A stretch of 64,000 nt of DNA from Desulfuromonadaceae bacterium (GTDB taxonomy: Bacteria > Desulfobacterota > Desulfuromonadia > Desulfuromonadales > JAHYIW01): positions 1 to 64,000 of the forward strand of contig JAHYIW010000018.1 of assembly GCA_019429445.1 (NCBI GenBank). Direction: 5' to 3'. Below the pieces are notes generated by a model, which did not search any database, was not told where the DNA came from, and was given only the letters and a program-made list of their open reading frames with translations. Positions 1 to 64,000 of the stretch are shown here, in pieces; position 1 is the stretch's first letter; each line of letters begins with the position of its first letter. The translations under genes were made by a program, and so were the position numbers.

Positions 1-2
1 CG

Positions 3-527
3 GCGGATGCGGCTTTTCACGCTGCTACACTCCGTTATTTTAATCCGGTTGGCGCCCATGCGAGCGGATTGATCGGCGAAGATCCGAGCGGCATACCGAA
101 TAACTTGATGCCCTTCATCTGTCAGGTGGCGGTCGGCCGGCGTCCGTATCTGAATGTTTTTGGCAACGACTACCCGACCCGCGACGGCACCGGGGTGCGT
201 GACTATCTGCATGTGGTTGATTTGGCCCGCGCCCATGTGTCGGCCCTTGAATATTTATTTCGAGCGGAGCGCAGCCTTCTGGTGAATCTCGGGACCGGTC
301 ATGGCGCCAGCGTTTTGGAGCTTGTTCATGCCTTTGCACAGGCAAGCGGATGTGCGGTGCCATTCAAAATTGCCGATCGTCGCCCTGGCGACGTGGCAAT
401 GTGCTATGCTGACCCGACTTTGGCGCAAAAATTACTCGGCTGGCGGGCCGAATACGATGTCTTGCGTATGTGTACTGATGCCTGGCGCTGGCAGCAACAG
501 AATCCGCATGGATACAGCAAAAGTTGA
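3..527 (+). CDS. galE: UDP-glucose 4-epimerase, C-terminal part (5' end outside window)
   Basis: The reading frame is already open at the window edge and runs to TGA, giving the last 174 residues; family members are about 330-340 aa, so roughly half the protein is visible. GalE interconverts UDP-glucose and UDP-galactose with bound NAD in the cytoplasm. Recognisable GalE segments are RYFNPVGAH near the left edge, [16 protein letters not shown] in the middle and the tail QQQNPHGY. The next genes (sugar-phosphate transferase, UDP-glucose dehydrogenase) suggest a role in surface polysaccharide precursor supply. The codons for the tail contain a 22-bp stretch that recurs exactly at 4749-4770. Confidence 0.93.
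490..511 (+). repeat. 22-bp exact repeat, copy in galE 3' end
   Basis: Identical to 4749-4770. Here it encodes part of the conserved GalE C-terminus (WQQQNPHG). The other copy is intergenic, so it is likely a fragment of a galE end. Confidence 0.8.
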
Positions 528-814
528 TAATTTCTGCGAATATCCATATAAGGTTAAGAGTCTTAAAGAACCTATTGAGCAGGCTGTTTGCGCTTTGAAA
601 GATCTGGGTATCTGTTCACCGAAATTTGACACTTTCAAAGACATGAATTATTTATTATCAGTAACTTAGCGCAACCGACAACCACTTTTTTATACTACAA
701 CGCTGTTGGTCGGGAACTGTCTTGAATCTTTTTGATTGGCCTAATCCGCTGTTGTCCTGTTGTTGATTTAGTGGTATCTTCCTCCCCCAGCTTTCTAACC
801 TGGAGGGCATATTG

Positions 815-2236
815 ATGCTAAGAGAACAGGCTAAAGTTTTTAATCGTCTCTCGGTTTTTTCCGATTCATGTACTGTCCTTTGTGCATTTATTGTTGCCTA
901 TTATCTGCGCAGTTACTTCATTGGCAGTGATCACAACACGCTCCGGGAAAACCTGTGGACCATCTCTATTATTGTGCCAGTCTGGTGCTTTCTGCTCTTT
1001 CATCATCATCTTTATTCATCGATCCGTCGTTTAAGTTATTTTGACATCCTGGCCAAGCTGGTCAATGTTCACATTTTTGGTGGCATCGCCGTTACTTCCA
1101 TTTTTTATTTGTTAAATTACGATTTTTTTAGACGAGGTTTCTTTTTGCTGTTTATTGGAACAGCCTTTGTGTTTTGCGTGATTGAAAAATGTTCGCTTAA
1201 ATTTGTACTTAATCGCCTGCGAAAGAAGGGGTTCAATTCCAGAAATTTACTGATTGTTGGTTCCGAGAAAAAAGCAGAGACATTTATCTCTTTGGTCAAA
1301 GAACACGAAGACTGGGGCCTGAAAATTGTCGGATTTGTTCAAGCACAAAACGCCGGAGCCAAAGAGTTTATGTGTGGCTATCCGGTTCTTGGGCAAATAG
1401 GTCAGCTGATGGATGTTTGTAAGAGTCAAACGGTTGACGAGGTTGTTTTTTGTTTGCCGCGACCCAAGGAACTGACCATCAATGTTGAAGAATATCTACG
1501 AGACTTAGAGGTGCTTGGGATAACGGTTCGTATGGTATTGGGTGACTATGACGTTTATAAAAGCCGTCGTGAACTCAGCCTTTTTCACGAGCGCATCCCG
1601 ATTCTGACCTTCCATTCCAAGGCGTTCGACGCACAGCAACTGTTTTACAAGAGAGTGCTGGATATTGTTGGCGCGTTGGTCGGGCTGACGATCAATCTGG
1701 TCATTTTTCCTTTTCTTTACATTGCAATTAAACGGGATTCCCCCGGACCGATCTTCTTCAGTCAGGAGCGGGTCGGCGTAAACGGTCGGATCTTCATGTG
1801 CTGGAAGTATCGTTCGATGTATATCGACGCCGAGGAGCGTAAAAAAGATCTCCTCGACCAAAATGAGATGAACGGGGCGATTTTCAAGATTGAAAATGAT
1901 CCCCGCATTACAAAAGTCGGACACCTTTTGCGTAAGACCAGTCTGGACGAGTTGCCGCAGTTTTGGAATGTGCTTAAAGGGGAAATGAGTCTGGTCGGGA
2001 CGCGTCCGCCAACTCCCGCCGAAGTTGCCGAGTACGAGGACTGGCACCGTAAACGCATTGTCATCAAACCAGGAATTACCGGTATGTGGCAGGTTAACGG
2101 CCGCAATCAGATCACCGATTTTGACGACATTGTCCGTCTTGATCTTAAATATATCGATCACTGGAGTTTTTGGCTGGACATTAAGATTCTGTTGAAAACA
2201 GTCAAGGTCGTGTTGTTCCGTGAAGGAAGTTGTTAG
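815..2236 (+). CDS. Exopolysaccharide polyprenyl-phosphate hexose-1-phosphate transferase (WcaJ/WbaP type)
   Basis: 473-aa membrane protein that should transfer a sugar phosphate from a UDP-sugar to undecaprenyl phosphate, the first step of a lipid-linked polysaccharide repeat. Four hydrophobic segments occupy about residues 15-130, a Rossmann-like CoA-binding-type region (LLIVGSEKKAE) about 145-240, a further membrane segment about 282-303, and the bacterial sugar transferase domain follows (KRVLDIVGA, DSPGPIFFSQERVG, KYRSM, TSLDELPQFWNVLKGEMS, GTRPP, KPGITGMWQVNGR). The ATG at 815 is preferred over the TTG at 812 because GGAGGG at 802-807 lies 7 bp upstream. It overlaps nothing and is followed at once by UDP-glucose dehydrogenase. 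The exact sugar is not predictable. Confidence 0.92.
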   Translation: MLREQAKVFNRLSVFSDSCTVLCAFIVAYYLRSYFIGSDHNTLRENLWTISIIVPVWCFLLFHHHLYSSIRRLSYFDILAKLVNVHIFGGIAVTSIFYLLNYDFFRRGFFLLFIGTAFVFCVIEKCSLKFVLNRLRKKGFNSRNLLIVGSEKKAETFISLVKEHEDWGLKIVGFVQAQNAGAKEFMCGYPVLGQIGQLMDVCKSQTVDEVVFCLPRPKELTINVEEYLRDLEVLGITVRMVLGDYDVYKSRRELSLFHERIPILTFHSKAFDAQQLFYKRVLDIVGALVGLTINLVIFPFLYIAIKRDSPGPIFFSQERVGVNGRIFMCWKYRSMYIDAEERKKDLLDQNEMNGAIFKIENDPRITKVGHLLRKTSLDELPQFWNVLKGEMSLVGTRPPTPAEVAEYEDWHRKRIVIKPGITGMWQVNGRNQITDFDDIVRLDLKYIDHWSFWLDIKILLKTVKVVLFREGSC

Positions 2237-2259
2237 CGAAGTATGAAGGGATATTTTCG

Positions 2260-3624
2260 ATGAAAATTGCCATTGTCGGCACTGGCTATGTAGGGCTGGT
2301 GACGGGCACCTGTTTTGCCGAGATGGGCAACACGGTCTATTGTGTTGACTCTGACCAGATGAAGATTGCCAGCCTCTGTGCCGGGAAAATTCCGATTTAC
2401 GAACCGGGGCTGGATGCGCTGGTGATCAATAATCATGCGAACGGGCGCCTGAAGTTCACTACCTCCCTGCCTGAGGCGATGGCTGATGCAGAGGTTTACT
2501 TTATCGCGGTCGGCACCCCGCCAGGGGCGGCAGGCGCAGCCGATTTGTCTTTTGTGCTCGGGGTTGCCGCCGAGATCGGTCGTCACCTGGCCGGTTATGC
2601 GGTAATCGTTGACAAGTCAACCGTTCCGGTCGGGACGGCGGATCAGGTGCGCGTCGCGATTCAGCAGGAACTGGATCAGCGCGCTGTCGACATCGATTTC
2701 GACGTGGTCAGTAATCCCGAGTTCCTCAAGGAGGGGGCCGCAGTTGACGATTTCATGAAGCCGGACCGGATCATTATCGGTTCTGCCAGTAACCGCGCAA
2801 CCGAGATCATGCGGCGTCTTTACGCCGATTTCTGTCGCAGTCATGACCGCATTCTGGAGATGGGGCTCCGCGACGCGGAGATGACCAAATATGCTGCCAA
2901 TGCCATGCTGGCGACCAAGATTTCCTTCATGAATGAAATTGCCGGGCTCTGCGACAGCATGGGGGTCGATGTCGAAATGGTGCGGCGCGGGATCGGTTCC
3001 GATAACCGCATCGGCTATTCATTTATCTACCCCGGTTGTGGTTATGGCGGTTCGTGCTTTCCCAAAGATGTGCAGGCGCTGATTCATATGGCACAGCAGC
3101 AGCAGTTGCAGCCGCAGTTGCTGCAGGCGGTGCATCAGCGGAACACGGTTCAGAAAATGGTGTTGGTGGACAAAATTCGCACGCATTTTGGAGATTGTCT
3201 GGACGGAAAAGTCTTCGGACTGTGGGGGCTGGCGTTCAAGCCGGGGACGGATGACCTGCGTGAGGCTCCGTCGCAGGTGGTCATTGCCGCACTGCTCGCG
3301 GCCGGAGCCAGGGTCAAGGCCTACGACCCGGTTGCCATGGACGCTGCGCGTCAGGAGTTGCCTGCCGACTGGTTTACTTCCGGGGCACTGGAATTGTGTA
3401 ATCATCAATATGATGCCCTCAGGGAGGTCGATGCGCTGGTGCTGGTGACTGAGTGGAAACCGTTCCGGCACCCCGATTTCGGGGCGATGAAACGGCTGAT
3501 GGCAAAGCCGGTGATATTCGATGGGCGCAATCAATACGATCCTGATCTGCTGGTTGCCGACGGGTTTACTTACTACGGCATCGGTCGTGCGGGGAAAGGG
3601 GGCAATAGCGATGGTCGCGCCTGA
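2260..3624 (+). CDS. ugd: UDP-glucose 6-dehydrogenase
   Basis: 454 aa. Oxidises UDP-glucose to UDP-glucuronate with two NAD+, supplying acidic sugars for capsule or exopolysaccharide. N-terminal Rossmann motif GTGYVGLVTGTCFAEMG, central region with STVPVGT and NPEFLKEG, catalytic cysteine at residue 266 in GYGGSCFPKD, and the C-terminal UDP-binding domain with AFKPGTDDLREAPS. The ATG at 2260 fits the family N-terminus (MKIAIVGTGYVG) and follows GAAGGG at 2244-2249; an upstream in-frame TTG at 2230 would add ten unrelated residues overlapping the previous gene. Probably co-transcribed with the sugar transferase (23-bp gap). Confidence 0.96.
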   Translation: MKIAIVGTGYVGLVTGTCFAEMGNTVYCVDSDQMKIASLCAGKIPIYEPGLDALVINNHANGRLKFTTSLPEAMADAEVYFIAVGTPPGAAGAADLSFVLGVAAEIGRHLAGYAVIVDKSTVPVGTADQVRVAIQQELDQRAVDIDFDVVSNPEFLKEGAAVDDFMKPDRIIIGSASNRATEIMRRLYADFCRSHDRILEMGLRDAEMTKYAANAMLATKISFMNEIAGLCDSMGVDVEMVRRGIGSDNRIGYSFIYPGCGYGGSCFPKDVQALIHMAQQQQLQPQLLQAVHQRNTVQKMVLVDKIRTHFGDCLDGKVFGLWGLAFKPGTDDLREAPSQVVIAALLAAGARVKAYDPVAMDAARQELPADWFTSGALELCNHQYDALREVDALVLVTEWKPFRHPDFGAMKRLMAKPVIFDGRNQYDPDLLVADGFTYYGIGRAGKGGNSDGRA

Positions 3625-3662
3625 CCGTCTGTTTACGGTGGGTGCGGAGTGGGTCGGCAGCT

Positions 3663-4730
3663 ATGGACAGCGCGCGTAAATCCGCGCCAAAACGGGGCAA
3701 ACCGGCAAAGAAGTACAGCCAGGCGGCGCGCCTCCATGATGTCATCCGGATTCTGGAAGCGCGTTTCGGTGCTACGGTCGACGATCTGGCGGAAGAATGT
3801 GCCGTCACCCGGCGGACGGTCTATCGTGATCTTGACGCCATTCGTGATGCCGGCTATCCCCTCGTTGCGCAACGTGAAGCAGACGGGCGGATGCTGTACC
3901 GCTTTATTACCGGCTTCAGAAAAATCCCGCCGATCACTTTTTCCCTTGATGAGTTAATGACCCTCTCCCTGTGCCGGGGGCAGCTGGATTTTCTGCACGG
4001 CACCCCCTTTGCCGATGAACTCAACGCGATCTTCGGTAAAATCCATTCCAGCCTGCCGCCGCGCAGCGTCGCGCATCTGGAGCGGATTGCCCACAGTGCC
4101 GCGCCGCGCTACCAGGGGGCGCGTGACTACAGTGGCCGGCGGGAGGTGATTACCGAACTGCGCCGTGCCTTGCTCTTCCAGTATCGCTGCACCCTGCATT
4201 ACACTCCGCCGCATCGGGCCGGCAGCGCGTATCTGGTCGATCCCTACACGTTGCTGGTTTATGACACGGCGCTTTACGTTGTCGGCTACGTCCACAACCG
4301 GGGTGCCAACCGCCTGTTTTTACTCGATCGTCTCGACCGCATCGAGGTGAGCGATCAACGCTTCGAGGTTCCGGAAGATTTCAGCCCCGATGCCGTAACC
4401 GGGGACGCTTTCGGCCTCATTGATGATGAAAAAGCGCTGACCATTCGGGTGCGATTCGGTCGGCAGGTCGCCCATTTGATTCGTGAACGGCAGTGGCATC
4501 CGTCGCAGATCATTGACGAGCAAACCGACGGGGCGCTGATCCTGACCCTGACCGCCGCGGGCGAAAAAGAACTCCTTTCCTGGCTCTATTCCTACCTTCC
4601 CGATGTCGAGGTGCTGCAACCAGAGTCTTTGCGCCGGGCGTTTTGTGCCGCTCTTGAGCACGGCTTGAAGGGGGCGAGAAAAGTCCGCCCCGTTGCGTCA
4701 CGGTGGCTAAATGTATCGAAAAATCCCTGA
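3663..4730 (+). CDS. WYL-domain transcriptional regulator
   Basis: 355 aa from ATG 3663; a GTG at 3642 in the same frame would add 7 residues and neither start has a clear ribosome site. N-terminal winged helix (VDDLAEECAVTRRTVYRDLDAIRDAGYPL, about residues 35-65) as in DeoR/HTH_11 proteins, then a WYL domain (YTLLVYDTALYVVGYVHN ... NRLFLLDRLDRIEV) and a C-terminal WCX-like region. WYL proteins are transcription factors whose WYL domain senses ligands, often nucleic acids, and are common next to defence genes; here the AbiE pair is directly downstream, but a link is only inference. The 3' end (4679-4706) resembles the dispersed repeat at 29632, so the tail may have been altered by repeat insertion. 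Confidence 0.88.
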   Translation: MDSARKSAPKRGKPAKKYSQAARLHDVIRILEARFGATVDDLAEECAVTRRTVYRDLDAIRDAGYPLVAQREADGRMLYRFITGFRKIPPITFSLDELMTLSLCRGQLDFLHGTPFADELNAIFGKIHSSLPPRSVAHLERIAHSAAPRYQGARDYSGRREVITELRRALLFQYRCTLHYTPPHRAGSAYLVDPYTLLVYDTALYVVGYVHNRGANRLFLLDRLDRIEVSDQRFEVPEDFSPDAVTGDAFGLIDDEKALTIRVRFGRQVAHLIRERQWHPSQIIDEQTDGALILTLTAAGEKELLSWLYSYLPDVEVLQPESLRRAFCAALEHGLKGARKVRPVASRWLNVSKNP

Positions 4731-4748
4731 CAGCCAACTTGCTTTCGA

Positions 4749-4770
4749 GGCAGCAACAGAATCCGCATGG
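4749..4770 (+). repeat. 22-bp exact repeat, intergenic copy
   Basis: Exact copy of 490-511 (galE 3' end) located between the WYL gene and the AbiE promoter. Read in the matching frame it would again give a GalE-like QQQNPHG tail, suggesting a leftover of a duplicated or recombined galE end. Confidence 0.75.
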
Positions 4771-4787
4771 CTTTGCCTGACCTCGTC

Positions 4788-4846
4788 TTGACAATCTGTT
4801 TTTTTGGGTTTACATAAAGATACATGATTTGTAACTTTATGTGAAC
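4788..4846 (+). promoter_or_regulatory. abiE promoter with overlapping inverted-repeat operator
   Basis: TTGACA at 4788-4793 and TACATA at 4811-4816 are separated by 17 bp. The -10 hexamer lies inside the left arm of an inverted repeat: GTTTACATAAAG (4808-4819) and CTTTATGTGAAC (4835-4846), 12-bp arms with one mismatch and a 15-bp centre. AbiEi antitoxins are known to repress their own promoter by binding inverted repeats, so this is the expected operator. Confidence 0.75.
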
Positions 4847-4857
4847 CTGGATGGCCT

Positions 4858-5406
4858 ATGCAACCGCTGAAGCAACTGGCAAAAATTCTCGCAGAACTCG
4901 CGGATAATGAACATTACCTGTTTTCTCTTGTCGATTTGAAGGGTGCAATGCCCGAACAAAGCCAGGGGGGATTCAAGGCGCTGGTCTGTCGCGGGGTCAA
5001 AGATGGACTGCTCAAGCGCATCTGCCGGGGGTTATATTTGTACCCGCAGGTGGAATTTGCCAGCGGCCTGGTTCTGTTTCATGCCGCTGCCAGATTGCGC
5101 GCCGATGCCTTTAATTATATCAGTCTTGAGACGGCGCTCAGCGATGCCGGGGTGATTTCGCAGATCCCTGTCAACTGGATCACCCTGATGTCTTCTGGGC
5201 GCAGCCACATTGTAAATTGTGGTGATTTTGGTCGTATTGAGTTTGTTCACACCAAGAAACGGCCGAAAAATTTAAGCGATCAGTTGGCCTATGATGTTGA
5301 TTGCCGTTTGTGGCGTGCATCCGTTGCCTTGGCGCTGAAGGATATGCAGGCAACTAAACGGAGTACCGCTTTAATTGACTGGAATGCCGCCAATGAATTT
5401 ATTTGA
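4858..5406 (+). CDS. abiEi: AbiEi-family antitoxin (type IV toxin-antitoxin)
   Basis: 182 aa. Antitoxin of the AbiE bicistronic abortive-infection system: an N-terminal winged helix that binds its own promoter and a C-terminal domain that antagonises the toxin. Visible are an HTH-like start (GGFKALVCRGVKDGLLKRICRGLYLYP, about residues 38-65) and the family core FNYISLETALSDAGVISQIP followed by TLMSSGRSHIVNCGDFGRIEFVHTKK. The ATG at 4858 is the only in-frame start after the promoter; its ribosome site is weak. It overlaps the toxin gene by 14 bp, giving translational coupling, and the inverted repeat upstream indicates autoregulation. Confidence 0.9.
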   Translation: MQPLKQLAKILAELADNEHYLFSLVDLKGAMPEQSQGGFKALVCRGVKDGLLKRICRGLYLYPQVEFASGLVLFHAAARLRADAFNYISLETALSDAGVISQIPVNWITLMSSGRSHIVNCGDFGRIEFVHTKKRPKNLSDQLAYDVDCRLWRASVALALKDMQATKRSTALIDWNAANEFI

Positions 5407-6289
5407 TCAACTGGTTCTTCAGGCGATGAAAAATAAGGCTGAGCTTGCGCCGTTGCGGGCGGTGGTTGAGAAAGAACTTCTCCATCATGATATTATGCGT
5501 GAAATGAATGCCGCTGGCTGTCTCGACACCTTGACCTTTATCGGTGGAACCTGCTTGCGTGCCTGTTATGGTTCTCAGCTGTTGAGTGAAGATTTAGATT
5601 TTACCGGTGGCAAAACTTTTGATCGTGAGACGTTGGGCGATTTGGCGACTATTCTTGTTGACCGGCTGGAAGCGAAATATGGTTTGCAGGTGACGGTGGA
5701 TGAGCCGAAGAGAGAGGTCGGGAATGTTGATACCTGGAAGATGAAAGTTAACACCCGACCGGAGCAAAAATCACTGCCTGCGCAAAGAATTAATATCGAT
5801 ATTTGCGCCTTGCCCAGCTATGATCGGCGCCCTGTGATGGTGCGCAACCATTATGGCGTCGAGATGGGAACTGCCGGCCTGATCATTCAGGCGCAAAGCC
5901 GCGAGGAAATCCTGGCTGATAAGCTTGTTGCCTTGGGTTTGCGGCCAAACCGGCTGAAAAATCGTGATCTTTGGGATATTGTCTGGCTTAAACAACTTGG
6001 GGTCGAACTGCCGCTGGATTTGCTACCAGACAAGATTCTTGATCGTCAGCGGAGTACGGCGGAATTTTTGATTTTGTTAAATGAGCGTAAGTCTCAATTG
6101 CAACTGGATCCGGAATTTCAGCGTGATTTTAGTCAAGAAATGAAACGATTTCTGCCCGTACACATTGTTGTGGAAACGATTGAGAATGAAGCGTTCTGGC
6201 CGTATCTTGTGGGGGTTATTTGTGCGGAATGTAATCAGGTTAATCGGTCGCTCACAAATCCGCCTAAAATATACACATTTAAAATGTGA
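5393..6289 (+). CDS. abiEii: AbiEii/AbiGii-family nucleotidyltransferase toxin
   Basis: 298 aa. Toxin partner of AbiEi; the family has a DNA polymerase-beta-type nucleotidyltransferase fold and arrests growth, in the studied members by modifying nucleic acid such as tRNA. The signature GGTCLRACYG (GGT at residues 51-53) followed by SEDLDF (65-70) gives the G-G-S/T and D-x-D catalytic motifs; the later segments REEILADKLVALGLRPNRLKNRDLWDI are typical. Start chosen at ATG 5393 (MNLFDQLV); ATG 5384 and TTG 5375 are possible. Likely phage defence by abortive infection, acting in the cytoplasm. Confidence 0.92.
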   Translation: MNLFDQLVLQAMKNKAELAPLRAVVEKELLHHDIMREMNAAGCLDTLTFIGGTCLRACYGSQLLSEDLDFTGGKTFDRETLGDLATILVDRLEAKYGLQVTVDEPKREVGNVDTWKMKVNTRPEQKSLPAQRINIDICALPSYDRRPVMVRNHYGVEMGTAGLIIQAQSREEILADKLVALGLRPNRLKNRDLWDIVWLKQLGVELPLDLLPDKILDRQRSTAEFLILLNERKSQLQLDPEFQRDFSQEMKRFLPVHIVVETIENEAFWPYLVGVICAECNQVNRSLTNPPKIYTFKM

Positions 6290-6388
6290 TCCAAAATCTT
6301 GATTCAAGCTTGATGCCCTCGTTCCGATTTGATGCCCAGCCGGTTAAGAATCTCTTTTTCAGGGCATAGTGGTTCAGTCCTGCAGATG

Positions 6389-6407
6389 TTTTGTATATAA
6401 TACAAAA
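6389..6407. promoter_or_regulatory. 19-bp perfect palindrome, possible operator
   Basis: TTTTGTATATAATACAAAA has 8-bp arms around ATA. It lies in the 298-bp gap between abiEii and the next gene. It contains TATAAT, so it could be an operator over a promoter; no matching -35 is convincing. Confidence 0.4.
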
Positions 6408-6418
6408 TGCGCTTGCCA

Positions 6419-6436
6419 CCGGTCACAGGGTACTCG
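6419..6436 (-). repeat. Solitary end of the 7736-7902 repeat family
   Basis: ACAGGGTACT with flanking GGTC closely resembles the terminal inverted repeat found at both ends of 7736-7902. Only one end is present, so this is probably a decayed copy. Confidence 0.5.
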
Positions 6437-6440
6437 TCTA

Positions 6441-6501
6441 CTGAAGACCTCCCTCCCCGGAAAATCACAGGTTTTGGAGGACGAAATTTCAGCCTGGTCA
6501 T
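6441..6501 (+). repeat. Partial copy of the dispersed repeat seen at 29632 and 33087
   Basis: The stretch GAAGACC ... TTGGAGGACGAAATTT ... GGTCATCC parallels the second half of the repeat at 29632-29781 with several mismatches. It is noncoding and lies upstream of the hypothetical gene at 6588. Confidence 0.6.
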
Positions 6502-6587
6502 CCACTCCGTGGATTGCGCGTGTGACTCATTCTGTCACAGTTGTCTGGTATGGTTGGTTAAACACGCAACGCTATCAGGAGGCAGTT

Positions 6588-7025
6588 ATGGTATGGATGA
6601 CAATGACGGATGGTGACGGCCACGCACTCTATCTGCAAATTTCCCGGATTGAACCGCGCCGCGCTAATGGCGGGACAATCCACGCCGTGCAGGCCATTGT
6701 CGGTGACGGAGTCGATGAAACTGCGCTGTTGCTGGAGGTCGGCGATGAGGTTACAGTGACCTTTATTGACCGGTGGCTGGATGTTGCAACCTTCCGGCGC
6801 TTTATCAATCACTACGATCAGTTTCAGCTTGAACAGATTTTGCGCGAAACGGTGCAGTCGTTGACATTTTGCACCCTGCACCCGCCGGGGGAGGGGGCGG
6901 CTCAGGTGCTCGGTTACCAGTGTGCGGGGCGTTGGCAGACATTGCCGGGGATGAGTCGACCACACCCGTTGTGTCTGCCGCAGTTGATTGCCGAAGAACC
7001 GCCAGCCTGGAGATCGGTGGCTTGA
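6588..7025 (+). CDS. Hypothetical protein
   Basis: 145 aa, not recognised. The start is set by a strong ribosome site, AGGAGG at 6577-6582, five bases before ATG 6588; the longer upstream reading frame runs back through repeat sequence and is not credible. The first half is acidic and beta-rich (ALYLQISRIEPRR, VGDEVTVTFIDRW), the second half has a possible helix (FRRFINHYDQFQLEQILRETV). No signal peptide or membrane segment. It precedes the maf gene by 123 bp and could share its transcript. Confidence 0.6.
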   Translation: MVWMTMTDGDGHALYLQISRIEPRRANGGTIHAVQAIVGDGVDETALLLEVGDEVTVTFIDRWLDVATFRRFINHYDQFQLEQILRETVQSLTFCTLHPPGEGAAQVLGYQCAGRWQTLPGMSRPHPLCLPQLIAEEPPAWRSVA

Positions 7026-7148
7026 TGAGGGCGACGCAATCGACCTGAAAAGCGTTTGCTTTTCAGCTGAGGCTACGGTAAAACTGGACGCAACAGCCCA
7101 CCGCAATTCAGCCGTTATCAACCGGCTGAAGACAAAGGAGTCCCGTTC

Positions 7149-7739
7149 TTGCGCACCGTTGTCCTTGCCTCAACCAGCCCCTATCGCCGTGAATTGTTGC
7201 GTCAATTGCGCATTCCATATACGTGTGCCGCACCGCGTTTTAAGGAAGCGATTTTACAGGATGTCGCACCGGAACTGCTGGTCAAACATCAAGCGCAGCA
7301 AAAGGCACTGAGTCTGCGTGATGATTATCCCGATGCGCTGATTATCGGTTCCGATCAGGTCTTTGTCGATGCCCGAGGGCGCACCCTGGGCAAGGCCGGC
7401 ACTCCGGCGCAGGCGATCAAGCAATTGGCGGCAATGAGCGGCAAGACCCATACGTTTTTTACCGGTCTGGCGGTTGTCGATGCCGCTACCGGCCGCTGCG
7501 AAACAGGATTCACCACCTTTGCCGTTACTTTGCGGACGCTTTCCGAATCCGCCATCGCTGACTATGTTGCTCGCGAGAATCCCGTCGATTGCGCCGGTTC
7601 ATTCAAGATTGAAGGGCTGGGGATTGCGCTGATGGAAAAGCTGGCGGGGGACGATTATACGGCGTTGATCGGTTTGCCGTTGATCAAACTGGTCACCCTG
7701 TTGGCAGAGTTCGATTATCACCTGCTGGGAGGCTCCTAG
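7149..7739 (+). CDS. Maf-family nucleotide pyrophosphatase (YceF subfamily)
   Basis: 196 aa. Maf proteins hydrolyse non-canonical nucleoside triphosphates; the YceF branch prefers 7-methyl-GTP. The N-terminal motif LASTSPYRRELLRQL, the IIGSDQV motif with its catalytic aspartate, KTHTFFTGLAV and DCAGSFKIEGLGI align best with YceF as I remember it. TTG start at 7149, supported by AAGGAG at 7135-7140 eight bases upstream; an ATG alternative is absent. The stop codon TAG lies inside the left terminal repeat of the element at 7736-7902, so the natural C-terminus may have been changed by that insertion. Confidence 0.9.
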   Translation: MRTVVLASTSPYRRELLRQLRIPYTCAAPRFKEAILQDVAPELLVKHQAQQKALSLRDDYPDALIIGSDQVFVDARGRTLGKAGTPAQAIKQLAAMSGKTHTFFTGLAVVDAATGRCETGFTTFAVTLRTLSESAIADYVARENPVDCAGSFKIEGLGIALMEKLAGDDYTALIGLPLIKLVTLLAEFDYHLLGGS

Positions 7740-7902
7740 TACCCTGTAACCGATAGGATTTCGAGGGATTGCGCAGGGCTTTGACGTGTCAGCAAGGCGC
7801 GATTTCTGTTGCCTGGCCGTAGCTAAGCAGCTGAAATCGGAACGTAGCTGACGCGGCAAAGAACCAGCAAGATGCGAAAGATTATGGGTGACAGGGTACT
7901 AG
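7736..7902. repeat. MITE-like noncoding element with terminal inverted repeats
   Basis: CTAGTACCCTGT at 7736-7747 is mirrored exactly by ACAGGGTACTAG at 7891-7902, and the match continues inward (ACC.ATA) with few mismatches. The 167-bp unit has no ORF. It supplies the maf stop codon and lies just before dnaE. From memory, similar noncoding repeats are frequent in Geobacter-type genomes. No target-site duplication was recognised. Confidence 0.7.
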
Positions 7903-7997
7903 AGCGTCTTGACGTTGCCAGTGCCCCGCTGATCATGCGGCTGCGCTGAGCCGATGCCGCTGCTGATCGTCTCTGTAACTGAACTGAAACACCACGC

Positions 7998-10900
7998 ATG
8001 AAAATGGATTTTATGGAACACGCTCCCTTTGTACACCTGCACCTGCATACCCAGTACAGTCTGCTTGACGGTGCCATCAAGATTGATGATCTGATCAAAC
8101 GTAGCCACGATCTCAAGATGCCGGCGGTGGCGATTACCGACCACGGCAATATGTTTGGCGCGATTGAGTTTTATACCAAAGCCATGAAGGCGGGGATCAA
8201 GCCGATCATCGGTTGTGAACTGTACGTGGCCCCGGAATCACGGCACATCAAGAGCAGCGCGCGCGGTGCGGCTGATGCGTCGTTCCATCTTGTTTTGCTC
8301 TGTCAGAACCAGGTCGGTTATCGCAACCTCTGCCATCTGGTCTCAGCCGCCTACCGCGAGGGGTTCTATTACAAGCCGCGGATCGACTGGGAATTGCTGC
8401 GTGAATATAATCAGGGACTCATTGCCCTGACCGCCTGTCTGGGTGGCGAAGTTCCGGTTTTGCTCAGAACCGGCCATGAAGATGTCGCTTTGCAGCGGCT
8501 GCAGGCCATGAGTGCAATCTTTGATGATGATCGATTGTATCTTGAATTGCAGGAGAACGAAATCCCCGAACAGACCCCGGTGAATGAAGGCTTGATCCGC
8601 ATCGGTCGGGAACGTGGTTTGCCGTTGGTGGCGACCAACGATTGTCATTATCTGACCCGCGAGGATGCTTACGCCCACGAAGTGCTGCTCTGTATCCAGA
8701 CCGGCAAGACGATGGATGATCCGAACCGGATGCGTTTCCATAACGATCAGTTTTATGTCAAAACGCCGCAAGAGATGGCAGAAATGTTCAGCCATGTCCC
8801 GGAGGCGGTGGCCAACAGTGTGGTCATTGCCGAGCGCTGCAACCTTGAGCTTAATTTTGACACCTACCATTTTCCCCAGTATGACAAGCCGCCGGATAAA
8901 ACCCTTGATGAAGTTCTGTCCGCAGACGCTCATGCCGGGTTGAGCAAACGTTTCGCCGAAATCCGCAAAGTGCGTCCGAACTTTTCCAGCGCCGACGAAC
9001 AGGCGTACCGGGAGCGGCTGGAAATTGAACTTGAATGTATCAAGTCGATGGGGTTCCCCGGTTATTTCCTGATTGTCGCGGATTTTATTGTCTGGGCCAA
9101 AAATCAGCAGATCCCGGTCGGTCCCGGACGGGGGAGTGCGGCGGGGAGCCTGGTCGCTTATGCGTTGCGCATTACCGATCTTGATCCGCTCCCCTATAAT
9201 CTGCTCTTCGAACGCTTTCTTAACCCGGAACGGGTCTCGATGCCGGATATCGATATCGATTTCTGTATCTACGGGCGGGAAGCGGTGATTGATTACGTGC
9301 GCCAAAAATACGGTATTGACAACGTTGCCCAGATCATCACCTTCGGGACGATGCAGGCCAAAGGGGTGTTGCGCGATGTCGGTCGCGCCCTGAACATGCC
9401 GTACAATGACGTTGACCGGATTGCCAAGATGGTCCCGGCGGTCCTCAATATCACCCTTAAGGAGGCGCTGCAACAGGAACCGAAACTCAAGGAGCTGGTG
9501 GACAAGGATGCCAGGGTTGGTGAGCTGGTCAAGGTGGCGCTGGCGCTGGAGGGATTGACCCGGCACGCTTCGACCCACGCCGCCGGGGTCGTTGTTACTC
9601 CCCGGCCGCTGCCGGAATATCTCCCCCTTTACACCGACCCGAAGTCGGGGGGGCAGATCACCCAGTACGCCATGAAGTACGTCGAGCAGATCGGTCTGGT
9701 CAAGTTTGACTTTCTCGGCTTGAAGACGCTGACGGTGCTTGACAAGGCGGTGCGTCTGATCCAACAGGAGAAGGCTCCCGATTTTGATCTCAATCTGGTG
9801 CGCGATGATGATCCACTGACCTATGAACTGCTCTCGGAGGGGAAAACGACCGGGGTGTTTCAGCTCGAATCTTCGGGGATGAAGGATTTGCTGGTCAAGC
9901 TGAAGCCGAGTTGTTTTGAGGATATCATTGCGGTTTGCGCGCTGTACCGTCCCGGTCCCCTTGGCTCCGGGATGGTCGATGATTTTATCCACCGCAAACA
10001 TGGACGCAAAGAGATTACCTATCCCTTCCCGCAACTTGAGCCGATTCTCAATGACACCTACGGGGTGATTGTCTATCAGGAACAGGTTATGCTGATAGCC
10101 CAGGTGCTCGGGAACTACACCCTTGGTGGTGCTGACCTGTTGCGCCGGGCGATGGGGAAGAAGCAGCCGGAGGAAATGGCGAAGCAGAAGGGCTTGTTCC
10201 TGCAAGGGGCTAAAGAGAATAAGCTGGACACTAAAAAAGCCGAGGCGGTCTTCGATCTGATGGAGAAATTTGCCGCCTACGGTTTCAATAAATCACACTC
10301 GGCAGCCTATGCCCTGGTGGCTTATCATACCGCCTATCTCAAAACCCATTACCCGGTTGAGTTCATGGCTGCGCTGCTCACCGAGGATATGGAGAATACC
10401 GATAAAATTATCAAAAATATCAACGAAGTGCGTTCCATGGGGATCGAAATCCTGCCCCCCGACATTAATGCTTCGGAACGCACTTTCACGGTCCACGACA
10501 ACGCCATTCGTTTCGGTCTGGGGGCGGTTAAAGGGGTGGGCGCGGCGGCTCTTGAGTCAATCATTGAGGATCGCCGCGATGAGCCGTTTTCCTCTTTGCA
10601 CGATCTGTGCGAACGGGTTGATCTGCGCAAGGTCAATAAAAAGGTTCTTGAGGCGCTGATCAAATGCGGGGCTTTTGATTCCCTTGATGTCAAGCGGGCC
10701 CAGTGTCTGGCGGTTCTTGATGAAGCGGTCGAGATTGGACAAAAGGCCCAGAAAGAAAGGGCCTCGGGACAGGAGTCGCTGTTCGGCACGGAAGAGGTCA
10801 TGTCACTGCGCGGGAGTTCCTCCCGGCAGTTGCCCGAAGTGTCCGAATGGGCGGAGAATATCCTGCTCGGGTTTGAAAAAGAGTCCCTCGGGTTTTTTAT

Positions 10901-11486
10901 CTCCGGACACCCGCTCGCCCGGCACAGTGCAACGATCAAGCGTTTTGCAACCTGCGAGACGTCGGCACTGATTGAACGGGCGGACAAGGAAGAGGTCCGG
11001 GTTTGTGGTATTGTCTCAGGGATGAAAGAGTTGACGACCAAAAAAGGGGAGCGCATGGCGTTCGTGACCCTGGAGGATCTGACCGGCTTCGTCGAGATCG
11101 TGGTTTTCCCTGAAGTGTATGCCGCAGCGGTAGAGTTGCTCAAGGGGGAGCAGCCGCTTCTGGTTTCCGGCGAACTCGACATCAACGAAGAATCGTGTAA
11201 ATTGTTGGCCAAGGAGATTCTGGCGTTGAATGACGTACAGAAACGGGAGACCCGGCGGGTGCACTTCCGGATTACCACGCCGGGGCTGGCGGCGCAACAA
11301 TTGACCGAATTAAGGTCGATTATCGAGCGCCATCGGGGGGAATGCCAGCCCCTCATTCACTTAGTAATCCCCAACCGGAGTGAAACGTTGATCAGTATTG
11401 ATGAGCGTTTTCGGGTGGCCGCGAGCGACCAATTAATGGATGACACGGAGCGTCTGTTCGGCTACAATGTCGTCACTTTTGAATAG
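7998..11486 (+). CDS. dnaE: DNA polymerase III subunit alpha
   Basis: 1162 aa, the expected length for the replicative polymerase catalytic subunit. N-terminal PHP domain (FVHLHLHTQYSLLDGAIK), the polymerase core with PGRGSAAGSLVAYAL and MPDIDIDF carrying the metal-binding aspartates (D419, D421 probable), ASTHAAGVV, FDFLGLKTL, FQLESSGM, YRPGPLGSGM, AAYGFNKSHSAAYA, the helix-hairpin-helix region near 830-870 and an OB fold (FVTLEDLTGFVEIVVFPEVY) near 1030. Start taken at ATG 7998; ATG 8004 and 8013 follow in frame and no strong ribosome site decides. Acts in the cytoplasmic replisome. Gene order dnaE-accA is common in Proteobacteria. Confidence 0.97.
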   Translation: MKMDFMEHAPFVHLHLHTQYSLLDGAIKIDDLIKRSHDLKMPAVAITDHGNMFGAIEFYTKAMKAGIKPIIGCELYVAPESRHIKSSARGAADASFHLVLLCQNQVGYRNLCHLVSAAYREGFYYKPRIDWELLREYNQGLIALTACLGGEVPVLLRTGHEDVALQRLQAMSAIFDDDRLYLELQENEIPEQTPVNEGLIRIGRERGLPLVATNDCHYLTREDAYAHEVLLCIQTGKTMDDPNRMRFHNDQFYVKTPQEMAEMFSHVPEAVANSVVIAERCNLELNFDTYHFPQYDKPPDKTLDEVLSADAHAGLSKRFAEIRKVRPNFSSADEQAYRERLEIELECIKSMGFPGYFLIVADFIVWAKNQQIPVGPGRGSAAGSLVAYALRITDLDPLPYNLLFERFLNPERVSMPDIDIDFCIYGREAVIDYVRQKYGIDNVAQIITFGTMQAKGVLRDVGRALNMPYNDVDRIAKMVPAVLNITLKEALQQEPKLKELVDKDARVGELVKVALALEGLTRHASTHAAGVVVTPRPLPEYLPLYTDPKSGGQITQYAMKYVEQIGLVKFDFLGLKTLTVLDKAVRLIQQEKAPDFDLNLVRDDDPLTYELLSEGKTTGVFQLESSGMKDLLVKLKPSCFEDIIAVCALYRPGPLGSGMVDDFIHRKHGRKEITYPFPQLEPILNDTYGVIVYQEQVMLIAQVLGNYTLGGADLLRRAMGKKQPEEMAKQKGLFLQGAKENKLDTKKAEAVFDLMEKFAAYGFNKSHSAAYALVAYHTAYLKTHYPVEFMAALLTEDMENTDKIIKNINEVRSMGIEILPPDINASERTFTVHDNAIRFGLGAVKGVGAAALESIIEDRRDEPFSSLHDLCERVDLRKVNKKVLEALIKCGAFDSLDVKRAQCLAVLDEAVEIGQKAQKERASGQESLFGTEEVMSLRGSSSRQLPEVSEWAENILLGFEKESLGFFISGHPLARHSATIKRFATCETSALIERADKEEVRVCGIVSGMKELTTKKGERMAFVTLEDLTGFVEIVVFPEVYAAAVELLKGEQPLLVSGELDINEESCKLLAKEILALNDVQKRETRRVHFRITTPGLAAQQLTELRSIIERHRGECQPLIHLVIPNRSETLISIDERFRVAASDQLMDDTERLFGYNVVTFE

Positions 11487-11553
11487 GCAGATGGTCTGAC
11501 CACGCTTGTTGCGATGTGTGGTGCGTCATCGTGACCGTCACGGGAGTTAAAAA

Positions 11554-12507
11554 ATGCAAGTCATTCTCGATTTTGAAAAACCGCTGGCCGAACTTCGCCA
11601 GAAAATACGTGAGCTGAAAGACTATTCGACCGACAAGATCGATTTTTCCGGCGATATTGTCAAACTGGAAAAAAAGGCCGAAAAATTACGTGACGAAATT
11701 TTTTCCAATCTCAGTCGCTGGCAGCGCACCCAGCTGGCACGCCACGTCGATCGCCCCTTCACGCTCGATTTTGTCAACACGATTTTCACCGACTGGTTCG
11801 AGGTTCACGGTGATCGCAATTATCGCGATGATCCGGCAATCGTCTCCGGCTTCGCCCGCTTTGATGGCGAGCCGTGTGCGATTATCGGCCACCAGAAGGG
11901 GCGCGATACCAAGGAAAAAGTCTATCGCAATTTCGGCATGCCGAACCCTGAGGGGTACCGTAAGGCTTTGCGCGTCATGCAGCTGGCCGAGCAGTTCGGT
12001 CTGCCGATCTTCACCTTTGTCGACACCCCCGGTGCGTTCCCTGGTATCGGCGCCGAAGAGCGTGGACAGGCGGAGGCGATTGCCCGCAACTTGCGTGAGA
12101 TGGCGGCACTCAAGGTGCCGGTGATCACCACCATTACCGGTGAAGGCGGCTCCGGCGGCGCGCTGGGGCTTGCGGTTGCAAACCGGGTGCTGATGATGCA
12201 ATATTCAGTTTATGCGGTCATTTCTCCCGAAGGGTGTGCGGCGATTCTCTGGGGGGACGGCACGATGGGACCACAGGCGGCCGATGCCCTTAAATTAACC
12301 GCAACCGACGTTGACAGTCTCGGGGTGGTGATTGACGGCGTTATTCCCGAACCGGATGGCGGCGCACATACCGACCGCGACGCGGCGTGTAAAAATGTTG
12401 CACTGGTGCTGCGTCAGCATCTGGCTGAGTTGAAAAAACTCAGTCCCGATGAGCTGGTTGAGCAGCGCTACCAGAAGTTCCGGGCAATGACGATCGTCAA
12501 AGACTGA
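11554..12507 (+). CDS. accA: Acetyl-CoA carboxylase carboxyltransferase subunit alpha
   Basis: 317 aa, usual length. Together with AccD it transfers the carboxyl group from biotin on AccB to acetyl-CoA, making malonyl-CoA for fatty acid synthesis. Characteristic segments are LDFEKPLAELRQKI at the N-terminus, GDRNYRDDPAIVSG, IGHQKGRDTKE, NFGMPNPEGYRKALR, FVDTPGAFPGIGAEERGQ and GEGGSGGALGLAVAN. ATG 11554 follows GGGAGT at 11542-11547. A rho-independent terminator follows at 12532. Confidence 0.97.
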   Translation: MQVILDFEKPLAELRQKIRELKDYSTDKIDFSGDIVKLEKKAEKLRDEIFSNLSRWQRTQLARHVDRPFTLDFVNTIFTDWFEVHGDRNYRDDPAIVSGFARFDGEPCAIIGHQKGRDTKEKVYRNFGMPNPEGYRKALRVMQLAEQFGLPIFTFVDTPGAFPGIGAEERGQAEAIARNLREMAALKVPVITTITGEGGSGGALGLAVANRVLMMQYSVYAVISPEGCAAILWGDGTMGPQAADALKLTATDVDSLGVVIDGVIPEPDGGAHTDRDAACKNVALVLRQHLAELKKLSPDELVEQRYQKFRAMTIVKD

Positions 12508-12531
12508 CCCCTTTCTCACGCAGTATCTTCT

Positions 12532-12566
12532 CACCCTCTCCCCCCTGACGGAGGGGGTGTTTTGTT
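12532..12566 (+). terminator. Terminator after accA
   Basis: CACCCTCT (12532-12539) pairs with AGGGGGTG (12552-12559) with one G-T pair, followed by a T-rich run. It would separate the dnaE-accA unit from the kinase gene. Confidence 0.65.
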
Positions 12567-12599
12567 TCAAGATGCTGCGGATAATGCGGATCGTGTGGT

Positions 12600-13517
12600 A
12601 TGAGCAAAAAGATGAATCAATTTGATGTGGTCGGTCTTGGTCAATGCTCCCTCGACATTATCGGGCGCATCGATGACTATCCGGAAATCGACACCAAAAC
12701 CGAGCTGAATGAAACGCTGATTCAGGGGGGTGGTCCGGTCGCAACGGCATTGGTGACATTGGCCCGGCTGGGCGTGTCGACCGCTTTTGTCGGCAAGATT
12801 GGCGACGACAGCTTTGGCCCACGGATTCGCAGCGGGTTGATTTCAGAAGGGGTTGACTGTGAGGGGTTGGTCACCGAGGTCGGGGCGCGCAGCCAGTTCG
12901 CATTTGTTGCCGTCGACCAGGATGGGCATCGGAATATTTTCTGGAAGCGCGGCAGTTACCGGCCGTTGGTCAAAAGTGACATTGATCCCAACATGATCGT
13001 GAACAGTCGTATTTTGCATCTCGATGGACTCCAGGTGGAGATCTCGGTGCTGGCAGCGAAGCTGGCGCGCAAGCACAAAATTACGACGGTTCTTGACGGT
13101 GGCACGCTGCGCCCTTCAATGCTTGAACTGATGCGTTATATTGACCACGCGGTGGTCAGTGAAAAATTTGCCTGGCAGTTGGTCGGCGACGAGGGGCCGA
13201 AGGCGGCGCTGGAAAAGCTGCTCGAATACGGCTGCGCGGCCGCGACGGTCACCCTCGGCGTCAAAGGCAGCTGGACGCTGACCGGCGCCGGGGAGTTCTT
13301 TCATCAGCCGATTTACAATGTCAAAGTGGTTGATACCACCGGCTGCGGAGATGTTTTTCACGGCGGATATATCTACGGTTTGTTACGCCAGTGGCCGGTG
13401 CAGGCGGTGGTGCGTTTCGCGACCGCCTGTGCGGCCATCAAGACCCGCAAACTTGGGGGGCGAACCGCCATTCCGACGCTCAAGGAAGTTGAAGCCTTTC
13501 TCCATCGCGGTGACTGA
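12600..13517 (+). CDS. PfkB-family sugar kinase
   Basis: 305 aa. Ribokinase-fold kinase that phosphorylates a sugar or nucleoside with ATP. Substrate-side motif GGGPVATALVTLARLG (about residues 43-58), and the C-terminal PfkB signature DTTGCGDVFHGGYIYGL whose aspartate is the catalytic base and whose GCGD forms the anion hole. Substrate cannot be told from sequence. ATG at 12600; no strong ribosome site. It stands between the accA terminator and the RlpA gene, 23 bp before the latter. Confidence 0.88.
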   Translation: MSKKMNQFDVVGLGQCSLDIIGRIDDYPEIDTKTELNETLIQGGGPVATALVTLARLGVSTAFVGKIGDDSFGPRIRSGLISEGVDCEGLVTEVGARSQFAFVAVDQDGHRNIFWKRGSYRPLVKSDIDPNMIVNSRILHLDGLQVEISVLAAKLARKHKITTVLDGGTLRPSMLELMRYIDHAVVSEKFAWQLVGDEGPKAALEKLLEYGCAAATVTLGVKGSWTLTGAGEFFHQPIYNVKVVDTTGCGDVFHGGYIYGLLRQWPVQAVVRFATACAAIKTRKLGGRTAIPTLKEVEAFLHRGD

Positions 13518-13540
13518 TCCCGCTGCTATCGAAAGTCGTG

Positions 13541-14296
13541 ATGTTGCGTAACCGTTGCTTTGTTATCCTCGTTCTCTGTTTGTTCTGTGGCGCCTGTGGC
13601 GCCCCGCAATATTCTTCCCGCGTGTTACATAATCCAACGAATCAGCATCTTAAAGGGCATCAAAAACCGTATAAGGTCAATGGCGAGCGTTATGTGCCAT
13701 TACTCGATCATACCGGGTTTGTTGATGAGGGACGCGCGAGCTGGTACGGCAAGGATTTTCACGGCAAGCAGACCAGCAACGGTGAAACGTACGATATGCA
13801 CGCGATGACCGCTGCACATAAAACTCTGCCGCTGGGGGTTTTTGTGCGCGTCAAGAATCTCGACAATGGCAAGGAAACAGTGGTGCGGGTGAATGATCGC
13901 GGCCCATTTGTGGTTGGCCGGATCATCGATTTGTCGTACGCTGCTGCCCGGCAGCTCGATGTGGTTGGGCCCGGCACCGCCCCGGTGAGGATTGAAGCGC
14001 TCGGGTATCAGATCAAGGGAGCGAGCGGCAAGGTCAGTTATCAGCAACCGAAGAGTTACGATTCCGGGGTTTTTGCCGTGCAGGTGGGCGCTTTTAGTGT
14101 CGAAGCGAATGCCCGGCGTCTGGCCGATGATCTGGGGCGACGTTACGGGCATTCCGGGTTGCGACGTGGGGTGGTTAACGGGAAGACGTTCTTTCGCGTT
14201 CATGCCGGGAAATATGAGTCGTTGGAGGAGGCACAGTCAGCGTTAATGGAGTTCGCTATTGACGGCTTTGAAGGGTTTGTGGTGGCGGTGGATTGA
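13541..14296 (+). CDS. RlpA-family septal ring lytic transglycosylase-like protein with SPOR domain
   Basis: 251 aa. N-terminus MLRNRCFVILVLCLFCGAC is a lipoprotein-type signal with Cys about residue 19, so the protein is probably anchored in the outer membrane facing the periplasm. Double-psi beta-barrel RlpA domain: GRASWYGKDFHGKQTSNGE, MTAAHKTLPLG, VRVNDRGPFV and RIIDLSYAAARQL, including the conserved aspartate. A SPOR domain (FAVQVGAFSVEANARRLADDL onward) binds denuded septal peptidoglycan. RlpA proteins cut naked glycan strands at division sites. ATG 13541 chosen over the adjacent GTG 13538. Confidence 0.9.
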   Translation: MLRNRCFVILVLCLFCGACGAPQYSSRVLHNPTNQHLKGHQKPYKVNGERYVPLLDHTGFVDEGRASWYGKDFHGKQTSNGETYDMHAMTAAHKTLPLGVFVRVKNLDNGKETVVRVNDRGPFVVGRIIDLSYAAARQLDVVGPGTAPVRIEALGYQIKGASGKVSYQQPKSYDSGVFAVQVGAFSVEANARRLADDLGRRYGHSGLRRGVVNGKTFFRVHAGKYESLEEAQSALMEFAIDGFEGFVVAVD

Positions 14297-14477
14297 AATC
14301 TTTATCGGGTGCAAGGTAAACTGGTAGCTATTGGCCGGAAATTCGATAAACTTGCACATGTCGTATGCCAGTCGTTCGGTCATGGGTGCCGGGTCGCGGA
14401 CAAGCGCAAAAAAAATTAACGAATGAGACAAATTTGATGCACGCGCGGGGGCAATATACGATTTTCCGGGAGGCTCG

Positions 14478-17111
14478 ATGGATTTTTATCGATTATCGAT
14501 TGACGAAATTTTTGCCAAGTTAGGCGTGACGCCAACCGGGCTGTCTTCCGCAGAGGTCAAGGCGCGGCTTGACCTTCACGGGACGAATGAGCTGGAAACC
14601 AAAACGGCGATCAATCCGCTGGTCATATTCGTCAATCAATTCAAAAGCTTTATTATTTACATCCTGCTCTTTGCAACGGTTTTTTCCCTGCTGATCGGCG
14701 AATACGTCGATACCGCCATTATCCTTGCCATCCTCATCGCCAATGCCGTGATCGGGTTTTTTCAGGAGCTGGGTGCGCATCGTTCCCTGGAAGCTTTGAA
14801 GATGATCAGTACGGTTCGGGCGACGGTACTGCGTGACGGCAAGCTGCGCACCATTGAAGCAAAAAACCTGGTTCCCGGTGATATTGTCCAGCTTGATGCC
14901 GGTGATAAAGTTCCGGCCGATCTGCGGATCATTGAGGCGGTGCGGCTCAAGGCTGAAGAATCAGCCCTTACCGGGGAAAGTGTTCCCACCGAAAAGAATT
15001 CCCTCCTTATTGCCGGGGAGGTTTCCCTTGGCGATCGCCGTAACATGCTTTTTTCCGCGACTTCGATTGTCACCGGTCATGCCCGGGCGATTGTTGTAAA
15101 CACCGGCATGCAAACCGAACTGGGGCGCATTACCGCCTTGATCAGGGAGGCGGTTGAGGAGATGACCCCCTTGCAACGGCGCCTTGATCGATTTGGGAAA
15201 AAACTTGGTTACGCCATCATTGTGATCTGCGCGATTGTTTTTGCGCTGTGTTTTTCCAAGGCATATTGGTCTGCCACCTTGACGGTCGATGCTGTCGTGG
15301 CTTTTGCTTTTATCGCCATCAGCCTCGCGGTGGCCGCGGTGCCGACAGCTCTGCCCGCGGTGGTGACGATTGCCCTGAGCATCGGCGTTAAACGCCTCCT
15401 GGCAAAAAAAGCGTTGGTGCGCAATCTATCTTCGGTTGAAACGTTGGGCAGCTGTGACGTCATCTGCACGGACAAAACCGGCACGTTGACTGAAAACCAG
15501 ATGACGGTGCGTCAGGCATGGACCATCGACAGTGAAATGACATTTTCCGGCACCGGTTACGCGCCGGTAGGTGACGTGACCGGGGCTGTTTCTGCGGAAC
15601 TTTTGCGTTGCGGGTTGCTCTGCAATAACGCTTCTTTATTTGAAGAAAATGGCTGGCAGATTGCTGGTGATCCGACCGAGGTGGCACTGCTAACCAGTGC
15701 CGCCAAGGCCGGGATCCGCAGCGAGGCGCACAGACTTGACGAAATCCCCTTTGATTCAGAACGCAAATTGATGAGTGTGCGCTGTTCAGCCCCGCAAGGG
15801 GAAACCATCTATAGCAAGGGGGCGCTGGATATGGTCATTGCTCGCTGTCAACGGATTCAACGGGGTGACAGCGAGATGCCCCTGACAGCGGAGCAGGTGG
15901 CGATTATTGAACGTCAAAATGCGCTTTATGCCTCAAGGTCAATGCGGGTGCTGGCTTTTGCCAAAAAAAGTCTTGCCGCGACCGATGATTTTCGTGAGGA
16001 TGACCTTTGTTTCCTTGGCCTGCAAGCGATGATCGATCCTCCACGTCCGGATGTGGTCGCGGCGATAGCCAAGACCACACAGGCCAAGATCCGGGTGGTG
16101 ATGATTACCGGGGACTATGGCGAGACGGCGCGGGCGATTGGTCGGGAGGTCGGCATCAAGGGGGAGCTGTTAACCGGTGCGGATGTAGAGCAGATGGACG
16201 ATGCCGCGCTCCAGCTGGCGCTGGAGGAGGGCACCAATATTTTTTCCCGCGTGGCTCCCGAGCATAAATATCGTATTGTCGACATGTTGCAGCAGATGGG
16301 GCACACTGTGGCGATGACCGGAGACGGAGTCAACGATGCTCCGGCGCTGAAAAAGGCGAATATCGGTGTGGCGGTTGGCAGTGGCACTGCCGTGGCGAAG
16401 GACGCAGCCGATTTTGTGCTGCTTGACGACAGCTTTTCCCATATTGTCAACGCCATCGAAGAGGGACGCGGCATCTACGACAATATTCAGAAGTCAATCA
16501 TGCTCTTGCTTTCGGGGAACCTTGGTGAGGTATTGATCATCTTTCTGGCCGTGTTATTCGGCATGAATCTTCCTTTGACCGCCATCCTGTTATTGTGGGT
16601 CAATATGGTGACCGATGGTGCCCCGGCTCTGGCCTACAGCGTCGATCCCTACGGTCGGGATATTATGCAGCGGCAGCCGAAGTCCCGCGCCGAGGGGATT
16701 TTGCCGCGCCCAAAACTTGTTTTGCTCGGGGTGCTCGGCAGTGTCGGCACCGCCCTTGCTCTCACTCTGTTTCAGGCGTTTGGCGGTAATTCAGATTCAC
16801 CGGTTGACTTGCTGCGCGCCCAGACCATGGTGTTCAATTTCGTTGTTCTCTATGAGGTGGTGCTGATTTTCGTCATCCGCAGTGATTATCAGGTTCCTTT
16901 TCTGGCTAACAAATGGGTATGGGCGGCAGCTGTGCTGTCCGTTGTCCTGCAGGCGATTCTCATGTATACCCCTCTGGCGGGAGTATTCAAGATCATCCCC
17001 CTGGGTCTTGCGGATGTCTCGATTCTGCTTGGTAGTGGCTTGCTGTTCATGCTCATCGCAATGACCTATCAGTGGGTCATGCGGAGAATGCTCCAGGAGC
17101 CTGCTCCCTGA
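14478..17111 (+). CDS. P-type cation-transporting ATPase (P-II, Ca2+-ATPase-like)
   Basis: 877 aa inner-membrane pump with about ten membrane segments. N-terminal cation-ATPase domain, actuator loop with ALTGESVP, phosphorylation motif CTDKTGTLTENQM (Asp332), nucleotide-binding domain, and TGDGVNDAPALKKANIGVA. Ion-site residues of the SERCA M5/M6 helices are conserved (SGNLGEV, WVNMVTDG), but the M4 signature PEGLP is replaced by PTALP (Thr290), which removes the SERCA Glu309 equivalent. The ion therefore cannot be assigned confidently to Ca2+. ATG 14478 follows GGGAGG (14468-14473). Transcribed alone or with the cyclophilin 114 bp downstream. Confidence 0.9.
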   Translation: MDFYRLSIDEIFAKLGVTPTGLSSAEVKARLDLHGTNELETKTAINPLVIFVNQFKSFIIYILLFATVFSLLIGEYVDTAIILAILIANAVIGFFQELGAHRSLEALKMISTVRATVLRDGKLRTIEAKNLVPGDIVQLDAGDKVPADLRIIEAVRLKAEESALTGESVPTEKNSLLIAGEVSLGDRRNMLFSATSIVTGHARAIVVNTGMQTELGRITALIREAVEEMTPLQRRLDRFGKKLGYAIIVICAIVFALCFSKAYWSATLTVDAVVAFAFIAISLAVAAVPTALPAVVTIALSIGVKRLLAKKALVRNLSSVETLGSCDVICTDKTGTLTENQMTVRQAWTIDSEMTFSGTGYAPVGDVTGAVSAELLRCGLLCNNASLFEENGWQIAGDPTEVALLTSAAKAGIRSEAHRLDEIPFDSERKLMSVRCSAPQGETIYSKGALDMVIARCQRIQRGDSEMPLTAEQVAIIERQNALYASRSMRVLAFAKKSLAATDDFREDDLCFLGLQAMIDPPRPDVVAAIAKTTQAKIRVVMITGDYGETARAIGREVGIKGELLTGADVEQMDDAALQLALEEGTNIFSRVAPEHKYRIVDMLQQMGHTVAMTGDGVNDAPALKKANIGVAVGSGTAVAKDAADFVLLDDSFSHIVNAIEEGRGIYDNIQKSIMLLLSGNLGEVLIIFLAVLFGMNLPLTAILLLWVNMVTDGAPALAYSVDPYGRDIMQRQPKSRAEGILPRPKLVLLGVLGSVGTALALTLFQAFGGNSDSPVDLLRAQTMVFNFVVLYEVVLIFVIRSDYQVPFLANKWVWAAAVLSVVLQAILMYTPLAGVFKIIPLGLADVSILLGSGLLFMLIAMTYQWVMRRMLQEPAP

Positions 17112-17225
17112 ATCCACTCCACATCAGATTGTCACATCGGGCTTGCGCAGACCTGTTTTGACATTGCAGTGAGTGACGGTATTGTCGGATATGTCTGTTC
17201 GTTTGCCTGAATAGGAGATTGTCCA

Positions 17226-17732
17226 ATGAGTAATCCATTGATTCAGATCGACACCTCACGTGGAGAAATTATCCTTGAACTGTATGCGGATAAAGCGCCG
17301 TTATCCGTTGAAAACTTTGTCACCTATGCCCGCGACGGACACTACGATGGCACTGTTTTTCACCGGGTGATCAAGGGATTTATGATACAGGGCGGGGGGC
17401 TGACTCTTGACCTTGAAGAAAAACCGACCCGGGCACCCATCGTCAACGAAGCGAACAACCGGTTGAAGAATAAAGTTGGTGCTGTGGCCATGGCTCGTAC
17501 TGCGGAGATCGACAGTGCCAGCGCACAATTTTTTATCAATACCGAAGTGAATAAATTTCTGGATTACAGCGGCAATAATCCCCAGGATTTCGGTTATGCC
17601 GTCTTCGGTGAGGTGGTTGACGGAATGAATGTGGTTTATACCATCGAACAACAGGCGACGACATGTGTTGGCGGATACGACGATGTTCCCGTTACGCCAA
17701 TCGTGATCGAGTCGGTGACGGTTCTGGAATAA
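17226..17732 (+). CDS. Cyclophilin-type peptidyl-prolyl cis-trans isomerase
   Basis: 168 aa with no signal peptide, so a cytoplasmic PpiB-like rotamase that catalyses proline isomerisation in folding proteins. Diagnostic segments are VENFVTYARDGHYDGTVFHRVIKGFMIQGGG (with the catalytic Arg in FHRV), AMARTAEIDSASAQFFIN and YAVFGEVVDGM. ATG 17226 follows AGGAG at 17213-17217. A strong terminator lies about 100 bp downstream. Confidence 0.95.
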   Translation: MSNPLIQIDTSRGEIILELYADKAPLSVENFVTYARDGHYDGTVFHRVIKGFMIQGGGLTLDLEEKPTRAPIVNEANNRLKNKVGAVAMARTAEIDSASAQFFINTEVNKFLDYSGNNPQDFGYAVFGEVVDGMNVVYTIEQQATTCVGGYDDVPVTPIVIESVTVLE

Positions 17733-17830
17733 ATATCATCCAGCGAAAAAAAAACGAAAAAAACACTTGCCAAAAAATGGATACTGATTATACTTCCTCT
17801 CGAACCTCACCCCTCGAGGTTCACCCATTG

Positions 17831-17870
17831 CGCCCAAGCCACCCCCTCCGGCTTGGGCGATTTTTTTTAT
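17831..17870 (+). terminator. Rho-independent terminator after cyclophilin gene
   Basis: CGCCCAAGCC (17831-17840) pairs perfectly with GGCTTGGGCG (17850-17859), loop of nine bases, followed by a run of eight T after one A. A smaller hairpin, GAACCTC/GAGGTTC, lies just upstream at 17802-17822. Confidence 0.9.
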
Positions 17871-17933
17871 TTTTGTCGTGTCAGGCGTGATTTGTTATAG
17901 TTCTCCCCTGCTCACTGCCGGAGACCGTTCGCC

Positions 17934-18917
17934 ATGAAATTTAGTCTTGTCTTATCGTCTTTTGTCATGGTGTTTCTCCTGCATCCCGCCGGGGCTGTCG
18001 CGAAAGTGGATTTCGAACTGGGGTTGAGTGAAAGCTTGCGCGTCGATCAACTTGACTGGAACATCGGCGGGCGGAGCAACCCCGGAAATTATGTCAACAT
18101 CCTGTCCGAACTGGTCTGGGACGATCTGCAAATCTGGCAGCTGGGTCTGCACGCGGAGGTGACGGAGCGCAGTGCAGACTGGCCGTTTCTGACCAGCGTG
18201 CTGCGTGCAGATATCGCGAGCGGCTTGATCTACGACGGGTCCAACCGTGACTCCGACTACGCCGGCAACGATCGCACGCTGGAATTCTCACGCTCGGAAA
18301 ATAGCGCGGATAACGGGGAAACTTTTGATGCGTCGGTGGCCGCCGGAGTTTTGTTCGCGCTGGGGAAAAGCAACTTCAGCCTCGGCCCGTTCTGCGGATA
18401 TTCGCGGCATGAACAAGAATTGCATATGACCGACGGGTGGCAGACCGTGAGTAATCAGTTTTATGCCGATCTGGCTTTTGGTTCGCAGGTGATTGAAGTG
18501 CCGGACACCGGTCCTTTTGCCGGTCTTGACAGCAGCTACGCCACAGTATGGAGGGGACCCTGGGCCGGTGTTGAAGCGAGTTGGCAGGTGTCACGACGCT
18601 GGCAACTGCGCGTCGCCAATGAATATCATTCTGTCGACTACAAAGCTGTCGCTGACTGGAATTTGCGCAGTGATTTTGCACACCCGCAAAGCTTTAAGCA
18701 CACCGGTGACGGTTATGGCGTGGTGACCAGGGTGGAGATAAACGTGCAGTTCTGGCAACGACTCAGCCTGAGCGCGGGGGTGACCCATGGTTCATGGAAG
18801 ATTGAAAACGGCCGTGATCGGACGTTCTTTGCCGATGGCTCGATCGCTGATACGCAGCTGAATGAAGTCAACTGGGACTCGACGGCTTTTCGTCTCGGGC
18901 TGGCCGGACGTTTTTGA
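17934..18917 (+). CDS. Outer-membrane beta-barrel protein
   Basis: 327 aa. A signal peptide of about 24 residues ending PAGAVA precedes a protein of alternating polar/hydrophobic strands (GLSESLRVDQLDWNIGG, WQLGLHAEVTER, WQLRVANEYHSVDY) and a C-terminal strand ending FRLGLAGRF, the aromatic terminus used for barrel assembly. It resembles omptin- or Protochlamydia-porin-type barrels in overall pattern, but I could not match catalytic residues, so function is unknown. ATG 17934 after CCGGAGACC. Preceded by a terminator, so it has its own promoter. Confidence 0.75.
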   Translation: MKFSLVLSSFVMVFLLHPAGAVAKVDFELGLSESLRVDQLDWNIGGRSNPGNYVNILSELVWDDLQIWQLGLHAEVTERSADWPFLTSVLRADIASGLIYDGSNRDSDYAGNDRTLEFSRSENSADNGETFDASVAAGVLFALGKSNFSLGPFCGYSRHEQELHMTDGWQTVSNQFYADLAFGSQVIEVPDTGPFAGLDSSYATVWRGPWAGVEASWQVSRRWQLRVANEYHSVDYKAVADWNLRSDFAHPQSFKHTGDGYGVVTRVEINVQFWQRLSLSAGVTHGSWKIENGRDRTFFADGSIADTQLNEVNWDSTAFRLGLAGRF

Positions 18918-19038
18918 CACCGCTCTCCAGCGGATAGCCCGCTCTACAGTTGCTGCTAAATTACGTTGCTCCTGACACCGCTCCGTGGTAAAGTACGATC
19001 CGTCAATCTTATGACGTTTCATTTCACGGAGTGGACTT

Positions 19039-20448
19039 GTGCCTGCCAAGTATTCTGCAAAAATTCTCCTGGTCGATGATGATGATGGCAACCGTAAGGC
19101 GCTGACGCTACTGTTGCGCACCGCCGGTTACCGGGTCACAACGGTGGACAGTGGTGAGGCGGCTCTTGAATTGCTGGCTGAATCGACTTACGGCGTGGTG
19201 CTGACCGACCTCTTCCTTCCCGGTGTCAGCGGCATTGATATTCTCAAACGGATCAAGGAAGATTCCCCCGCGACGAATGTCATCCTGATTACCGGACACG
19301 CGTCGGCGGAAACAGCGGTAGAGGCGATGAAGGAGGGCGCCTTCGATTACATCACCAAACCGGTCGATTTCGAAAAGCTCAAGATTCTGGTCTCCAAGGC
19401 GGTGGATAAAAGTCGTCTGATGGCAGAGAACCTTTATCTGCGTCAGCAACTGCGCGGTAAATACAAATTTGACAACATGATCGGCAACAGTCTGGCGATG
19501 CAGCAGGTCTTTTCGCGGCTGGAAAAAATTCTCCATACCGATTCGACCATTATGATTCTTGGCGAATCGGGCACCGGTAAAGAGCTGGTCGCGCGCGCGA
19601 TTCACTATAATGGACCGCGTAAGGAAAAACCATTTGTGGCGATTAACTGTGGCGCGATTCCGGCGGATTTGCTTGAATCGGAACTGTTTGGTCATGTTCG
19701 TGGTTCCTTCACCGGGGCGATTGCGGACAAATATGGCAAGTTTGAGGCCGCTGACGGGGGAACGATACTGCTTGACGAAATTGGGACGATGCCATTGCAT
19801 CTGCAAATGAAACTGTTGCGGGTGCTTCAGGAACACGAAATTGAACGGGTCGGATCGAGTCACAAGATGAAACTCAATGTGCGGGTGATCTCAGCGACGA
19901 ATGCTGACCTTGAACAACAGGTGGCCAGTGGACAATTTCGTGAAGATCTCTACTATCGACTAAATGTCATCCCGGTCGTGTTGCCGCCGTTACGTGAGCG
20001 TCGAGAGGATATCGCGTTACTGGCAAAACATTTTTTGCATAAGCAGCAGGTTGGAATGAACCGACCAGAGATGGTTCTTGAAGCCGACGCTCTGGAGGTT
20101 CTGGAAGAATATGACTGGCCGGGGAATGTGCGTGAGATGGAGAACATCATTGAACGGACCGTTGCATTAACCGATGGTGACCGAATTACTGCGGAAGATT
20201 TACCGTTGGCATTACGCCGCTGCAGACGTCGCCCGACGCAATCACCCGTTTGGCCAAAACTGGGGGAGAAGGGGATCGATTTGCCGCAAATGGTTGCTGA
20301 ACTGGAACGCGACATGATTATCCAGGCCCTTGATTCTGGCAATGGCGTCAAGGCCCGCGCGGCCGCGTTGCTCGGCTTGAACCGCACCACGCTGGTGGAA
20401 AAAATCAGACGCCTGGGGATGGCTCGCGATATGGAAAAAGAGGCTTGA
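19039..20448 (+). CDS. Sigma-54-dependent response regulator (NtrC family)
   Basis: 469 aa. Receiver domain (KILLVDDDDGNRKA, phospho-acceptor Asp in VVLTDLFLPG, Lys in YITKPVDF), central AAA+ domain (Walker A GESGTGKELVARAIH, Walker B GGTILLDEIG, sigma-54 contact loop GSFTGA in place of the usual GAFTGA) and a C-terminal Fis-type HTH (KARAAALLGLNRTTLVEKIRRLGM). Activates RNA polymerase-sigma-54 when phosphorylated. GTG start at 19039 after GGAGTGG. No histidine kinase gene is adjacent, so it is an orphan regulator. Two bases separate it from the next gene, implying an operon. Confidence 0.93.
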   Translation: MPAKYSAKILLVDDDDGNRKALTLLLRTAGYRVTTVDSGEAALELLAESTYGVVLTDLFLPGVSGIDILKRIKEDSPATNVILITGHASAETAVEAMKEGAFDYITKPVDFEKLKILVSKAVDKSRLMAENLYLRQQLRGKYKFDNMIGNSLAMQQVFSRLEKILHTDSTIMILGESGTGKELVARAIHYNGPRKEKPFVAINCGAIPADLLESELFGHVRGSFTGAIADKYGKFEAADGGTILLDEIGTMPLHLQMKLLRVLQEHEIERVGSSHKMKLNVRVISATNADLEQQVASGQFREDLYYRLNVIPVVLPPLRERREDIALLAKHFLHKQQVGMNRPEMVLEADALEVLEEYDWPGNVREMENIIERTVALTDGDRITAEDLPLALRRCRRRPTQSPVWPKLGEKGIDLPQMVAELERDMIIQALDSGNGVKARAAALLGLNRTTLVEKIRRLGMARDMEKEA

Positions 20449-20450
20449 TC

Positions 20451-21719
20451 ATGTCCTGTATTGATATGCGTTCCCCGCTGGTGGCCCGGTTGCTGGTTTG
20501 GCTGGTCGTTGTTTTGCTGGCGGCGGGGCAAGCGGTGGCCGCTCAGACTGAACTTGATCCGTCGGTGCTCGACCCGTCAATCCTCAATCAGTACGAAAAG
20601 GTTCCGCGTTCAACTTCAGCCCCGCAGGCGACTGCGGCGGATGTCGAACGAGGCATTTTTGAACAGACGCAAAAGAGTTGGATGGTCGGCCTGGTTGATG
20701 CCTGCGGCTGGTCATTTGGTCTGCCCGACCAGCCGCGAACTGAAGATTATCTGGCGATTCTCAGCGGCACCCGGTTGTTGCGTGTCGAGGCGGAAGAGGC
20801 GAAACAGCAACTGGATTCCGTGTCGGTTAAAAATTTTCGTAACTATGGACGGTTCAGTGGCTCGGGCTGGGTCAGCGGGATCGCTGCCCCAACCAAGGTT
20901 CATTTGAATTTTCTGCTACCGTTAGCCGGAAAGTATCAATTGACGGCGAATCTGCGTCTGGCCGGGTTTCGCTTTCATATCGGCGCCAAGGTGTTGACCG
21001 CTGATGGCTCGCAAATGTTCAGCCGCGTGCCCCTTGGTGCGGTTGCATTGATGTCCGGGCCGCTGGAGGTGGTGGTTGATATCCCGCCGAATGCCTCGCT
21101 TGATTATCTGGAACTGGAAGGGGAGCATGCCCGGCGGATTGCTCCGCCACAAGGGTGGCAGGCAGACGCGCCGCTGACCGTCGGGGTTATCGCGCGCACC
21201 GCGGTACAGGTGGTGGGCCTTGAACAGCTGCTGCCCCTCAGTGATGAAACAATTCTGGTTGAGGCCGAGGTTATTGGCAATACGGATCGCGCAAAGATCG
21301 TTGACGCACGACACCTCGGTGCCCCGAGTGGTGGCAAATGGTTACGGATGGGCGCCGGAACGGCGCGGCTGGAATTGCCGCTGACGATTGAACGGGAGGG
21401 GCTCTATCAAGTCACCATGCGTGCCGCCGCGAATCGCCCCGTCAAGGTGACGGTGAATGGACGGGTGGAGCAAATGGTTGAGTTCCCGGCATATCTTGAT
21501 TCGCGGGTGGTCGGGACATTTCGCTTCAACGCGGGGACCAACCGGTTGTCCGTTGACTTGCCGCCACGTGCCGGGATCGATCTTGTCACTCTTCAACGGC
21601 GTTCCGATAGCGACCGGGATTATCGCCAGCTGGCCGGACTGGCCGACGATGATCTGCCCTTGATCGACGCGGCCAACGGCACGTTAAAGATCCTTGCGGC
21701 GCTCGGCGTATCGCGCTGA
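20451..21719 (+). CDS. Secreted hypothetical protein with carbohydrate-binding-like beta-sandwich
   Basis: 422 aa. N-terminal signal peptide of about 34 residues (LVWLVVVLLAAGQAVA). Two regions look like CBM6/35-type beta-sandwich domains: one near residues 80-215 (LRVEAEEAKQQL ... FLLPLAGKYQLTANL) and one near 260-395 (ILVEAEVIGNTDRAKI ... GGKWLRMGAGTARLELPL ... FRFNAGTNRLSVDLPP). No catalytic motif is seen. Role unknown; the position between an NtrC-type regulator and comEC suggests an envelope function. ATG 20451 preferred over TTG 20445. Confidence 0.6.
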   Translation: MSCIDMRSPLVARLLVWLVVVLLAAGQAVAAQTELDPSVLDPSILNQYEKVPRSTSAPQATAADVERGIFEQTQKSWMVGLVDACGWSFGLPDQPRTEDYLAILSGTRLLRVEAEEAKQQLDSVSVKNFRNYGRFSGSGWVSGIAAPTKVHLNFLLPLAGKYQLTANLRLAGFRFHIGAKVLTADGSQMFSRVPLGAVALMSGPLEVVVDIPPNASLDYLELEGEHARRIAPPQGWQADAPLTVGVIARTAVQVVGLEQLLPLSDETILVEAEVIGNTDRAKIVDARHLGAPSGGKWLRMGAGTARLELPLTIEREGLYQVTMRAAANRPVKVTVNGRVEQMVEFPAYLDSRVVGTFRFNAGTNRLSVDLPPRAGIDLVTLQRRSDSDRDYRQLAGLADDDLPLIDAANGTLKILAALGVSR

Positions 21720-21739
21720 GTCGCGCAATGTAACCGGCG

Positions 21740-24112
21740 ATGAAGGGAGGTGGCCTCTGCCTTGCAGCTTATTGTTCAGGGCTTCTCCTGGGTGCCTGGG
21801 TTGAACCCCCTGCGCTGAGCTATCTGCTTCCGCTAGCGCCACTGCTCATTGGCTGGCCGTTGTTCTTGTGGCGGTCGCTGCGTTCCCATGCCTTGCTCGT
21901 GCTCCCCGCAATCACCCTGATACTGCTCGGAATTGTTCAATATCAGCTGTTTACCACCCCTTCTTCAGCAGATCATTTGCTCCTGGAACGCACCGGGCAG
22001 GTGATTGTTGTAGAAGGTGTCGTGACCAATGTCGACATACGCCACGACGGTCGCGTCCGTTGCGACCTGACGGTGTCCCGTTACTTTGCAGAGCGGTGGA
22101 TGAAAGAGCTGGAGGGGGTCATTGTCCGTTTGCACATCTGGGACAACCCCCCATTGTTGCGGGTCGGGCAAACGCTACGCACGACGGCAAAATTACGCTC
22201 GCCGCGCAATTTTGGCATCCCCGGTGAGTTCGATTATGTCAGATATCTTGCCCGCCGCGATATTTTCGTCACTGGTTCCGTCGCTAACGGTGACGCGGTT
22301 GCCATATTAAGCGAGCCGCCAAAAAGCGGCCTTTCCTTTATTGCGCGGTGGCGTGAATTAACCGCTGCGTGTGTTGATAGCGCACTTCCACAGCCGGTTG
22401 CAGCGCTCACGCGGGCACTGGTCCTTGGCGACCGTGGTCAGGTAACACCGCAAGAGCAGAAACTTTTAGCCCGAAGTGGTGTTGCTCACCTGTTTGCGGT
22501 ATCAGGTTTACATCTGGGACTGGTCTCCGGGTGGCTTTATGTCCTGTTGCTATTTTTCTGGCGCCGCTCCACATATCTGTTGCAGATGGTGCCACCGCGC
22601 CGCTATTTGCCCGTGGCAATGATCCCCTTCCTGGGCATCTATCTCATACTGGCGGGTTCCGGGATGTCTTTGCAGCGGGCATTTCTGATGTTTTCCGGCG
22701 CGGCTCTGCTCCTCGCGATGTACCGCCGGACCGCGCCGCTGCAACTGTTGATAGCCGCTGTTTTGCTGTTGTTGCTGATCGACCCGCTGGCACTCTTTGA
22801 ACCATCGTTGCAGTTGTCTGTGGCTGGTGTTGCGGGGATTGTTGTAGCAATCCCCCGCTGGCGATCACGTTTTTCCTGCCGTTTGAAACTGGTGCGGTTG
22901 ATGACTGATCTGGTGCTGGTGACGCTGGCCGCGACGTTGGCCACTGCTCCTGTGGTGCTCTGGCAGTTCCATCAGTTGTCATTCCTTGGCATCGTTGCGA
23001 ATCTTGTTGCCGTCCCCTTGATCGGTGGAGTGGCGATTCCATTGGCGTTGATCGGCGTGTTGGCCGTTCCGGTTGCACCGTCCCTTGCCGCGGTCGCTGT
23101 TACCGGCTGTGGGGTGATGCTGACCGCCATGCTGGTGATCGTCGAGGGGCTATTAAATATCTTTCCCGCAGGCGCGTTTTCCTGTCAGGTCGCTGCATGG
23201 CACGTTGTGCTCGTTGCCATTTTTTGCTGGGGCTGGTTTTTGCCAGCCAGCCTGCGCATTAAAGGTATTGTGGTCGGGGTGCTGATCGCTGCTGTGCTGT
23301 ATGCCAACCCGATATTACCTGCTGGAGATTTAAATCTGACCGCATTCAGTGTCGGGCAAGGGGAGTCGCTGCTCTTGTCGCTTCCGGACGGGACGCATTA
23401 TCTGATTGATGGCGGCGGTCTTTACGGAGATACCTTCGATGTCGGTGAGCGTCTGCTCGCCCCGGCTCTCGGGCGGCTCGGGGTTCAAAAGTTAAGCGCG
23501 GTGATTTTGACACATAATCATCCAGATCATTACAAGGGCCTGTTTTATGTGCTGGAAAACTTTCCGGTTGAAGAATTCTGGCACGGCGGTGTTACCAGCC
23601 AACTTCCTCGAGGTTTGGCTGAAATATTAGGACAGAAAAATATTCCCCGACGTATCTTCGGTTCCGGCTGGGATTGGTTGACAGTTCACCAAGACCTCCG
23701 CTTTGGTATCTGGGGGCCGCCTTTTATTGCTGAAGATGAAAACGATCGTTCACTGGTGGTGTATGCAGCGTTCGGCGCTGACGGGGTGTTGCTGACCGGT
23801 GATCTTGGTTCATCGGGGGTTACCGCCTTGATGCAGGGAGGGATTGACGGGCCGGTAACGCTGCTGCAGTTGCCCCATCATGGAAGTCGTTATTCCCGAC
23901 CGCTCGATCTGATCTCTTTTTTATCTCCGCACATGGTCTTTGCCTCGGCCGGTTTTGGTAATCGTTACGGACTGCCTCATCCGGAAATTGTGCGGGCGGT
24001 GGCAGAACGTGGTCTGCTCCTCTATCAAACAGACCAGCATGGAACAACGATCTTTTCTTCACAAGGGCGAAAATGGCAGGTGAAATACTCGAAAAAACAG
24101 GCTTTTTATTGA
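21740..24112 (+). CDS. comEC: ComEC/Rec2-family DNA uptake channel protein
   Basis: 790 aa inner-membrane protein. N-terminal membrane helices and a DUF4131-type OB region (about 1-200), the competence domain with many helices (LARSGVAHLFAVSGLHLGLVSGWLYVLL near 235-265), and a C-terminal metallo-beta-lactamase-like domain (FSVGQGESLLLSLPDG, THNHPDHYKGL, LLTGDLGSSG, QLPHHGSRYS). ComEC forms the channel for single-stranded DNA in natural transformation; whether this organism is competent cannot be told here. ATG 21740, 20 bp after the previous stop. Confidence 0.93.
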   Translation: MKGGGLCLAAYCSGLLLGAWVEPPALSYLLPLAPLLIGWPLFLWRSLRSHALLVLPAITLILLGIVQYQLFTTPSSADHLLLERTGQVIVVEGVVTNVDIRHDGRVRCDLTVSRYFAERWMKELEGVIVRLHIWDNPPLLRVGQTLRTTAKLRSPRNFGIPGEFDYVRYLARRDIFVTGSVANGDAVAILSEPPKSGLSFIARWRELTAACVDSALPQPVAALTRALVLGDRGQVTPQEQKLLARSGVAHLFAVSGLHLGLVSGWLYVLLLFFWRRSTYLLQMVPPRRYLPVAMIPFLGIYLILAGSGMSLQRAFLMFSGAALLLAMYRRTAPLQLLIAAVLLLLLIDPLALFEPSLQLSVAGVAGIVVAIPRWRSRFSCRLKLVRLMTDLVLVTLAATLATAPVVLWQFHQLSFLGIVANLVAVPLIGGVAIPLALIGVLAVPVAPSLAAVAVTGCGVMLTAMLVIVEGLLNIFPAGAFSCQVAAWHVVLVAIFCWGWFLPASLRIKGIVVGVLIAAVLYANPILPAGDLNLTAFSVGQGESLLLSLPDGTHYLIDGGGLYGDTFDVGERLLAPALGRLGVQKLSAVILTHNHPDHYKGLFYVLENFPVEEFWHGGVTSQLPRGLAEILGQKNIPRRIFGSGWDWLTVHQDLRFGIWGPPFIAEDENDRSLVVYAAFGADGVLLTGDLGSSGVTALMQGGIDGPVTLLQLPHHGSRYSRPLDLISFLSPHMVFASAGFGNRYGLPHPEIVRAVAERGLLLYQTDQHGTTIFSSQGRKWQVKYSKKQAFY

Positions 24113-24146
24113 CAAAATATAGATCTCCTTGCTAATGTCGTCAATT

Positions 24147-25535
24147 ATGAAGGTAAGCTTCGGACAAGCAGCAAAGGCTGCGGTTTTAGTCGTCGATGAC
24201 GAAATATTTTTTCGGCGCCTCTTTAGTGAGGTTCTGAGTGAGGACGACTATTGGGTGGAGACCGCAGCTTCAGGCTCTGCAGCGCTCAAACGAATTAACG
24301 AAGGGGGAATATCCGTGGTTGTGACCGACATGGTCATGCCCGGATTGAGCGGCCTGGATCTGCTGAAACGTATTCGTTCTCTGGAAACCCCCCCTGACGT
24401 CATCTTTGCAACCGGGCATGCTACCCTCGATACGGCCATCGAAGCGCTCAAAAATGGCGCCCGCGATTATCTGATCAAACCATTCAACCCCGACGAACTC
24501 CGCCACCTCGTTCGCACCTGTTTCGAACAACAGCGACTGGTGAGTGAAAACAGCCTGTTGCGTTCACAGCTGGAACTTTTTCGCAAGGGGCAGAATCTGG
24601 CCTCGTTGCTCGAAATTGATCGCCTGTTGCCGATGGCAATGAAAGTCCTTCTTGCTGAGGCAACGAGTCAGCGCGGCTTTGTTTTTATGTACGAAGACGG
24701 CGCGATTTATCGTCTCAACGCTGTCGTCGGTCTTGAAGAGGCTGACGCCATGGTTGTGGCCCAGGCACTTGTGCCGCGCTTGCCTGAACTGATTGATATG
24801 CATTTTTTTGATGCCGCTGAATTGACCCTGAAAAGACCGTTGACGGAGGCATTCCAGCGGCTCTGTGTTTGCCCCCTTTATTGTGAAAAGACCTTGCGCG
24901 GCAGTCTGGTGCTGTTTAATCCGCCAGGCGCTGATTTTTCTTCATCATCCTTCGATAATATATTGTTTCTTGCCGAACAGGCCGGTCTCGGTTTTGAAAA
25001 TGCCTACCGCTTTCAGGGCGCCCGTGATCTGATGTATGCGGATGATCTTACCGGTCTCCATAATTACCGTTTTCAGCAAATTGCTCTTGATCGTGAGATC
25101 AGTCGGTCTGATCGTTATGGGCTGAACTTCTCCCTGATTTTTATCGACCTTGATCATTTTAAAGAGGTTAACGATACCTACGGCCATCTCACCGGCAGTA
25201 ACACGCTGGTCGTCGTTGCCGAGCAGCTGCGGCAGAGTGTTCGTGAGGTCGATTCGCTGTTTCGTTACGGGGGGGATGAGTTTACGGCCCTTCTCGTGGA
25301 AACAGATGCCAAGGGAGCGGCGGTTGTTGCCGAGCGGATTCGGGCGGCGATCGAAAGTCATGTTTTCACCTCTGATTGCGGCAGTCCCTTCCGTGTGACC
25401 GCTACCGTTGGTTATGCCACCTATCCGGAAAATGCTACCGATATGCAGATGATTATTGAGCTGGCTGACCGGGCCATGTATGACGGAAAAAAAGAGCGTA
25501 ACGTTATTCGCGGTGCCTGGGAGATTGCTGGTTGA
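24147..25535 (+). CDS. Response regulator with GGDEF diguanylate cyclase domain
   Basis: 462 aa from ATG 24147 (ATG 24135 and TTG 24129 are in frame). Receiver domain (VLVVDDEIFFRRLFSEVL, Asp in VVVTDMVMPG, Lys in YLIKPFNP), a linker with a GAF-like region, and a C-terminal GGDEF domain with intact FRYGGDEF and an inhibitory RxxD site (REVD) five residues before it. It should make cyclic di-GMP when phosphorylated and be product-inhibited. It is followed by the TPR gene with a 4-bp TTGA overlap, so the two are translationally coupled. Confidence 0.93.
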   Translation: MKVSFGQAAKAAVLVVDDEIFFRRLFSEVLSEDDYWVETAASGSAALKRINEGGISVVVTDMVMPGLSGLDLLKRIRSLETPPDVIFATGHATLDTAIEALKNGARDYLIKPFNPDELRHLVRTCFEQQRLVSENSLLRSQLELFRKGQNLASLLEIDRLLPMAMKVLLAEATSQRGFVFMYEDGAIYRLNAVVGLEEADAMVVAQALVPRLPELIDMHFFDAAELTLKRPLTEAFQRLCVCPLYCEKTLRGSLVLFNPPGADFSSSSFDNILFLAEQAGLGFENAYRFQGARDLMYADDLTGLHNYRFQQIALDREISRSDRYGLNFSLIFIDLDHFKEVNDTYGHLTGSNTLVVVAEQLRQSVREVDSLFRYGGDEFTALLVETDAKGAAVVAERIRAAIESHVFTSDCGSPFRVTATVGYATYPENATDMQMIIELADRAMYDGKKERNVIRGAWEIAG

Positions 25536-28009
25536 TAGTGTCAAAAACCATTCTTCTGGCCTGTTTTTTACTTTTTCTGGCTGTTCCTGGACTTCAATCC
25601 CCTTCTTCTGCCAACACTGCTGAACAACCGGTCATCTCTTTGGTGGATCGCTATCGGCGCGCGCTGGAGGTTGACCCTGACAATCTCAAATTACGCTATT
25701 ATCTGGGGGTTGCTCTGCTCGGCCGGGGGCAGACTGCCGACGCTTTGATCGAATTGCGTCTTGCCTATCCGGCATTTCAGGATTCGGTGGAGGCCAACTA
25801 CAACCTCGGGATTGCCTGTTTGCAGGCTGGTGACAACGACAGTGCGGTGCTCCACCTGGAGCAGGCTGAGGCCCTCGGGGCGACAGAAAATCCGGATATC
25901 TACCCCCTGGTTGATGCCTACTATAATCTGGCCGTGATCAACTTTGAACAGGATAAACGGGAAGAGGCCATCCGCTTGTTCAAGCGCGTTCTCGCGATGA
26001 ACCCGGAACGGCGTGAAGTTGAGCGATTACTCGGTGACATGTACGCCCGTAACGGGCAAGACGACCTGGCGCTGGCAGCCTTTAACCGCTATCTGGGGGC
26101 ATTCCCCGATGATGTTTCGATACGGGAGTACGTCTTTTCCCTGCACTTCAATTACGCTATGAAAATGCTCGAAAAAGAGGATCTGGTTGCTTCGCGAGAG
26201 GCGTTGCGTCACGCACTGGGAACTTCACCTGAGAGCCCTCTGGCCCAGTATTATCTTGGTTATATCGATTATCGTGAAGCACGTCTGGACGCTGCTGTGA
26301 CGATATTGCACCGTGCCTATCGTTGGGCTGAGGGGGATGTTCGTCAAGGCGTCCGCGAGCTGTTGTATAACGTTGCCCTGCAACTTCTTGAACAGCGCAA
26401 GGCAAAGTCTGCTCTTGATGCCTTGAGAGTAATTCTGGTTGCATCTGATGTTACCGCAGAAGAGTTGTTCCTGGCGGGGAATATCCATCTGTTGCTGAGT
26501 GAGTTCGTTGCCGCGCGTGACAGCTATGAGGCGGTTTTGCGTAAAGACCCTGTGCATCAGGGGGCGATATTGAATCTGGTAACCGCAGAGGCCGGTGCGC
26601 TTGACGCATTGTTTGCTGACGGCCGCCGTTGTTATGACCAGCAGGACTATCGGGCCGCCTTGAGCCGCTTTGAAGAGATGTTGAAAATCAATCCCGCCGA
26701 CCCCCGGGCGAGGAACTATAGCGAAGACTGCCGTTCTGTACTGACACGTCAGGCGGAAAGTTTCTTTGCTGCGGCAACGGCGTTGATTGCGCAGAATAAA
26801 CCGTTACCGGCACTTGAAGAAGTGCGTCAGGGGCTGCGGTTGATTCCCGCCCATCCGACCGGTTCAGGACTTGAAAAGGAAGCCTTGGTCGCCTTGCGGG
26901 CGCAAATTGAGGCGACCCTGGCCAATGCGGATGCGGCGTTAGCCGACCAGCGCTTTGCTGACGCTGAAGCGGCATATCTCCAGGCGCTGCAACTGGAACC
27001 GGAGAATGTGCGGGGCAAGGAAGGTCGACAAGCGGTGGCACGCTTGCGATTGGCTTACGCTGAAGAGCAGGTCAGGCAGGGCGAATCCGCTTTGGGGGAG
27101 GGCAAGCTTGACCTGGCGCGGCTGGCTTTTGTCGCGGCGCAACTTCTTGAGCCTGCCCTGCGCGGCGCCGAGGAGGGGTTGGCCAAGACCGATGCCCTGG
27201 TGTCATCGCTGGTCATCGAAGAGCTGCGCTGGGCACGTCGTGCTGGAGAAGCCGGTCGGTTGACCGAGGCTCGGAAGCATTTCCACAAAGCGCTGCAATT
27301 GCGTGAAGATCCGGAGATTCGCGCGGAACTTGCGGAACTTGATGCAGGGTTTAATCGTAAAATCACCGCTTTGGTGCGCACGGCAGGGCGTTATGCCGAT
27401 CAACAGGAATTTCAGCGCGCGCGAAATATCTACCGCCAGGTCTTGACCCAGGTTCCCGATCACACCGAAGCAACGTTGGGGCTGGCGCAGCTTGAACAAA
27501 GAGCGACGCAGATGGTCACCGAAAAGCTCGCCGTTGCCAGGGAGCTGTTGCGCGACAATCAGTTCCGCCAGGCGATGGAGTCTTATCGTCAGGTGGTTGA
27601 TATTGAACCGGGGAATACTCAGGCGATCAGCGGTCTTGAAGAGTGCCGGACACGCAGTCAGGCGCAACTGCAAGGGCTGCTGACAAGTGCCGATACAGCC
27701 TTGCAAGGGCAGGACTGGTCGCGCGCCGAAAATTATTATCAGCAGGTTCTCAAGCTTGATCCTTATCAGCGCCAGGCAAAGGCGGGAATCGAAAAACTTG
27801 ACGTGTTACGTCGCAAAGGGTTGCAGGCGGTTGACCTTGACACACTTTACCTTGACGGAATTAAATATTATACCGGTGGTCAATATGCCGAGGCCATCAC
27901 CGCCTGGCAGCAAGTTTTGCAACTGAACCCGGAGCACGAAAAAGCGCGCCGCAACCTGGAAAAAGCGCAGCGCAAACAACAATTCATCAAGGACCGTCAC
28001 GATGGCTGA
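25532..28009 (+). CDS. Tetratricopeptide-repeat protein, exported
   Basis: 825 aa. N-terminal hydrophobic signal (ILLACFLLFLAVPGLQ), then TPR units throughout, for example YYLGVALLGRGQTADALIELRLAYP, YYNLAVINFEQDKREEAIRLFKRVLAMNP, YYTGGQYAEAITAWQQVLQLNPEH. TPR arrays are protein-interaction scaffolds; a periplasmic or inner-membrane role is likely. Start may be TTG 25532, overlapping the previous stop, or GTG 25538. It overlaps the cyclase gene by 8 bp, so it probably forms a signalling module with the flanking GGDEF and cyclase proteins (inference). Confidence 0.88.
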   Translation: MIVSKTILLACFLLFLAVPGLQSPSSANTAEQPVISLVDRYRRALEVDPDNLKLRYYLGVALLGRGQTADALIELRLAYPAFQDSVEANYNLGIACLQAGDNDSAVLHLEQAEALGATENPDIYPLVDAYYNLAVINFEQDKREEAIRLFKRVLAMNPERREVERLLGDMYARNGQDDLALAAFNRYLGAFPDDVSIREYVFSLHFNYAMKMLEKEDLVASREALRHALGTSPESPLAQYYLGYIDYREARLDAAVTILHRAYRWAEGDVRQGVRELLYNVALQLLEQRKAKSALDALRVILVASDVTAEELFLAGNIHLLLSEFVAARDSYEAVLRKDPVHQGAILNLVTAEAGALDALFADGRRCYDQQDYRAALSRFEEMLKINPADPRARNYSEDCRSVLTRQAESFFAAATALIAQNKPLPALEEVRQGLRLIPAHPTGSGLEKEALVALRAQIEATLANADAALADQRFADAEAAYLQALQLEPENVRGKEGRQAVARLRLAYAEEQVRQGESALGEGKLDLARLAFVAAQLLEPALRGAEEGLAKTDALVSSLVIEELRWARRAGEAGRLTEARKHFHKALQLREDPEIRAELAELDAGFNRKITALVRTAGRYADQQEFQRARNIYRQVLTQVPDHTEATLGLAQLEQRATQMVTEKLAVARELLRDNQFRQAMESYRQVVDIEPGNTQAISGLEECRTRSQAQLQGLLTSADTALQGQDWSRAENYYQQVLKLDPYQRQAKAGIEKLDVLRRKGLQAVDLDTLYLDGIKYYTGGQYAEAITAWQQVLQLNPEHEKARRNLEKAQRKQQFIKDRHDG

Positions 28010-29603
28010 AATCAGGATATTTTCCAGTTTGCGCTTCAAGTTTGCGGTGTTGCTGGCTCTTTTCAGTACCTTGATGATGCTCGGTGCGATGGTCCTGCTC
28101 GAAAAGGATATCCGTTCATCATTGATCGATGAGAACATTCGCAAAGGGGTCGGTATTGCCCGCGGAGTGGCGTTCAATGTCGAGGACCCGCTGCTGACCG
28201 GTGACGATATCTACCTCTTTTCGGCGGTAAAAACGGCTATCAAGTCAGCCGGTATTCGTTATGCGTTGATCCTTGATGAAAAGGGTGTGGTCAAGGCTGC
28301 CGACAATATCGACCGGGTCGGTGAACATTTTCTGTTGCCCCCCGGCAGCCGTCCGGAGTTCATTGCCGATGATGATTATCGCGTCTTTCGGATCCCCGGC
28401 AAGGGGGTGGACGTCCTTGACCTGAGCGTACCGATTGTTACGCTGGCTGACCGGGATATCATCAAGCTGGGTGAAATCCATCTCGGACTTTCCGAGGAGA
28501 TCATCATTCAGGCGATCAATGCGATGCGGACGCGGATGGGGTTTTTTATCGCTATTGTCCTTCTGTTAGGCGGTTTCTCGGCGTATTTTCTGGCGGCCAT
28601 TTCGGTGCGGCCCGTTGATGCTCTGGTTGCCGGGGCCCGCGCTATTGGCGAGGGCAACTTTGACCAGCGGATTGAGCTGCGGCGGCGCGATGAGTTCGGC
28701 CTGTTGACTGACGCATTCAACGAGATGGCGACCAGCCTGCGAGAGAAGGAGTTTATTAAAAACACCTTCGAGCGCTATGTCAGCAAGCCGTTGGCGGAAC
28801 AGATTCTTCAGCATAAAGATGAGCTGAAACTGGGCGGGGAGGAAAAAGAGGTTACTATCCTCTTCAGTGACATTCGTGGTTTTACCTCACTGGCCGAAGA
28901 TTTATCCCCGCCTGAAGTGGTTGAGTTTCTAAATCGTTATTTCAGCGATGTTGTGCGGGTTGTCGGGGAATACGATGGTATGGTGGACAAATTCATGGGG
29001 GACGCGGTCATGGTGCTCTTCGGCGCGCCGTTGTCGATCGGTTCGGAGCCGGAGCGGGCGGTCAGGTGCGCGCTTGAGATTCAGTTGATTGTGGATGAAA
29101 TTAACCATGAATTGACGCTGCAAGGGAAAGCACCGTTGTCGGTGGGGATCGGCATCAATAGCGGGCCGGTCGTTGCCGGGAATATCGGTTCACAGAACCG
29201 GATGGAATACACGGTTATTGGTGACAATGTCAACCTCGCCTCCCGGCTGGAAGGGTTGAACAAGGCGTATGGCACCAAAATTATCGTCAGTGAATCAACG
29301 CGCCGCGCGGTGGGTGATCATTTCACTTTCCGCGAACTGGATTTTGTGCGCGTCAAGGGGAAGAAACGACCGGTGCCTATTTTTGAACTCATTGAAGGGC
29401 AGGGTGCGTTGCAGGCATGCTACGAAGAAGCCCTGATGCTCTATCGGCGCAAGGAATTTTCTGCCGCGCGGGAGCGGTTCGAATCAGCGGCGCTCACATA
29501 TAACGATCAGGCGTCACGTGTTCTGGCCCGGCGCTGTGATATTCTTATCGAAAACCATCCCGCCGCAGATTGGCAGGGGGACTTTGTGTCACAAGTTAAA
29601 TAG
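28002..29603 (+). CDS. Membrane-bound class III adenylate/guanylate cyclase with HAMP domain
   Basis: 533 aa. Membrane helix near residues 12-33, a periplasmic sensor region, second helix near 172-197 (MGFFIAIVLLLGGFSAYFLAAI), HAMP domain (RPVDALVAGARAIGEGNFDQRI ... FNEMATSLREKE) and a class III cyclase catalytic domain with VTILFSDIRGFTSLAE (metal Asp), DKFMGDAVMVLFGAP and INSGPVVAGNIGSQNRMEYTVIGDNVNLASRLE. A short C-terminal helical extension follows. It makes cAMP or cGMP; which one is not decided. ATG 28002 overlaps the TPR gene. Confidence 0.93.
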   Translation: MAEIRIFSSLRFKFAVLLALFSTLMMLGAMVLLEKDIRSSLIDENIRKGVGIARGVAFNVEDPLLTGDDIYLFSAVKTAIKSAGIRYALILDEKGVVKAADNIDRVGEHFLLPPGSRPEFIADDDYRVFRIPGKGVDVLDLSVPIVTLADRDIIKLGEIHLGLSEEIIIQAINAMRTRMGFFIAIVLLLGGFSAYFLAAISVRPVDALVAGARAIGEGNFDQRIELRRRDEFGLLTDAFNEMATSLREKEFIKNTFERYVSKPLAEQILQHKDELKLGGEEKEVTILFSDIRGFTSLAEDLSPPEVVEFLNRYFSDVVRVVGEYDGMVDKFMGDAVMVLFGAPLSIGSEPERAVRCALEIQLIVDEINHELTLQGKAPLSVGIGINSGPVVAGNIGSQNRMEYTVIGDNVNLASRLEGLNKAYGTKIIVSESTRRAVGDHFTFRELDFVRVKGKKRPVPIFELIEGQGALQACYEEALMLYRRKEFSAARERFESAALTYNDQASRVLARRCDILIENHPAADWQGDFVSQVK

Positions 29604-29631
29604 CTTCTTGCTCATCCAGTTTCAACGATGA

Positions 29632-29781
29632 TGGCGTCGCAAAAAGTCCGCCCTACTGCGTTACGCTGATTTTTCAGGACCTCGACCTACCTGATGTAGG
29701 TCTTCGCCCCTGAAAAACCACCAGGCCTTGGAGGACGAAATTTTTGCTTAGCCATCCCATGAGTTTTTGCGAGAGCATCAA
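29632..29781 (+). repeat. Dispersed noncoding repeat (about 150 bp), copy 1
   Basis: Runs from GCGTCGCAAAAAGTCC through GACCTCGACCTACCTGATGT and TTGGAGGACGAAATTTTTG to GCATCAA. A nearly identical copy lies inverted at 33087-33235 and a partial one at 6441-6501. No ORF. It sits between the cyclase gene and hisS. Confidence 0.85.
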
Positions 29782-29898
29782 GGATGGTACACTCGCAAAA
29801 AAAAAAGACTCAGATGGCCAGGCCATCAAGGATGATCTGTAACGTTCCGTGTGCGGAGCGTGCGGGCGTCCTTTTTTATTGAAAGGAACCAGTGCACC

Positions 29899-31194
29899 GT
29901 GGCAATCACCGGTATTAAAGGAATGAATGATATTTTGCCCGCTGAAATAGCGGTCTGGCAATATCTTGAAGCAAGCGCACGGCGGGTTTTTGGCTGCTAC
30001 GGATTCAATGAAATTCGGGTTCCGGTGGTTGAAAAAACCGAATTGTTCAAACGTTCGATTGGTGAAACGACAGATATCGTTGAAAAGGAGATGTACACCT
30101 TTGCTGATCGCAGCGATCATTCATTGACCCTGCGCCCCGAGGGGACCGCACCGGTGATGCGCTCATTGATTCAACATAAACTGTTCAACCTTGATCCGTT
30201 GACCAAACTCTATTACATGGGACCGATGTTTCGCTATGAACGTCCGCAAAAAGGACGTTACCGTCAATTTCATCAGATCGGTGCCGAGGTTGTCGGCGAG
30301 GATGATCCCCGGATTGATGCCCAGGTGCTGGTCATGTTGTGCCATTACTTTGCTGAAGTCGGGATCACCGATGTCTCTTTGCAGATCAATTCCTTGGGCT
30401 GCAAGGAGTGTCGCCCGGCTTACCGTGAAGCATTGATCAGCTATCTTGCGACCCGAATTGACGCGCTTTGCGAGGACTGTCGACGGCGTTTTCTGACCAA
30501 CCCGCTGCGGGTTATCGACTGCAAGGCGGTCGGCTGCAACAGCGCGACCGCAGACGCTCCGGCAATGATTGACCACCTCTGTGATCATTGTGATAACCAT
30601 TTCCATGCCGTGCGGCGGGCGCTGGATGATCTGGAGGTCGATTATGAGATCAATCCCCGGATGGTGCGCGGACTCGACTATTACACCAAAACCACGTTCG
30701 AGATGGTCACCAATAATCTGGGTGCCCAGAACGCCGTCGCGGCCGGAGGGCGTTACGACGGGCTGATTCAGGAACTCGGCGGGCCAGCGTTGCCGGGGAT
30801 TGGCTTCGCCATGGGGGTCGAACGTCTGGCGCTGCTGAAAGGGGAGGACCGCCAGCTGGTCGAGAAACCGGCGCTCTTTATTGCGGCCCTTGGTGAAGGC
30901 GCTCAACGGGCCGCATTTATATTAATGACCCGTTTGCAGCGGCGGGGGGTAAGGGTCGAGATGGACTATGCCGGGCGCAGCTTGAAAGCCCAGATCAAGC
31001 GCGCCGACAAGTTGAGCGCAGCCTATACCTTGATCATCGGCGAGACCGAACTGGCCGCTGGTGCCGGGGTGTTGCGCGACATGACAAGCGGAGACCAGGA
31101 ACCTCTTGCGCTGTCCGCTGCGGAAGATTTGTTGGTACAACGATTGGTTTGCTCACGGATTGCCCTTGACGGCGCTTTGACGACGCGTCTATAA
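29899..31194 (+). CDS. hisS: Histidyl-tRNA synthetase
   Basis: 431 aa class II synthetase, charges tRNA-His. Motif 1 region GMNDILPAE, motif 2 [12 protein letters not shown] and [18 protein letters not shown], the histidine-binding [14 protein letters not shown], motif 3 [11 protein letters not shown] and the anticodon-binding C-terminal domain. GTG 29899 gives the normal N-terminus ([12 protein letters not shown]) after AAGGA at 29883-29887; the upstream open frame is not coding. With aspS it forms the usual hisS-aspS pair. Confidence 0.97.
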
Positions 31195-31250
31195 TTCGCG
31201 GCTACGAAGCGAACCGATCCCATTTTATTGATTATAAAAGGAGACCTCTC

Positions 31251-33059
31251 TTGAACGATATCCTTGGAGACTGGAAACGAACACATTATTGTGGTGATTT
31301 GCGCGCCGCCAATGTTGGGCAGGAGGCCTGTCTGATGGGCTGGGTGCATCGCCGTCGTGACCACGGTGGTCTGATCTTTATCGACCTGCGTGATCGTGAA
31401 GGCATTACCCAGCTGGCACTTGATCCCGATCGTGATCCCGCCGCGCACTTAAAGGCAGAGCGCGTGCGTGGCGAATTTGTCATCGCGGCCAAAGGCGTCG
31501 TTTCACACCGCCCCGAGGGGACGGTCAACGCCAATATGTCGACCGGAGAAGTCGAAGTCGAGATTCGTGAATTGCGCATTCTGAGTGTTGCGCAGACACC
31601 CCCTTTTATGCTCGATGAATTTACCGATGTCGCGGAAAACCTGCGTCTTAAATATCGCTATCTCGATCTGCGCCGCGAATCGATACAGAAGAACCTGATA
31701 ATGCGCCACAAGGTTGCACAAACGGTGCGTAACTACCTGACAGTGAATAATTTCCTCGAAATTGAAACCCCGATTCTGACCAAAAGCACCCCCGAAGGGG
31801 CGCGTGATTATCTGGTGCCGAGCCGGGTCAATCCGGGGAACTTTTATGCGCTCCCCCAGTCCCCGCAAATCTTCAAGCAGTTGTTGATGGTTGCCGGATT
31901 TGATCGTTACTTCCAGATTGTCAAATGCTTTCGTGATGAGGATCTGCGTGCCGATCGGCAACCTGAGTTTACCCAGATCGATTGCGAACTGAGTTTTGTT
32001 GATCGTAATGACATCATGGATATCATGGAGGGGATGATCGCGGAAATTTTTAGGTCAGCACTCAATATCGAGCTTGAACTGCCGATGCCGCGAATGAGTT
32101 ATGCCGAGGCGCTTGATCGCTATGGCGTAGATAACCCCGACCTGCGTTTTGATCTCGAACTCAAGGAAATTACCACTATCGTCAAGGGCTGCGGTTTCAA
32201 GGTCTTTGCCGATGTTGCCGGACGTGGTGGTATGGTCAAGGGCCTTAACGTCAAGGGAGGCGCAACCTTCTCCCGCAAAGAGCTCGATGACTTGACTGCT
32301 TTTGCTGCGATCTATGGGGCCAAAGGCATGGCCTGGGTCAAGATTCAAAACGACGGAACCTGGCAGTCCCCGATCGCTAAATTCTTTACCGCCGAGGAAC
32401 TGGAGCAAATCGCAGCACGCTTAGCTGCCGCGCCGGGAGATCTGTTGCTGTTCGTGGCGGATACCGCATCAGTTGCCAACGAATCGCTGGGCCGGGTGCG
32501 CGGGCATCTGGGGCGCAAGCTGGGGTTGGCCGATCCGAACGTGTTCAAGTTTTCCTGGGTGACCGATTTCCCGCTGTTCGAATGGGATGCAGAAGCAAAA
32601 CGGCACATGGCGGTACATCACCCCTTTACCGCGCCGCTCGACGAAGATGTTGTGTTGCTCGATACTGATCCGGGGAAGGCGCGCGCCAAAGCCTATGACC
32701 TGGTTCTGAATGGTTCCGAGATCGGTGGTGGCAGTATCCGTATTCACGACCAGACGGTGCAAAGCCGCATGTTTGAGCTGCTCGGTATCGGTGCCGAAGA
32801 AGCGGAAGAAAAGTTTGGATTTTTGTTGAGCGCGCTGAAATACGGTGCGCCCCCCCATGGCGGAATCGCTTTTGGCCTTGACCGGATCATGATGATCCTG
32901 ACCGGCGCTGAATCAATTCGTGATGTCATCGCCTTTCCGAAGACTCAAAAGGCAACCTGTCTGATGTCTGAAGCGCCGAATGCGGTTGACCAGAAGCAGC
33001 TTCAGGAACTGGCAATTCGCTCTACGGTTAAACCAAAAACTGCTGACTCAACGAATTAA
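31251..33059 (+). CDS. aspS: Aspartyl-tRNA synthetase (bacterial type)
   Basis: 602 aa, the length of the bacterial enzyme with a GAD insertion domain. N-terminal OB fold ([22 protein letters not shown]), class II motif 1 and motif 2 ([22 protein letters not shown]), insertion domain near 290-420 and motif 3 [13 protein letters not shown]. Charges tRNA-Asp; a nondiscriminating Asp/Asn enzyme is possible in this group. TTG start at 31251 after a strong AAAGGAG at 31237-31243. An inverted copy of the dispersed repeat follows. Confidence 0.97.
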
Positions 33060-33086
33060 TGAGATTTCCTGTGCCGGGTTTTAAGG

Positions 33087-33235
33087 TTGATGCACTCGCC
33101 AAAACTCAAAGGATGGCTCAACAAAAATTTCGTCCTCCAAGGCTTGGTGGTTTTTCCGGGGCGAAGACCTAGATCAGGTAGGTCGAGGTCATGAAAAACC
33201 AGCGTAACGCAGTAGGGCGGACTTTTTGCGATGCC
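33087..33235 (-). repeat. Dispersed noncoding repeat, copy 2 (inverted)
   Basis: Reverse complement of 29632-29781 with about ten visible differences. It therefore brackets hisS-aspS as an inverted repeat. Its left end lies just after the aspS stop and its right end abuts the start of the LysM gene. Confidence 0.85.
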
Positions 33236-33247
33236 AGTAAGGTTAAA

Positions 33248-33817
33248 GTGAAAATTATTTTCTCTAGTATATTTTTGTTTCTGCTTTCACTTTGCGCCGG
33301 TTGCTCGGGTACCGTTGCACCTCCACCGCAGCCGCGTGATACCACCCCGGTTGCTGCACCCTCTGCTGAAGAGGGCTCGCCGGTTGTTGCGTCGCTCGAC
33401 CCTGCTTCGCAGCAGCCCCCTCCCTCATTACCGGAGATGGAGATGTCAGCAGATCGGGAGGTGGCGACAGCTGCTCCCCCCCGAACCGGGGCCGTGACTC
33501 AATTGCCCGTTGACACGAGTCCGGCTTCATCCGTTGTCGAACGCCGCACTGAACTGCTCACCAAAGCCTATGTTGTCAAGGCGGGCGAAACGTTGTGGAC
33601 GATTGCTGCCGAGCCTGAACTGTACGGTGATGCCCTGCTCTGGTCATTACTGTATCAGGCAAACCGCGATCAAATCAAAGATCCTCGCACCATCTATCCC
33701 GGACAAGTTCTCAGCGTGCCACGCAACCTTTCGGTTGAAGAACTCGAAGCGGCGCGCGAGTGGGCACGTAAATCTGAAGTTTTCCCGGTTCATAACGGCA
33801 CGACCAGATCCCCTTGA
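33248..33817 (+). CDS. LysM-domain lipoprotein
   Basis: 189 aa from GTG 33248, which follows TAAGG (33238-33242) and gives a proper signal peptide (VKIIFSSIFLFLLSLCAGC); the longer frame from ATG 33191 would start inside the repeat and is rejected. Lipobox LCAGC predicts acylation at Cys about residue 19. A proline/alanine-rich linker precedes a C-terminal LysM domain (AYVVKAGETLWTIAAEPELYG ... IYPGQVLSVP) that binds peptidoglycan. Probably periplasmic, tethered to the outer membrane. The repeat copy immediately upstream may carry or have displaced its promoter. Confidence 0.85.
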   Translation: MKIIFSSIFLFLLSLCAGCSGTVAPPPQPRDTTPVAAPSAEEGSPVVASLDPASQQPPPSLPEMEMSADREVATAAPPRTGAVTQLPVDTSPASSVVERRTELLTKAYVVKAGETLWTIAAEPELYGDALLWSLLYQANRDQIKDPRTIYPGQVLSVPRNLSVEELEAAREWARKSEVFPVHNGTTRSP

Positions 33818-33842
33818 GCGTCTTCTTGCGCGAGCTTTTCCC

Positions 33843-33877
33843 TTGACAGCTTTTGGGCGCTTGTATACTGTATACAA
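33843..33877 (+). promoter_or_regulatory. icd promoter with 17-bp palindromic operator
   Basis: TTGACA at 33843-33848 is followed after 15 bp by TATACT inside the palindrome TTGTATACTGTATACAA (33861-33877). The same arrangement, differing by one base in the palindrome, precedes mdh (36347-36381). A GntR- or similar dimeric regulator binding over the -10 is inferred. Confidence 0.65.
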
Positions 33878-33995
33878 TCTTTGGCGCGGTGCACGGTGAC
33901 ACCAGCGCCAGGGGATTCAGACTCTGACAGGGCGAATTGATGTTCGTCTTTTGTTTATGTATCTGGTCATACCGAAACTATCGAAGGAGAGAAAA

Positions 33996-36221
33996 ATGGC
34001 AAAAATTATCTGGACCAAAATTGATGAAGCACCAGCCTTGGCGACTTACGCTTTACTGCCGATCGTTCAGGCGTTCTGCAAAGGCACCGGCGTAGATGTC
34101 GAGACCATGGACATTTCGCTGCCAAGTCGGATCCTGGCGAACTTTCCGGAGAATTTGACCGCAGCGCAGAAGGTTGCCGATAACCTGGCGGCTCTGGGTG
34201 AGCTGGTGCAGAAGTCGGAAGCCAACATTATTAAATTGCCGAACATCAGTGCGTCGGTTCCTCAATTGCAAGCAGCAATCGCCGAGCTTCAGGCAAAGGG
34301 GTACAAAATCCCTGATTATCCCGAAGAACCGAAAAATGATGCAGAAAAAGCACTGCAAGCGCGTTTTGCCAAGTGTCTTGGCTCCGCTGTTAACCCGGTT
34401 CTGCGTGAGGGTAACTCTGATCGTCGCGCGGCGGCTTCGGTTAAAAAATTCGCCCAGAAGAACCCGCACCGCATGATGCAACCGTGGCCCGCGCCCGGCA
34501 CCTCCAAGTGTCGCGTTGCCCACATGGACGCTGACGATTTTTATGGGACTGAGACATCAGTTACACTGGACAAAGCAACTGACGTGAAATTCGAATTCGT
34601 CGGTGCTGATGGTGCTGTTACTGTTCTTAAAGACAAGCTGTCCTTGCAAACAGGTGAAGTTCTTGATTCATCTGTCATGCATGTTGCTGCTCTGCGTGAT
34701 TTCTACCGCGCAACAATCGCAGAAGCCAAAGAGAAAGGCGTTCTTCTTTCTCTGCACCTTAAAGCAACAATGATGAAAATTTCTGATCCAATCATGTTTG
34801 GTCATGCCGTTTCAATCTATTTCAAGACCGCTCTCGATAAGCACGCAGAATCTATTAAAGAAATTGGTGCTAACATCAACTTCGGTATCGGCGATGTGTT
34901 GTCAAAGCTGAATCGGCTTCCGGCCGCCAAACAGGCTGAAATTGAAGCAGATATCAATGCCTGTTACGTTGAGATGCCCGCTCTGGCGATGGTTGACTCG
35001 CGTAAGAACATCACCAACCTGCATGTTCCTAATGACGTTATTATCGATGCTTCGATGCCGAACGTTGTGCGTGATGGGGGACGGATGTGGAATCGGCAGG
35101 ACGAACTGCAAGATACCATCGCGATGATTCCTGACCGTTGTTATGCAACTATTTATCGTGAAATTATTAAAGACTGTAACATTAACGGCCAGTTTGATCC
35201 CTCCACCATGGGGAGTGTTGCCAACGTTGGTCTGATGGCTCAAAAAGCTGAAGAGTACGGATCCCATGACAAAACCTTCCAGGCCCCTGCCGCAGGTACG
35301 ATTCGTATCGTCACCTTCGCTGGTGAGACATTGCTTGAGCAGCAAGTTGCTGAAGGCGATATTTTCCGCGCTTGTCAGGCGAAAGACGCACCGATCAAGG
35401 ACTGGGTCAAGTTGGCAGTAACCCGTGCGAAAGCTTCCGGTGAGCCGGTCGTTTTCTGGCTCGATGAAAACCGTGCACATGATGCACAAATCATCAAGAA
35501 GGTTAACAAGTATCTCCCTGAGTTTGATGTTGCCGGTTTGGATATCAGCATTATGGCACCACAAGATGCGATGAACTTCTCCATTAAGCGGGTTCGTAGG
35601 GGTGAGAACACTATTTCGGCAACCGGCAACGCGCTACGGGATTACCTGACCGACCTGTTCCCGATCCTCGAACTGGGGACCTCGGCCCGCATGCTCTCCA
35701 TCGTTCCTTTGCTGGCTGGTGGTGGTCTGTTCGAGACCGGTGCAGGTGGTTCTGCTCCGAAGCATGTTGAGCAGTTCCTCAGAGAAGGCCACATCCGCTG
35801 GGACTCTCTCGGCGAGTACTGCGCCCTGGTTCCGTCTCTGGAACAGGCTGCTGCAGCCGACAATAACCCGAAGGCTGCAATCCTCGCCGAGACCCTCGAC
35901 GCCGGAATTGGCCAGTATCTTGAGAACCAGAAACTGCCGTCGCGTAAGGTCAGGGAAATTGACAATCGCGGAGCCAGTTTCTACCTGGCTCTCTACTGGG
36001 CAGAGGCTCTCGCTGCCCAAAACAAGGACGCTGATCTTAAGTCCCGTTTCACCGGAGTTGCCGCTGAGCTCAGAAAGAACGTCAAAAAGATCGATGCTGA
36101 ACTGATCGACTGCCAGGGTTCCCCGGTTGACATCGGCGGGTACTTCTATCCCGATCCTGTTAAAGCTGACAAGGCGATGCGCCCGAGCGCGACCTTGAAC
36201 GCAATAATCGACGCCATGTAA
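33996..36221 (+). CDS. icd: Isocitrate dehydrogenase, NADP-dependent, monomeric type
   Basis: 741 aa, the size of the monomeric IDH family. It converts isocitrate to 2-oxoglutarate with NADP+. N-terminus [22 protein letters not shown], then [65 protein letters not shown] and [14 protein letters not shown] are characteristic. ATG 33996 follows GAAGGAGAG (33983-33991). It feeds the 2-oxoglutarate oxidoreductase encoded downstream and shares an operator with mdh, pointing to coordinated control of the TCA cycle. A terminator follows. Confidence 0.96.
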
Positions 36222-36235
36222 TCCATTGCTGTGTC

Positions 36236-36275
36236 AAAAAAAGGGCTTGGGCGTTCACGTCTTGGCCCTTTTTTT
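36236..36275. terminator. Terminator after icd
   Basis: AAAAAAAGGGC (36236-36246) pairs with GCCCTTTTTTT (36265-36275) around an 18-base loop; A and T tracts on both sides mean it could work in both directions. Confidence 0.85.
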
Positions 36276-36346
36276 CTGATTTTTCAATTGAGGAGAACAG
36301 TTGTTTAAAACGCAAATGGATAAAATTATTGCAAGGCGCAAAGGGT

Positions 36347-36381
36347 CTTGACAGCCAAAAGTTGTTTGTATACTGTATGCA
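36347..36381 (+). promoter_or_regulatory. mdh promoter with palindromic operator
   Basis: TTGACA (36347-36352), 15 bp, then TATACT within TTGTATACTGTATGCAA (36365-36381). The site differs from the icd site by one base and has the same spacing to TTGACA, so both promoters are probably bound by one regulator. Confidence 0.65.
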
Positions 36382-36467
36382 ATGTTATGAGGTTTTGATA
36401 ATCTGGGATCGTTTGAGGTTCCGTCGCAGCCGGCAATTGTAATTCCGGCAAAATTTATTCCGTATAA

Positions 36468-37436
<969 letters not shown>

Positions 37437-37460
37437 TGTTTTAAGGTTCGCCAAATGACT

Positions 37461-37492
37461 AGAAGGGCAATGGTGACATTGCCCTTCTTTCT
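37461..37492 (+). terminator. Terminator after mdh
   Basis: Perfect 12-bp stem AGAAGGGCAATG (37461-37472) / CATTGCCCTTCT (37477-37488) with a GTGA loop, followed by T residues. Confidence 0.92.
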
Positions 37493-37693
37493 TGGCTGAA
37501 ATCATTTATTTTTCTTCTCCTGATCGTTTAAATATTATCCGAGGTTAAGTTTTTTAAGGTTTTTTTAGCTCGACTGTAAATAGCGAAGTTCTGCATTAAT
37601 TAACTTGATTAAAATTCACCGGTTATGTTACCACTTCAACGTTTATTCATGTCATCTTTGACGAAATATATACAGTAAAGGAGAAAACCCGGA

Positions 37694-37891
37694 ATGAGCA
37701 GTCCTAAAGCTAAACTGGAAATTATTGAACGCTACTGTAAAGGGTGCAGCATTTGTGTTGAATTCTGCCCCACTAAGGTGTTGGCAATGGATGCTTTCGT
37801 GGTCAAGGTTGAGAACCCCGAAGCGTGTATCGCTTGCATGCAGTGCGAACTGCGGTGTCCCGATTTTGCCATTAAAGTCCACAAGCTGTAA
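37694..37891 (+). CDS. korD: 2-oxoacid:ferredoxin oxidoreductase, ferredoxin-like delta subunit
   Basis: 65 aa. Two [4Fe-4S] motifs: CKGCSICVEFCP and CIACMQCELRCP. It is the electron-transfer subunit of the 2-oxoglutarate (or related 2-oxoacid) synthase whose other three subunits follow directly. ATG 37694 follows AAAGGAG (37678-37684). First gene of the korDABC operon; the 257-bp gap before it must hold the promoter, which I could not pinpoint. Confidence 0.93.
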   Translation: MSSPKAKLEIIERYCKGCSICVEFCPTKVLAMDAFVVKVENPEACIACMQCELRCPDFAIKVHKL

Positions 37892-37911
37892 TTGAAACAG
37901 GAGGTTAATTC

Positions 37912-39045
37912 GTGGCTAAAAAAGTAGCTCTTATGCAGGGCAACGAGGCGTGTGCTCAAGGCGCACTCTATGCTGGCTGTAGTTTCTTTGCTGGTTATCC
38001 GATAACCCCGTCAACCGAGGTTGCCGAGGTTATGTCGATTGAGCTCCCGAAGATCGGCGGTAAATTTATTCAGATGGAAGACGAAATTGCCGCAATCGCT
38101 GCCCTGATCGGTGCTTCATTGACCGGGGCCAAGGTGCTTGATTCAACGTCCGGCCCAGGGATGTCCCTTAAGCAGGAACTCATCGGCTATGCCTGCATTG
38201 CCGAAGTCCCTTGTGTCATTGTCAATGTTCAGCGTGGTGGCCCGTCAACCGGGATGCCGACTGGTCCTGGCCAGTCTGATATGCAGCAGGCCATGTGGGG
38301 CACGCACGGTGATCATGCCGCAATTGTTCTGACTCCGGCTTCTTGTCAGGAAATTTACGAAGAGACAGTCCGAGCCTTTAATCTGGCTGAAAAATATCGT
38401 ATGCCTGTACAGATTCAGATCGATGAAATTTGCGCGCATATGCGCGAGCGTGTTCAATTCGCCGAGCCTGGCGAAATGGAAGTTATCAATCGCGAAGCCC
38501 CATCCGTTGCTGTCGAAGACTACAAGCCCTATGACGCCAGTAAAGGGCTGATTCCCCCTTTAGCCGCTTTTGGTAGCGGCTATCGTTATCATGTGACCGG
38601 CCTGAATAAAGCAGAAGATGGCTTCCCGACGACCAAGGCTGAGTTGGTTGATGCTGAAGAACGTCGTCAGATCGACAAGGTCATGTTGAATTTAGCTGAT
38701 ATTCTGAAAAATGAAGAGTATTTGCTTGAAGATGCAGAGATCGTGCTCTTTGCCTATGGCTCAACAAGCCGCAGTGCGCGTTATGCCGTCAACGAACTAC
38801 GGAAGGAAGGTGTCAAGGCCGGAATGTTTCGTCCGCTGACCATGTGGCCTTTCCCCGATGCACGGGTTGCCGAGCTGGCGGTACAAGCCAAGGCGATTAT
38901 CTGCCCGGAAATGAATCTGGGACAGATGGTGCGTGAAGTTGAGCGTGTCGCCAAAGGAAATTGTGAAGTGGCCCATATCGGGCGTGTCGATGGTGAGCCG
39001 ATTAATCCCGGCCAGATCATCGACAAGGTCAAGGAGGTTCTCTAA
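37912..39045 (+). CDS. korA: 2-oxoacid:ferredoxin oxidoreductase subunit alpha
   Basis: 377 aa. Contains the pyrimidine-binding TPP domain and domain II: ACAQGALYAGCSFFAGYPITPSTE, QMEDEIAAIAALIGASLTGAKVLDSTSGPGMSLKQE, VNVQRGGPSTGMPT and the C-terminal FRPLTMWPFPD. With beta, gamma and delta it decarboxylates 2-oxoglutarate to succinyl-CoA and reduces ferredoxin, or runs in reverse. GTG 37912 follows AGGAGG (37900-37905). It overlaps korB by one base (TAATG). Confidence 0.94.
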   Translation: MAKKVALMQGNEACAQGALYAGCSFFAGYPITPSTEVAEVMSIELPKIGGKFIQMEDEIAAIAALIGASLTGAKVLDSTSGPGMSLKQELIGYACIAEVPCVIVNVQRGGPSTGMPTGPGQSDMQQAMWGTHGDHAAIVLTPASCQEIYEETVRAFNLAEKYRMPVQIQIDEICAHMRERVQFAEPGEMEVINREAPSVAVEDYKPYDASKGLIPPLAAFGSGYRYHVTGLNKAEDGFPTTKAELVDAEERRQIDKVMLNLADILKNEEYLLEDAEIVLFAYGSTSRSARYAVNELRKEGVKAGMFRPLTMWPFPDARVAELAVQAKAIICPEMNLGQMVREVERVAKGNCEVAHIGRVDGEPINPGQIIDKVKEVL

Positions 39046-39860
39046 TGGCTTACGATTACGAAAAATCTATCCGCCCCGGCAAGTTGCCTCATATCTGGTG
39101 CCCAGGCTGTGGCCATGGAATCGTTATGAAAGGTCTGATCCGGGCCATGGATACCTGTGAACTTGACCGAGATAATACGGCAATTGTCTCCGGTATCGGT
39201 TGCGCCAGCCGCCTTCCCGGTTATCTCGATTGCTGTACCCTGCACACCGCACACGGTCGTGCTGCCGCATTTGCGACCGGTGTTAAAATGGCCAAACCTG
39301 ACATGAATGTTATTGTCTGCGGCGGTGATGGTGACGGTACCGCTATTGGCGGCAACCACTTTATCCACGCCTGTCGCCGTAACATCGACCTGACCTATGT
39401 CATAATGAACAATTTAATCTACGGCATGACCGGTGGTCAGTTTTCGCCGTGTACCCCGACCGGTGCCATGGCTTCGACCACCCCCTATGGTAACCCTGAT
39501 CCGGTCTTCGATATCAGTAAGTTGGCAATCGGTGCCGGTGCAACATTTGTTGCCCGGACTACGGCGTTCCATGCGACCCAGATCGATAAGCTGATTGCTG
39601 AAGGGATTAAACATAAGGGGATGGCGATCATTGAAGTCCTTGATGATTGTCCGACCACCTATGGTCGTCGTAACAAGTTTCGCTCTGTTACGGACATGAT
39701 GAAGCGTCTTAAGGACATGGCGGTTCCTGTTGCTGCAGCCTCAAAAATGACAGCTGAGCAACTTGAAGGCAAGGTATTGACTGGCGTTCTTTATAAAGAA
39801 GAGCGTCCTGAGTACACTGCCCAGTACGCCAACGTCATCAAAAAGGCGCAAGGCGCCTGA
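39045..39860 (+). CDS. korB: 2-oxoacid:ferredoxin oxidoreductase subunit beta
   Basis: 271 aa. Carries the TPP diphosphate/metal-binding region: WCPGCGHGIVMKGLIRA, GIGCASRLPGYLDCCTLHTAHGR, GGDGDGTAIGGNHFIHACRRN and the following NNLIYGMTGGQFSPCTP. Cysteines near the N-terminus (CPGC) fit the iron-sulphur ligand set of the family. Translationally coupled to korA. Strong synteny with Geobacter-type genomes, where the same block follows icd and mdh (from memory). Confidence 0.94.
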   Translation: MAYDYEKSIRPGKLPHIWCPGCGHGIVMKGLIRAMDTCELDRDNTAIVSGIGCASRLPGYLDCCTLHTAHGRAAAFATGVKMAKPDMNVIVCGGDGDGTAIGGNHFIHACRRNIDLTYVIMNNLIYGMTGGQFSPCTPTGAMASTTPYGNPDPVFDISKLAIGAGATFVARTTAFHATQIDKLIAEGIKHKGMAIIEVLDDCPTTYGRRNKFRSVTDMMKRLKDMAVPVAAASKMTAEQLEGKVLTGVLYKEERPEYTAQYANVIKKAQGA

Positions 39861-39881
39861 TCTCACTTAAGGAGAATTGAA

Positions 39882-40430
39882 ATGGCTGAAAGATACGAAA
39901 TTCGATTTTCCGGTGCGGGTGGTCAGGGTCTGATTACCGCCGGAATCATTCTTGCTGAGGCTGCTTCGATCATTGAGTCGAAATATGCGGTCCAATCGCA
40001 AAGCTACGGTCCTGAGGCCCGTGGTGGCGCATCAAAGTCGGAAGTTATCATTTCTGATAGTCCGATTGATTATCCGAAGGCGACGATTGTCGATGCCTGT
40101 CTGGCAATGACCCAAGTAGCTGCTGACAAGTATGCTAACGGGATTAAATCCGGCGGTCTGTTGCTGATTGACGAGGATTTTGTTAAAAATATTCCGCAAG
40201 GCGACTTCAAAGTCTTGAAGATGGCAATTGTTCGGACGGCTAAAGAAGAAATTGGTCGTGAAATCGTCGCCAACGTCGTTGCGTTGGGTGCGATGATTGC
40301 CCTGACCGACGTTGTTTCCCGCGAATCGGGAGAAAAAGCGGTTCTTGCCAAGGTTCCGGAAGCATTTCTCGACCTGAACAAAAAAGCCTACAATCTCGGC
40401 TATGACAAGATCAAAACGCTGATGAACTGA
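39882..40430 (+). CDS. korC: 2-oxoacid:ferredoxin oxidoreductase subunit gamma
   Basis: 182 aa. Gamma/CoA-binding domain: RFSGAGGQGLITAGIILAEAA, SYGPEARGGASKSEVIISD and VANVVALGAMIALTDVV. Completes the four-subunit oxidoreductase. ATG 39882 follows AAGGAGAA 21 bp after korB. A terminator follows at 40451. Confidence 0.94.
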   Translation: MAERYEIRFSGAGGQGLITAGIILAEAASIIESKYAVQSQSYGPEARGGASKSEVIISDSPIDYPKATIVDACLAMTQVAADKYANGIKSGGLLLIDEDFVKNIPQGDFKVLKMAIVRTAKEEIGREIVANVVALGAMIALTDVVSRESGEKAVLAKVPEAFLDLNKKAYNLGYDKIKTLMN

Positions 40431-40450
40431 TTTTTCCTGAAGTCAGTATT

Positions 40451-40484
40451 AAAGGCCCGGTGGATTTCCATCGGGCCTTTTCTC
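40451..40484 (+). terminator. Terminator after kor operon
   Basis: AAAGGCCCGGTGG (40451-40463) pairs with CCATCGGGCCTTT (40468-40480) with one mismatch and a four-base loop, followed by TCTC. Confidence 0.88.
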
Positions 40485-40773
40485 GTGGTGCGCGATCCCC
40501 CGTTTGTCAGCCTGTTTTCATTTCTGACCGGATACATTTGCGGTTGTAAGCAGTCGCACGATGCCCTTATAATCTGATTCTAAAAATATTTTCACAAGTT
40601 TGTCGCGGTCGAAGCCGGGATGTGGATTGATGGTGGATCAACGGGAACGCATGCAGCGCTGAGAGATGAAATTCTTCGGCGCTTTTTTTGTTGGGATGGG
40701 GTGGGTGTGACTTATTATGTCATGATTAGGCGATAGAATTTGCAATAATTCATTGCCATCAGGAGGTGTGTTT
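40485..40773. other. Intergenic region upstream of the cas operon
   Basis: No convincing gene. A second hairpin with a T run occurs at 40655-40689 (AGCGCTGA / TCGGCGCT then seven T), well separated from the kor terminator, which may end a small transcript or a lost gene. A TAGAAT at 40734-40739 could be the cas -10, and TGAC-N7-GTCA (40708-40722) lies over the -35 position; both are tentative. Confidence 0.4.
40655..40689 (+). terminator. Second hairpin-T-run upstream of cas3
   Basis: AGCGCTGA (40655-40662) pairs with TCGGCGCT (40676-40683) with one G-T pair and is followed by TTTTTT. No recognised gene ends here. Confidence 0.6.
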
Positions 40774-43509
40774 GTGGAGGATTTATTAAAAGTGAAGTCG
40801 TTTTATAGCTACTGGGGCAAGACAGCAGAGGACGGGAGTTATCATCTGCTGCCCTATCACTGCCTGGACGTGGCGGCGGTTGGTCGTGTACTCCTATCGA
40901 AGGATGCTGTATTGCGACGCAAATTTGCGACCATTATGGGTCTCGATGAATTAATGTGCACTCGCTGGATGGTTCTGTTCCTGGCTTTTCACGACGTAGG
41001 TAAATTCTCTGAAAGTTTTCAAAATCTTCAACCAGCCCTATTGAAGAAACTACAAACTATTACCAGCACTAAGCAATACACAGCACGCCATGACAGCCTC
41101 GGTAATCTTTTTCTTAAATCTGCCTTTGAGAACGAAAACCTCGCATTCCCCTTAAATGAGTCATTCGACAATTGGCAAGATGTCACTATGTCAATTGTTA
41201 GAGCATATACCGGTCATCACGGCGTACCGCCGCAGATGAGAGGGATAAACGGCTTGCCCTTGAATTTTTCCAGTTACTTTGGCGAAAGTGATTCCGCCGT
41301 CGCAGAACAGTTTGCTCGCGAAGTTGGCTTACTGATTTGCGGCCCCCCCGAAGAATATATACTTCCATCACCGGTTGAACTTGAAGAACGGATGAAAAAA
41401 GCATCATGGCTGATGGCCGGTTTTGCTGTACTCTGCGACTGGATCGGATCGAACAACACTTGGTTCCCATTCTGCGAAGAAATGATGCCACTTAGTGATT
41501 ACTGGATAACTCGCGCCATTCCGCAAGCCGAGCAGGCTATTCGTGAAGCGGGGATCAATACCGGAATGCCAATATCTGAACTGTCCGGGTTTTCGGGACT
41601 ATTCCCGAAAATAGCTGTTCCAACACCATTGCAGACGTTTGTCGACCACTGTCCGATTGGAAATTCGCCTCAACTTTTCATCCTTGAAGATGTCACCGGT
41701 TCCGGCAAGACAGAGGCGGCGCTGCTTCTGTCTGGGCGGTTGATGACTGCCGGGTGCGGGAACGGCTTTTTTGTAGCGCTGCCGACCATGGCAACTTCCA
41801 ATGCCATGTATGACCGCATGATCGAAGTCTACCAGCGGCTGTTTACCAAGGGGACATCTCCCTCGATTGTGCTGGCCCACGGCGCACGCCATCTCTCAGA
41901 AACCTTCATGACCTCGGTTGCCGGACACAGTGCTGCTTCATTAGATGAAGAATCAGCTTCCGCTCAATGCTCAGCATGGTTGGCGGACAATCGTAAAAAG
42001 GCACTCTTAGCGGAGGTGGGTGTGGGCACACTTGATCAGGCACTGCTGGCGGTGTTACCGGCCCGTTTCCAGTCCTTGCGGCTCTTCGGTCTGGCGAGCC
42101 ATATCCTGATCGTAGACGAGGTCCATGCCTACGACCCGTACATGAACAAGTTGCTGCAAAACTTGCTGGCCTTCCATGCCGCCCTTGGTGGTAGCGCAAT
42201 TTTGCTTTCGGCGACATTGCCGACACATATCAGACGTGATTTCATTGCTGCCTTTGCCCGTGGTTGTGATGTCCAACAGAAACCAGTGCTATCAAGCTGT
42301 GCTTATCCTCTGGCAACCGCCTATAGCAAGGAAGCTGGGATACAGGAAAGACCGATTGAAGCCACACCTCAACGCCGCTGTCGTGTGGCGGTAGACCTTG
42401 TTGCTGATGAATCAGGAGTGATATGTCAGATTGTGGAAGCGGCAAACAAGGGCTGGTGCGTCTGCTGGATTAGAAACACCGTGCATGACGCGCTGCACGG
42501 CTATACACAGTTAAAGGATCGGCTGGCGAAAGATAGTTTGATGCTGTTCCATGCCCGTTTTGCTATGGGTGATCGTCTGGATATTGAGAGTGCCGTTACC
42601 TCGGCTTTTGGCAGGACGAGTTCAGCACACGAGCGAAGCGGCAAGGTGCTGATCGCGACACAAGTCGTTGAACAATCACTTGATTTGGACTTCGACTTGT
42701 TGGTTACTGATTTGGCTCCTATGGATCTGCTGATTCAGCGTGCCGGTCGGCTTCATCGACACCCGCGTGATGCACAAGGAAATCAGTTGGCAGAAGGACC
42801 AGACAGACGGGAGTCTCCCCGCCTGATTATTCATGGCCCGCTTCCCGATGATAATGTTGCTGACCACTGGTATAAAGCGGCGTTTCCTAAGGCAGCTTTC
42901 GTCTATCCAAGCCATGGTTGTCTTTGGTTGACAGCTAAACTTTTGGCAGAAAAAAAAGAGCTAAAGATGCCGGATGATGCACGGGAGTTGATTGAGGCGG
43001 CATTTTTAGAGAGCGCAGATAGAATTCCCGTGCCGCTACAGCAACGTGATATTCAAGCTGATTCTAAATGGCAGGCGGATAAGTCCCTCGCTCATATCAA
43101 CATGCTCAAGCTGGAGGAGGGATACGAAGCTACCGTAAACCAGTGGCGGGAAGACATGAAAACCCCGACTCGGTTGGGCGAGATGGTCACCACAGTACGC
43201 TTGGCTCGATGGGATGGCACGTGTTTGACCCCTTGGTATTCTCACGGAAGATTTTCGTGGGACATGAGTCAGGTGAGTATCCGATGTGGTTTGGTTAATG
43301 AAGAAATTACGCATGTTGGTGGTCTGGGCGACGCTGTTGCTCGTTTAAAAGAGCAGTTACCGGACAAAGGTAAGTGGACGGTTTTTGTTCCACTTCAACG
43401 CGGTGATGATGGGCGTTGGCATGGTGTGGCAATGAACAAAAGCCAGGAAATTATGACCCTGGAATATGACCCCCTGACTGGAGTCACGGTCACAAAGAAG
43501 GAGGGATAG
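40774..43509 (+). CDS. cas3: Cas3 nuclease-helicase (type I-E)
   Basis: 911 aa. N-terminal HD nuclease: YHCLDVAAVG, FLAFHDVGKFSESF, RHDSLGNLFL, TGHHGVPP and LCDWIGSN supply the metal ligands. Helicase: Walker A VTGSGKTEAALLL, DEVH box at residues 448-451, SATLP, and motif VI QRAGRLHRHPR. It unwinds and degrades target DNA after Cascade recognition. GTG 40774 is chosen because AGGAGG (40761-40766) lies seven bases upstream; the TTG at 40753 precedes that site. The stop abuts the cse1 start, so it is the first gene of an eight-gene cas operon. Confidence 0.95.
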   Translation: MEDLLKVKSFYSYWGKTAEDGSYHLLPYHCLDVAAVGRVLLSKDAVLRRKFATIMGLDELMCTRWMVLFLAFHDVGKFSESFQNLQPALLKKLQTITSTKQYTARHDSLGNLFLKSAFENENLAFPLNESFDNWQDVTMSIVRAYTGHHGVPPQMRGINGLPLNFSSYFGESDSAVAEQFAREVGLLICGPPEEYILPSPVELEERMKKASWLMAGFAVLCDWIGSNNTWFPFCEEMMPLSDYWITRAIPQAEQAIREAGINTGMPISELSGFSGLFPKIAVPTPLQTFVDHCPIGNSPQLFILEDVTGSGKTEAALLLSGRLMTAGCGNGFFVALPTMATSNAMYDRMIEVYQRLFTKGTSPSIVLAHGARHLSETFMTSVAGHSAASLDEESASAQCSAWLADNRKKALLAEVGVGTLDQALLAVLPARFQSLRLFGLASHILIVDEVHAYDPYMNKLLQNLLAFHAALGGSAILLSATLPTHIRRDFIAAFARGCDVQQKPVLSSCAYPLATAYSKEAGIQERPIEATPQRRCRVAVDLVADESGVICQIVEAANKGWCVCWIRNTVHDALHGYTQLKDRLAKDSLMLFHARFAMGDRLDIESAVTSAFGRTSSAHERSGKVLIATQVVEQSLDLDFDLLVTDLAPMDLLIQRAGRLHRHPRDAQGNQLAEGPDRRESPRLIIHGPLPDDNVADHWYKAAFPKAAFVYPSHGCLWLTAKLLAEKKELKMPDDARELIEAAFLESADRIPVPLQQRDIQADSKWQADKSLAHINMLKLEEGYEATVNQWREDMKTPTRLGEMVTTVRLARWDGTCLTPWYSHGRFSWDMSQVSIRCGLVNEEITHVGGLGDAVARLKEQLPDKGKWTVFVPLQRGDDGRWHGVAMNKSQEIMTLEYDPLTGVTVTKKEG

Positions 43510-45171
43510 ATGCAATTCAATCTGATTGATGAACAATGGATACCGGTAATCCGCCGGGATGGAACAAAAACCATGATTGCCCCCTGGGAGGTGACGAAGG
43601 ACTTTAGCGAAAATCCGGCAGTTTTTCTCGATGCTCCCCGTCCGGATTTCAATGGTGCACTGATCCAGTTTCTGATTGGGTTGGTTCAGACGGTTTCCGC
43701 GCCACAGAATAGGTCGGAATGGCACAAGAGGCTAACAGACCCGTACGCGCCGAGTGAACTGAAAGAGAAGTTTTCGTCGGTGCGACATGCCTTTGAGCTA
43801 GGAGGGGATGGGCCAAGGTTCATGCAGGATTTTGAAAAACTTATCGTCAACCAAGGCGAAATCGATGGTCTTTTGATCGACATGCCAGGGGAAAGCACAA
43901 CCAAGAAGAACACGGATCATTTTGTAAAACGTAATACTGTGGTTGGAATGTGTCCGTCATGCACTACTACAGCCCTTTATGCTATGCAGACTAATGCACC
44001 AGCTGGTGGACAAGGGAATCGAACTTCATTGAGAGGTGGCGGGCCACTTACAACGCTAGTTACCGGAGATAAGCGGCACGAAACCTTATGGCAACTTGCG
44101 TGGCTGAATGTTCTGGAGTTCGGGACATTTTCTAATATTTGCGGTAACGCTGGCCTAGCCACAGATTCAAGTAAGTTTCCTTGGATGGTAACAACCCTGA
44201 CAAGTGAGAAAAAAGAAAGTGTCTCTCAACCGACCGACTTTCATCCATCAGTAATGTATTGGGGTATGCCACGACGTATAAGGCTGAACCTAGAAGATTT
44301 AATGTCAGGCAATTGTGACATGTGTGGCAAGTCATCCGAGGCTCTGATTAACAAGTATCAGCAAAAAAACTTTGGGATGAATTTCACCGGAGCTTGGTTA
44401 CATCCGTTGTCGCCGTACAATGCAAGTAACGGTAGCGAACCAATTCCAGCACACCCTCAACCTGGTGGAATAAGTTATCGGCACTGGCTTGGTCTTGTTC
44501 AGCAAGACAATAGCGATAACAAGATGCCAGCTCGTGTTGTTCATGAATTTATCAACCACCGCCAACGAGATGGTTGGCAGTTCCGCATTTGGGCCTTTGG
44601 TTATGATATGAAAAACATGAATGCTCGTTGTTGGTATGAGTCGTCAATGCCGCTGTTATACATTGATTCCTCTATCAGATCAGAATATGAAAATATCGTG
44701 GCAAACATGATCAAGGCGGCAGTTCTTGTAGGGGGCAATCTGAGGATTGGTCTTAAGAATTCGATACATGGCCGAGCTGTTGTTGACCCGATTACTCGAA
44801 AGATCAAATGGGAATACAAGGATATAAAGAAACTCCCTATTGATGAAGATAAGCGGCGAGCGAAAGTTCTTTTCGAAACAAAAGAGGATACCTCTTTGGT
44901 CTCAGTAGAATCCTCTTTCTGGCAAAACACAGAGCCTAAATTTTATGCACTACTGATAGATATTTCGAAAGACTTAGTGAGAGGAACAGTACCGAATCCT
45001 TATCTGAAAGAATGGCATAACTCTCTTTGTTTTGAGGCTGAAAAAATGTTTGATGCATATTCTTGGGAGTTAACCATTGAGGATTCTGATCCAAAACGGA
45101 TAGTTCTGTCTCGTAGCGAACTGCAGAAATTCAATAGGAGCAATATGATCACAAATCTTCTCAAATTATAG
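43510..45171 (+). CDS. cse1: Cascade large subunit Cse1/CasA (Cas8e)
   Basis: 553 aa. Large subunit of type I-E Cascade, reads the PAM and recruits Cas3. N-terminus FNLIDEQWIPVIRRDG is typical; two cysteine pairs (CPSC near 148 and CDMC near 272) could bind zinc, as in some homologues. Other family segments are GPLTTLVTGD, TWMGxP-like WGMPRRIRL and HPLSPY. ATG 43510 directly follows the cas3 stop. Complete and uninterrupted. Confidence 0.93.
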   Translation: MQFNLIDEQWIPVIRRDGTKTMIAPWEVTKDFSENPAVFLDAPRPDFNGALIQFLIGLVQTVSAPQNRSEWHKRLTDPYAPSELKEKFSSVRHAFELGGDGPRFMQDFEKLIVNQGEIDGLLIDMPGESTTKKNTDHFVKRNTVVGMCPSCTTTALYAMQTNAPAGGQGNRTSLRGGGPLTTLVTGDKRHETLWQLAWLNVLEFGTFSNICGNAGLATDSSKFPWMVTTLTSEKKESVSQPTDFHPSVMYWGMPRRIRLNLEDLMSGNCDMCGKSSEALINKYQQKNFGMNFTGAWLHPLSPYNASNGSEPIPAHPQPGGISYRHWLGLVQQDNSDNKMPARVVHEFINHRQRDGWQFRIWAFGYDMKNMNARCWYESSMPLLYIDSSIRSEYENIVANMIKAAVLVGGNLRIGLKNSIHGRAVVDPITRKIKWEYKDIKKLPIDEDKRRAKVLFETKEDTSLVSVESSFWQNTEPKFYALLIDISKDLVRGTVPNPYLKEWHNSLCFEAEKMFDAYSWELTIEDSDPKRIVLSRSELQKFNRSNMITNLLKL

Positions 45172-45200
45172 GGGCAGCTGAATCACAAAAAGGAGGTTGC

Positions 45201-45701
45201 ATGAGTACGAAGTATTTAAATTTCGAAAAAAATTCACCTGAGATGCAGGCGCTTGCTGCTTGGTGGCAGGCGTTGAACGACAACAGAGGAGATCGGGCCG
45301 AACTGCGACGATGCGCAACCTTGGCCGAGGTGGCATTTACTCCGGCCTATCACCGATTGCGTCTGGCTGTTGGCCGATTTGGTGCGCCACATGATGATGG
45401 TCTGGCCCTTGTCGCAGGCCTGGCAGCTCGTGTGAAAAATGATATTGCCAATAGTCCGTTTGCAGAGCAGATGGCAACCGGCAAGGCAGACGGCTCTGCC
45501 AGGGTAAGCGGCCTGCGCTTCCGGAGACTGCTCAAGGTAAAGGAGCCTGATGAGCTGTTTACTGCCATGGGGCGCGTGGTGGCCCTTTTGGGAAACGCAG
45601 TCAATCTGCAAAACCTTGCCAAAAGTGTTTATTTCTGGAACGACAGAACCCGCAAACAGTGGGCTTTTGAATACTATTCGAAATCACCGTCAGAACAATA
45701 A
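45201..45701 (+). CDS. cse2: Cascade small subunit Cse2/CasB
   Basis: 166 aa, the usual size. Helical small subunit, present in two copies on the Cascade belly where it stabilises the displaced strand. Recognisable by AAWWQALNDNRGDRAELRRC and SGLRFRRLLKVKEPDELF. ATG 45201 follows AAAGGAGG (45189-45196), 29 bp after cse1. Confidence 0.9.
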   Translation: MSTKYLNFEKNSPEMQALAAWWQALNDNRGDRAELRRCATLAEVAFTPAYHRLRLAVGRFGAPHDDGLALVAGLAARVKNDIANSPFAEQMATGKADGSARVSGLRFRRLLKVKEPDELFTAMGRVVALLGNAVNLQNLAKSVYFWNDRTRKQWAFEYYSKSPSEQ

Positions 45702-45729
45702 CTCATATCGCCCAAAGGAGAACTTGAAC

Positions 45730-46782
45730 ATGAGTACATTTATCCAACTGCATCTGCTGACTTCGTACCCCCCTTCTAACCTCAACCGCGATGATCTGGG
45801 GCGTCCCAAGACTGCTATCATGGGAGGCAAAACCCGCTTGCGTGTTTCGTCCCAGAGTCTCAAGCGGGCTTGGCGAACATCGGATCTGTTTACCGAAGCG
45901 ATGAAGGGACACATTGGCACCCGTACCAAGACGATGGGAGTCGAGATATATAATGCACTGAGGGCAAAAGGGGTTGCCGAAGGTAATGCTAAAACATGGG
46001 CTAAACAGATTGCCGAAGTCTTCGGAAAAGCCAAAAAAACAAATGCTGCCAAACCACTGGAAGAGCTAGAAATTGAGCAACTTGCTCACTTTAGCCCGGA
46101 GGAGAACATCGCAATGTTTGTCCTTGCTGACAAACTTGCGGCAAGCAACACGGCCCCTTCTGCTGATGATCTCAAGCTGTTAATGAAGAACCATTCTGCC
46201 GTTGATATCGCCATGTTTGGCCGGATGTTGGCCAGTTCACCCGCTTTCAATACTGAAGCCGCTGTGCAGGTTGCTCACGCCGTAACCGTTCACGACGTGG
46301 CGGTCGAAGACGATTACTTTACTGCTGTCGATGACCTGAATAATGGCGAGGATGACTTGGGGGCAGCTCACATCGGCGAAACCGAATTTGGCGCCGGGGT
46401 GTTCTATCTCTATCTCTGTATCAATCGTGATCTGTTGGAGGCGAACCTCGGAGATAAAACGCTAGCAAAGAAGTCGCTTGCTGCACTGGTTGAGGCCGCA
46501 GCCAAAGTAGCACCAAACGGAAAGCAGAACAGTTTTGCTTCTCGCGCTTATTCTTCCTACATACTGGTTGAAAAGGGCGACCAGCAGCCCCGTTCACTCT
46601 CGGTTGCATTCCTCAAGCCGGTGCGCGGAGAAGATGTCCTGGGTAAGGCTATTACAGAAATTGAGAGCAAGCGGGCGAACATGGAAAAGGTTTACGGCAA
46701 ATGTGCAGAGGCTACGAAAACCATGAATGCTGAAACTGGAGCAGGCAGTCTGGACGAAATCATTACTTTTGTAACGGAGTAG
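45730..46782 (+). CDS. cas7: Cascade backbone subunit Cas7e (CasC/Cse4)
   Basis: 350 aa. Forms the six-subunit backbone holding the crRNA. N-terminus MSTFIQLHLLTSYPPSNLNRDDLG and KTRLRVSSQSLKRAWR are typical, and FGRMLA and the SFASRAYSSYILVEKGDQQPRSLSVAFLKPV segments fit the family. The frame is open further upstream, but ATG 45730 has AAAGGAG (45714-45720) before it and gives the correct N-terminus. Three bases separate it from cas5. Confidence 0.94.
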   Translation: MSTFIQLHLLTSYPPSNLNRDDLGRPKTAIMGGKTRLRVSSQSLKRAWRTSDLFTEAMKGHIGTRTKTMGVEIYNALRAKGVAEGNAKTWAKQIAEVFGKAKKTNAAKPLEELEIEQLAHFSPEENIAMFVLADKLAASNTAPSADDLKLLMKNHSAVDIAMFGRMLASSPAFNTEAAVQVAHAVTVHDVAVEDDYFTAVDDLNNGEDDLGAAHIGETEFGAGVFYLYLCINRDLLEANLGDKTLAKKSLAALVEAAAKVAPNGKQNSFASRAYSSYILVEKGDQQPRSLSVAFLKPVRGEDVLGKAITEIESKRANMEKVYGKCAEATKTMNAETGAGSLDEIITFVTE

Positions 46783-46785
46783 ACC

Positions 46786-47517
46786 ATGCGCGATTATTTG
46801 CTTTTCCGCCTGTATGGGCCGCTGGCCGCGTGGGGTGATATTGCCGTGGGTGAGTATCGCCCCAGCTTCGCCCATCCCAGCAAATCGGCCATTATCGGGC
46901 TTTTAGCTGCTGCTCTTGGTATCCGCCGTGATGAGGAAGACCGCCAGAGAGCTCTGGCCGAATCCTGTTCCTTTGCCGTCAGGGTTGATTCCATGGGAGT
47001 GCTTTTGCGTGACTATCACACAACTCAGGTCCCTTCTGTCAAGAAAGGAGTTGTGCACTACACCCGGCGTTCCGAGTTGGCAGCGGATAAACTCAATACT
47101 ATTCTTTCCAGTCGCGATTACCGTTGTGACGCTGCCTATACGGTGGCCATTACAGTAACAGAGGGTTCACTTCACACTGTCCAACAATTGGCAATTGCTC
47201 TGGGAAAACCGGTCTTTGCCCTTTATCTGGGACGCAAGTCATGTCCGCTTGCCCTGCCATTACAGCCACAGGTTGTCAACGCGGCAACATTGCGCGAGGC
47301 TCTAGAGTCAATACCCACGGCCGAAGAGTTCTCGGAAATAATTCAGAAAGGTGCTGTCACAGTTTTCTGGGAAGATGACAAGTCGAGCGGGCTTGAACGG
47401 CAGCAATCTATAACCCGGCGTGACGAACTGCGATCACGCAAGCGCTGGCAGTTTAGTGAGCGACAAGAAAACTGCGGTATTCTGCGGAAGGGGGAAGAAC
47501 CATGTACTTCAGTATGA
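46786..47517 (+). CDS. cas5: Cascade subunit Cas5e (CasD)
   Basis: 243 aa. Binds the 5' handle of the crRNA and caps the backbone. N-terminus LLFRLYGPLAAWGDIAVGEYRPSF (Cas5 RAMP motif) and HPSKSAIIGLLAAALGIRR; GKPVFALYLGRKSCPLALPL is the family C-terminal signature. It overlaps cas6e by 16 bp. Confidence 0.93.
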   Translation: MRDYLLFRLYGPLAAWGDIAVGEYRPSFAHPSKSAIIGLLAAALGIRRDEEDRQRALAESCSFAVRVDSMGVLLRDYHTTQVPSVKKGVVHYTRRSELAADKLNTILSSRDYRCDAAYTVAITVTEGSLHTVQQLAIALGKPVFALYLGRKSCPLALPLQPQVVNAATLREALESIPTAEEFSEIIQKGAVTVFWEDDKSSGLERQQSITRRDELRSRKRWQFSERQENCGILRKGEEPCTSV

Positions 47518-48173
47518 TCAAGCTCCGGCGGGATGTTTCCCCGCGTGACATAACTGAGCTGACTAGAATGAACGGATACCAGGCGCATCAAATGATCTGG
47601 AATCTGTTTGCCGACCGGCCCGATCGGCAACGGGATTTTATCTATCGCTATGAAGCGGTCAATGGCTGGCCAACCTTCTATACGGTTTCAAAACGCGAGC
47701 CGGTTGATGCTTCCGGGATGTGGGAAATACTGCCAAAGGAATACACGCCCCAACTTCGGGCCGGTCTGCGCCTTGGTTTTACCGCATGCGTTAATCCAAT
47801 CCGCTCACGTCGAGATGAAAACGGCAGACAACAGCGTCATGACGTGGTGATGGAGGAGAAGCTGCAACTAAAGAGCGATGGGAAGGACTTTGATCTGCCA
47901 GAAATTGTTCAGAATATCGGCATGCGGTGGCTGGATGAAAGATCTGCCACCTATGGATTCAATATTTCAAAGGAAGGAATCAGGGTTGATGGCTACCGGC
48001 AGCACAAGTTGTTCAAAGGAAGGAACGACAAACCCATAACTTTCAGTACGCTGGATTTTAACGGCATTTTGACGGTCACCGATCCGGCTGTTTTTGTGGA
48101 GAAGTGTTTGTTTGACGGCATAGGCCCGGCCAAAGGTTTTGGCTGTGGGTTGATGCTAGTTCGGCGGGTTTAA
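47502..48173 (+). CDS. cas6e: Cas6e crRNA-processing endoribonuclease (CasE)
   Basis: 223 aa. Cuts the pre-crRNA within the repeat hairpin and stays bound to the 3' stem. The probable catalytic histidine lies in GYQAHQMIWNLF (near residue 26), and the C-terminal glycine-rich loop is GIGPAKGFGCGLMLV. Start codon ATG 47502 lies within the cas5 end. A degenerate duplicate of the 3' end of this gene follows immediately downstream (48175-48206). Confidence 0.94.
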   Translation: MYFSMIKLRRDVSPRDITELTRMNGYQAHQMIWNLFADRPDRQRDFIYRYEAVNGWPTFYTVSKREPVDASGMWEILPKEYTPQLRAGLRLGFTACVNPIRSRRDENGRQQRHDVVMEEKLQLKSDGKDFDLPEIVQNIGMRWLDERSATYGFNISKEGIRVDGYRQHKLFKGRNDKPITFSTLDFNGILTVTDPAVFVEKCLFDGIGPAKGFGCGLMLVRRV

Positions 48174-48174
48174 T

Positions 48175-48267
48175 GCTGCCATCGGCCCTGCCAAAGCCTT
48201 TGGCTGCAGATTGGAAGAGCAGTTGTATCCTAACCAGAAGTTTTCATACGGCAAGGATGGTAACAAT
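48175..48267 (+). other. Degenerate duplicate of the cas6e 3' end
   Basis: The bases encoding IGPAKAFGCRL (48181-48213) closely repeat the IGPAKGFGCGL codons of cas6e at 48119-48151. The fragment is in frame with the BRO-type gene that follows, with no stop between. It looks like a relic of a second cas6e end brought in with the insertion. Confidence 0.6.
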
Positions 48268-49101
48268 ATGACGGAAAAGCTGGCAGTTTTTAAGGGCAAT
48301 GAAATTCGCCGCATCATTCACAACAATGAATGGTGGTTCGTGATAACAGATGTCGTTTCTGCTTTGACAGATTCGGTGAATCCATCCGACTATATCAAGA
48401 AAATGCGGAGTCGTGACAAGGAGTTAACCAAAGGGTGGGGACAAATTGTCACCCCCCTTTCAATTGAAACACCTGGCGGTAATCAGAAGCTCAACTGCGC
48501 CAACACTGAAGGCATCTTCCGTATCATCCAGTCGATCCCTTCCCCCAAGGCCGAACCCTTCAAACGCTGGCTGGCCAAGGTCGGCTATGAGCGCGTACAG
48601 GAAATCTAAGATCCCGAACTCGGCACCGCCCGTACCCGTGAGCTGTACCGCGCCAAGGGGTACTCGGAGGCCTGGATCGAAAAGCGCATGCGCGGCATCG
48701 CTGTCCGCGCTGAACTGACTGAAGAATGGAAGAATCGTGCCGTCGGTGAATCGGCTGAATACGCCATTTTGACAGCTGAAATCTCCAAGGCGACCTTCGG
48801 CGTGACCCCATCCGAGTACAGGGAAATGAAGCAGCTCGACCGCGAAAACCTGCGCGACCATATGACTGATCTGGAATTAATCTTCTCCATGCTCGGTGAG
48901 GCGGCTACTACAGAAATTACTCGCACTCAGGATGCGCGAGGTTTTGGCGAAAACAAAGTTGCGGCCAAAAAGGGGGGTTCGATCGCCGGTGAAGCACGCG
49001 AAAAATTGGAAGTGGAATCGGGGCGCAAGGTGGTGACAAAGGAAAACTACCTGGATGCGCCGGAAAGTCAAAAAAGACTGAAGAAGGAACAACCAAAATA
49101 A
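48268..49101 (+). pseudogene. BRO-family (DinD-like) gene interrupted by an in-frame stop
   Basis: One reading frame runs from ATG 48268 to 49101 except for TAA at 48607-48609. Before the stop: a BRO-N domain (AVFKGNEIRRIIHNNEWWFVITDVV ... EGIFRIIQSIPSPKAEPFKRWLAKVGYERVQEI). After it the frame resumes with DPELGTARTRELYRAKGYSEAWIEKRMRG, exactly as expected for DinD-like proteins, through 49101. A GAA-to-TAA change explains it. An independently translated C-terminal piece from ATG 48688 is possible. The gene is inserted between cas6e and cas1; function of the family is uncertain (DNA-damage- and phage-associated). Confidence 0.82.
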
Positions 49102-49122
49102 TCAGAAACGTGGGGGGAGCTC

Positions 49123-50335
<1,213 letters not shown>

Positions 50336-50406
50336 AATTGAGTAAAAAAGCTGGTAGAATTTAACGCTCATTGAAAAGTGAATAATTTCAGAGAGATAGA
50401 AGAAGT
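50336..50406 (+). promoter_or_regulatory. CRISPR leader
   Basis: 71-bp A/T-rich stretch between the cas2 stop and the first repeat. In type I-E systems the leader carries the array promoter and guides insertion of new spacers, so the youngest spacers are at this end. No IHF site was confidently recognised. Confidence 0.75.
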
Positions 50407-51228
50407 GAGTTCCCCGCACCCGCGGGGATGAACCGATCGAGCTGCTGCCCGTATTGCAGCACCTGAAGAGTTCCCCGCACCCGCGGGGATGAACCGCGTC
50501 CGTGCAGGCGCAGCTATAAAAACACATGGAGTTCCCCGCACCCGCGGGGATGAACCGTTCCATGCTGGCCGCCATCACCGCCGCCGCCGGAGTTCCCCGC
50601 ACCCGCGGGGATGAACCGTCAATCAAGCCTCACGTTAAGGACTCTACAGCGAGTTCCCCGCACCCGCGGGGATGAACCGGTATGCCAGATTGAGCAATGC
50701 CCCTGCATCTGGAGTTCCCCGCACCCGCGGGGATGAACCGTCCTTAAAATTGATCGGCGTGAGTTTGTTGAGGAGTTCCCCGCACCCGCGGGGATGAACC
50801 GACCGCCTGTGGATGCTCGTGTCCGACGCCGAAGAGTTCCCCGCACCCGCGGGGATGAACCGTCACCAAGGGCGCTGCCACTGCCGCCGCCGCCGAGTTC
50901 CCCGCACCCGCGGGGATGAACCGGTTCTTAAAATTGATCGGCGTGAGTTTGTTGAGAGTTCCCCGCACCCGCGGGGATGAACCGGCTTGGGCGCGGGTAT
51001 ATTCGTTCCATAGACTGAGTTCCCCGCACCCGCGGGGATGAACCGCCGATTATTCCTCCCATCAACCGCTCAGTGACGAGTTCCCCGCACCCGCGGGGAT
51101 GAACCGGTCGGTGATTATACCCTGACCATCATCGAGCCGAGTTCCCCGCACCCGCGGGGATGAACCGACATACACAATGCAATACTAGAAGCCGGGGATG
51201 AGTTCCCCGCACCCGCGGGGATGAACCG
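50407..51228 (+). CRISPR. CRISPR array, leader-proximal part: 14 repeats, 13 spacers
   Basis: Repeats of 29 bp begin GAGTTCCCCGC and end GGGGATGAACCG, with a CCCCGC/GCGGGG stem, the type I-E pattern. Starts are 50407, 50468, 50529, 50590, 50651, 50712, 50773, 50834, 50895, 50956, 51017, 51078, 51139 and 51200, a strict 61-bp period (32-nt spacers). All repeats look identical. The spacers after repeats 6 and 9 are nearly the same sequence. The last repeat is followed by 22 bases of a spacer that is interrupted by the integrative element. Confidence 0.99.
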
Positions 51229-51240
51229 GCCCGATAGGTC

Positions 51241-51250
51241 GCCTCCGGAG
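51241..51250 (+). other. Left attachment core
   Basis: GCCTCCGGAG, directly preceded by 12 spacer bases and the last proximal repeat. It contains the palindrome CTCCGGAG. Identical to 57164-57173. Confidence 0.85.
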
Positions 51251-51391
51251 GGCAAAAAACGACTATTTCAGGGTAAAAACGAGTAAACAAGAGACAACCA
51301 AAAAGAACAAAAACCACTTGATAAATTAAATGGTTAAGTTTACTATCTTGTTTATTGGTGTTTTCTGAATATACACCGTTTTTTATTCTCT

Positions 51392-51415
51392 CCGGAACAC
51401 ATAGGGAATTTTTTT
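51392..51415 (+). repeat. 24-bp direct repeat, left copy (possible integrase arm site)
   Basis: CCGGAACACATAGGGAATT followed by five T; identical to 57052-57075. It lies between the left core and the integrase start, the expected place for an arm-type recombinase or excisionase site. Confidence 0.7.
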
Positions 51416-51435
51416 TTGAAGGGAATAGCCTTGAT

Positions 51436-52683
51436 ATGAAAGCGAAAATTGACAAAAAACTGTTAAAAAACCTGTCTCCAAATGCCACTTTGATCGATAT
51501 TTACGACACAGGACACCCCGGATTAGTATTGCGGGTACTCCCAAGCGGCACCATGACTTATTTTTTAGTTTACCATATTGATGGCCGTAAACGCCGAATG
51601 AAGATCGGGAACGCGGCAACGATGACCCCCACGCAAGCGCGTGACGTTTGCCGAATCAAGGCCGCAGAAGTAGCCTTTGGCGGTGACCCCGGAAAAGACC
51701 TCCTCCTGAAACGCACAGAACGCGTTGAAGCAAAAGGAAAGACCGTTGGCGGATACTTTGAGCTGACATATAAACCAATGATCGAAGAGCGAGACAAAAG
51801 CGGAAAAGCAACCGCCGCAAGAATCAAGGCTTGCTTTGAACAGGATTTTTTCAATAAAGCACTCTCGGAAGTTACGCCACTTATGATTCATGCGTGGAGA
51901 AAAAAACGCTTGGCCTCCGTGACCCCGCACACAGTGAACCGCGACGAAAACGCATTTAAAGCGATGCTGGCCAACGCCGCTGAAATGGGCAAGATCGCCA
52001 AGTCACCGTTGGCGGGAATGAAAAAAATAAAGTGCGCCGACAATAGCCGCGTGCGGTACCTGTCCAAAGATGAACAAGACCGCCTTCACGCTGCCCTTGA
52101 TCAACGCGAGCGAAACGCAATAGACGCCCGCCACCGGCTGAACGAATGGCGACGGCAGCGCAACCTTGACCCGTTGCCCGCGTTCCCCGAAGCAGGGTTT
52201 ATTGACCACCTGCAACCAATAATTATTTTGGCGATGAATACCGGCCTCCGCCGGGGGGAATTGTTCAGCCTGCTATGGTCTGACCTCGACCTGATCAATA
52301 ATAGTTTGACTGTACGTGCCGCCGCTGCAAAAGGCGCAAGAAAGCGCCATGTTCCTCTAAACAAAACCGCCCGCGCCATGTTGAAACGCTGGGGGAAAGA
52401 CAAAGACACCTCCGGCCTTGTGTTCCCCGGCAAAGGGGGCAAGCGTCTTGATAATATTTCGACATCATGGAGCAATCTTCTGACCGCTGCACAGATCGAT
52501 GGGTTTAACTTCCACGACCTGCGCCACCATTTCGCCACCATGACACTAAAGGCCGGTTGTGACATTGTCACCCTCTCAAAGTTACTTGGTCACAAAACGC
52601 TTGAAATGACCCTGCGTTACGCCCACGTCACCGACGAAGCAGCGGTTTCCGCCGTTGACCGACTGGCCGAGGGTGGAGTATGA
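51436..52683 (+). CDS. int: Tyrosine-family site-specific integrase
   Basis: 415 aa. N-terminal arm-binding DUF4102-like domain (LVLRVLPSGTMTYFLVYHIDGRKRRMKIGNAATMTPTQARD), a core-binding region and a catalytic domain with R272 (GLRRGEL), H360 and R363 (HDLRHHF), H386 (LGHKTLEM) and Y395 as the nucleophile. It should catalyse integration at tRNA-type sites. ATG 51436 follows AAGGG; the frame extends upstream to 51355 but through the 24-bp repeat. It overlaps the next gene by 4 bp. Confidence 0.93.
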   Translation: MKAKIDKKLLKNLSPNATLIDIYDTGHPGLVLRVLPSGTMTYFLVYHIDGRKRRMKIGNAATMTPTQARDVCRIKAAEVAFGGDPGKDLLLKRTERVEAKGKTVGGYFELTYKPMIEERDKSGKATAARIKACFEQDFFNKALSEVTPLMIHAWRKKRLASVTPHTVNRDENAFKAMLANAAEMGKIAKSPLAGMKKIKCADNSRVRYLSKDEQDRLHAALDQRERNAIDARHRLNEWRRQRNLDPLPAFPEAGFIDHLQPIIILAMNTGLRRGELFSLLWSDLDLINNSLTVRAAAAKGARKRHVPLNKTARAMLKRWGKDKDTSGLVFPGKGGKRLDNISTSWSNLLTAAQIDGFNFHDLRHHFATMTLKAGCDIVTLSKLLGHKTLEMTLRYAHVTDEAAVSAVDRLAEGGV

Positions 52684-53324
52684 AGCAGCGAACTTATAAA
52701 GCGCACCACCTGACCGCTGAGTCAAGGGCGAATCTTTACGAGCTGGCACTTGATGCTGGCGACCGTTTTAACCGGAAACACTTTAAATGCCCACACCGCG
52801 TTAAAAATTCAATCAAGGCCGGGGAGCCGCGCGGCTGGGGGCCGAATTGTAAGGGCGAAAAGTGTTCAGGGAGTCTAGTCGGAAGAATTGACCTTGCAAG
52901 CAAAATTCAAGAGGCAATGAATCTTGCCGAGATCGAAAAGGCCGGACTGCTTCATTCAAGAACAACGTGGGCCGGGGAGTATAGCCCGGCACGCGGCTTA
53001 AAACGGATTGAGGCGGCAATCAGGCGCGCCGAAGCAGCGGGCAGGGATACAACCATAATGCGCCGCAACGCTGAGCGGTTCCGGCAAGCAATCGACACCC
53101 GACCGGGCCGCAAAGGTGGCCGCAAGGGAAACCGCCGCATTGATGGACAAGAAACAAGGCTGGCGATTGCGGTTGCAGAGATATTGAAACAAGTTGGCGC
53201 CCCCGTCCATGATTATGCAGGCGACTCCGTGGGCCAACAGGTTATATTTGAGGCCGTGGCGGCTGTTTTCGGGCCACTGTCTGAAGAAAAAAAAGAGACA
53301 ATCCGCAACGCTATCAAAAGATAA
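52680..53324 (+). CDS. Hypothetical protein of the integrative element
   Basis: 214 aa, not recognised. Basic, with a possible zinc-type cluster near residues 37-60 (CPHRV ... CKGEKC) and a later arginine/glycine-rich stretch (RPGRKGGRKGNRR). Its start overlaps the integrase stop (ATGA), so it is co-translated. No membrane segment. It could act in DNA binding, but this is only inference. Confidence 0.6.
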   Translation: MKQRTYKAHHLTAESRANLYELALDAGDRFNRKHFKCPHRVKNSIKAGEPRGWGPNCKGEKCSGSLVGRIDLASKIQEAMNLAEIEKAGLLHSRTTWAGEYSPARGLKRIEAAIRRAEAAGRDTTIMRRNAERFRQAIDTRPGRKGGRKGNRRIDGQETRLAIAVAEILKQVGAPVHDYAGDSVGQQVIFEAVAAVFGPLSEEKKETIRNAIKR

Positions 53325-53428
53325 CCCCCCCCCGCAAAAAAAAATGCAAAAAGACAATTAAGCGGGATTTTTTCCCGCCCTTCCACGCTGTAACCTCCAA
53401 GAAACAATGAGACATAGGAGGCTACCCC

Positions 53429-53680
53429 ATGCAACCCACCACACCCGAATCAGCAGTCTTAAACGAATGCGCCGCAGCAACTTATGTTGGCGTAAGTACG
53501 CAGTTCTTGCGGCAGTCGCGACACTATGGAACCCGACCCGGTCACGCTGAAGGGCCGCCGTTCGTCCGCCTTGGCGGTGGGCGGGCGATTCGATATTTAA
53601 AAGCCGACCTTGACGCGTGGTTGCAAAATCACCGCTGCGAGCCAACCCCGTTACCGGCAGAATTCAAGAGGGGTAATTAA
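53429..53680 (+). CDS. AlpA/MerR-like helix-turn-helix protein (possible excisionase)
   Basis: 83 aa. LNECAAATYVGVSTQFLRQSR followed by FVRLGGGRAIRYLKADLDAWL is the compact winged-helix pattern of AlpA/excisionase-type (HTH_17) proteins. Such proteins regulate or direct integrase excision in P4-like satellites. ATG 53429 follows AGGAGG. It lies in the element after a 104-bp noncoding gap. Confidence 0.78.
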   Translation: MQPTTPESAVLNECAAATYVGVSTQFLRQSRHYGTRPGHAEGPPFVRLGGGRAIRYLKADLDAWLQNHRCEPTPLPAEFKRGN

Positions 53681-53682
53681 CG

Positions 53683-53958
53683 ATGACCGGAAACACAAAA
53701 GCCGCGGGAGGGACCGCGGCAATTGCGAAACAAAAAACTAACTTCGATGACTCAAACCATACCGCACCCCGCCGCTCACGTCAAGCGCAAACCGCTGACC
53801 TTCCACGCCGGCACCCGGAATTCGTCGTTGAATATGGAATTTACTTCTATCACCTCCGCCGTGCGGCAGTCGCCGGGAACGATCAAGCCCGCCGGATTCT
53901 TTGCCGCTTCGAGACCGCCGCACGTTTGGCCGACCGTGCCGAAGGATGGAAAATATGA
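53683..53958 (+). CDS. Small hypothetical protein of the integrative element
   Basis: 91 aa, not recognised. N-terminus is low-complexity (TKAAGGTAAIAK), the C-terminal half is helical and mixed charge (FYHLRRAAVAGNDQARRILCRFETAARLADRAEGW). Overlaps the ATPase gene by 4 bp (ATGA), which supports it being translated. Confidence 0.5.
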   Translation: MTGNTKAAGGTAAIAKQKTNFDDSNHTAPRRSRQAQTADLPRRHPEFVVEYGIYFYHLRRAAVAGNDQARRILCRFETAARLADRAEGWKI

Positions 53959-55169
53959 CATATCTACCGCCGGGCTACACCCCAGACTTCGAGACCGACC
54001 CTGAAGGGTTCGCCGTTCATCAGGCCATGCAACTATCAGCACCGCCAGACGATCACGCCGCACCGGTCAAATCTGAGCGCCGAAAATTAGCCTTCACCGA
54101 TCTTGCCGAGACAATCGACAGCCCGGTTATTTTTGACTGGTTAATCGACGAACTCATTGAGGCAGAAACCACCGGCGCGATATTCGGAGCCAGCACAGCC
54201 GGAAAATCTTTTTTCGCCGTTGACCTCGCGGCTGCAGTGGCAACCGGCGGTGAATTTCTCGGCCACCGTGTCATGAAACAAGGGCCGGTCATTTATCTGG
54301 CCCTTGAGGGCGCAAGAGGGATTCCGCGCCGATTTAAAGCTTGCTATGCCCACCGTGGCGAAGACTACCAAACAGGGCAAGTTTTTTGTTGTTCCGGGCC
54401 GTTAACCTTTGACCGGGCAAGTACCGCCGAGCTGATCGGCGCAATTGAGGCCGCAAGTATTCCGCCGGTGCTGATCGTTATCGACACTTTGGCGCGATCG
54501 TTTGCCGGCAACGAGAACGACGCCGGAGACATGATGCGCTTCATCAATTCGGTCGACGAAATCCGCAACCACTTCACGGCGACGATGTTGATTATTCATC
54601 ACACGGGGCACGGCGCTGAAACATCTGGACGCGCACGCGGTTCAAGTACGTTTCGTGCCGCCATGGATTTTGAAATTTTGATCGACAAGAACGCCAACAC
54701 CGTGACCTTCACAAAAATGAAAGACGCCGAGACACCGCCGCCGATGAGCTACCGCCTTGAGAGCCACGAAGATTCAGCAGTTTTTGTTTGTGACGGAACC
54801 GCCTCACCTCATGCCGGAGGGCCACGGTTATCAGCTGGCGAGCAGTTGGGTATCGATACGCTGGCGAGCATTCCACAACCGGCCCACCTTGATGACTGGC
54901 GACAAGCGTTTTATGCGAGAAGCACCGCCGACAGTTTGGACGGAAAGCGACAAGCATTTCACCGAGCAAGAACAGGTCTACAGCACAAGGGAACGATCAC
55001 CGTCAACGACGATCATTATTCATTATCAGAGCGTGACAACCGTGACACCCCTATACCCCCTGTCACGCTGTCACGCTACGATTCAGACCGTGACGCCGTG
55101 ACTTGTCACGCTCCTGTCACGGTTGTCACGCATGATGATGACCTTCTAAACGTCGATTTTGAGAGGTGA
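53955..55169 (+). CDS. RepA-like AAA/RecA-fold ATPase
   Basis: 404 aa. Walker A GASTAGKSFFAVDLA, Walker B VLIVIDTLAR and IIHHTGHG are the features of the RSF1010 RepA / AAA_25 helicase family, which act as hexameric replicative helicases on plasmids and integrative elements. ATG 53955 follows GAAGGA and overlaps the previous stop; ATG 53946 is an alternative. The last 40 residues are rich in DRDTP and VTHDD-type repeats (near the GTGACA-rich DNA at 55030-55135), a low-complexity tail. It may let the element replicate after excision. Confidence 0.82.
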   Translation: MTYLPPGYTPDFETDPEGFAVHQAMQLSAPPDDHAAPVKSERRKLAFTDLAETIDSPVIFDWLIDELIEAETTGAIFGASTAGKSFFAVDLAAAVATGGEFLGHRVMKQGPVIYLALEGARGIPRRFKACYAHRGEDYQTGQVFCCSGPLTFDRASTAELIGAIEAASIPPVLIVIDTLARSFAGNENDAGDMMRFINSVDEIRNHFTATMLIIHHTGHGAETSGRARGSSTFRAAMDFEILIDKNANTVTFTKMKDAETPPPMSYRLESHEDSAVFVCDGTASPHAGGPRLSAGEQLGIDTLASIPQPAHLDDWRQAFYARSTADSLDGKRQAFHRARTGLQHKGTITVNDDHYSLSERDNRDTPIPPVTLSRYDSDRDAVTCHAPVTVVTHDDDLLNVDFER

Positions 55170-55173
55170 GCCA

Positions 55174-55518
55174 ATGGACTTTTATATCACTGTGAAACCT
55201 TTCCGGTGCCGGGGCGAACTGGTCAAACCCGGTGAAGTTCTGGAAATCCCGGATGACATTGTTGGTCAACTCGGAGATCGTGTTGAGCGTGCCGACTGTT
55301 ACCGAATGCTTCAAGCAACCACCGAGCGCCTGAACGCGCAATCGTGTTGGCCAGAAGATTTTCGGCAGCGGATGCCGCCCGACGTACGGAGGCAGATTGT
55401 GGAGCTGGAGCGTCAGCTTGATGATTCAATTTCCGACGGCGACGTTGAAACGACCGTCAAAAAATTGACGGAATGGGAGATAGTTCTACTTGAGCAACTG
55501 AAGCGGCAGCAGCACTGA
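55174..55518 (+). CDS. Hypothetical protein of the integrative element
   Basis: 114 aa, not recognised. N-terminal part has a short beta-rich segment (FYITVKPFRCRGELVKPGEVLEIPDDIV) resembling the small domains found in phage hypothetical proteins; C-terminal part is a helix (VRRQIVELERQLDDSISD). ATG 55174 follows GAGGTGAG. Four bases after the ATPase stop. Confidence 0.6.
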   Translation: MDFYITVKPFRCRGELVKPGEVLEIPDDIVGQLGDRVERADCYRMLQATTERLNAQSCWPEDFRQRMPPDVRRQIVELERQLDDSISDGDVETTVKKLTEWEIVLLEQLKRQQH

Positions 55519-55530
55519 AAGGGCAAAAAA

Positions 55531-55785
55531 ATGACCACAAAAAAACCAGCAATTATCAACGATCCAGAATACTTACCGGACAAGGTACCCCGCATTGCTT
55601 TATCAAAAGTCGGGCATGTGCGGAGCGAGCTGGCCAGCGTCTACCGACAAGCCAGAAACGGCAAGGTCGACCTGAGCGACGCGACAAAGCTTGCATATAT
55701 CTTGGTGGCAATCGGCAGGTTAATTACCGACCACGAACTTGAAAAACGGATTGAAGCACTGGAGGACCGGAACGATGAATCTTGA
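55531..55785 (+). CDS. Small hypothetical protein of the integrative element
   Basis: 84 aa, not recognised. Helical, e.g. RSELASVYRQARNGKVDLSDATKLAYILVAIGRLI and ELEKRIEALEDR (short coiled coil). Overlaps the next gene by 11 bp. The DLSDATKLAYIL pattern is common in small phage/element proteins of unknown function. Confidence 0.55.
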   Translation: MTTKKPAIINDPEYLPDKVPRIALSKVGHVRSELASVYRQARNGKVDLSDATKLAYILVAIGRLITDHELEKRIEALEDRNDES

Positions 55786-56149
55786 AAAACGACTGGCAAA
55801 ACTTGAGCAGCGCCACGGCAGCGACGTTCCAGAAAGCTTGTTCATGTTGGAGTGTTGGCAGCATTGGAACATGTGTCCGCGCCTGCCATTTGAGACCGCC
55901 GAACAGGCCGAAGAGTTGCGCGGCTGGGGGCACCCGGAAAATAGTTATCAGCGACCTGAGCCGCCCCAAGATGATGCCGATTTGCTCTTGTCCGTCGCCT
56001 ATTCGAACGCCAGCAGAATCGGGCTGACCACCGCGCCGGATGCCGATGCCTACCGCCGTGAACGACTCGCATACTACCGCGCCGGGCACCTCGACCTGAT
56101 CCACACGGCCATTATTAAATCATTTTATGACCGCAAAGACCCGGCCTAA
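55775..56149 (+). CDS. Hypothetical protein of the integrative element
   Basis: 124 aa, not recognised. Begins MNLEKRLAKLEQRHG (short coiled coil) followed by an acidic, tryptophan-containing middle (CWQHWNMCPRLPFET) and a helical end. ATG 55775 follows GGAGG (55761-55765) inside the previous gene, which supports translation. Confidence 0.55.
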   Translation: MNLEKRLAKLEQRHGSDVPESLFMLECWQHWNMCPRLPFETAEQAEELRGWGHPENSYQRPEPPQDDADLLLSVAYSNASRIGLTTAPDADAYRRERLAYYRAGHLDLIHTAIIKSFYDRKDPA

Positions 56150-56194
56150 CGGCCACCAACCGGGCATGACGCCCAAAACGAAAGGAACACCATT

Positions 56195-56797
56195 ATGTGG
56201 AACGCACTGAATTCAAGACTCCAACCGGCAGTTGACAAAATCACCGACGATGGATTGCGGTACTCTACCACCCAAAAAATGAAAGAGATTGTCGCCGCCG
56301 AACAGACTTTCAGGCAGGAGGAACGGCGGTTAACAAACGACCGGAATCTTTCCGCCCAAGGGAAGTCCGAGAAAATCCGGGCCGCCGCCAAGGAAGCACG
56401 TGAGAAAATCGAAGCTATCGTCGCCCGCGACCTGTACAAGTCGGATGCTGAAACAATTCTTGCGGAACTTCCGAAAAACGAGTACGGCGACCCAATTTTG
56501 CTCCAACTTCAGGGCCAAGAATTCCGCCGGTCGCTGGAAAACACAAACCCGGAATTGGTCAAGGTAAACTACTTGGCCGAAATTTTGGAGGGCGACACCC
56601 CGCTGGTTAGATACCTTGAAACGTCGCCTTGTCCGCCGGATTATGTGACGGACGACACCCGAGCTACGTCACGCCTTGTACGGTTGGCCCTCAATCACCC
56701 AACAAAAGCCAAAAAACTGAAAGACTTGCAGACCGCCGCTGAGGCATGGAAAATCTACTCCAATGCCGCAATTCAGTTGCTATCGCGGTACGTTTAA
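56195..56797 (+). CDS. Hypothetical protein of the integrative element
   Basis: 200 aa, not recognised. Long charged helices (MKEIVAAEQTFRQEERRLTNDR, AAKEAREKIEAIVARDLYKSD) resemble phage coiled-coil proteins. Preceded by AAAGGA at 56180-56185 and followed by a terminator. Last gene of the element operon. Confidence 0.6.
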   Translation: MWNALNSRLQPAVDKITDDGLRYSTTQKMKEIVAAEQTFRQEERRLTNDRNLSAQGKSEKIRAAAKEAREKIEAIVARDLYKSDAETILAELPKNEYGDPILLQLQGQEFRRSLENTNPELVKVNYLAEILEGDTPLVRYLETSPCPPDYVTDDTRATSRLVRLALNHPTKAKKLKDLQTAAEAWKIYSNAAIQLLSRYV

Positions 56798-56817
56798 GAG
56801 ACAGTCACGCAGCACGC

Positions 56818-56858
56818 AAAGCGGTTCACTTCTAACGAGGTGGGCCGCTTTTTTTTGC
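56818..56858 (+). terminator. Terminator of the element's gene cluster
   Basis: AAAGCGG (56818-56824) pairs with CCGCTTT (56845-56851) and is followed by further T residues; inner bases CAC/GTG add to the stem. Confidence 0.8.
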
Positions 56859-57051
56859 GCCGGTTTCGTTTTATTTTCCGTCAATCAATTTCACACAGTG
56901 AAATCATGTTACAGAAACTATGCGGAACGGTTCTTGCCGATATCTTGACGTTCTGCCAGATAGAACGAAACCCGCGCACCTCTTTTCAGCATAAGCCGCC
57001 GGAACCTGATCACCCCCTTGAAGTTTTTTGGAGCGGTGTTTGTCTGTTTCA

Positions 57052-57075
57052 CCGGAACACATAGGGAATTTTTTT
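57052..57075 (+). repeat. 24-bp direct repeat, right copy (possible integrase arm site)
   Basis: Exact copy of 51392-51415, 88 bp inside the right core. In the excised circle both copies would flank the attachment site, as arm-type sites do. Confidence 0.7.
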
Positions 57076-57090
57076 AAAATCACATCAAAA

Positions 57091-57128
57091 AAGGGGCAGC
57101 CAAAAACTGGCTAACCCCTTGATTTTAT
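57091..57128 (+). terminator. Hairpin near the right end of the element
   Basis: AAGGGG and AGCCA (57091-57101) pair with TGGCT and CCCCTT (57108-57120), followed by GATTTTATT. It may end transcripts before they enter the distal array. Confidence 0.6.
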
Positions 57129-57173
57129 TGGCGCGCGATGCAGGATTCGAACCTGCGACCTCTGCCTCCGGAG
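57129..57173 (-). other. 3' half of tRNA-Arg(CCG) carried by the element (not an intact tRNA)
   Basis: On the minus strand the 45 bases correspond to tRNA positions 32-76: anticodon loop CTCCGGA (anticodon CCG), 5-base variable loop, T arm GCAGG-TTCGAAT-CCTGC, acceptor 3' strand and CCA. Beyond the core the sequence is CRISPR spacer and cannot form the anticodon stem, so no 5' half exists. Elements that target tRNA genes carry such a 3' end to restore the gene after insertion. Confidence 0.85.
57164..57173 (+). other. Right attachment core
   Basis: GCCTCCGGAG, identical to 51241-51250, followed by ten bases that complete the interrupted spacer before the repeat at 57184. Confidence 0.85.
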
Positions 57174-57183
57174 TGCGGTAGTC

Positions 57184-57639
57184 GAGTTCCCCGCACCCGC
57201 GGGGATGAACCGTCTCAACCCGTTCGTCAACCAGGGCGGGGATGGAGTTCCCCGCACCCGCGGGGATGAACCGAATATCGTGGCAGCGTCAATGGTGTCG
57301 ATTTTGAGTTCCCCGCACCCGCGGGGATGAACCGTCGCTCCCGCCCCACCTGATCTTGCGCCATCAGAGTTCCCCGCACCCGCGGGGATGAACCGATGAG
57401 TAGGGGGGTGGTGCTGTCACCGTATTTGAGTTCCCCGCACCCGCGGGGATGAACCGTTTTTTGACCGATAACGGTATATGGCCGGGGCGAGTTCCCCGCA
57501 CCCGCGGGGATGAACCGCCCGGCACGAATCCGCTGGTTGATTTCTTCGCGAGTTCCCCGCACCCGCGGGGATGAACCGCGTTATCACGGCTGGAGGGGCA
57601 CAACAAACGAGAGTTCCCCGCACCCGCGGGGATGAACCG
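57184..57639 (+). CRISPR. CRISPR array, leader-distal part: 8 repeats, 7 spacers
   Basis: The same 29-bp repeat in the same orientation, starting at 57184, 57245, 57306, 57367, 57428, 57489, 57550 and 57611, period 61. It is the continuation of the array at 50407-51228, displaced by the integrative element, and holds the oldest spacers. It has no leader or cas gene of its own. The last repeat shows no degeneration. Confidence 0.98.
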
Positions 57640-57762
57640 ATGGTAGCCCCCCTTCTTGTTCACCGACGGGGGAGACTACAGAATTCAAATTTGAAATTTA
57701 TAGACGCGACCGTACGCAAGAGTATGCTTGACCGTGAACCAGATGGCTGAGGGAGTTACACC

Positions 57763-58086
57763 ATGAAAAATATCAAACTGTTTGAATCAAATAAAATTCG
57801 TTCTGTATGGGATGAAGAGGAACAAAAATGGTATTTTTCGGTGATTGATGTTGTTCAGGCATTAACAGACAGTCCCGATCCGAAAGATTATTGGTATAGA
57901 ATCAAAAAGAGAGAAAAAATTCAGGGTGTTGAGTTATCGACAATTTGTCGACAACTGAAACTTGAAGCATCTGATGGAAAAAAATACCAAACAGATTGTT
58001 CCCATGCAGAAGGCATCCTGCGAATTATTCAACCTATTCCTTCCCCCAAAGCCGGTATTGAACTGAAAAGCTCCTTGACAGGGTAA
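57763..58086 (+). pseudogene. Truncated BRO-family gene (N-terminal domain only)
   Basis: 107 codons. BRO-N domain (KLFESNKIRSVWDEEEQKWYFSVIDVVQALTDSPDPKDYWYRI ... EGILRIIQPIPSPKA) is followed by ten unrelated residues and a stop, whereas the homologue at 48268 continues with EPFKRWLAKVGYE. The break at about 58053 lies 76 bp before the restriction-modification operon, so that operon probably entered here. A functional short protein cannot be excluded. ATG 57763 follows GAGGGAG. Confidence 0.7.
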
Positions 58087-58091
58087 TTAAT

Positions 58092-58106
58092 TTGACATAT
58101 TGTCAA
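58092..58106. promoter_or_regulatory. 15-bp palindrome upstream of the Dcm-type methyltransferase
   Basis: TTGACATATTGTCAA, perfect 6-bp arms around TAT, 22 bp before the start codon. M.SsoII and M.EcoRII-type enzymes are known to repress their own genes by binding a similar GACA-N3-TGTC operator through the N-terminal HTH, and this methyltransferase has such a domain. Autoregulation is inferred. Confidence 0.7.
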
Positions 58107-58128
58107 AAAAATTCCCTAGGAGCAATAT

Positions 58129-59577
58129 ATGGAAGACGAAGCAGTCTGGACAGTAAAAAGAGTTATCGGCATTCATGGCTACGATAAGGTTGCAGAAACT
58201 CTCGATGTTTCTACTCGTACAGTGAGGCGTTGGGAGGCTGGTCAAACCGGAATTTCCCGTAGTGAATTTCTGGTTCTGGAGCAGATGGCATTACAGTTTT
58301 TTGCCAAACACAAGCAACATTCCGATTTCTCGTTCATCGATCTGTTTGCCGGAATTGGCGGTTTGCGAATGGCTTTTGAGGAACATGGTGGTGAGTGCAT
58401 CTTTACCAGCGAGTGGGATTCTTACTGCCAGAAAACTTATCTTGCCAATTTTTGTGTCGATCATGAACTTGCTGGCGACATCAATGTAATTGTTGGCGAT
58501 GTTCGTAAACACGTTCCTGTTGCACCAGATTTACTGGTGGCCGGTTTCCCCTGTCAACCCTTTTCGATTGCCGGTGTCAGCAAAAAAAATGCACTTGGAC
58601 GTCCGCATGGTTTCGCCTGCAAAGAGCAGGGAAACCTTTTTTTTCACGTAGCGTCTTTCCTTGAAGAACTTCGCCCCCCGGCATTTTTACTCGAAAATGT
58701 TAAAAATCTTGAGCGGCATGATAAGGGGAATACCTTTCGTGTGATCATGGACACTTTAACCAAAGACTTGGGGTACAAGGTTAACTACAAAGTCATTGAC
58801 GCCAAGGGTTTTGTCCCGCAACATCGTGAGCGGATTTTTATTGTTGGTTTCGATGGCGACACTGATTTTACCTGGAATGACTTTCAGCACCCTGGACCCA
58901 AAGCGAAAACGCTCAACGATATTCTTGAACCGGAGAACAAGGTCGACAAGAAGTACATTCTTTCCGACAACCTTTGGCTTTACTTGCAAAACTATGCAGC
59001 TAAACACAAGGCGGCAGGGAATGGTTTCGGTTTTGGTTTGGTGGGTAGAAAAGATACTGCTCGGACTCTTTCAGCCCGCTACTACAAAGATGGTAGCGAA
59101 ATCCTTATTGATCGTGGTAAGGGGAAAAATCCACGGAGATTGACACCGCGTGAATGTGCAAGACTGATGGGTTTTCCTGACAGCTTTGTCATTCCTGTTT
59201 CCGATACCAGAGCCTATAAACAGTTCGGAAATTCAGTAGTTTTACCCGTAGTCAAGGAGGTGGCAAGAATCATGACCCCGCATATTCTTGAATTGAAAAA
59301 GGATCGAATCGGCAAGTACGAGGTTGTTTTGTGTTCTACAGAAAATCCGGACTATGGACAATCAGCTCCGCAAAGTCCTTCAAGCAGGAGATGGGTTGCC
59401 AGTCTTGAGGAGGCTTCTGTTGTTTGTCGGAAATACATCGAACACTGGAATCTTGGTGGTGGCAACTGGTGCGGTGGGGCAGGCAATGTTATGCAAAACG
59501 GCAACCTTGTTGCCACTATTTCGTATAACGGAAAAATCTGGCCCGTTGAAGCACCAGTCCTGAGTGTAAATGGCTGA
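58129..59577 (+). CDS. dcm: DNA cytosine-C5 methyltransferase (Dcm/M.EcoRII type) with N-terminal HTH
   Basis: 482 aa. Residues 1-65 form an HTH (YDKVAETLDVSTRTVRRWEAGQTG). The catalytic domain has motif I FIDLFAGIGGLRMAFEEHGG, motif IV GFPCQPFS with Cys142, ENV (motif VI), RERIFIVGF (VIII) and QFGNSVVLPVV (X). With a Vsr and an EcoRII-like nuclease downstream, CCWGG is the likely target. ATG 58129 follows AGGAG (58118-58122). It overlaps vsr by 8 bp. Confidence 0.94.
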   Translation: MEDEAVWTVKRVIGIHGYDKVAETLDVSTRTVRRWEAGQTGISRSEFLVLEQMALQFFAKHKQHSDFSFIDLFAGIGGLRMAFEEHGGECIFTSEWDSYCQKTYLANFCVDHELAGDINVIVGDVRKHVPVAPDLLVAGFPCQPFSIAGVSKKNALGRPHGFACKEQGNLFFHVASFLEELRPPAFLLENVKNLERHDKGNTFRVIMDTLTKDLGYKVNYKVIDAKGFVPQHRERIFIVGFDGDTDFTWNDFQHPGPKAKTLNDILEPENKVDKKYILSDNLWLYLQNYAAKHKAAGNGFGFGLVGRKDTARTLSARYYKDGSEILIDRGKGKNPRRLTPRECARLMGFPDSFVIPVSDTRAYKQFGNSVVLPVVKEVARIMTPHILELKKDRIGKYEVVLCSTENPDYGQSAPQSPSSRRWVASLEEASVVCRKYIEHWNLGGGNWCGGAGNVMQNGNLVATISYNGKIWPVEAPVLSVNG

Positions 59578-60031
59578 TGTTGTTGATCCGGCCACTCGAA
59601 GCCGGATGATGTCAGGGATTCGGGGGAAAAACACTCGTCCGGAGATGCTGATTCGCCGACATCTTCATGCACGCGGGTTTCGTTACCGACTCCATGTTGC
59701 AACGTTACCTGGCAAGCCTGATATCGTCCTTCCCAGATATCGCGCAGTTATCCTGATTCATGGTTGTTTCTGGCATGGGCATGACTGTCATATATTTAAA
59801 TGGCCTGCCAGCAACGAATCTTTTTGGCGCAACAAAATAACCAGAAACATGGCGATTGATGAGCGGACCAACCTTGCTTTGCATCAAGAAAACTGGAGAG
59901 TTCTAACCATTTGGGAGTGTTCTCTGAAAGGGAAATACAAAAGGCCCATTGAACAGGTTATCGACAGTGTGGAAGCCTGGCTTGATAGTAATGACGATAT
60001 TTATGAAATCAGGGCGCGGAACGAAAAATGA
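59570..60031 (+). CDS. vsr: Very short patch repair endonuclease Vsr
   Basis: 153 aa. Nicks beside T in T:G mismatches formed by deamination of 5-methylcytosine, starting repair. Typical segments are DPATRSRMMSGIRGKNTRPEM, RYRLHVATLPGKPDIVLPRYRAVI, HGCFWHGHDC (catalytic and zinc-binding histidine/cysteine) and FWRNKITRN. Overlaps the methyltransferase by 8 bp and the restriction gene by 4 bp, so the three are one operon. Confidence 0.95.
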   Translation: MADVVDPATRSRMMSGIRGKNTRPEMLIRRHLHARGFRYRLHVATLPGKPDIVLPRYRAVILIHGCFWHGHDCHIFKWPASNESFWRNKITRNMAIDERTNLALHQENWRVLTIWECSLKGKYKRPIEQVIDSVEAWLDSNDDIYEIRARNEK

Positions 60032-61236
60032 AAAAAGGCTGTCTTTCACAATATTTCAGCGGGGTTGTTGCCAAAAGACTGAGCGCGGTTGAGGCTGATC
60101 CTTTGAAGTCAAACCAGCATGAATTTAATGGTACCAGGCAGATTCGTTCATTGTTGGGTGATGAAAGGATGGACCGGGTTCCATCATGGTTCATGTATCT
60201 CGGTGACGAAGAAGAAAAAGCCTCCCGAGCAGAAGGCTATTTGACCTGGTACGATTCACGGCTGGACCAGCCTCATCGTAGAGCTGAGTACCGCCTGTAT
60301 TTTCCGACTACCTCTGTTTCCGAGATGATGCAGGAAGGTGATTTGTTGCTGGTTGCACGTAGAGCCGACGGAAAATTTTTTGTGATTGCCGTGCAGGGCG
60401 ACAGTACAGTCGAAAATCAGTTATTGTGGCTTTTTGGTATTTCTGAGGTTGAGCGTCAATTTGTTATCCGGGAATTTGAAGATGATAATAATGATGTTCC
60501 GCTTAATTTTGCCAGCAAATTCATTCTTGAAGAACTTGGGGTTGAAATTGAAGAAGCAGACGACATTCTGCTGTCAACTTTGTTAGACCGTTTCAATGGA
60601 AAGTTTCCGAAAACAGTCGATTTCTCCGCATTTGCCAGACAAGCTGTGGGGGCCGTGTCTCTTGATGATCCTGATGCCGTTCTCATGGCATGGATAGAAA
60701 AAGAAGAAGCACTCTTCCGGTTACTGGAACGGCATATTGTTGCTCAACGGCTCCGACAAGGGTTCAGTGAGGATGTCGATGCATTCATCGGTTTCTCTTT
60801 AAGCGTTCAGAATCGCCGCAAATCTCGCGTTGGCCATGCTCTTGAAAATCATCTTGAGCAGGTTTTTCGAGAACACTCCATAAACTATTCACGGGGTAAA
60901 ATGACAGAGAACCGGGCTAAACCCGATTTCATCTTCCCGGAGATCGGCCAGTACCATAATCCTGGTTTTCCGGCGACTCGCCTGACAATGCTGGGCGTAA
61001 AATCAACCTGCAAGGATCGCTGGCGGCAGGTGCTGTCGGAAGCAAACCGGATCGAAAGAAAACACCTTTTCACCCTTGAACCGGGTATCAGTGAAAACCA
61101 GACCGGGGAGATGGCCCATCACCTGCTGACGCTGGTCCTCCCGAAAAGTATTCATGGCAGTTACAAGGCTGCACAGCAGCAGGCTTTGTTGAGCATGCAA
61201 TCTTTCCTTGAGATTGCGAAAGAGCGGCAGGGGTAG
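60028..61236 (+). CDS. EcoRII-type type II restriction endonuclease
   Basis: 402 aa, close to EcoRII in length. N-terminal effector-binding domain and a C-terminal PD-(D/E)XK catalytic domain (about 270-402): RKSRVGHALENHLEQVF, then Tyr309, Lys325, Arg331 and Glu338, each offset by one from the EcoRII residues Y308, K324, R330 and E337 as I recall them. It should cut unmethylated CCWGG, needing more than one site. Partner of the methyltransferase and Vsr upstream. ATG 60028 overlaps the vsr stop. Confidence 0.92.
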   Translation: MKKGCLSQYFSGVVAKRLSAVEADPLKSNQHEFNGTRQIRSLLGDERMDRVPSWFMYLGDEEEKASRAEGYLTWYDSRLDQPHRRAEYRLYFPTTSVSEMMQEGDLLLVARRADGKFFVIAVQGDSTVENQLLWLFGISEVERQFVIREFEDDNNDVPLNFASKFILEELGVEIEEADDILLSTLLDRFNGKFPKTVDFSAFARQAVGAVSLDDPDAVLMAWIEKEEALFRLLERHIVAQRLRQGFSEDVDAFIGFSLSVQNRRKSRVGHALENHLEQVFREHSINYSRGKMTENRAKPDFIFPEIGQYHNPGFPATRLTMLGVKSTCKDRWRQVLSEANRIERKHLFTLEPGISENQTGEMAHHLLTLVLPKSIHGSYKAAQQQALLSMQSFLEIAKERQG

Positions 61237-61454
61237 GTTCGATCTGGGGGAACTGTCAGGAGAACTGCAAGTCGGCATGGCCATATTATATGACTCTTGC
61301 GAAACTGCTGACTGCACGACGACAAAAGTAATAGCAATCCACTATTGAGGTAATGGTCATCTTTACAGCTTTGTCGTATGCCATGAGCATTTATATTGCA
61401 GAGTCATACAAACATTGATAATTTTGCAGAACATTAAGTCAAAGAGATAATTTT

Positions 61455-62525
61455 ATGCGAGCCAGGCAAGATTTGATGACAGCGGTTGATTTATTCTGTG
61501 GTGCTGGTGGCCTTACCAGGGGCTTGTTGAATGCAGGCGTTCGAGTGGCAGCTGGTTATGATATTGACACTGCCTGTCAATATGCTTATGAACGCAATAA
61601 CGCCAATGCATCTTTCAAGTTAAAGAGCATCGCTGACTTGTCGGCAGAGGAACTTGGCGCAATTTACCCGGTAGGCCACATTCGCGTCCTTGTCGGTTGT
61701 GCGCCGTGTCAACCCTTCTCAAAATATACTCAGGGCCTTGACAAGCAGAACGATCACAAGTGGGGGTTACTGCATGAGTTTGGTCGTTTAGTAAATGACA
61801 TCAGACCAGAAATCATCAGCATGGAGAATGTCCCGGAGATTCGTCGGCACAGTGTATTCCTCGCGTTCATCTCCACTCTGGAAAAAGCTGGCTATCATGT
61901 CAGCCATCAGGAAGCTTTTTGTCCTGATTTTGGAGTTCCTCAACAGCGCAAGCGCCTTGTGCTGTTGGCGTCGTTGCTTGGACCCATCAGTTTACTCAAA
62001 CCGCAGAAATTGACGACTCCACGTACAGTTCGCGAGGCAATAGCTAATCTACCCTCTCTCCAGGCAGGTGATAAGCATCCTGATGATGTCATGCACCGTG
62101 CCTGCCGCCTCTCTCCCTTAAACCTGAAACGGATCTTGGTTTCGCGCCCCGGTGGAAGTTGGCGTGATTGGCCTTCAGATTTGGTCGCAAAGTGCCATAG
62201 TGATATGTCCGGGCAAACTTATCCTAGTGTCTATGGACGGATGGTATGGGATCAACCGGCCCCCACCATAACTACCCAGTTTTTTGGTTATGGGAATGGG
62301 CGTTTCGGCCATCCGGAACAAGATCGCGCAATAACGCTACGCGAAGGCGCTATTTTACAGTCATTTCCGGAAAATTATGAATTTATGCCCAAAGGGGGGC
62401 AAGTTTCTTTTGCCACTTTGGGAAGAATGATAGGAAATGCTGTTCCTGTTCGACTAGGTGAAGCTATTGGCCACTCAATCAAGCAGCACCTTAAACATTC
62501 TACCCGGAGGAAACAATATGCCTGA
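61455..62525 (+). CDS. DNA cytosine-C5 methyltransferase of a second defence operon
   Basis: 356 aa. Motif I AVDLFCGAGGLTRGLLNAG, catalytic motif IV VGCAPCQPFSKY with Cys85, ENVPEI, GVPQQRKRLVLLA and the C-terminal GRMIGNAVPVRLGEAIG. No HTH extension, and clearly different from the Dcm-type enzyme upstream. ATG 61455 (weak ribosome site) or ATG 61488. It overlaps the DUF262 gene by 8 bp, so they are coupled. The recognition sequence is not predictable. Confidence 0.92.
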   Translation: MRARQDLMTAVDLFCGAGGLTRGLLNAGVRVAAGYDIDTACQYAYERNNANASFKLKSIADLSAEELGAIYPVGHIRVLVGCAPCQPFSKYTQGLDKQNDHKWGLLHEFGRLVNDIRPEIISMENVPEIRRHSVFLAFISTLEKAGYHVSHQEAFCPDFGVPQQRKRLVLLASLLGPISLLKPQKLTTPRTVREAIANLPSLQAGDKHPDDVMHRACRLSPLNLKRILVSRPGGSWRDWPSDLVAKCHSDMSGQTYPSVYGRMVWDQPAPTITTQFFGYGNGRFGHPEQDRAITLREGAILQSFPENYEFMPKGGQVSFATLGRMIGNAVPVRLGEAIGHSIKQHLKHSTRRKQYA

Positions 62526-63600
62526 GGATTTTTCCTTTGCAAAATCAGCAGCCGATCGTGATGCCGCCGAGGCTCAAATTTGCGAACACCATAAGATCAT
62601 CGATTACGATACCCGTGAATATCCTGTAGAAGTCATCGTTGAAAAGTATTTAAAGCGACTGGAAGAAGATGACAATGATTTCTTTATCCCAGACTATCAA
62701 CGCGATCTGACTTGGTCAGATGAGCACCAGTCTCGTTTCATCGAGTCGGTTCTCATGGGTCTTCCTATCCCGTTGCTATTTTTGGCTGACGTTGAAGGGC
62801 AGGAGGGTCGTGCCGAAATAGTGGATGGGTCTCAGCGAGTAAGGACTCTCGCCCGGTTTATGAACGATGAATTAGAACTTTCCGGGCTCAAACAACTCAC
62901 CATGCTCAACGGCTTCAAGTTTGCGGATCTCCCGTTAATTCGTCAGCGGCGCTTTGGTCGCCATACTATGCGGATGATCGAATTACGCGAAGGGACCGAT
63001 GAAGACGTTCGCCGTGATATTTTCAGCAGAATTAATACTGGCAGTGTAAAACTCACAGACATGGATCAACGCTGGGGTGCGAATGATGGCCCATTACTTC
63101 AGTTTCTGCGCTCCTGCTCTGAACAAAAGCTGTTTACCCAACTTGCGCCATTAAGTGAGAAAGCAATCAAAAGACGGGAACCGCAAGAGTTTGTACTCAG
63201 GTTTTTTGCATATTTACATGGGTACCAAAAGTTCGACCGTAGTGTAGTTGATTTTCTTGATGACTATCTCAAAAGTACGATACCGATGTTTGACGAAAGT
63301 GCGCAAAATTCGGCCCAAGCTGAATGGGACATGATGTTAACCTTTGTTGAAAAGTATTTCCCTAATGGCTTCAGTAAAGGGAAGGGCCACGTAAGAACAC
63401 CTCGTATACGCTTTGAAGCCATCTCCGTTGGCACGGCTCTGGCGTTACGAATTAATCCGAATATTGTCCCAGATTCTACAGATTGGCTGGAATCAGAGGA
63501 ATTCAAAAGCCTGATGAGATCCGATGCAAGCAATTCACGGCCTAAAGTTATTCGCCGAATTGAGTATGTCCGGGATAAAATACTTGGAACACCGTCATGA
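62518..63600 (+). CDS. DUF262 (GmrSD-like, ParB-fold) protein
   Basis: 360 aa. DUF262 core: FIPDYQRDLTWSDEHQSRFIESVLMGLPIPLLFL with DGSQR at residues 103-107 and RIFSRINTGSVKLT-type FSRINTGSVKLT. DUF262 domains are ParB/sulfiredoxin-fold nucleotide-dependent modules found in GmrSD-type modification-dependent restriction and other defence systems. No C-terminal DUF1524 HNH domain is present, so the nuclease is probably a separate protein. ATG 62518 follows CGGAGG (62505-62510) and overlaps the methyltransferase. Confidence 0.88.
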   Translation: MPEDFSFAKSAADRDAAEAQICEHHKIIDYDTREYPVEVIVEKYLKRLEEDDNDFFIPDYQRDLTWSDEHQSRFIESVLMGLPIPLLFLADVEGQEGRAEIVDGSQRVRTLARFMNDELELSGLKQLTMLNGFKFADLPLIRQRRFGRHTMRMIELREGTDEDVRRDIFSRINTGSVKLTDMDQRWGANDGPLLQFLRSCSEQKLFTQLAPLSEKAIKRREPQEFVLRFFAYLHGYQKFDRSVVDFLDDYLKSTIPMFDESAQNSAQAEWDMMLTFVEKYFPNGFSKGKGHVRTPRIRFEAISVGTALALRINPNIVPDSTDWLESEEFKSLMRSDASNSRPKVIRRIEYVRDKILGTPS

Positions 63601-64000
63601 TCAGGGTACAGCAGGATTTTAATGATCGAGTTTGCGAAATTGAGGCCTATTTCAATTTTGTAATTGACGTTGACCATGGTGGTACTTTGCTAATTAAGAA
63701 GGGAGAAAGCCTTGAACCTGCCTACCAGTCGCTGGAACAGGAAGATCTTGTTCGCACCTTCAAGGCCACGGCATTCCTCCTACTGTATAACCTGATGGAA
63801 TCTACTGTCAGTAATGCCATTGAAGCCATTTTTGATGAGCTTTCAAACCATGTCATCTCCTTCGATTCTTGTCGGCAGGAAATACGGCGTGTTGTTCTGA
63901 GTAATCTGAAACAACACAATGTTAATGACATTCTCCCTGAACTCAATCGCCTCTCCTCTGATATCGTCACGAAGACGTTCAGAAAGAATAAAATTTTCTC
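63597..64000 (+). CDS. HEPN-family protein (MAE_28990-like), 3' end outside window
   Basis: The first 134 codons are visible. MIRVQQDFNDRVCEIEAYFNF, TFKATAFLLLYNLMESTVSNAIEAIFDEL match the pattern of the MAE_28990/MAE_18760 HEPN-like nuclease family as I know it. The catalytic RxxxxH is not visible and should lie beyond the window. ATG 63597 overlaps the DUF262 stop (ATGA). HEPN domains are RNases in many toxins and defence systems, so this may be the effector of the operon. Confidence 0.75.
   Translation, partial: MIRVQQDFNDRVCEIEAYFNFVIDVDHGGTLLIKKGESLEPAYQSLEQEDLVRTFKATAFLLLYNLMESTVSNAIEAIFDELSNHVISFDSCRQEIRRVVLSNLKQHNVNDILPELNRLSSDIVTKTFRKNKIF

Follow-up and report, generated by a model that had tools for sequence, protein, structure and literature searches.

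Insertion of a 5.9-kb integrative element inside a spacer of a type I-E CRISPR array, probably at a secondary site of a tRNA-Arg(CCG) integrase

The window, by which the whole analysed stretch of 64,000 nucleotides is meant, carries a complete type I-E cas operon. PADLOC models recognise in it, with E-values in brackets, Cas3e (1.7e-204), Cas8e (1.2e-105), Cas11e (2.4e-27), Cas7e (3e-103), Cas5e (2.7e-58), Cas6e (4.2e-45) and, beyond a BRO-like pseudogene, Cas1e (3.9e-121) and Cas2e (8.2e-41). This gene set, together with an array of 29-nt repeats and 32-nt spacers, places the locus in type I-E. At the leader that follows cas2 there is a weak promoter-like match (50332-50360, from a consensus scan only). 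The array consists of 22 perfect, identical repeats, and all 20 undisturbed spacers are exactly 32 nt long. Between repeats 14 and 15 lies an integrative element with an open integrase frame (Table 1).

A first-pass annotation had proposed that a 5.9-kb element sits within a CRISPR spacer, and its positions for the end of repeat 14, both core copies and the start of repeat 15 at 57184 all hold; the element measures 5,923 bp when one core copy is counted. As that annotation had also reckoned, the 22 nt 3' of repeat 14 and the 10 nt 5' of repeat 15 join across a perfect 10-bp core into one 32-nt spacer, GCCCGATAGGTCGCCTCCGGAGTGCGGTAGTC. Stretches of equal length n, from 20 to 45 bases, were taken directly after repeat 14 and directly before repeat 15 and compared; an identical run of 10 bp appeared at n = 32 only, and every other offset gave at most 4 bp. 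Among random pairs of 32-mers drawn from the window, a 10-bp match was seen in 10 of 200,000. At the level of the assembled sequence, a single type I-E array split inside spacer 14 is confirmed by the shared repeat, the common orientation and the 32-nt phase.

The evidence comes from a draft assembly of 64 contigs, and CRISPR repeats can mislead assemblers, so that two independent arrays flanking the element, or a misassembly, had to be considered. Both were rejected on phase and junctions and are very improbable. Repeat and orientation agree on the two sides, no other offset in the scanned range restores the phase, no second leader or cas genes were found at 57184, and the junctions lie in unique sequence. 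They share only 10 bp, and the element body is single-copy in the genome, where nothing but its right end and some short pieces is matched again; an assembly error falling precisely on the core at both ends is therefore unlikely. Further, the attachment site rebuilt from the junctions, described below, is a proper tRNA-type attP.

An insert between two repeats could also be a very large spacer put in by Cas1-Cas2, a scenario raised for SiL-E1, a ~2-kb pING1-like plasmid fragment in CRISPR_2 of Sulfolobus islandicus LAL14/1 (PMC3718332). The two cases share mobile DNA between two intact array repeats. However, SiL-E1 lacks identifiable attachment sites and directly abuts the repeats, its mechanism being left open by the authors (PMC3718332), whereas the core here sits within the spacer, with 12 nt between it and repeat 14 and 10 nt between it and repeat 15. 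These outer bases make up one normal spacer with the core, and core and integrase account for both ends. The insert boundaries refute capture by Cas1-Cas2, the chance of which is negligible.

Table 1. Features of the split CRISPR locus and of the inserted element (positions in the window)
Feature	Position	Strand	Basis
Type I-E cas operon, cas3 to cas2e	40753-50335	+	Open reading frames and PADLOC models
AT-rich leader, cas2 to repeat 1	50336-50406	+	Position and composition
Leader-proximal array, repeats 1-14 and spacers 1-13	50407-51228	+	14 exact repeats, 61-nt spacing
Repeat 14	51200-51228	+	Exact repeat
Split spacer 14, left 22 nt, core at its end (attL)	51229-51250	+	Repeat phase and offset scan
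Core GCCTCCGGAG, copy 1: 7-nt anticodon loop TCCGGAG and 3 stem bases	51241-51250		
Integrative element, 5923 bp with one core copy	51251-57173	+	Flanking core repeats; one full copy in genome
Left arm-type repeat CCGGAACACATAGGGAATTTTTTT, putative integrase arm site	51392-51415	+	24-bp identical copy at 57052-57075; role inferred
Tyrosine integrase, 415 aa, arm-binding domain	51436-52683	+	R / HxxR / H / Y motifs by eye
214-aa protein	52680-53324	+	No family match
AlpA/excisionase-like helix-turn-helix protein, 83 aa	53429-53680	+	PF12728 8.1e-05 (under Pfam's cut-off); phrog_66 excisionase/regulator 3.4e-05
91-aa protein	53683-53958	+	No family match
RepA/AAA_25-type replicative helicase-like ATPase, 404 aa	53955-55169	+	PF13481 1.1e-36; PDB 1g8y RepA 1.2e-12
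114-aa protein	55174-55518	+	No family match
84-aa protein	55531-55785	+	No family match
124-aa protein	55775-56149	+	No family match
200-aa protein	56195-56797	+	No family match; no PADLOC match
Strong terminator-like hairpin and T run, aimed at distal array	56818-56851	+	15-pair stem
Right arm-type repeat	57052-57075	+	Identical to 51392-51415
tRNA-Arg terminator hairpin, carried by element	57093-57118	-	Hairpin scan
tRNA-Arg(CCG) 3' half, anticodon loop to CCA, running into core copy 2	57129-57173	-	Identical to host's intact tRNA-Arg(CCG), contig C10
Core GCCTCCGGAG, copy 2 (attR)	57164-57173		
Split spacer 14, right 10 nt	57174-57183	+	Repeat phase and offset scan
Leader-distal array, repeats 15-22 and spacers 15-21	57184-57639	+	8 exact repeats

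The integrase combines a catalytic with an arm-binding domain (PF00589 1.7e-29, PF13356 9.2e-11, PF24624 7e-06, phrog_1 integrase 1.8e-62). Six of the element's proteins belong to no recognised family, and several small ones among them could hide an anti-CRISPR; two proteins of the element were compared with the PADLOC models and gave no defence-related match. The order of integrase, small ORF, alpA-like regulator and RepA/primase-type AAA ATPase resembles that of small satellite-like islands, and relatives of the ATPase are present in viral contigs. In contrast to such islands, the element has no recognised packaging, capsid-size control, terS, cos or mobilisation gene in Pfam, PHROGs and NCBIfam, nor did any phage structural gene match in Pfam and PHROGs. 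As it lacks recognisable helper-dependent packaging genes, it does not qualify as a phage satellite or phage-inducible island.

The right end of the element points to its native target. Positions 57086-57173 match tRNA-Arg 3' regions across the order, and the tRNA half carried there, once joined to the 5' half of the host gene, is scored as a whole tRNA-Arg(ccg), whereas no tRNA is scored for it in the array. Rfam returned no tRNA match on the right end, presumably because only half of the tRNA is present. When the two junctions are joined into an attP, at least 104 bp of it agree without mismatch with the host tRNA-Arg(CCG) locus. This identity takes in GGCA on the right side of the core, four bases that there is no reason to expect from a CRISPR spacer. 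The predicted circle junction of the element is CTGCCTCCGGAGGGCAAAAAAC. Since the 3' half of tRNA-Arg(CCG) and the terminator of this gene are part of the element, that gene would be the native site and the spacer a secondary one. The earlier claim that the integrase used a spacer as its attachment site therefore stands for this insertion, but not for the site to which the enzyme is suited. With the host gene on contig C10 intact, the identical core with its 7-bp anticodon loop at both ends and the gene-restoring tRNA part are found at spacer 14 instead, and the case is filed as a secondary-site insertion.

Two related integrases (56% and 43% identity) adjoin 3' halves of tRNA-Ala(CGC) and tRNA-Val(CAC) that are broken at the anticodon loop, and the elements concerned share a similar left end; in one of them (genome G074, locus L023) the order of integrase, small ORF, alpA-like gene and AAA ATPase recurs. 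Class and phylum searches added no further relatives to these two (G012 and G074), and searches of GTDB contigs and IMG/VR with peptide patterns confirmed none. Because the core contains an anticodon loop and the relatives are likewise inserted at anticodon loops, a tRNA-anticodon-loop tyrosine integrase appears to have used the spacer as a secondary site. Such integrases are established users of the 7-bp anticodon loop as strand-exchange overlap, with the tRNA 3' half on the element and with occasional secondary sites (reviewed in PMC8371274); the present case differs in that the secondary site is a CRISPR spacer.

Could the spacer itself have been captured from the attachment site of a related element or from a tRNA, so that CRISPR memory made the new site? 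Spacer and attP share the core plus G and C one base further on. Outside the core, however, the match to attP or tRNA-Arg is no better than chance would give (15 and 16 of all 32 positions), for which reason this origin was rejected as very unlikely. No convincing protospacer was found among phages, IMG/VR and GTDB contigs (best phage match 20 bp, E = 3); the exact 32-mer was absent from IMG/VR, as was the central 22-mer from GTDB genome contigs. An uninterrupted array with the rebuilt spacer was found neither in GTDB contigs nor in a same-genus genome, which has no same-repeat array and no convincing cas1.

Taken together, we put at about 90% the probability, judged from sequence, that spacer 14 served once as a secondary integration site for an element whose integrase is directed to the tRNA-Arg(CCG) anticodon loop. 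The integrase would natively recombine in that anticodon loop, and spacer 14 would by chance have held the 7-bp overlap TCCGGAG and three flanking stem bases. Recombination would have left one core copy at either end of the element, and excision would therefore restore the original 32-nt spacer exactly. When up to 3 mismatches to the 17-bp anticodon arm are allowed, the only sites in this genome with an intact 7-bp overlap are tRNA-Arg and the two junctions of the array. Of the 17 arm positions, the rebuilt spacer agrees at 13, for which reason other genomic sites could have served about equally; the genome has several other exact copies of the core decamer. As for why the native site was bypassed, a right end belonging to a related element lies beside the host tRNA-Arg; it is diverged (91% over ~175 bp) and includes the arm-type site. 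This extension is absent from the tRNA-Arg of every other relative, while the part corresponding to 57086-57173 is common to them. An attR-like end already in place may have made the tRNA gene a poor target and pushed the newcomer to a secondary site, which is a conjecture.

The integrase frame and all cas genes are intact in sequence. The crRNA of spacer 14 would be lost and spacers 1-13 would still be active. The seven spacers 15-21 are likely silenced, as the leader promoter would no longer be joined to them and the element terminator would shield them, and blunted immunity is plausible; these effects on transcription and immunity are judged from consensus scans only. A rival reading is counter-defence, with array insertion selected, or the element evolving, for reversible silencing of older spacers, as has been proposed for ΦAP1.1 in Streptococcus. 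In its favour, 6 kb and a strong terminator separate the distal spacers from the leader, and the open integrase and excisionase-like genes mean that excision could restore the array. However, the element keeps a perfect tRNA-Arg attP with no adaptation to repeats, no array spacer resembles it (at least 11 mismatches, the best match being the att site itself), the two of its proteins compared with PADLOC match nothing defence-related, this is a single case, and 13 leader-proximal spacers were left in place. Selected counter-defence is accordingly improbable. No self-targeting by the other spacers of the array was seen within the window. Also unlikely is the idea that the element reversibly switches off part of CRISPR memory by parting older spacers from the leader, exact excision restoring them. 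If true, spacers with chance tRNA anticodon-loop motifs would be recurrent, selectable landing sites at which immune memory is edited with the cas genes untouched.

Integration of phage ΦAP1.1 into CRISPR repeats is reportedly the subject of a 2021 article by Varble et al. in Nat Microbiol 6:1516. In the passages that describe this phage (PMC9311878; cited in PMC10359306), it inserts into the CRISPR repeats of Streptococcus pyogenes. As presented there, it is, like our element, mobile DNA that integrates site-specifically in a CRISPR array and can neutralise or alter spacers. Unlike it, ΦAP1.1 is a temperate phage of a type II-A system with the anti-CRISPR AcrIIA23, and its target is the direct repeats rather than one spacer serving a tRNA-Arg integrase as secondary site. 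The element studied here is found in a type I-E system, measures 5.9 kb, has no recognised phage structural genes or known anti-CRISPR, and has its core inside a spacer, not in a repeat. IS insertions in CRISPR-Cas loci likewise interrupt immunity with mobile DNA, but by transposition into cas genes (PMC10359306); here, conservative site-specific recombination would have entered a spacer and left cas intact.

The first-pass view that integration into a spacer is very unusual holds in part. With ΦAP1.1 and SiL-E1 as precedents, integration at CRISPR loci is already known and the present case is a variant on that theme, but a partial literature search turned up no previous case in which a tRNA-type integrase used a CRISPR spacer. 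Accidents of this type are rare, and the present one is a clean example; among published cases, prophages that target CRISPR repeats come closest to it. At base level, it indicates that a spacer can serve an ordinary tRNA-specific integrase as secondary attachment site. Because spacers are foreign in origin and random in their acquisition, each newly gained one is a possible landing site. Insertion there was tolerated: cas genes and newest spacers stayed intact, and older memories are probably silenced, which excision would undo. For array-calling software the locus is a caution, since an inserted element can make a single array look like two.

The locus is one type I-E CRISPR array, now in two pieces. 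The repeat GAGTTCCCCGCACCCGCGGGGATGAACCG is identical in all 22 copies, which share a single orientation, and the undisturbed spacers are exactly 32 nt long (20/20). Repeats 14 and 15 are separated by 5,955 nt. Aligned in register, the first 32 nt and the last 32 nt of this interval have an identical 10-bp run in common, the core GCCTCCGGAG; when offsets of 20-45 were compared, the longest run was at most 4 at every offset except 32, and a 10-bp run arose in 10 of 200,000 random pairs of 32-mers drawn from the window. Joining the left copy through the core to the right copy past it gives a single spacer, GCCCGATAGGTCGCCTCCGGAGTGCGGTAGTC. The arithmetic of the first-pass annotation, in which 22 + 10 nt make one 32-nt spacer, is correct. 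The rebuilt spacer did not occur elsewhere among the phages, IMG/VR and GTDB genome contigs searched. No relative with an empty site was found, the sole same-genus genome examined (G001) being without the array, and the host genome is a draft in 64 contigs.

The first-pass annotation also proposed that the integrase used the spacer as its attachment site. The spacer was indeed used, but the native site was overlooked: judged from sequence, it is tRNA-Arg(CCG), and the spacer is a secondary site. This assignment follows from the tRNA 3' half and adjoining terminator at the right end of the element, from the rebuilt attP and from the core. The attP, rebuilt by joining the two array junctions, matches the host tRNA-Arg(CCG) locus without mismatch for at least 104 bp, among them GGCA, four bases right of the core that are unrelated to CRISPR. 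Within the array the element end gives no tRNA call; fused to the host gene's 5' half, it is recognised as a complete tRNA-Arg(ccg). The core consists of the 7-nt anticodon loop and three stem bases, and the anticodon loop is the usual strand-exchange overlap of tRNA-directed tyrosine integrases (PMC8371274).

Features of the split array, the integrative element and its native site
Feature	Position	Strand	Remarks
Leader-proximal array piece	50407-51228		14 repeats
Integrative element	51251-57173		5,923 bp including one core
Tyrosine integrase		plus	415 aa; arm-binding domain
Protein without assigned family		plus	214 aa
AlpA/excisionase-like protein		plus	
RepA/AAA_25-type ATPase		plus	match to PDB 1g8y RepA
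Five more small proteins without assigned family		plus	
Strong terminator-like hairpin	56818-56851		between leader and spacers 15-21
tRNA-Arg(CCG) terminator	57093-57118	minus	adjoins tRNA half
3' half of tRNA-Arg(CCG)	57129-57173	minus	element right end
Leader-distal array piece	57184-57639		8 repeats
Intact host tRNA-Arg(CCG)	contig C10, 81416-81492		

All nine element genes are plus-strand. Near both element ends (51392 and 57052) is a direct repeat of 24 bp, CCGGAACACATAGGGAATTTTTTT, the natural candidate for the integrase arm sites. The element body has one copy in the genome, other matches being to the right end and short pieces only.

Two independent lines of evidence back tRNA-Arg(CCG) as the native site: traces of a related element beside the host gene, and the settings of the nearest integrases. 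The tRNA-Arg site was most likely used previously by a related element. A second, diverged right end adjoins the host tRNA-Arg (91% identity over ~175 bp, arm-type site included), with an additional terminator match upstream. In 116 genomes searched, the segment 57086-57173, which holds the terminator and the tRNA half, has matches at tRNA-Arg regions throughout the order; when the segment is extended to 56998, the added stretch matches nothing but the tRNA-Arg flank of this host. The two nearest integrases found, with 56% (G012) and 43% (G074) identity, adjoin 3' halves of tRNA-Ala(CGC) and tRNA-Val(CAC), respectively, the tRNA identities being judged by eye from their anticodon loops; in each case the break falls at the anticodon loop, and a left end like that of this element follows. 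The gene order integrase, ORF, alpA-like gene and AAA ATPase is common to the element and G074. In G001 (L049, G001:C39:1-300), the sequence past tRNA-Arg(CCG) is wholly unlike that of the host from the tRNA 3' end onward, possibly because this tRNA hot spot holds another element there; the contig ends ~240 bp beyond the tRNA.

Why this spacer was used can be considered from its sequence. Exact core decamers occur at several further genomic places. Of the sites in this genome that differ from the 17-bp anticodon arm at no more than 3 positions, an unchanged 7-bp overlap is found only at tRNA-Arg and the two array junctions. The rebuilt spacer matches the arm at 13 of 17 positions, with every mismatch in the stem arms. 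Capture of the spacer from an attachment site was rejected, since its likeness to attP or the tRNA (15-16 of 32 positions in total) is at chance level outside the core. Accident is the default reading of this single case. The tRNA-Arg on C10, with its adjacent arm site, now resembles attR and might be a poor partner, so a newcomer may take a secondary site.

All eight cas genes have open reading frames that match their type I-E models, and the insertion leaves cas2, the leader and spacers 1-13 untouched. It splits spacer 14, whose predicted guide would carry 22 nt of spacer, then element sequence, with no downstream repeat. Spacers 15-21 lie 6 kb from the leader, and the scan gave no plus-strand promoter match downstream of the terminator-like hairpin, so these older memories are likely silenced by the insertion. 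Excision would rebuild the spacer exactly, given the open integrase, the excisionase-like gene and the perfect cores. The interval from repeat 14 to the integrase gene (51229-51436) showed no plus-strand terminator, and leader-driven pre-crRNA transcription may therefore read into that gene.

Mobile DNA in CRISPR arrays is already known in kind. In Sulfolobus islandicus, a 2-kb plasmid fragment sits between CRISPR repeats (PMC3718332). Phage ΦAP1.1, from the study of Varble et al. 2021 as relayed in PMC9311878 and PMC10359306, targets direct repeats at a type II-A locus for its integration and comes with an anti-CRISPR; the target here, by contrast, is a spacer of a type I-E array. A search of open-licence papers found no earlier description of spacer use by a tRNA-specific integrase. 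The locus is best read as a clear case of secondary-site integration, and its probable effect on immune memory is interesting.

Spacers 6 (50741-50772) and 9 (50924-50955) have the same sequence with a one-base shift and one mismatch, a pattern that would fit two acquisitions of one protospacer, through slipped processing or from two variants. The last leader-distal repeat (57611-57680 region) is perfect, without degeneration, and the sequence 32 nt past it begins GAG, as in the repeat start, before diverging; the old array end may be truncated. A Bro-N gene lies on either side of the segment formed by cas1-cas2 and the array. One (PF02498, 48268-49101) lies within the cas operon in the cas6e/cas1 gap and has one in-frame TAA (48607-48609) with the C-terminal part open beyond it; either the gene is disrupted or the stop is a feature of the draft sequence. 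The second, shorter gene (57763-58086) lies directly past the distal array end, and the pair have in common a 46-nt stretch (one copy at 48508) that is 78% identical. Downstream of the array is a defence cluster (58129-63600) comprising two C5-cytosine methylases, a Vsr endonuclease, an EcoRII-C restriction enzyme and a GmrSD_N/DUF262 protein.
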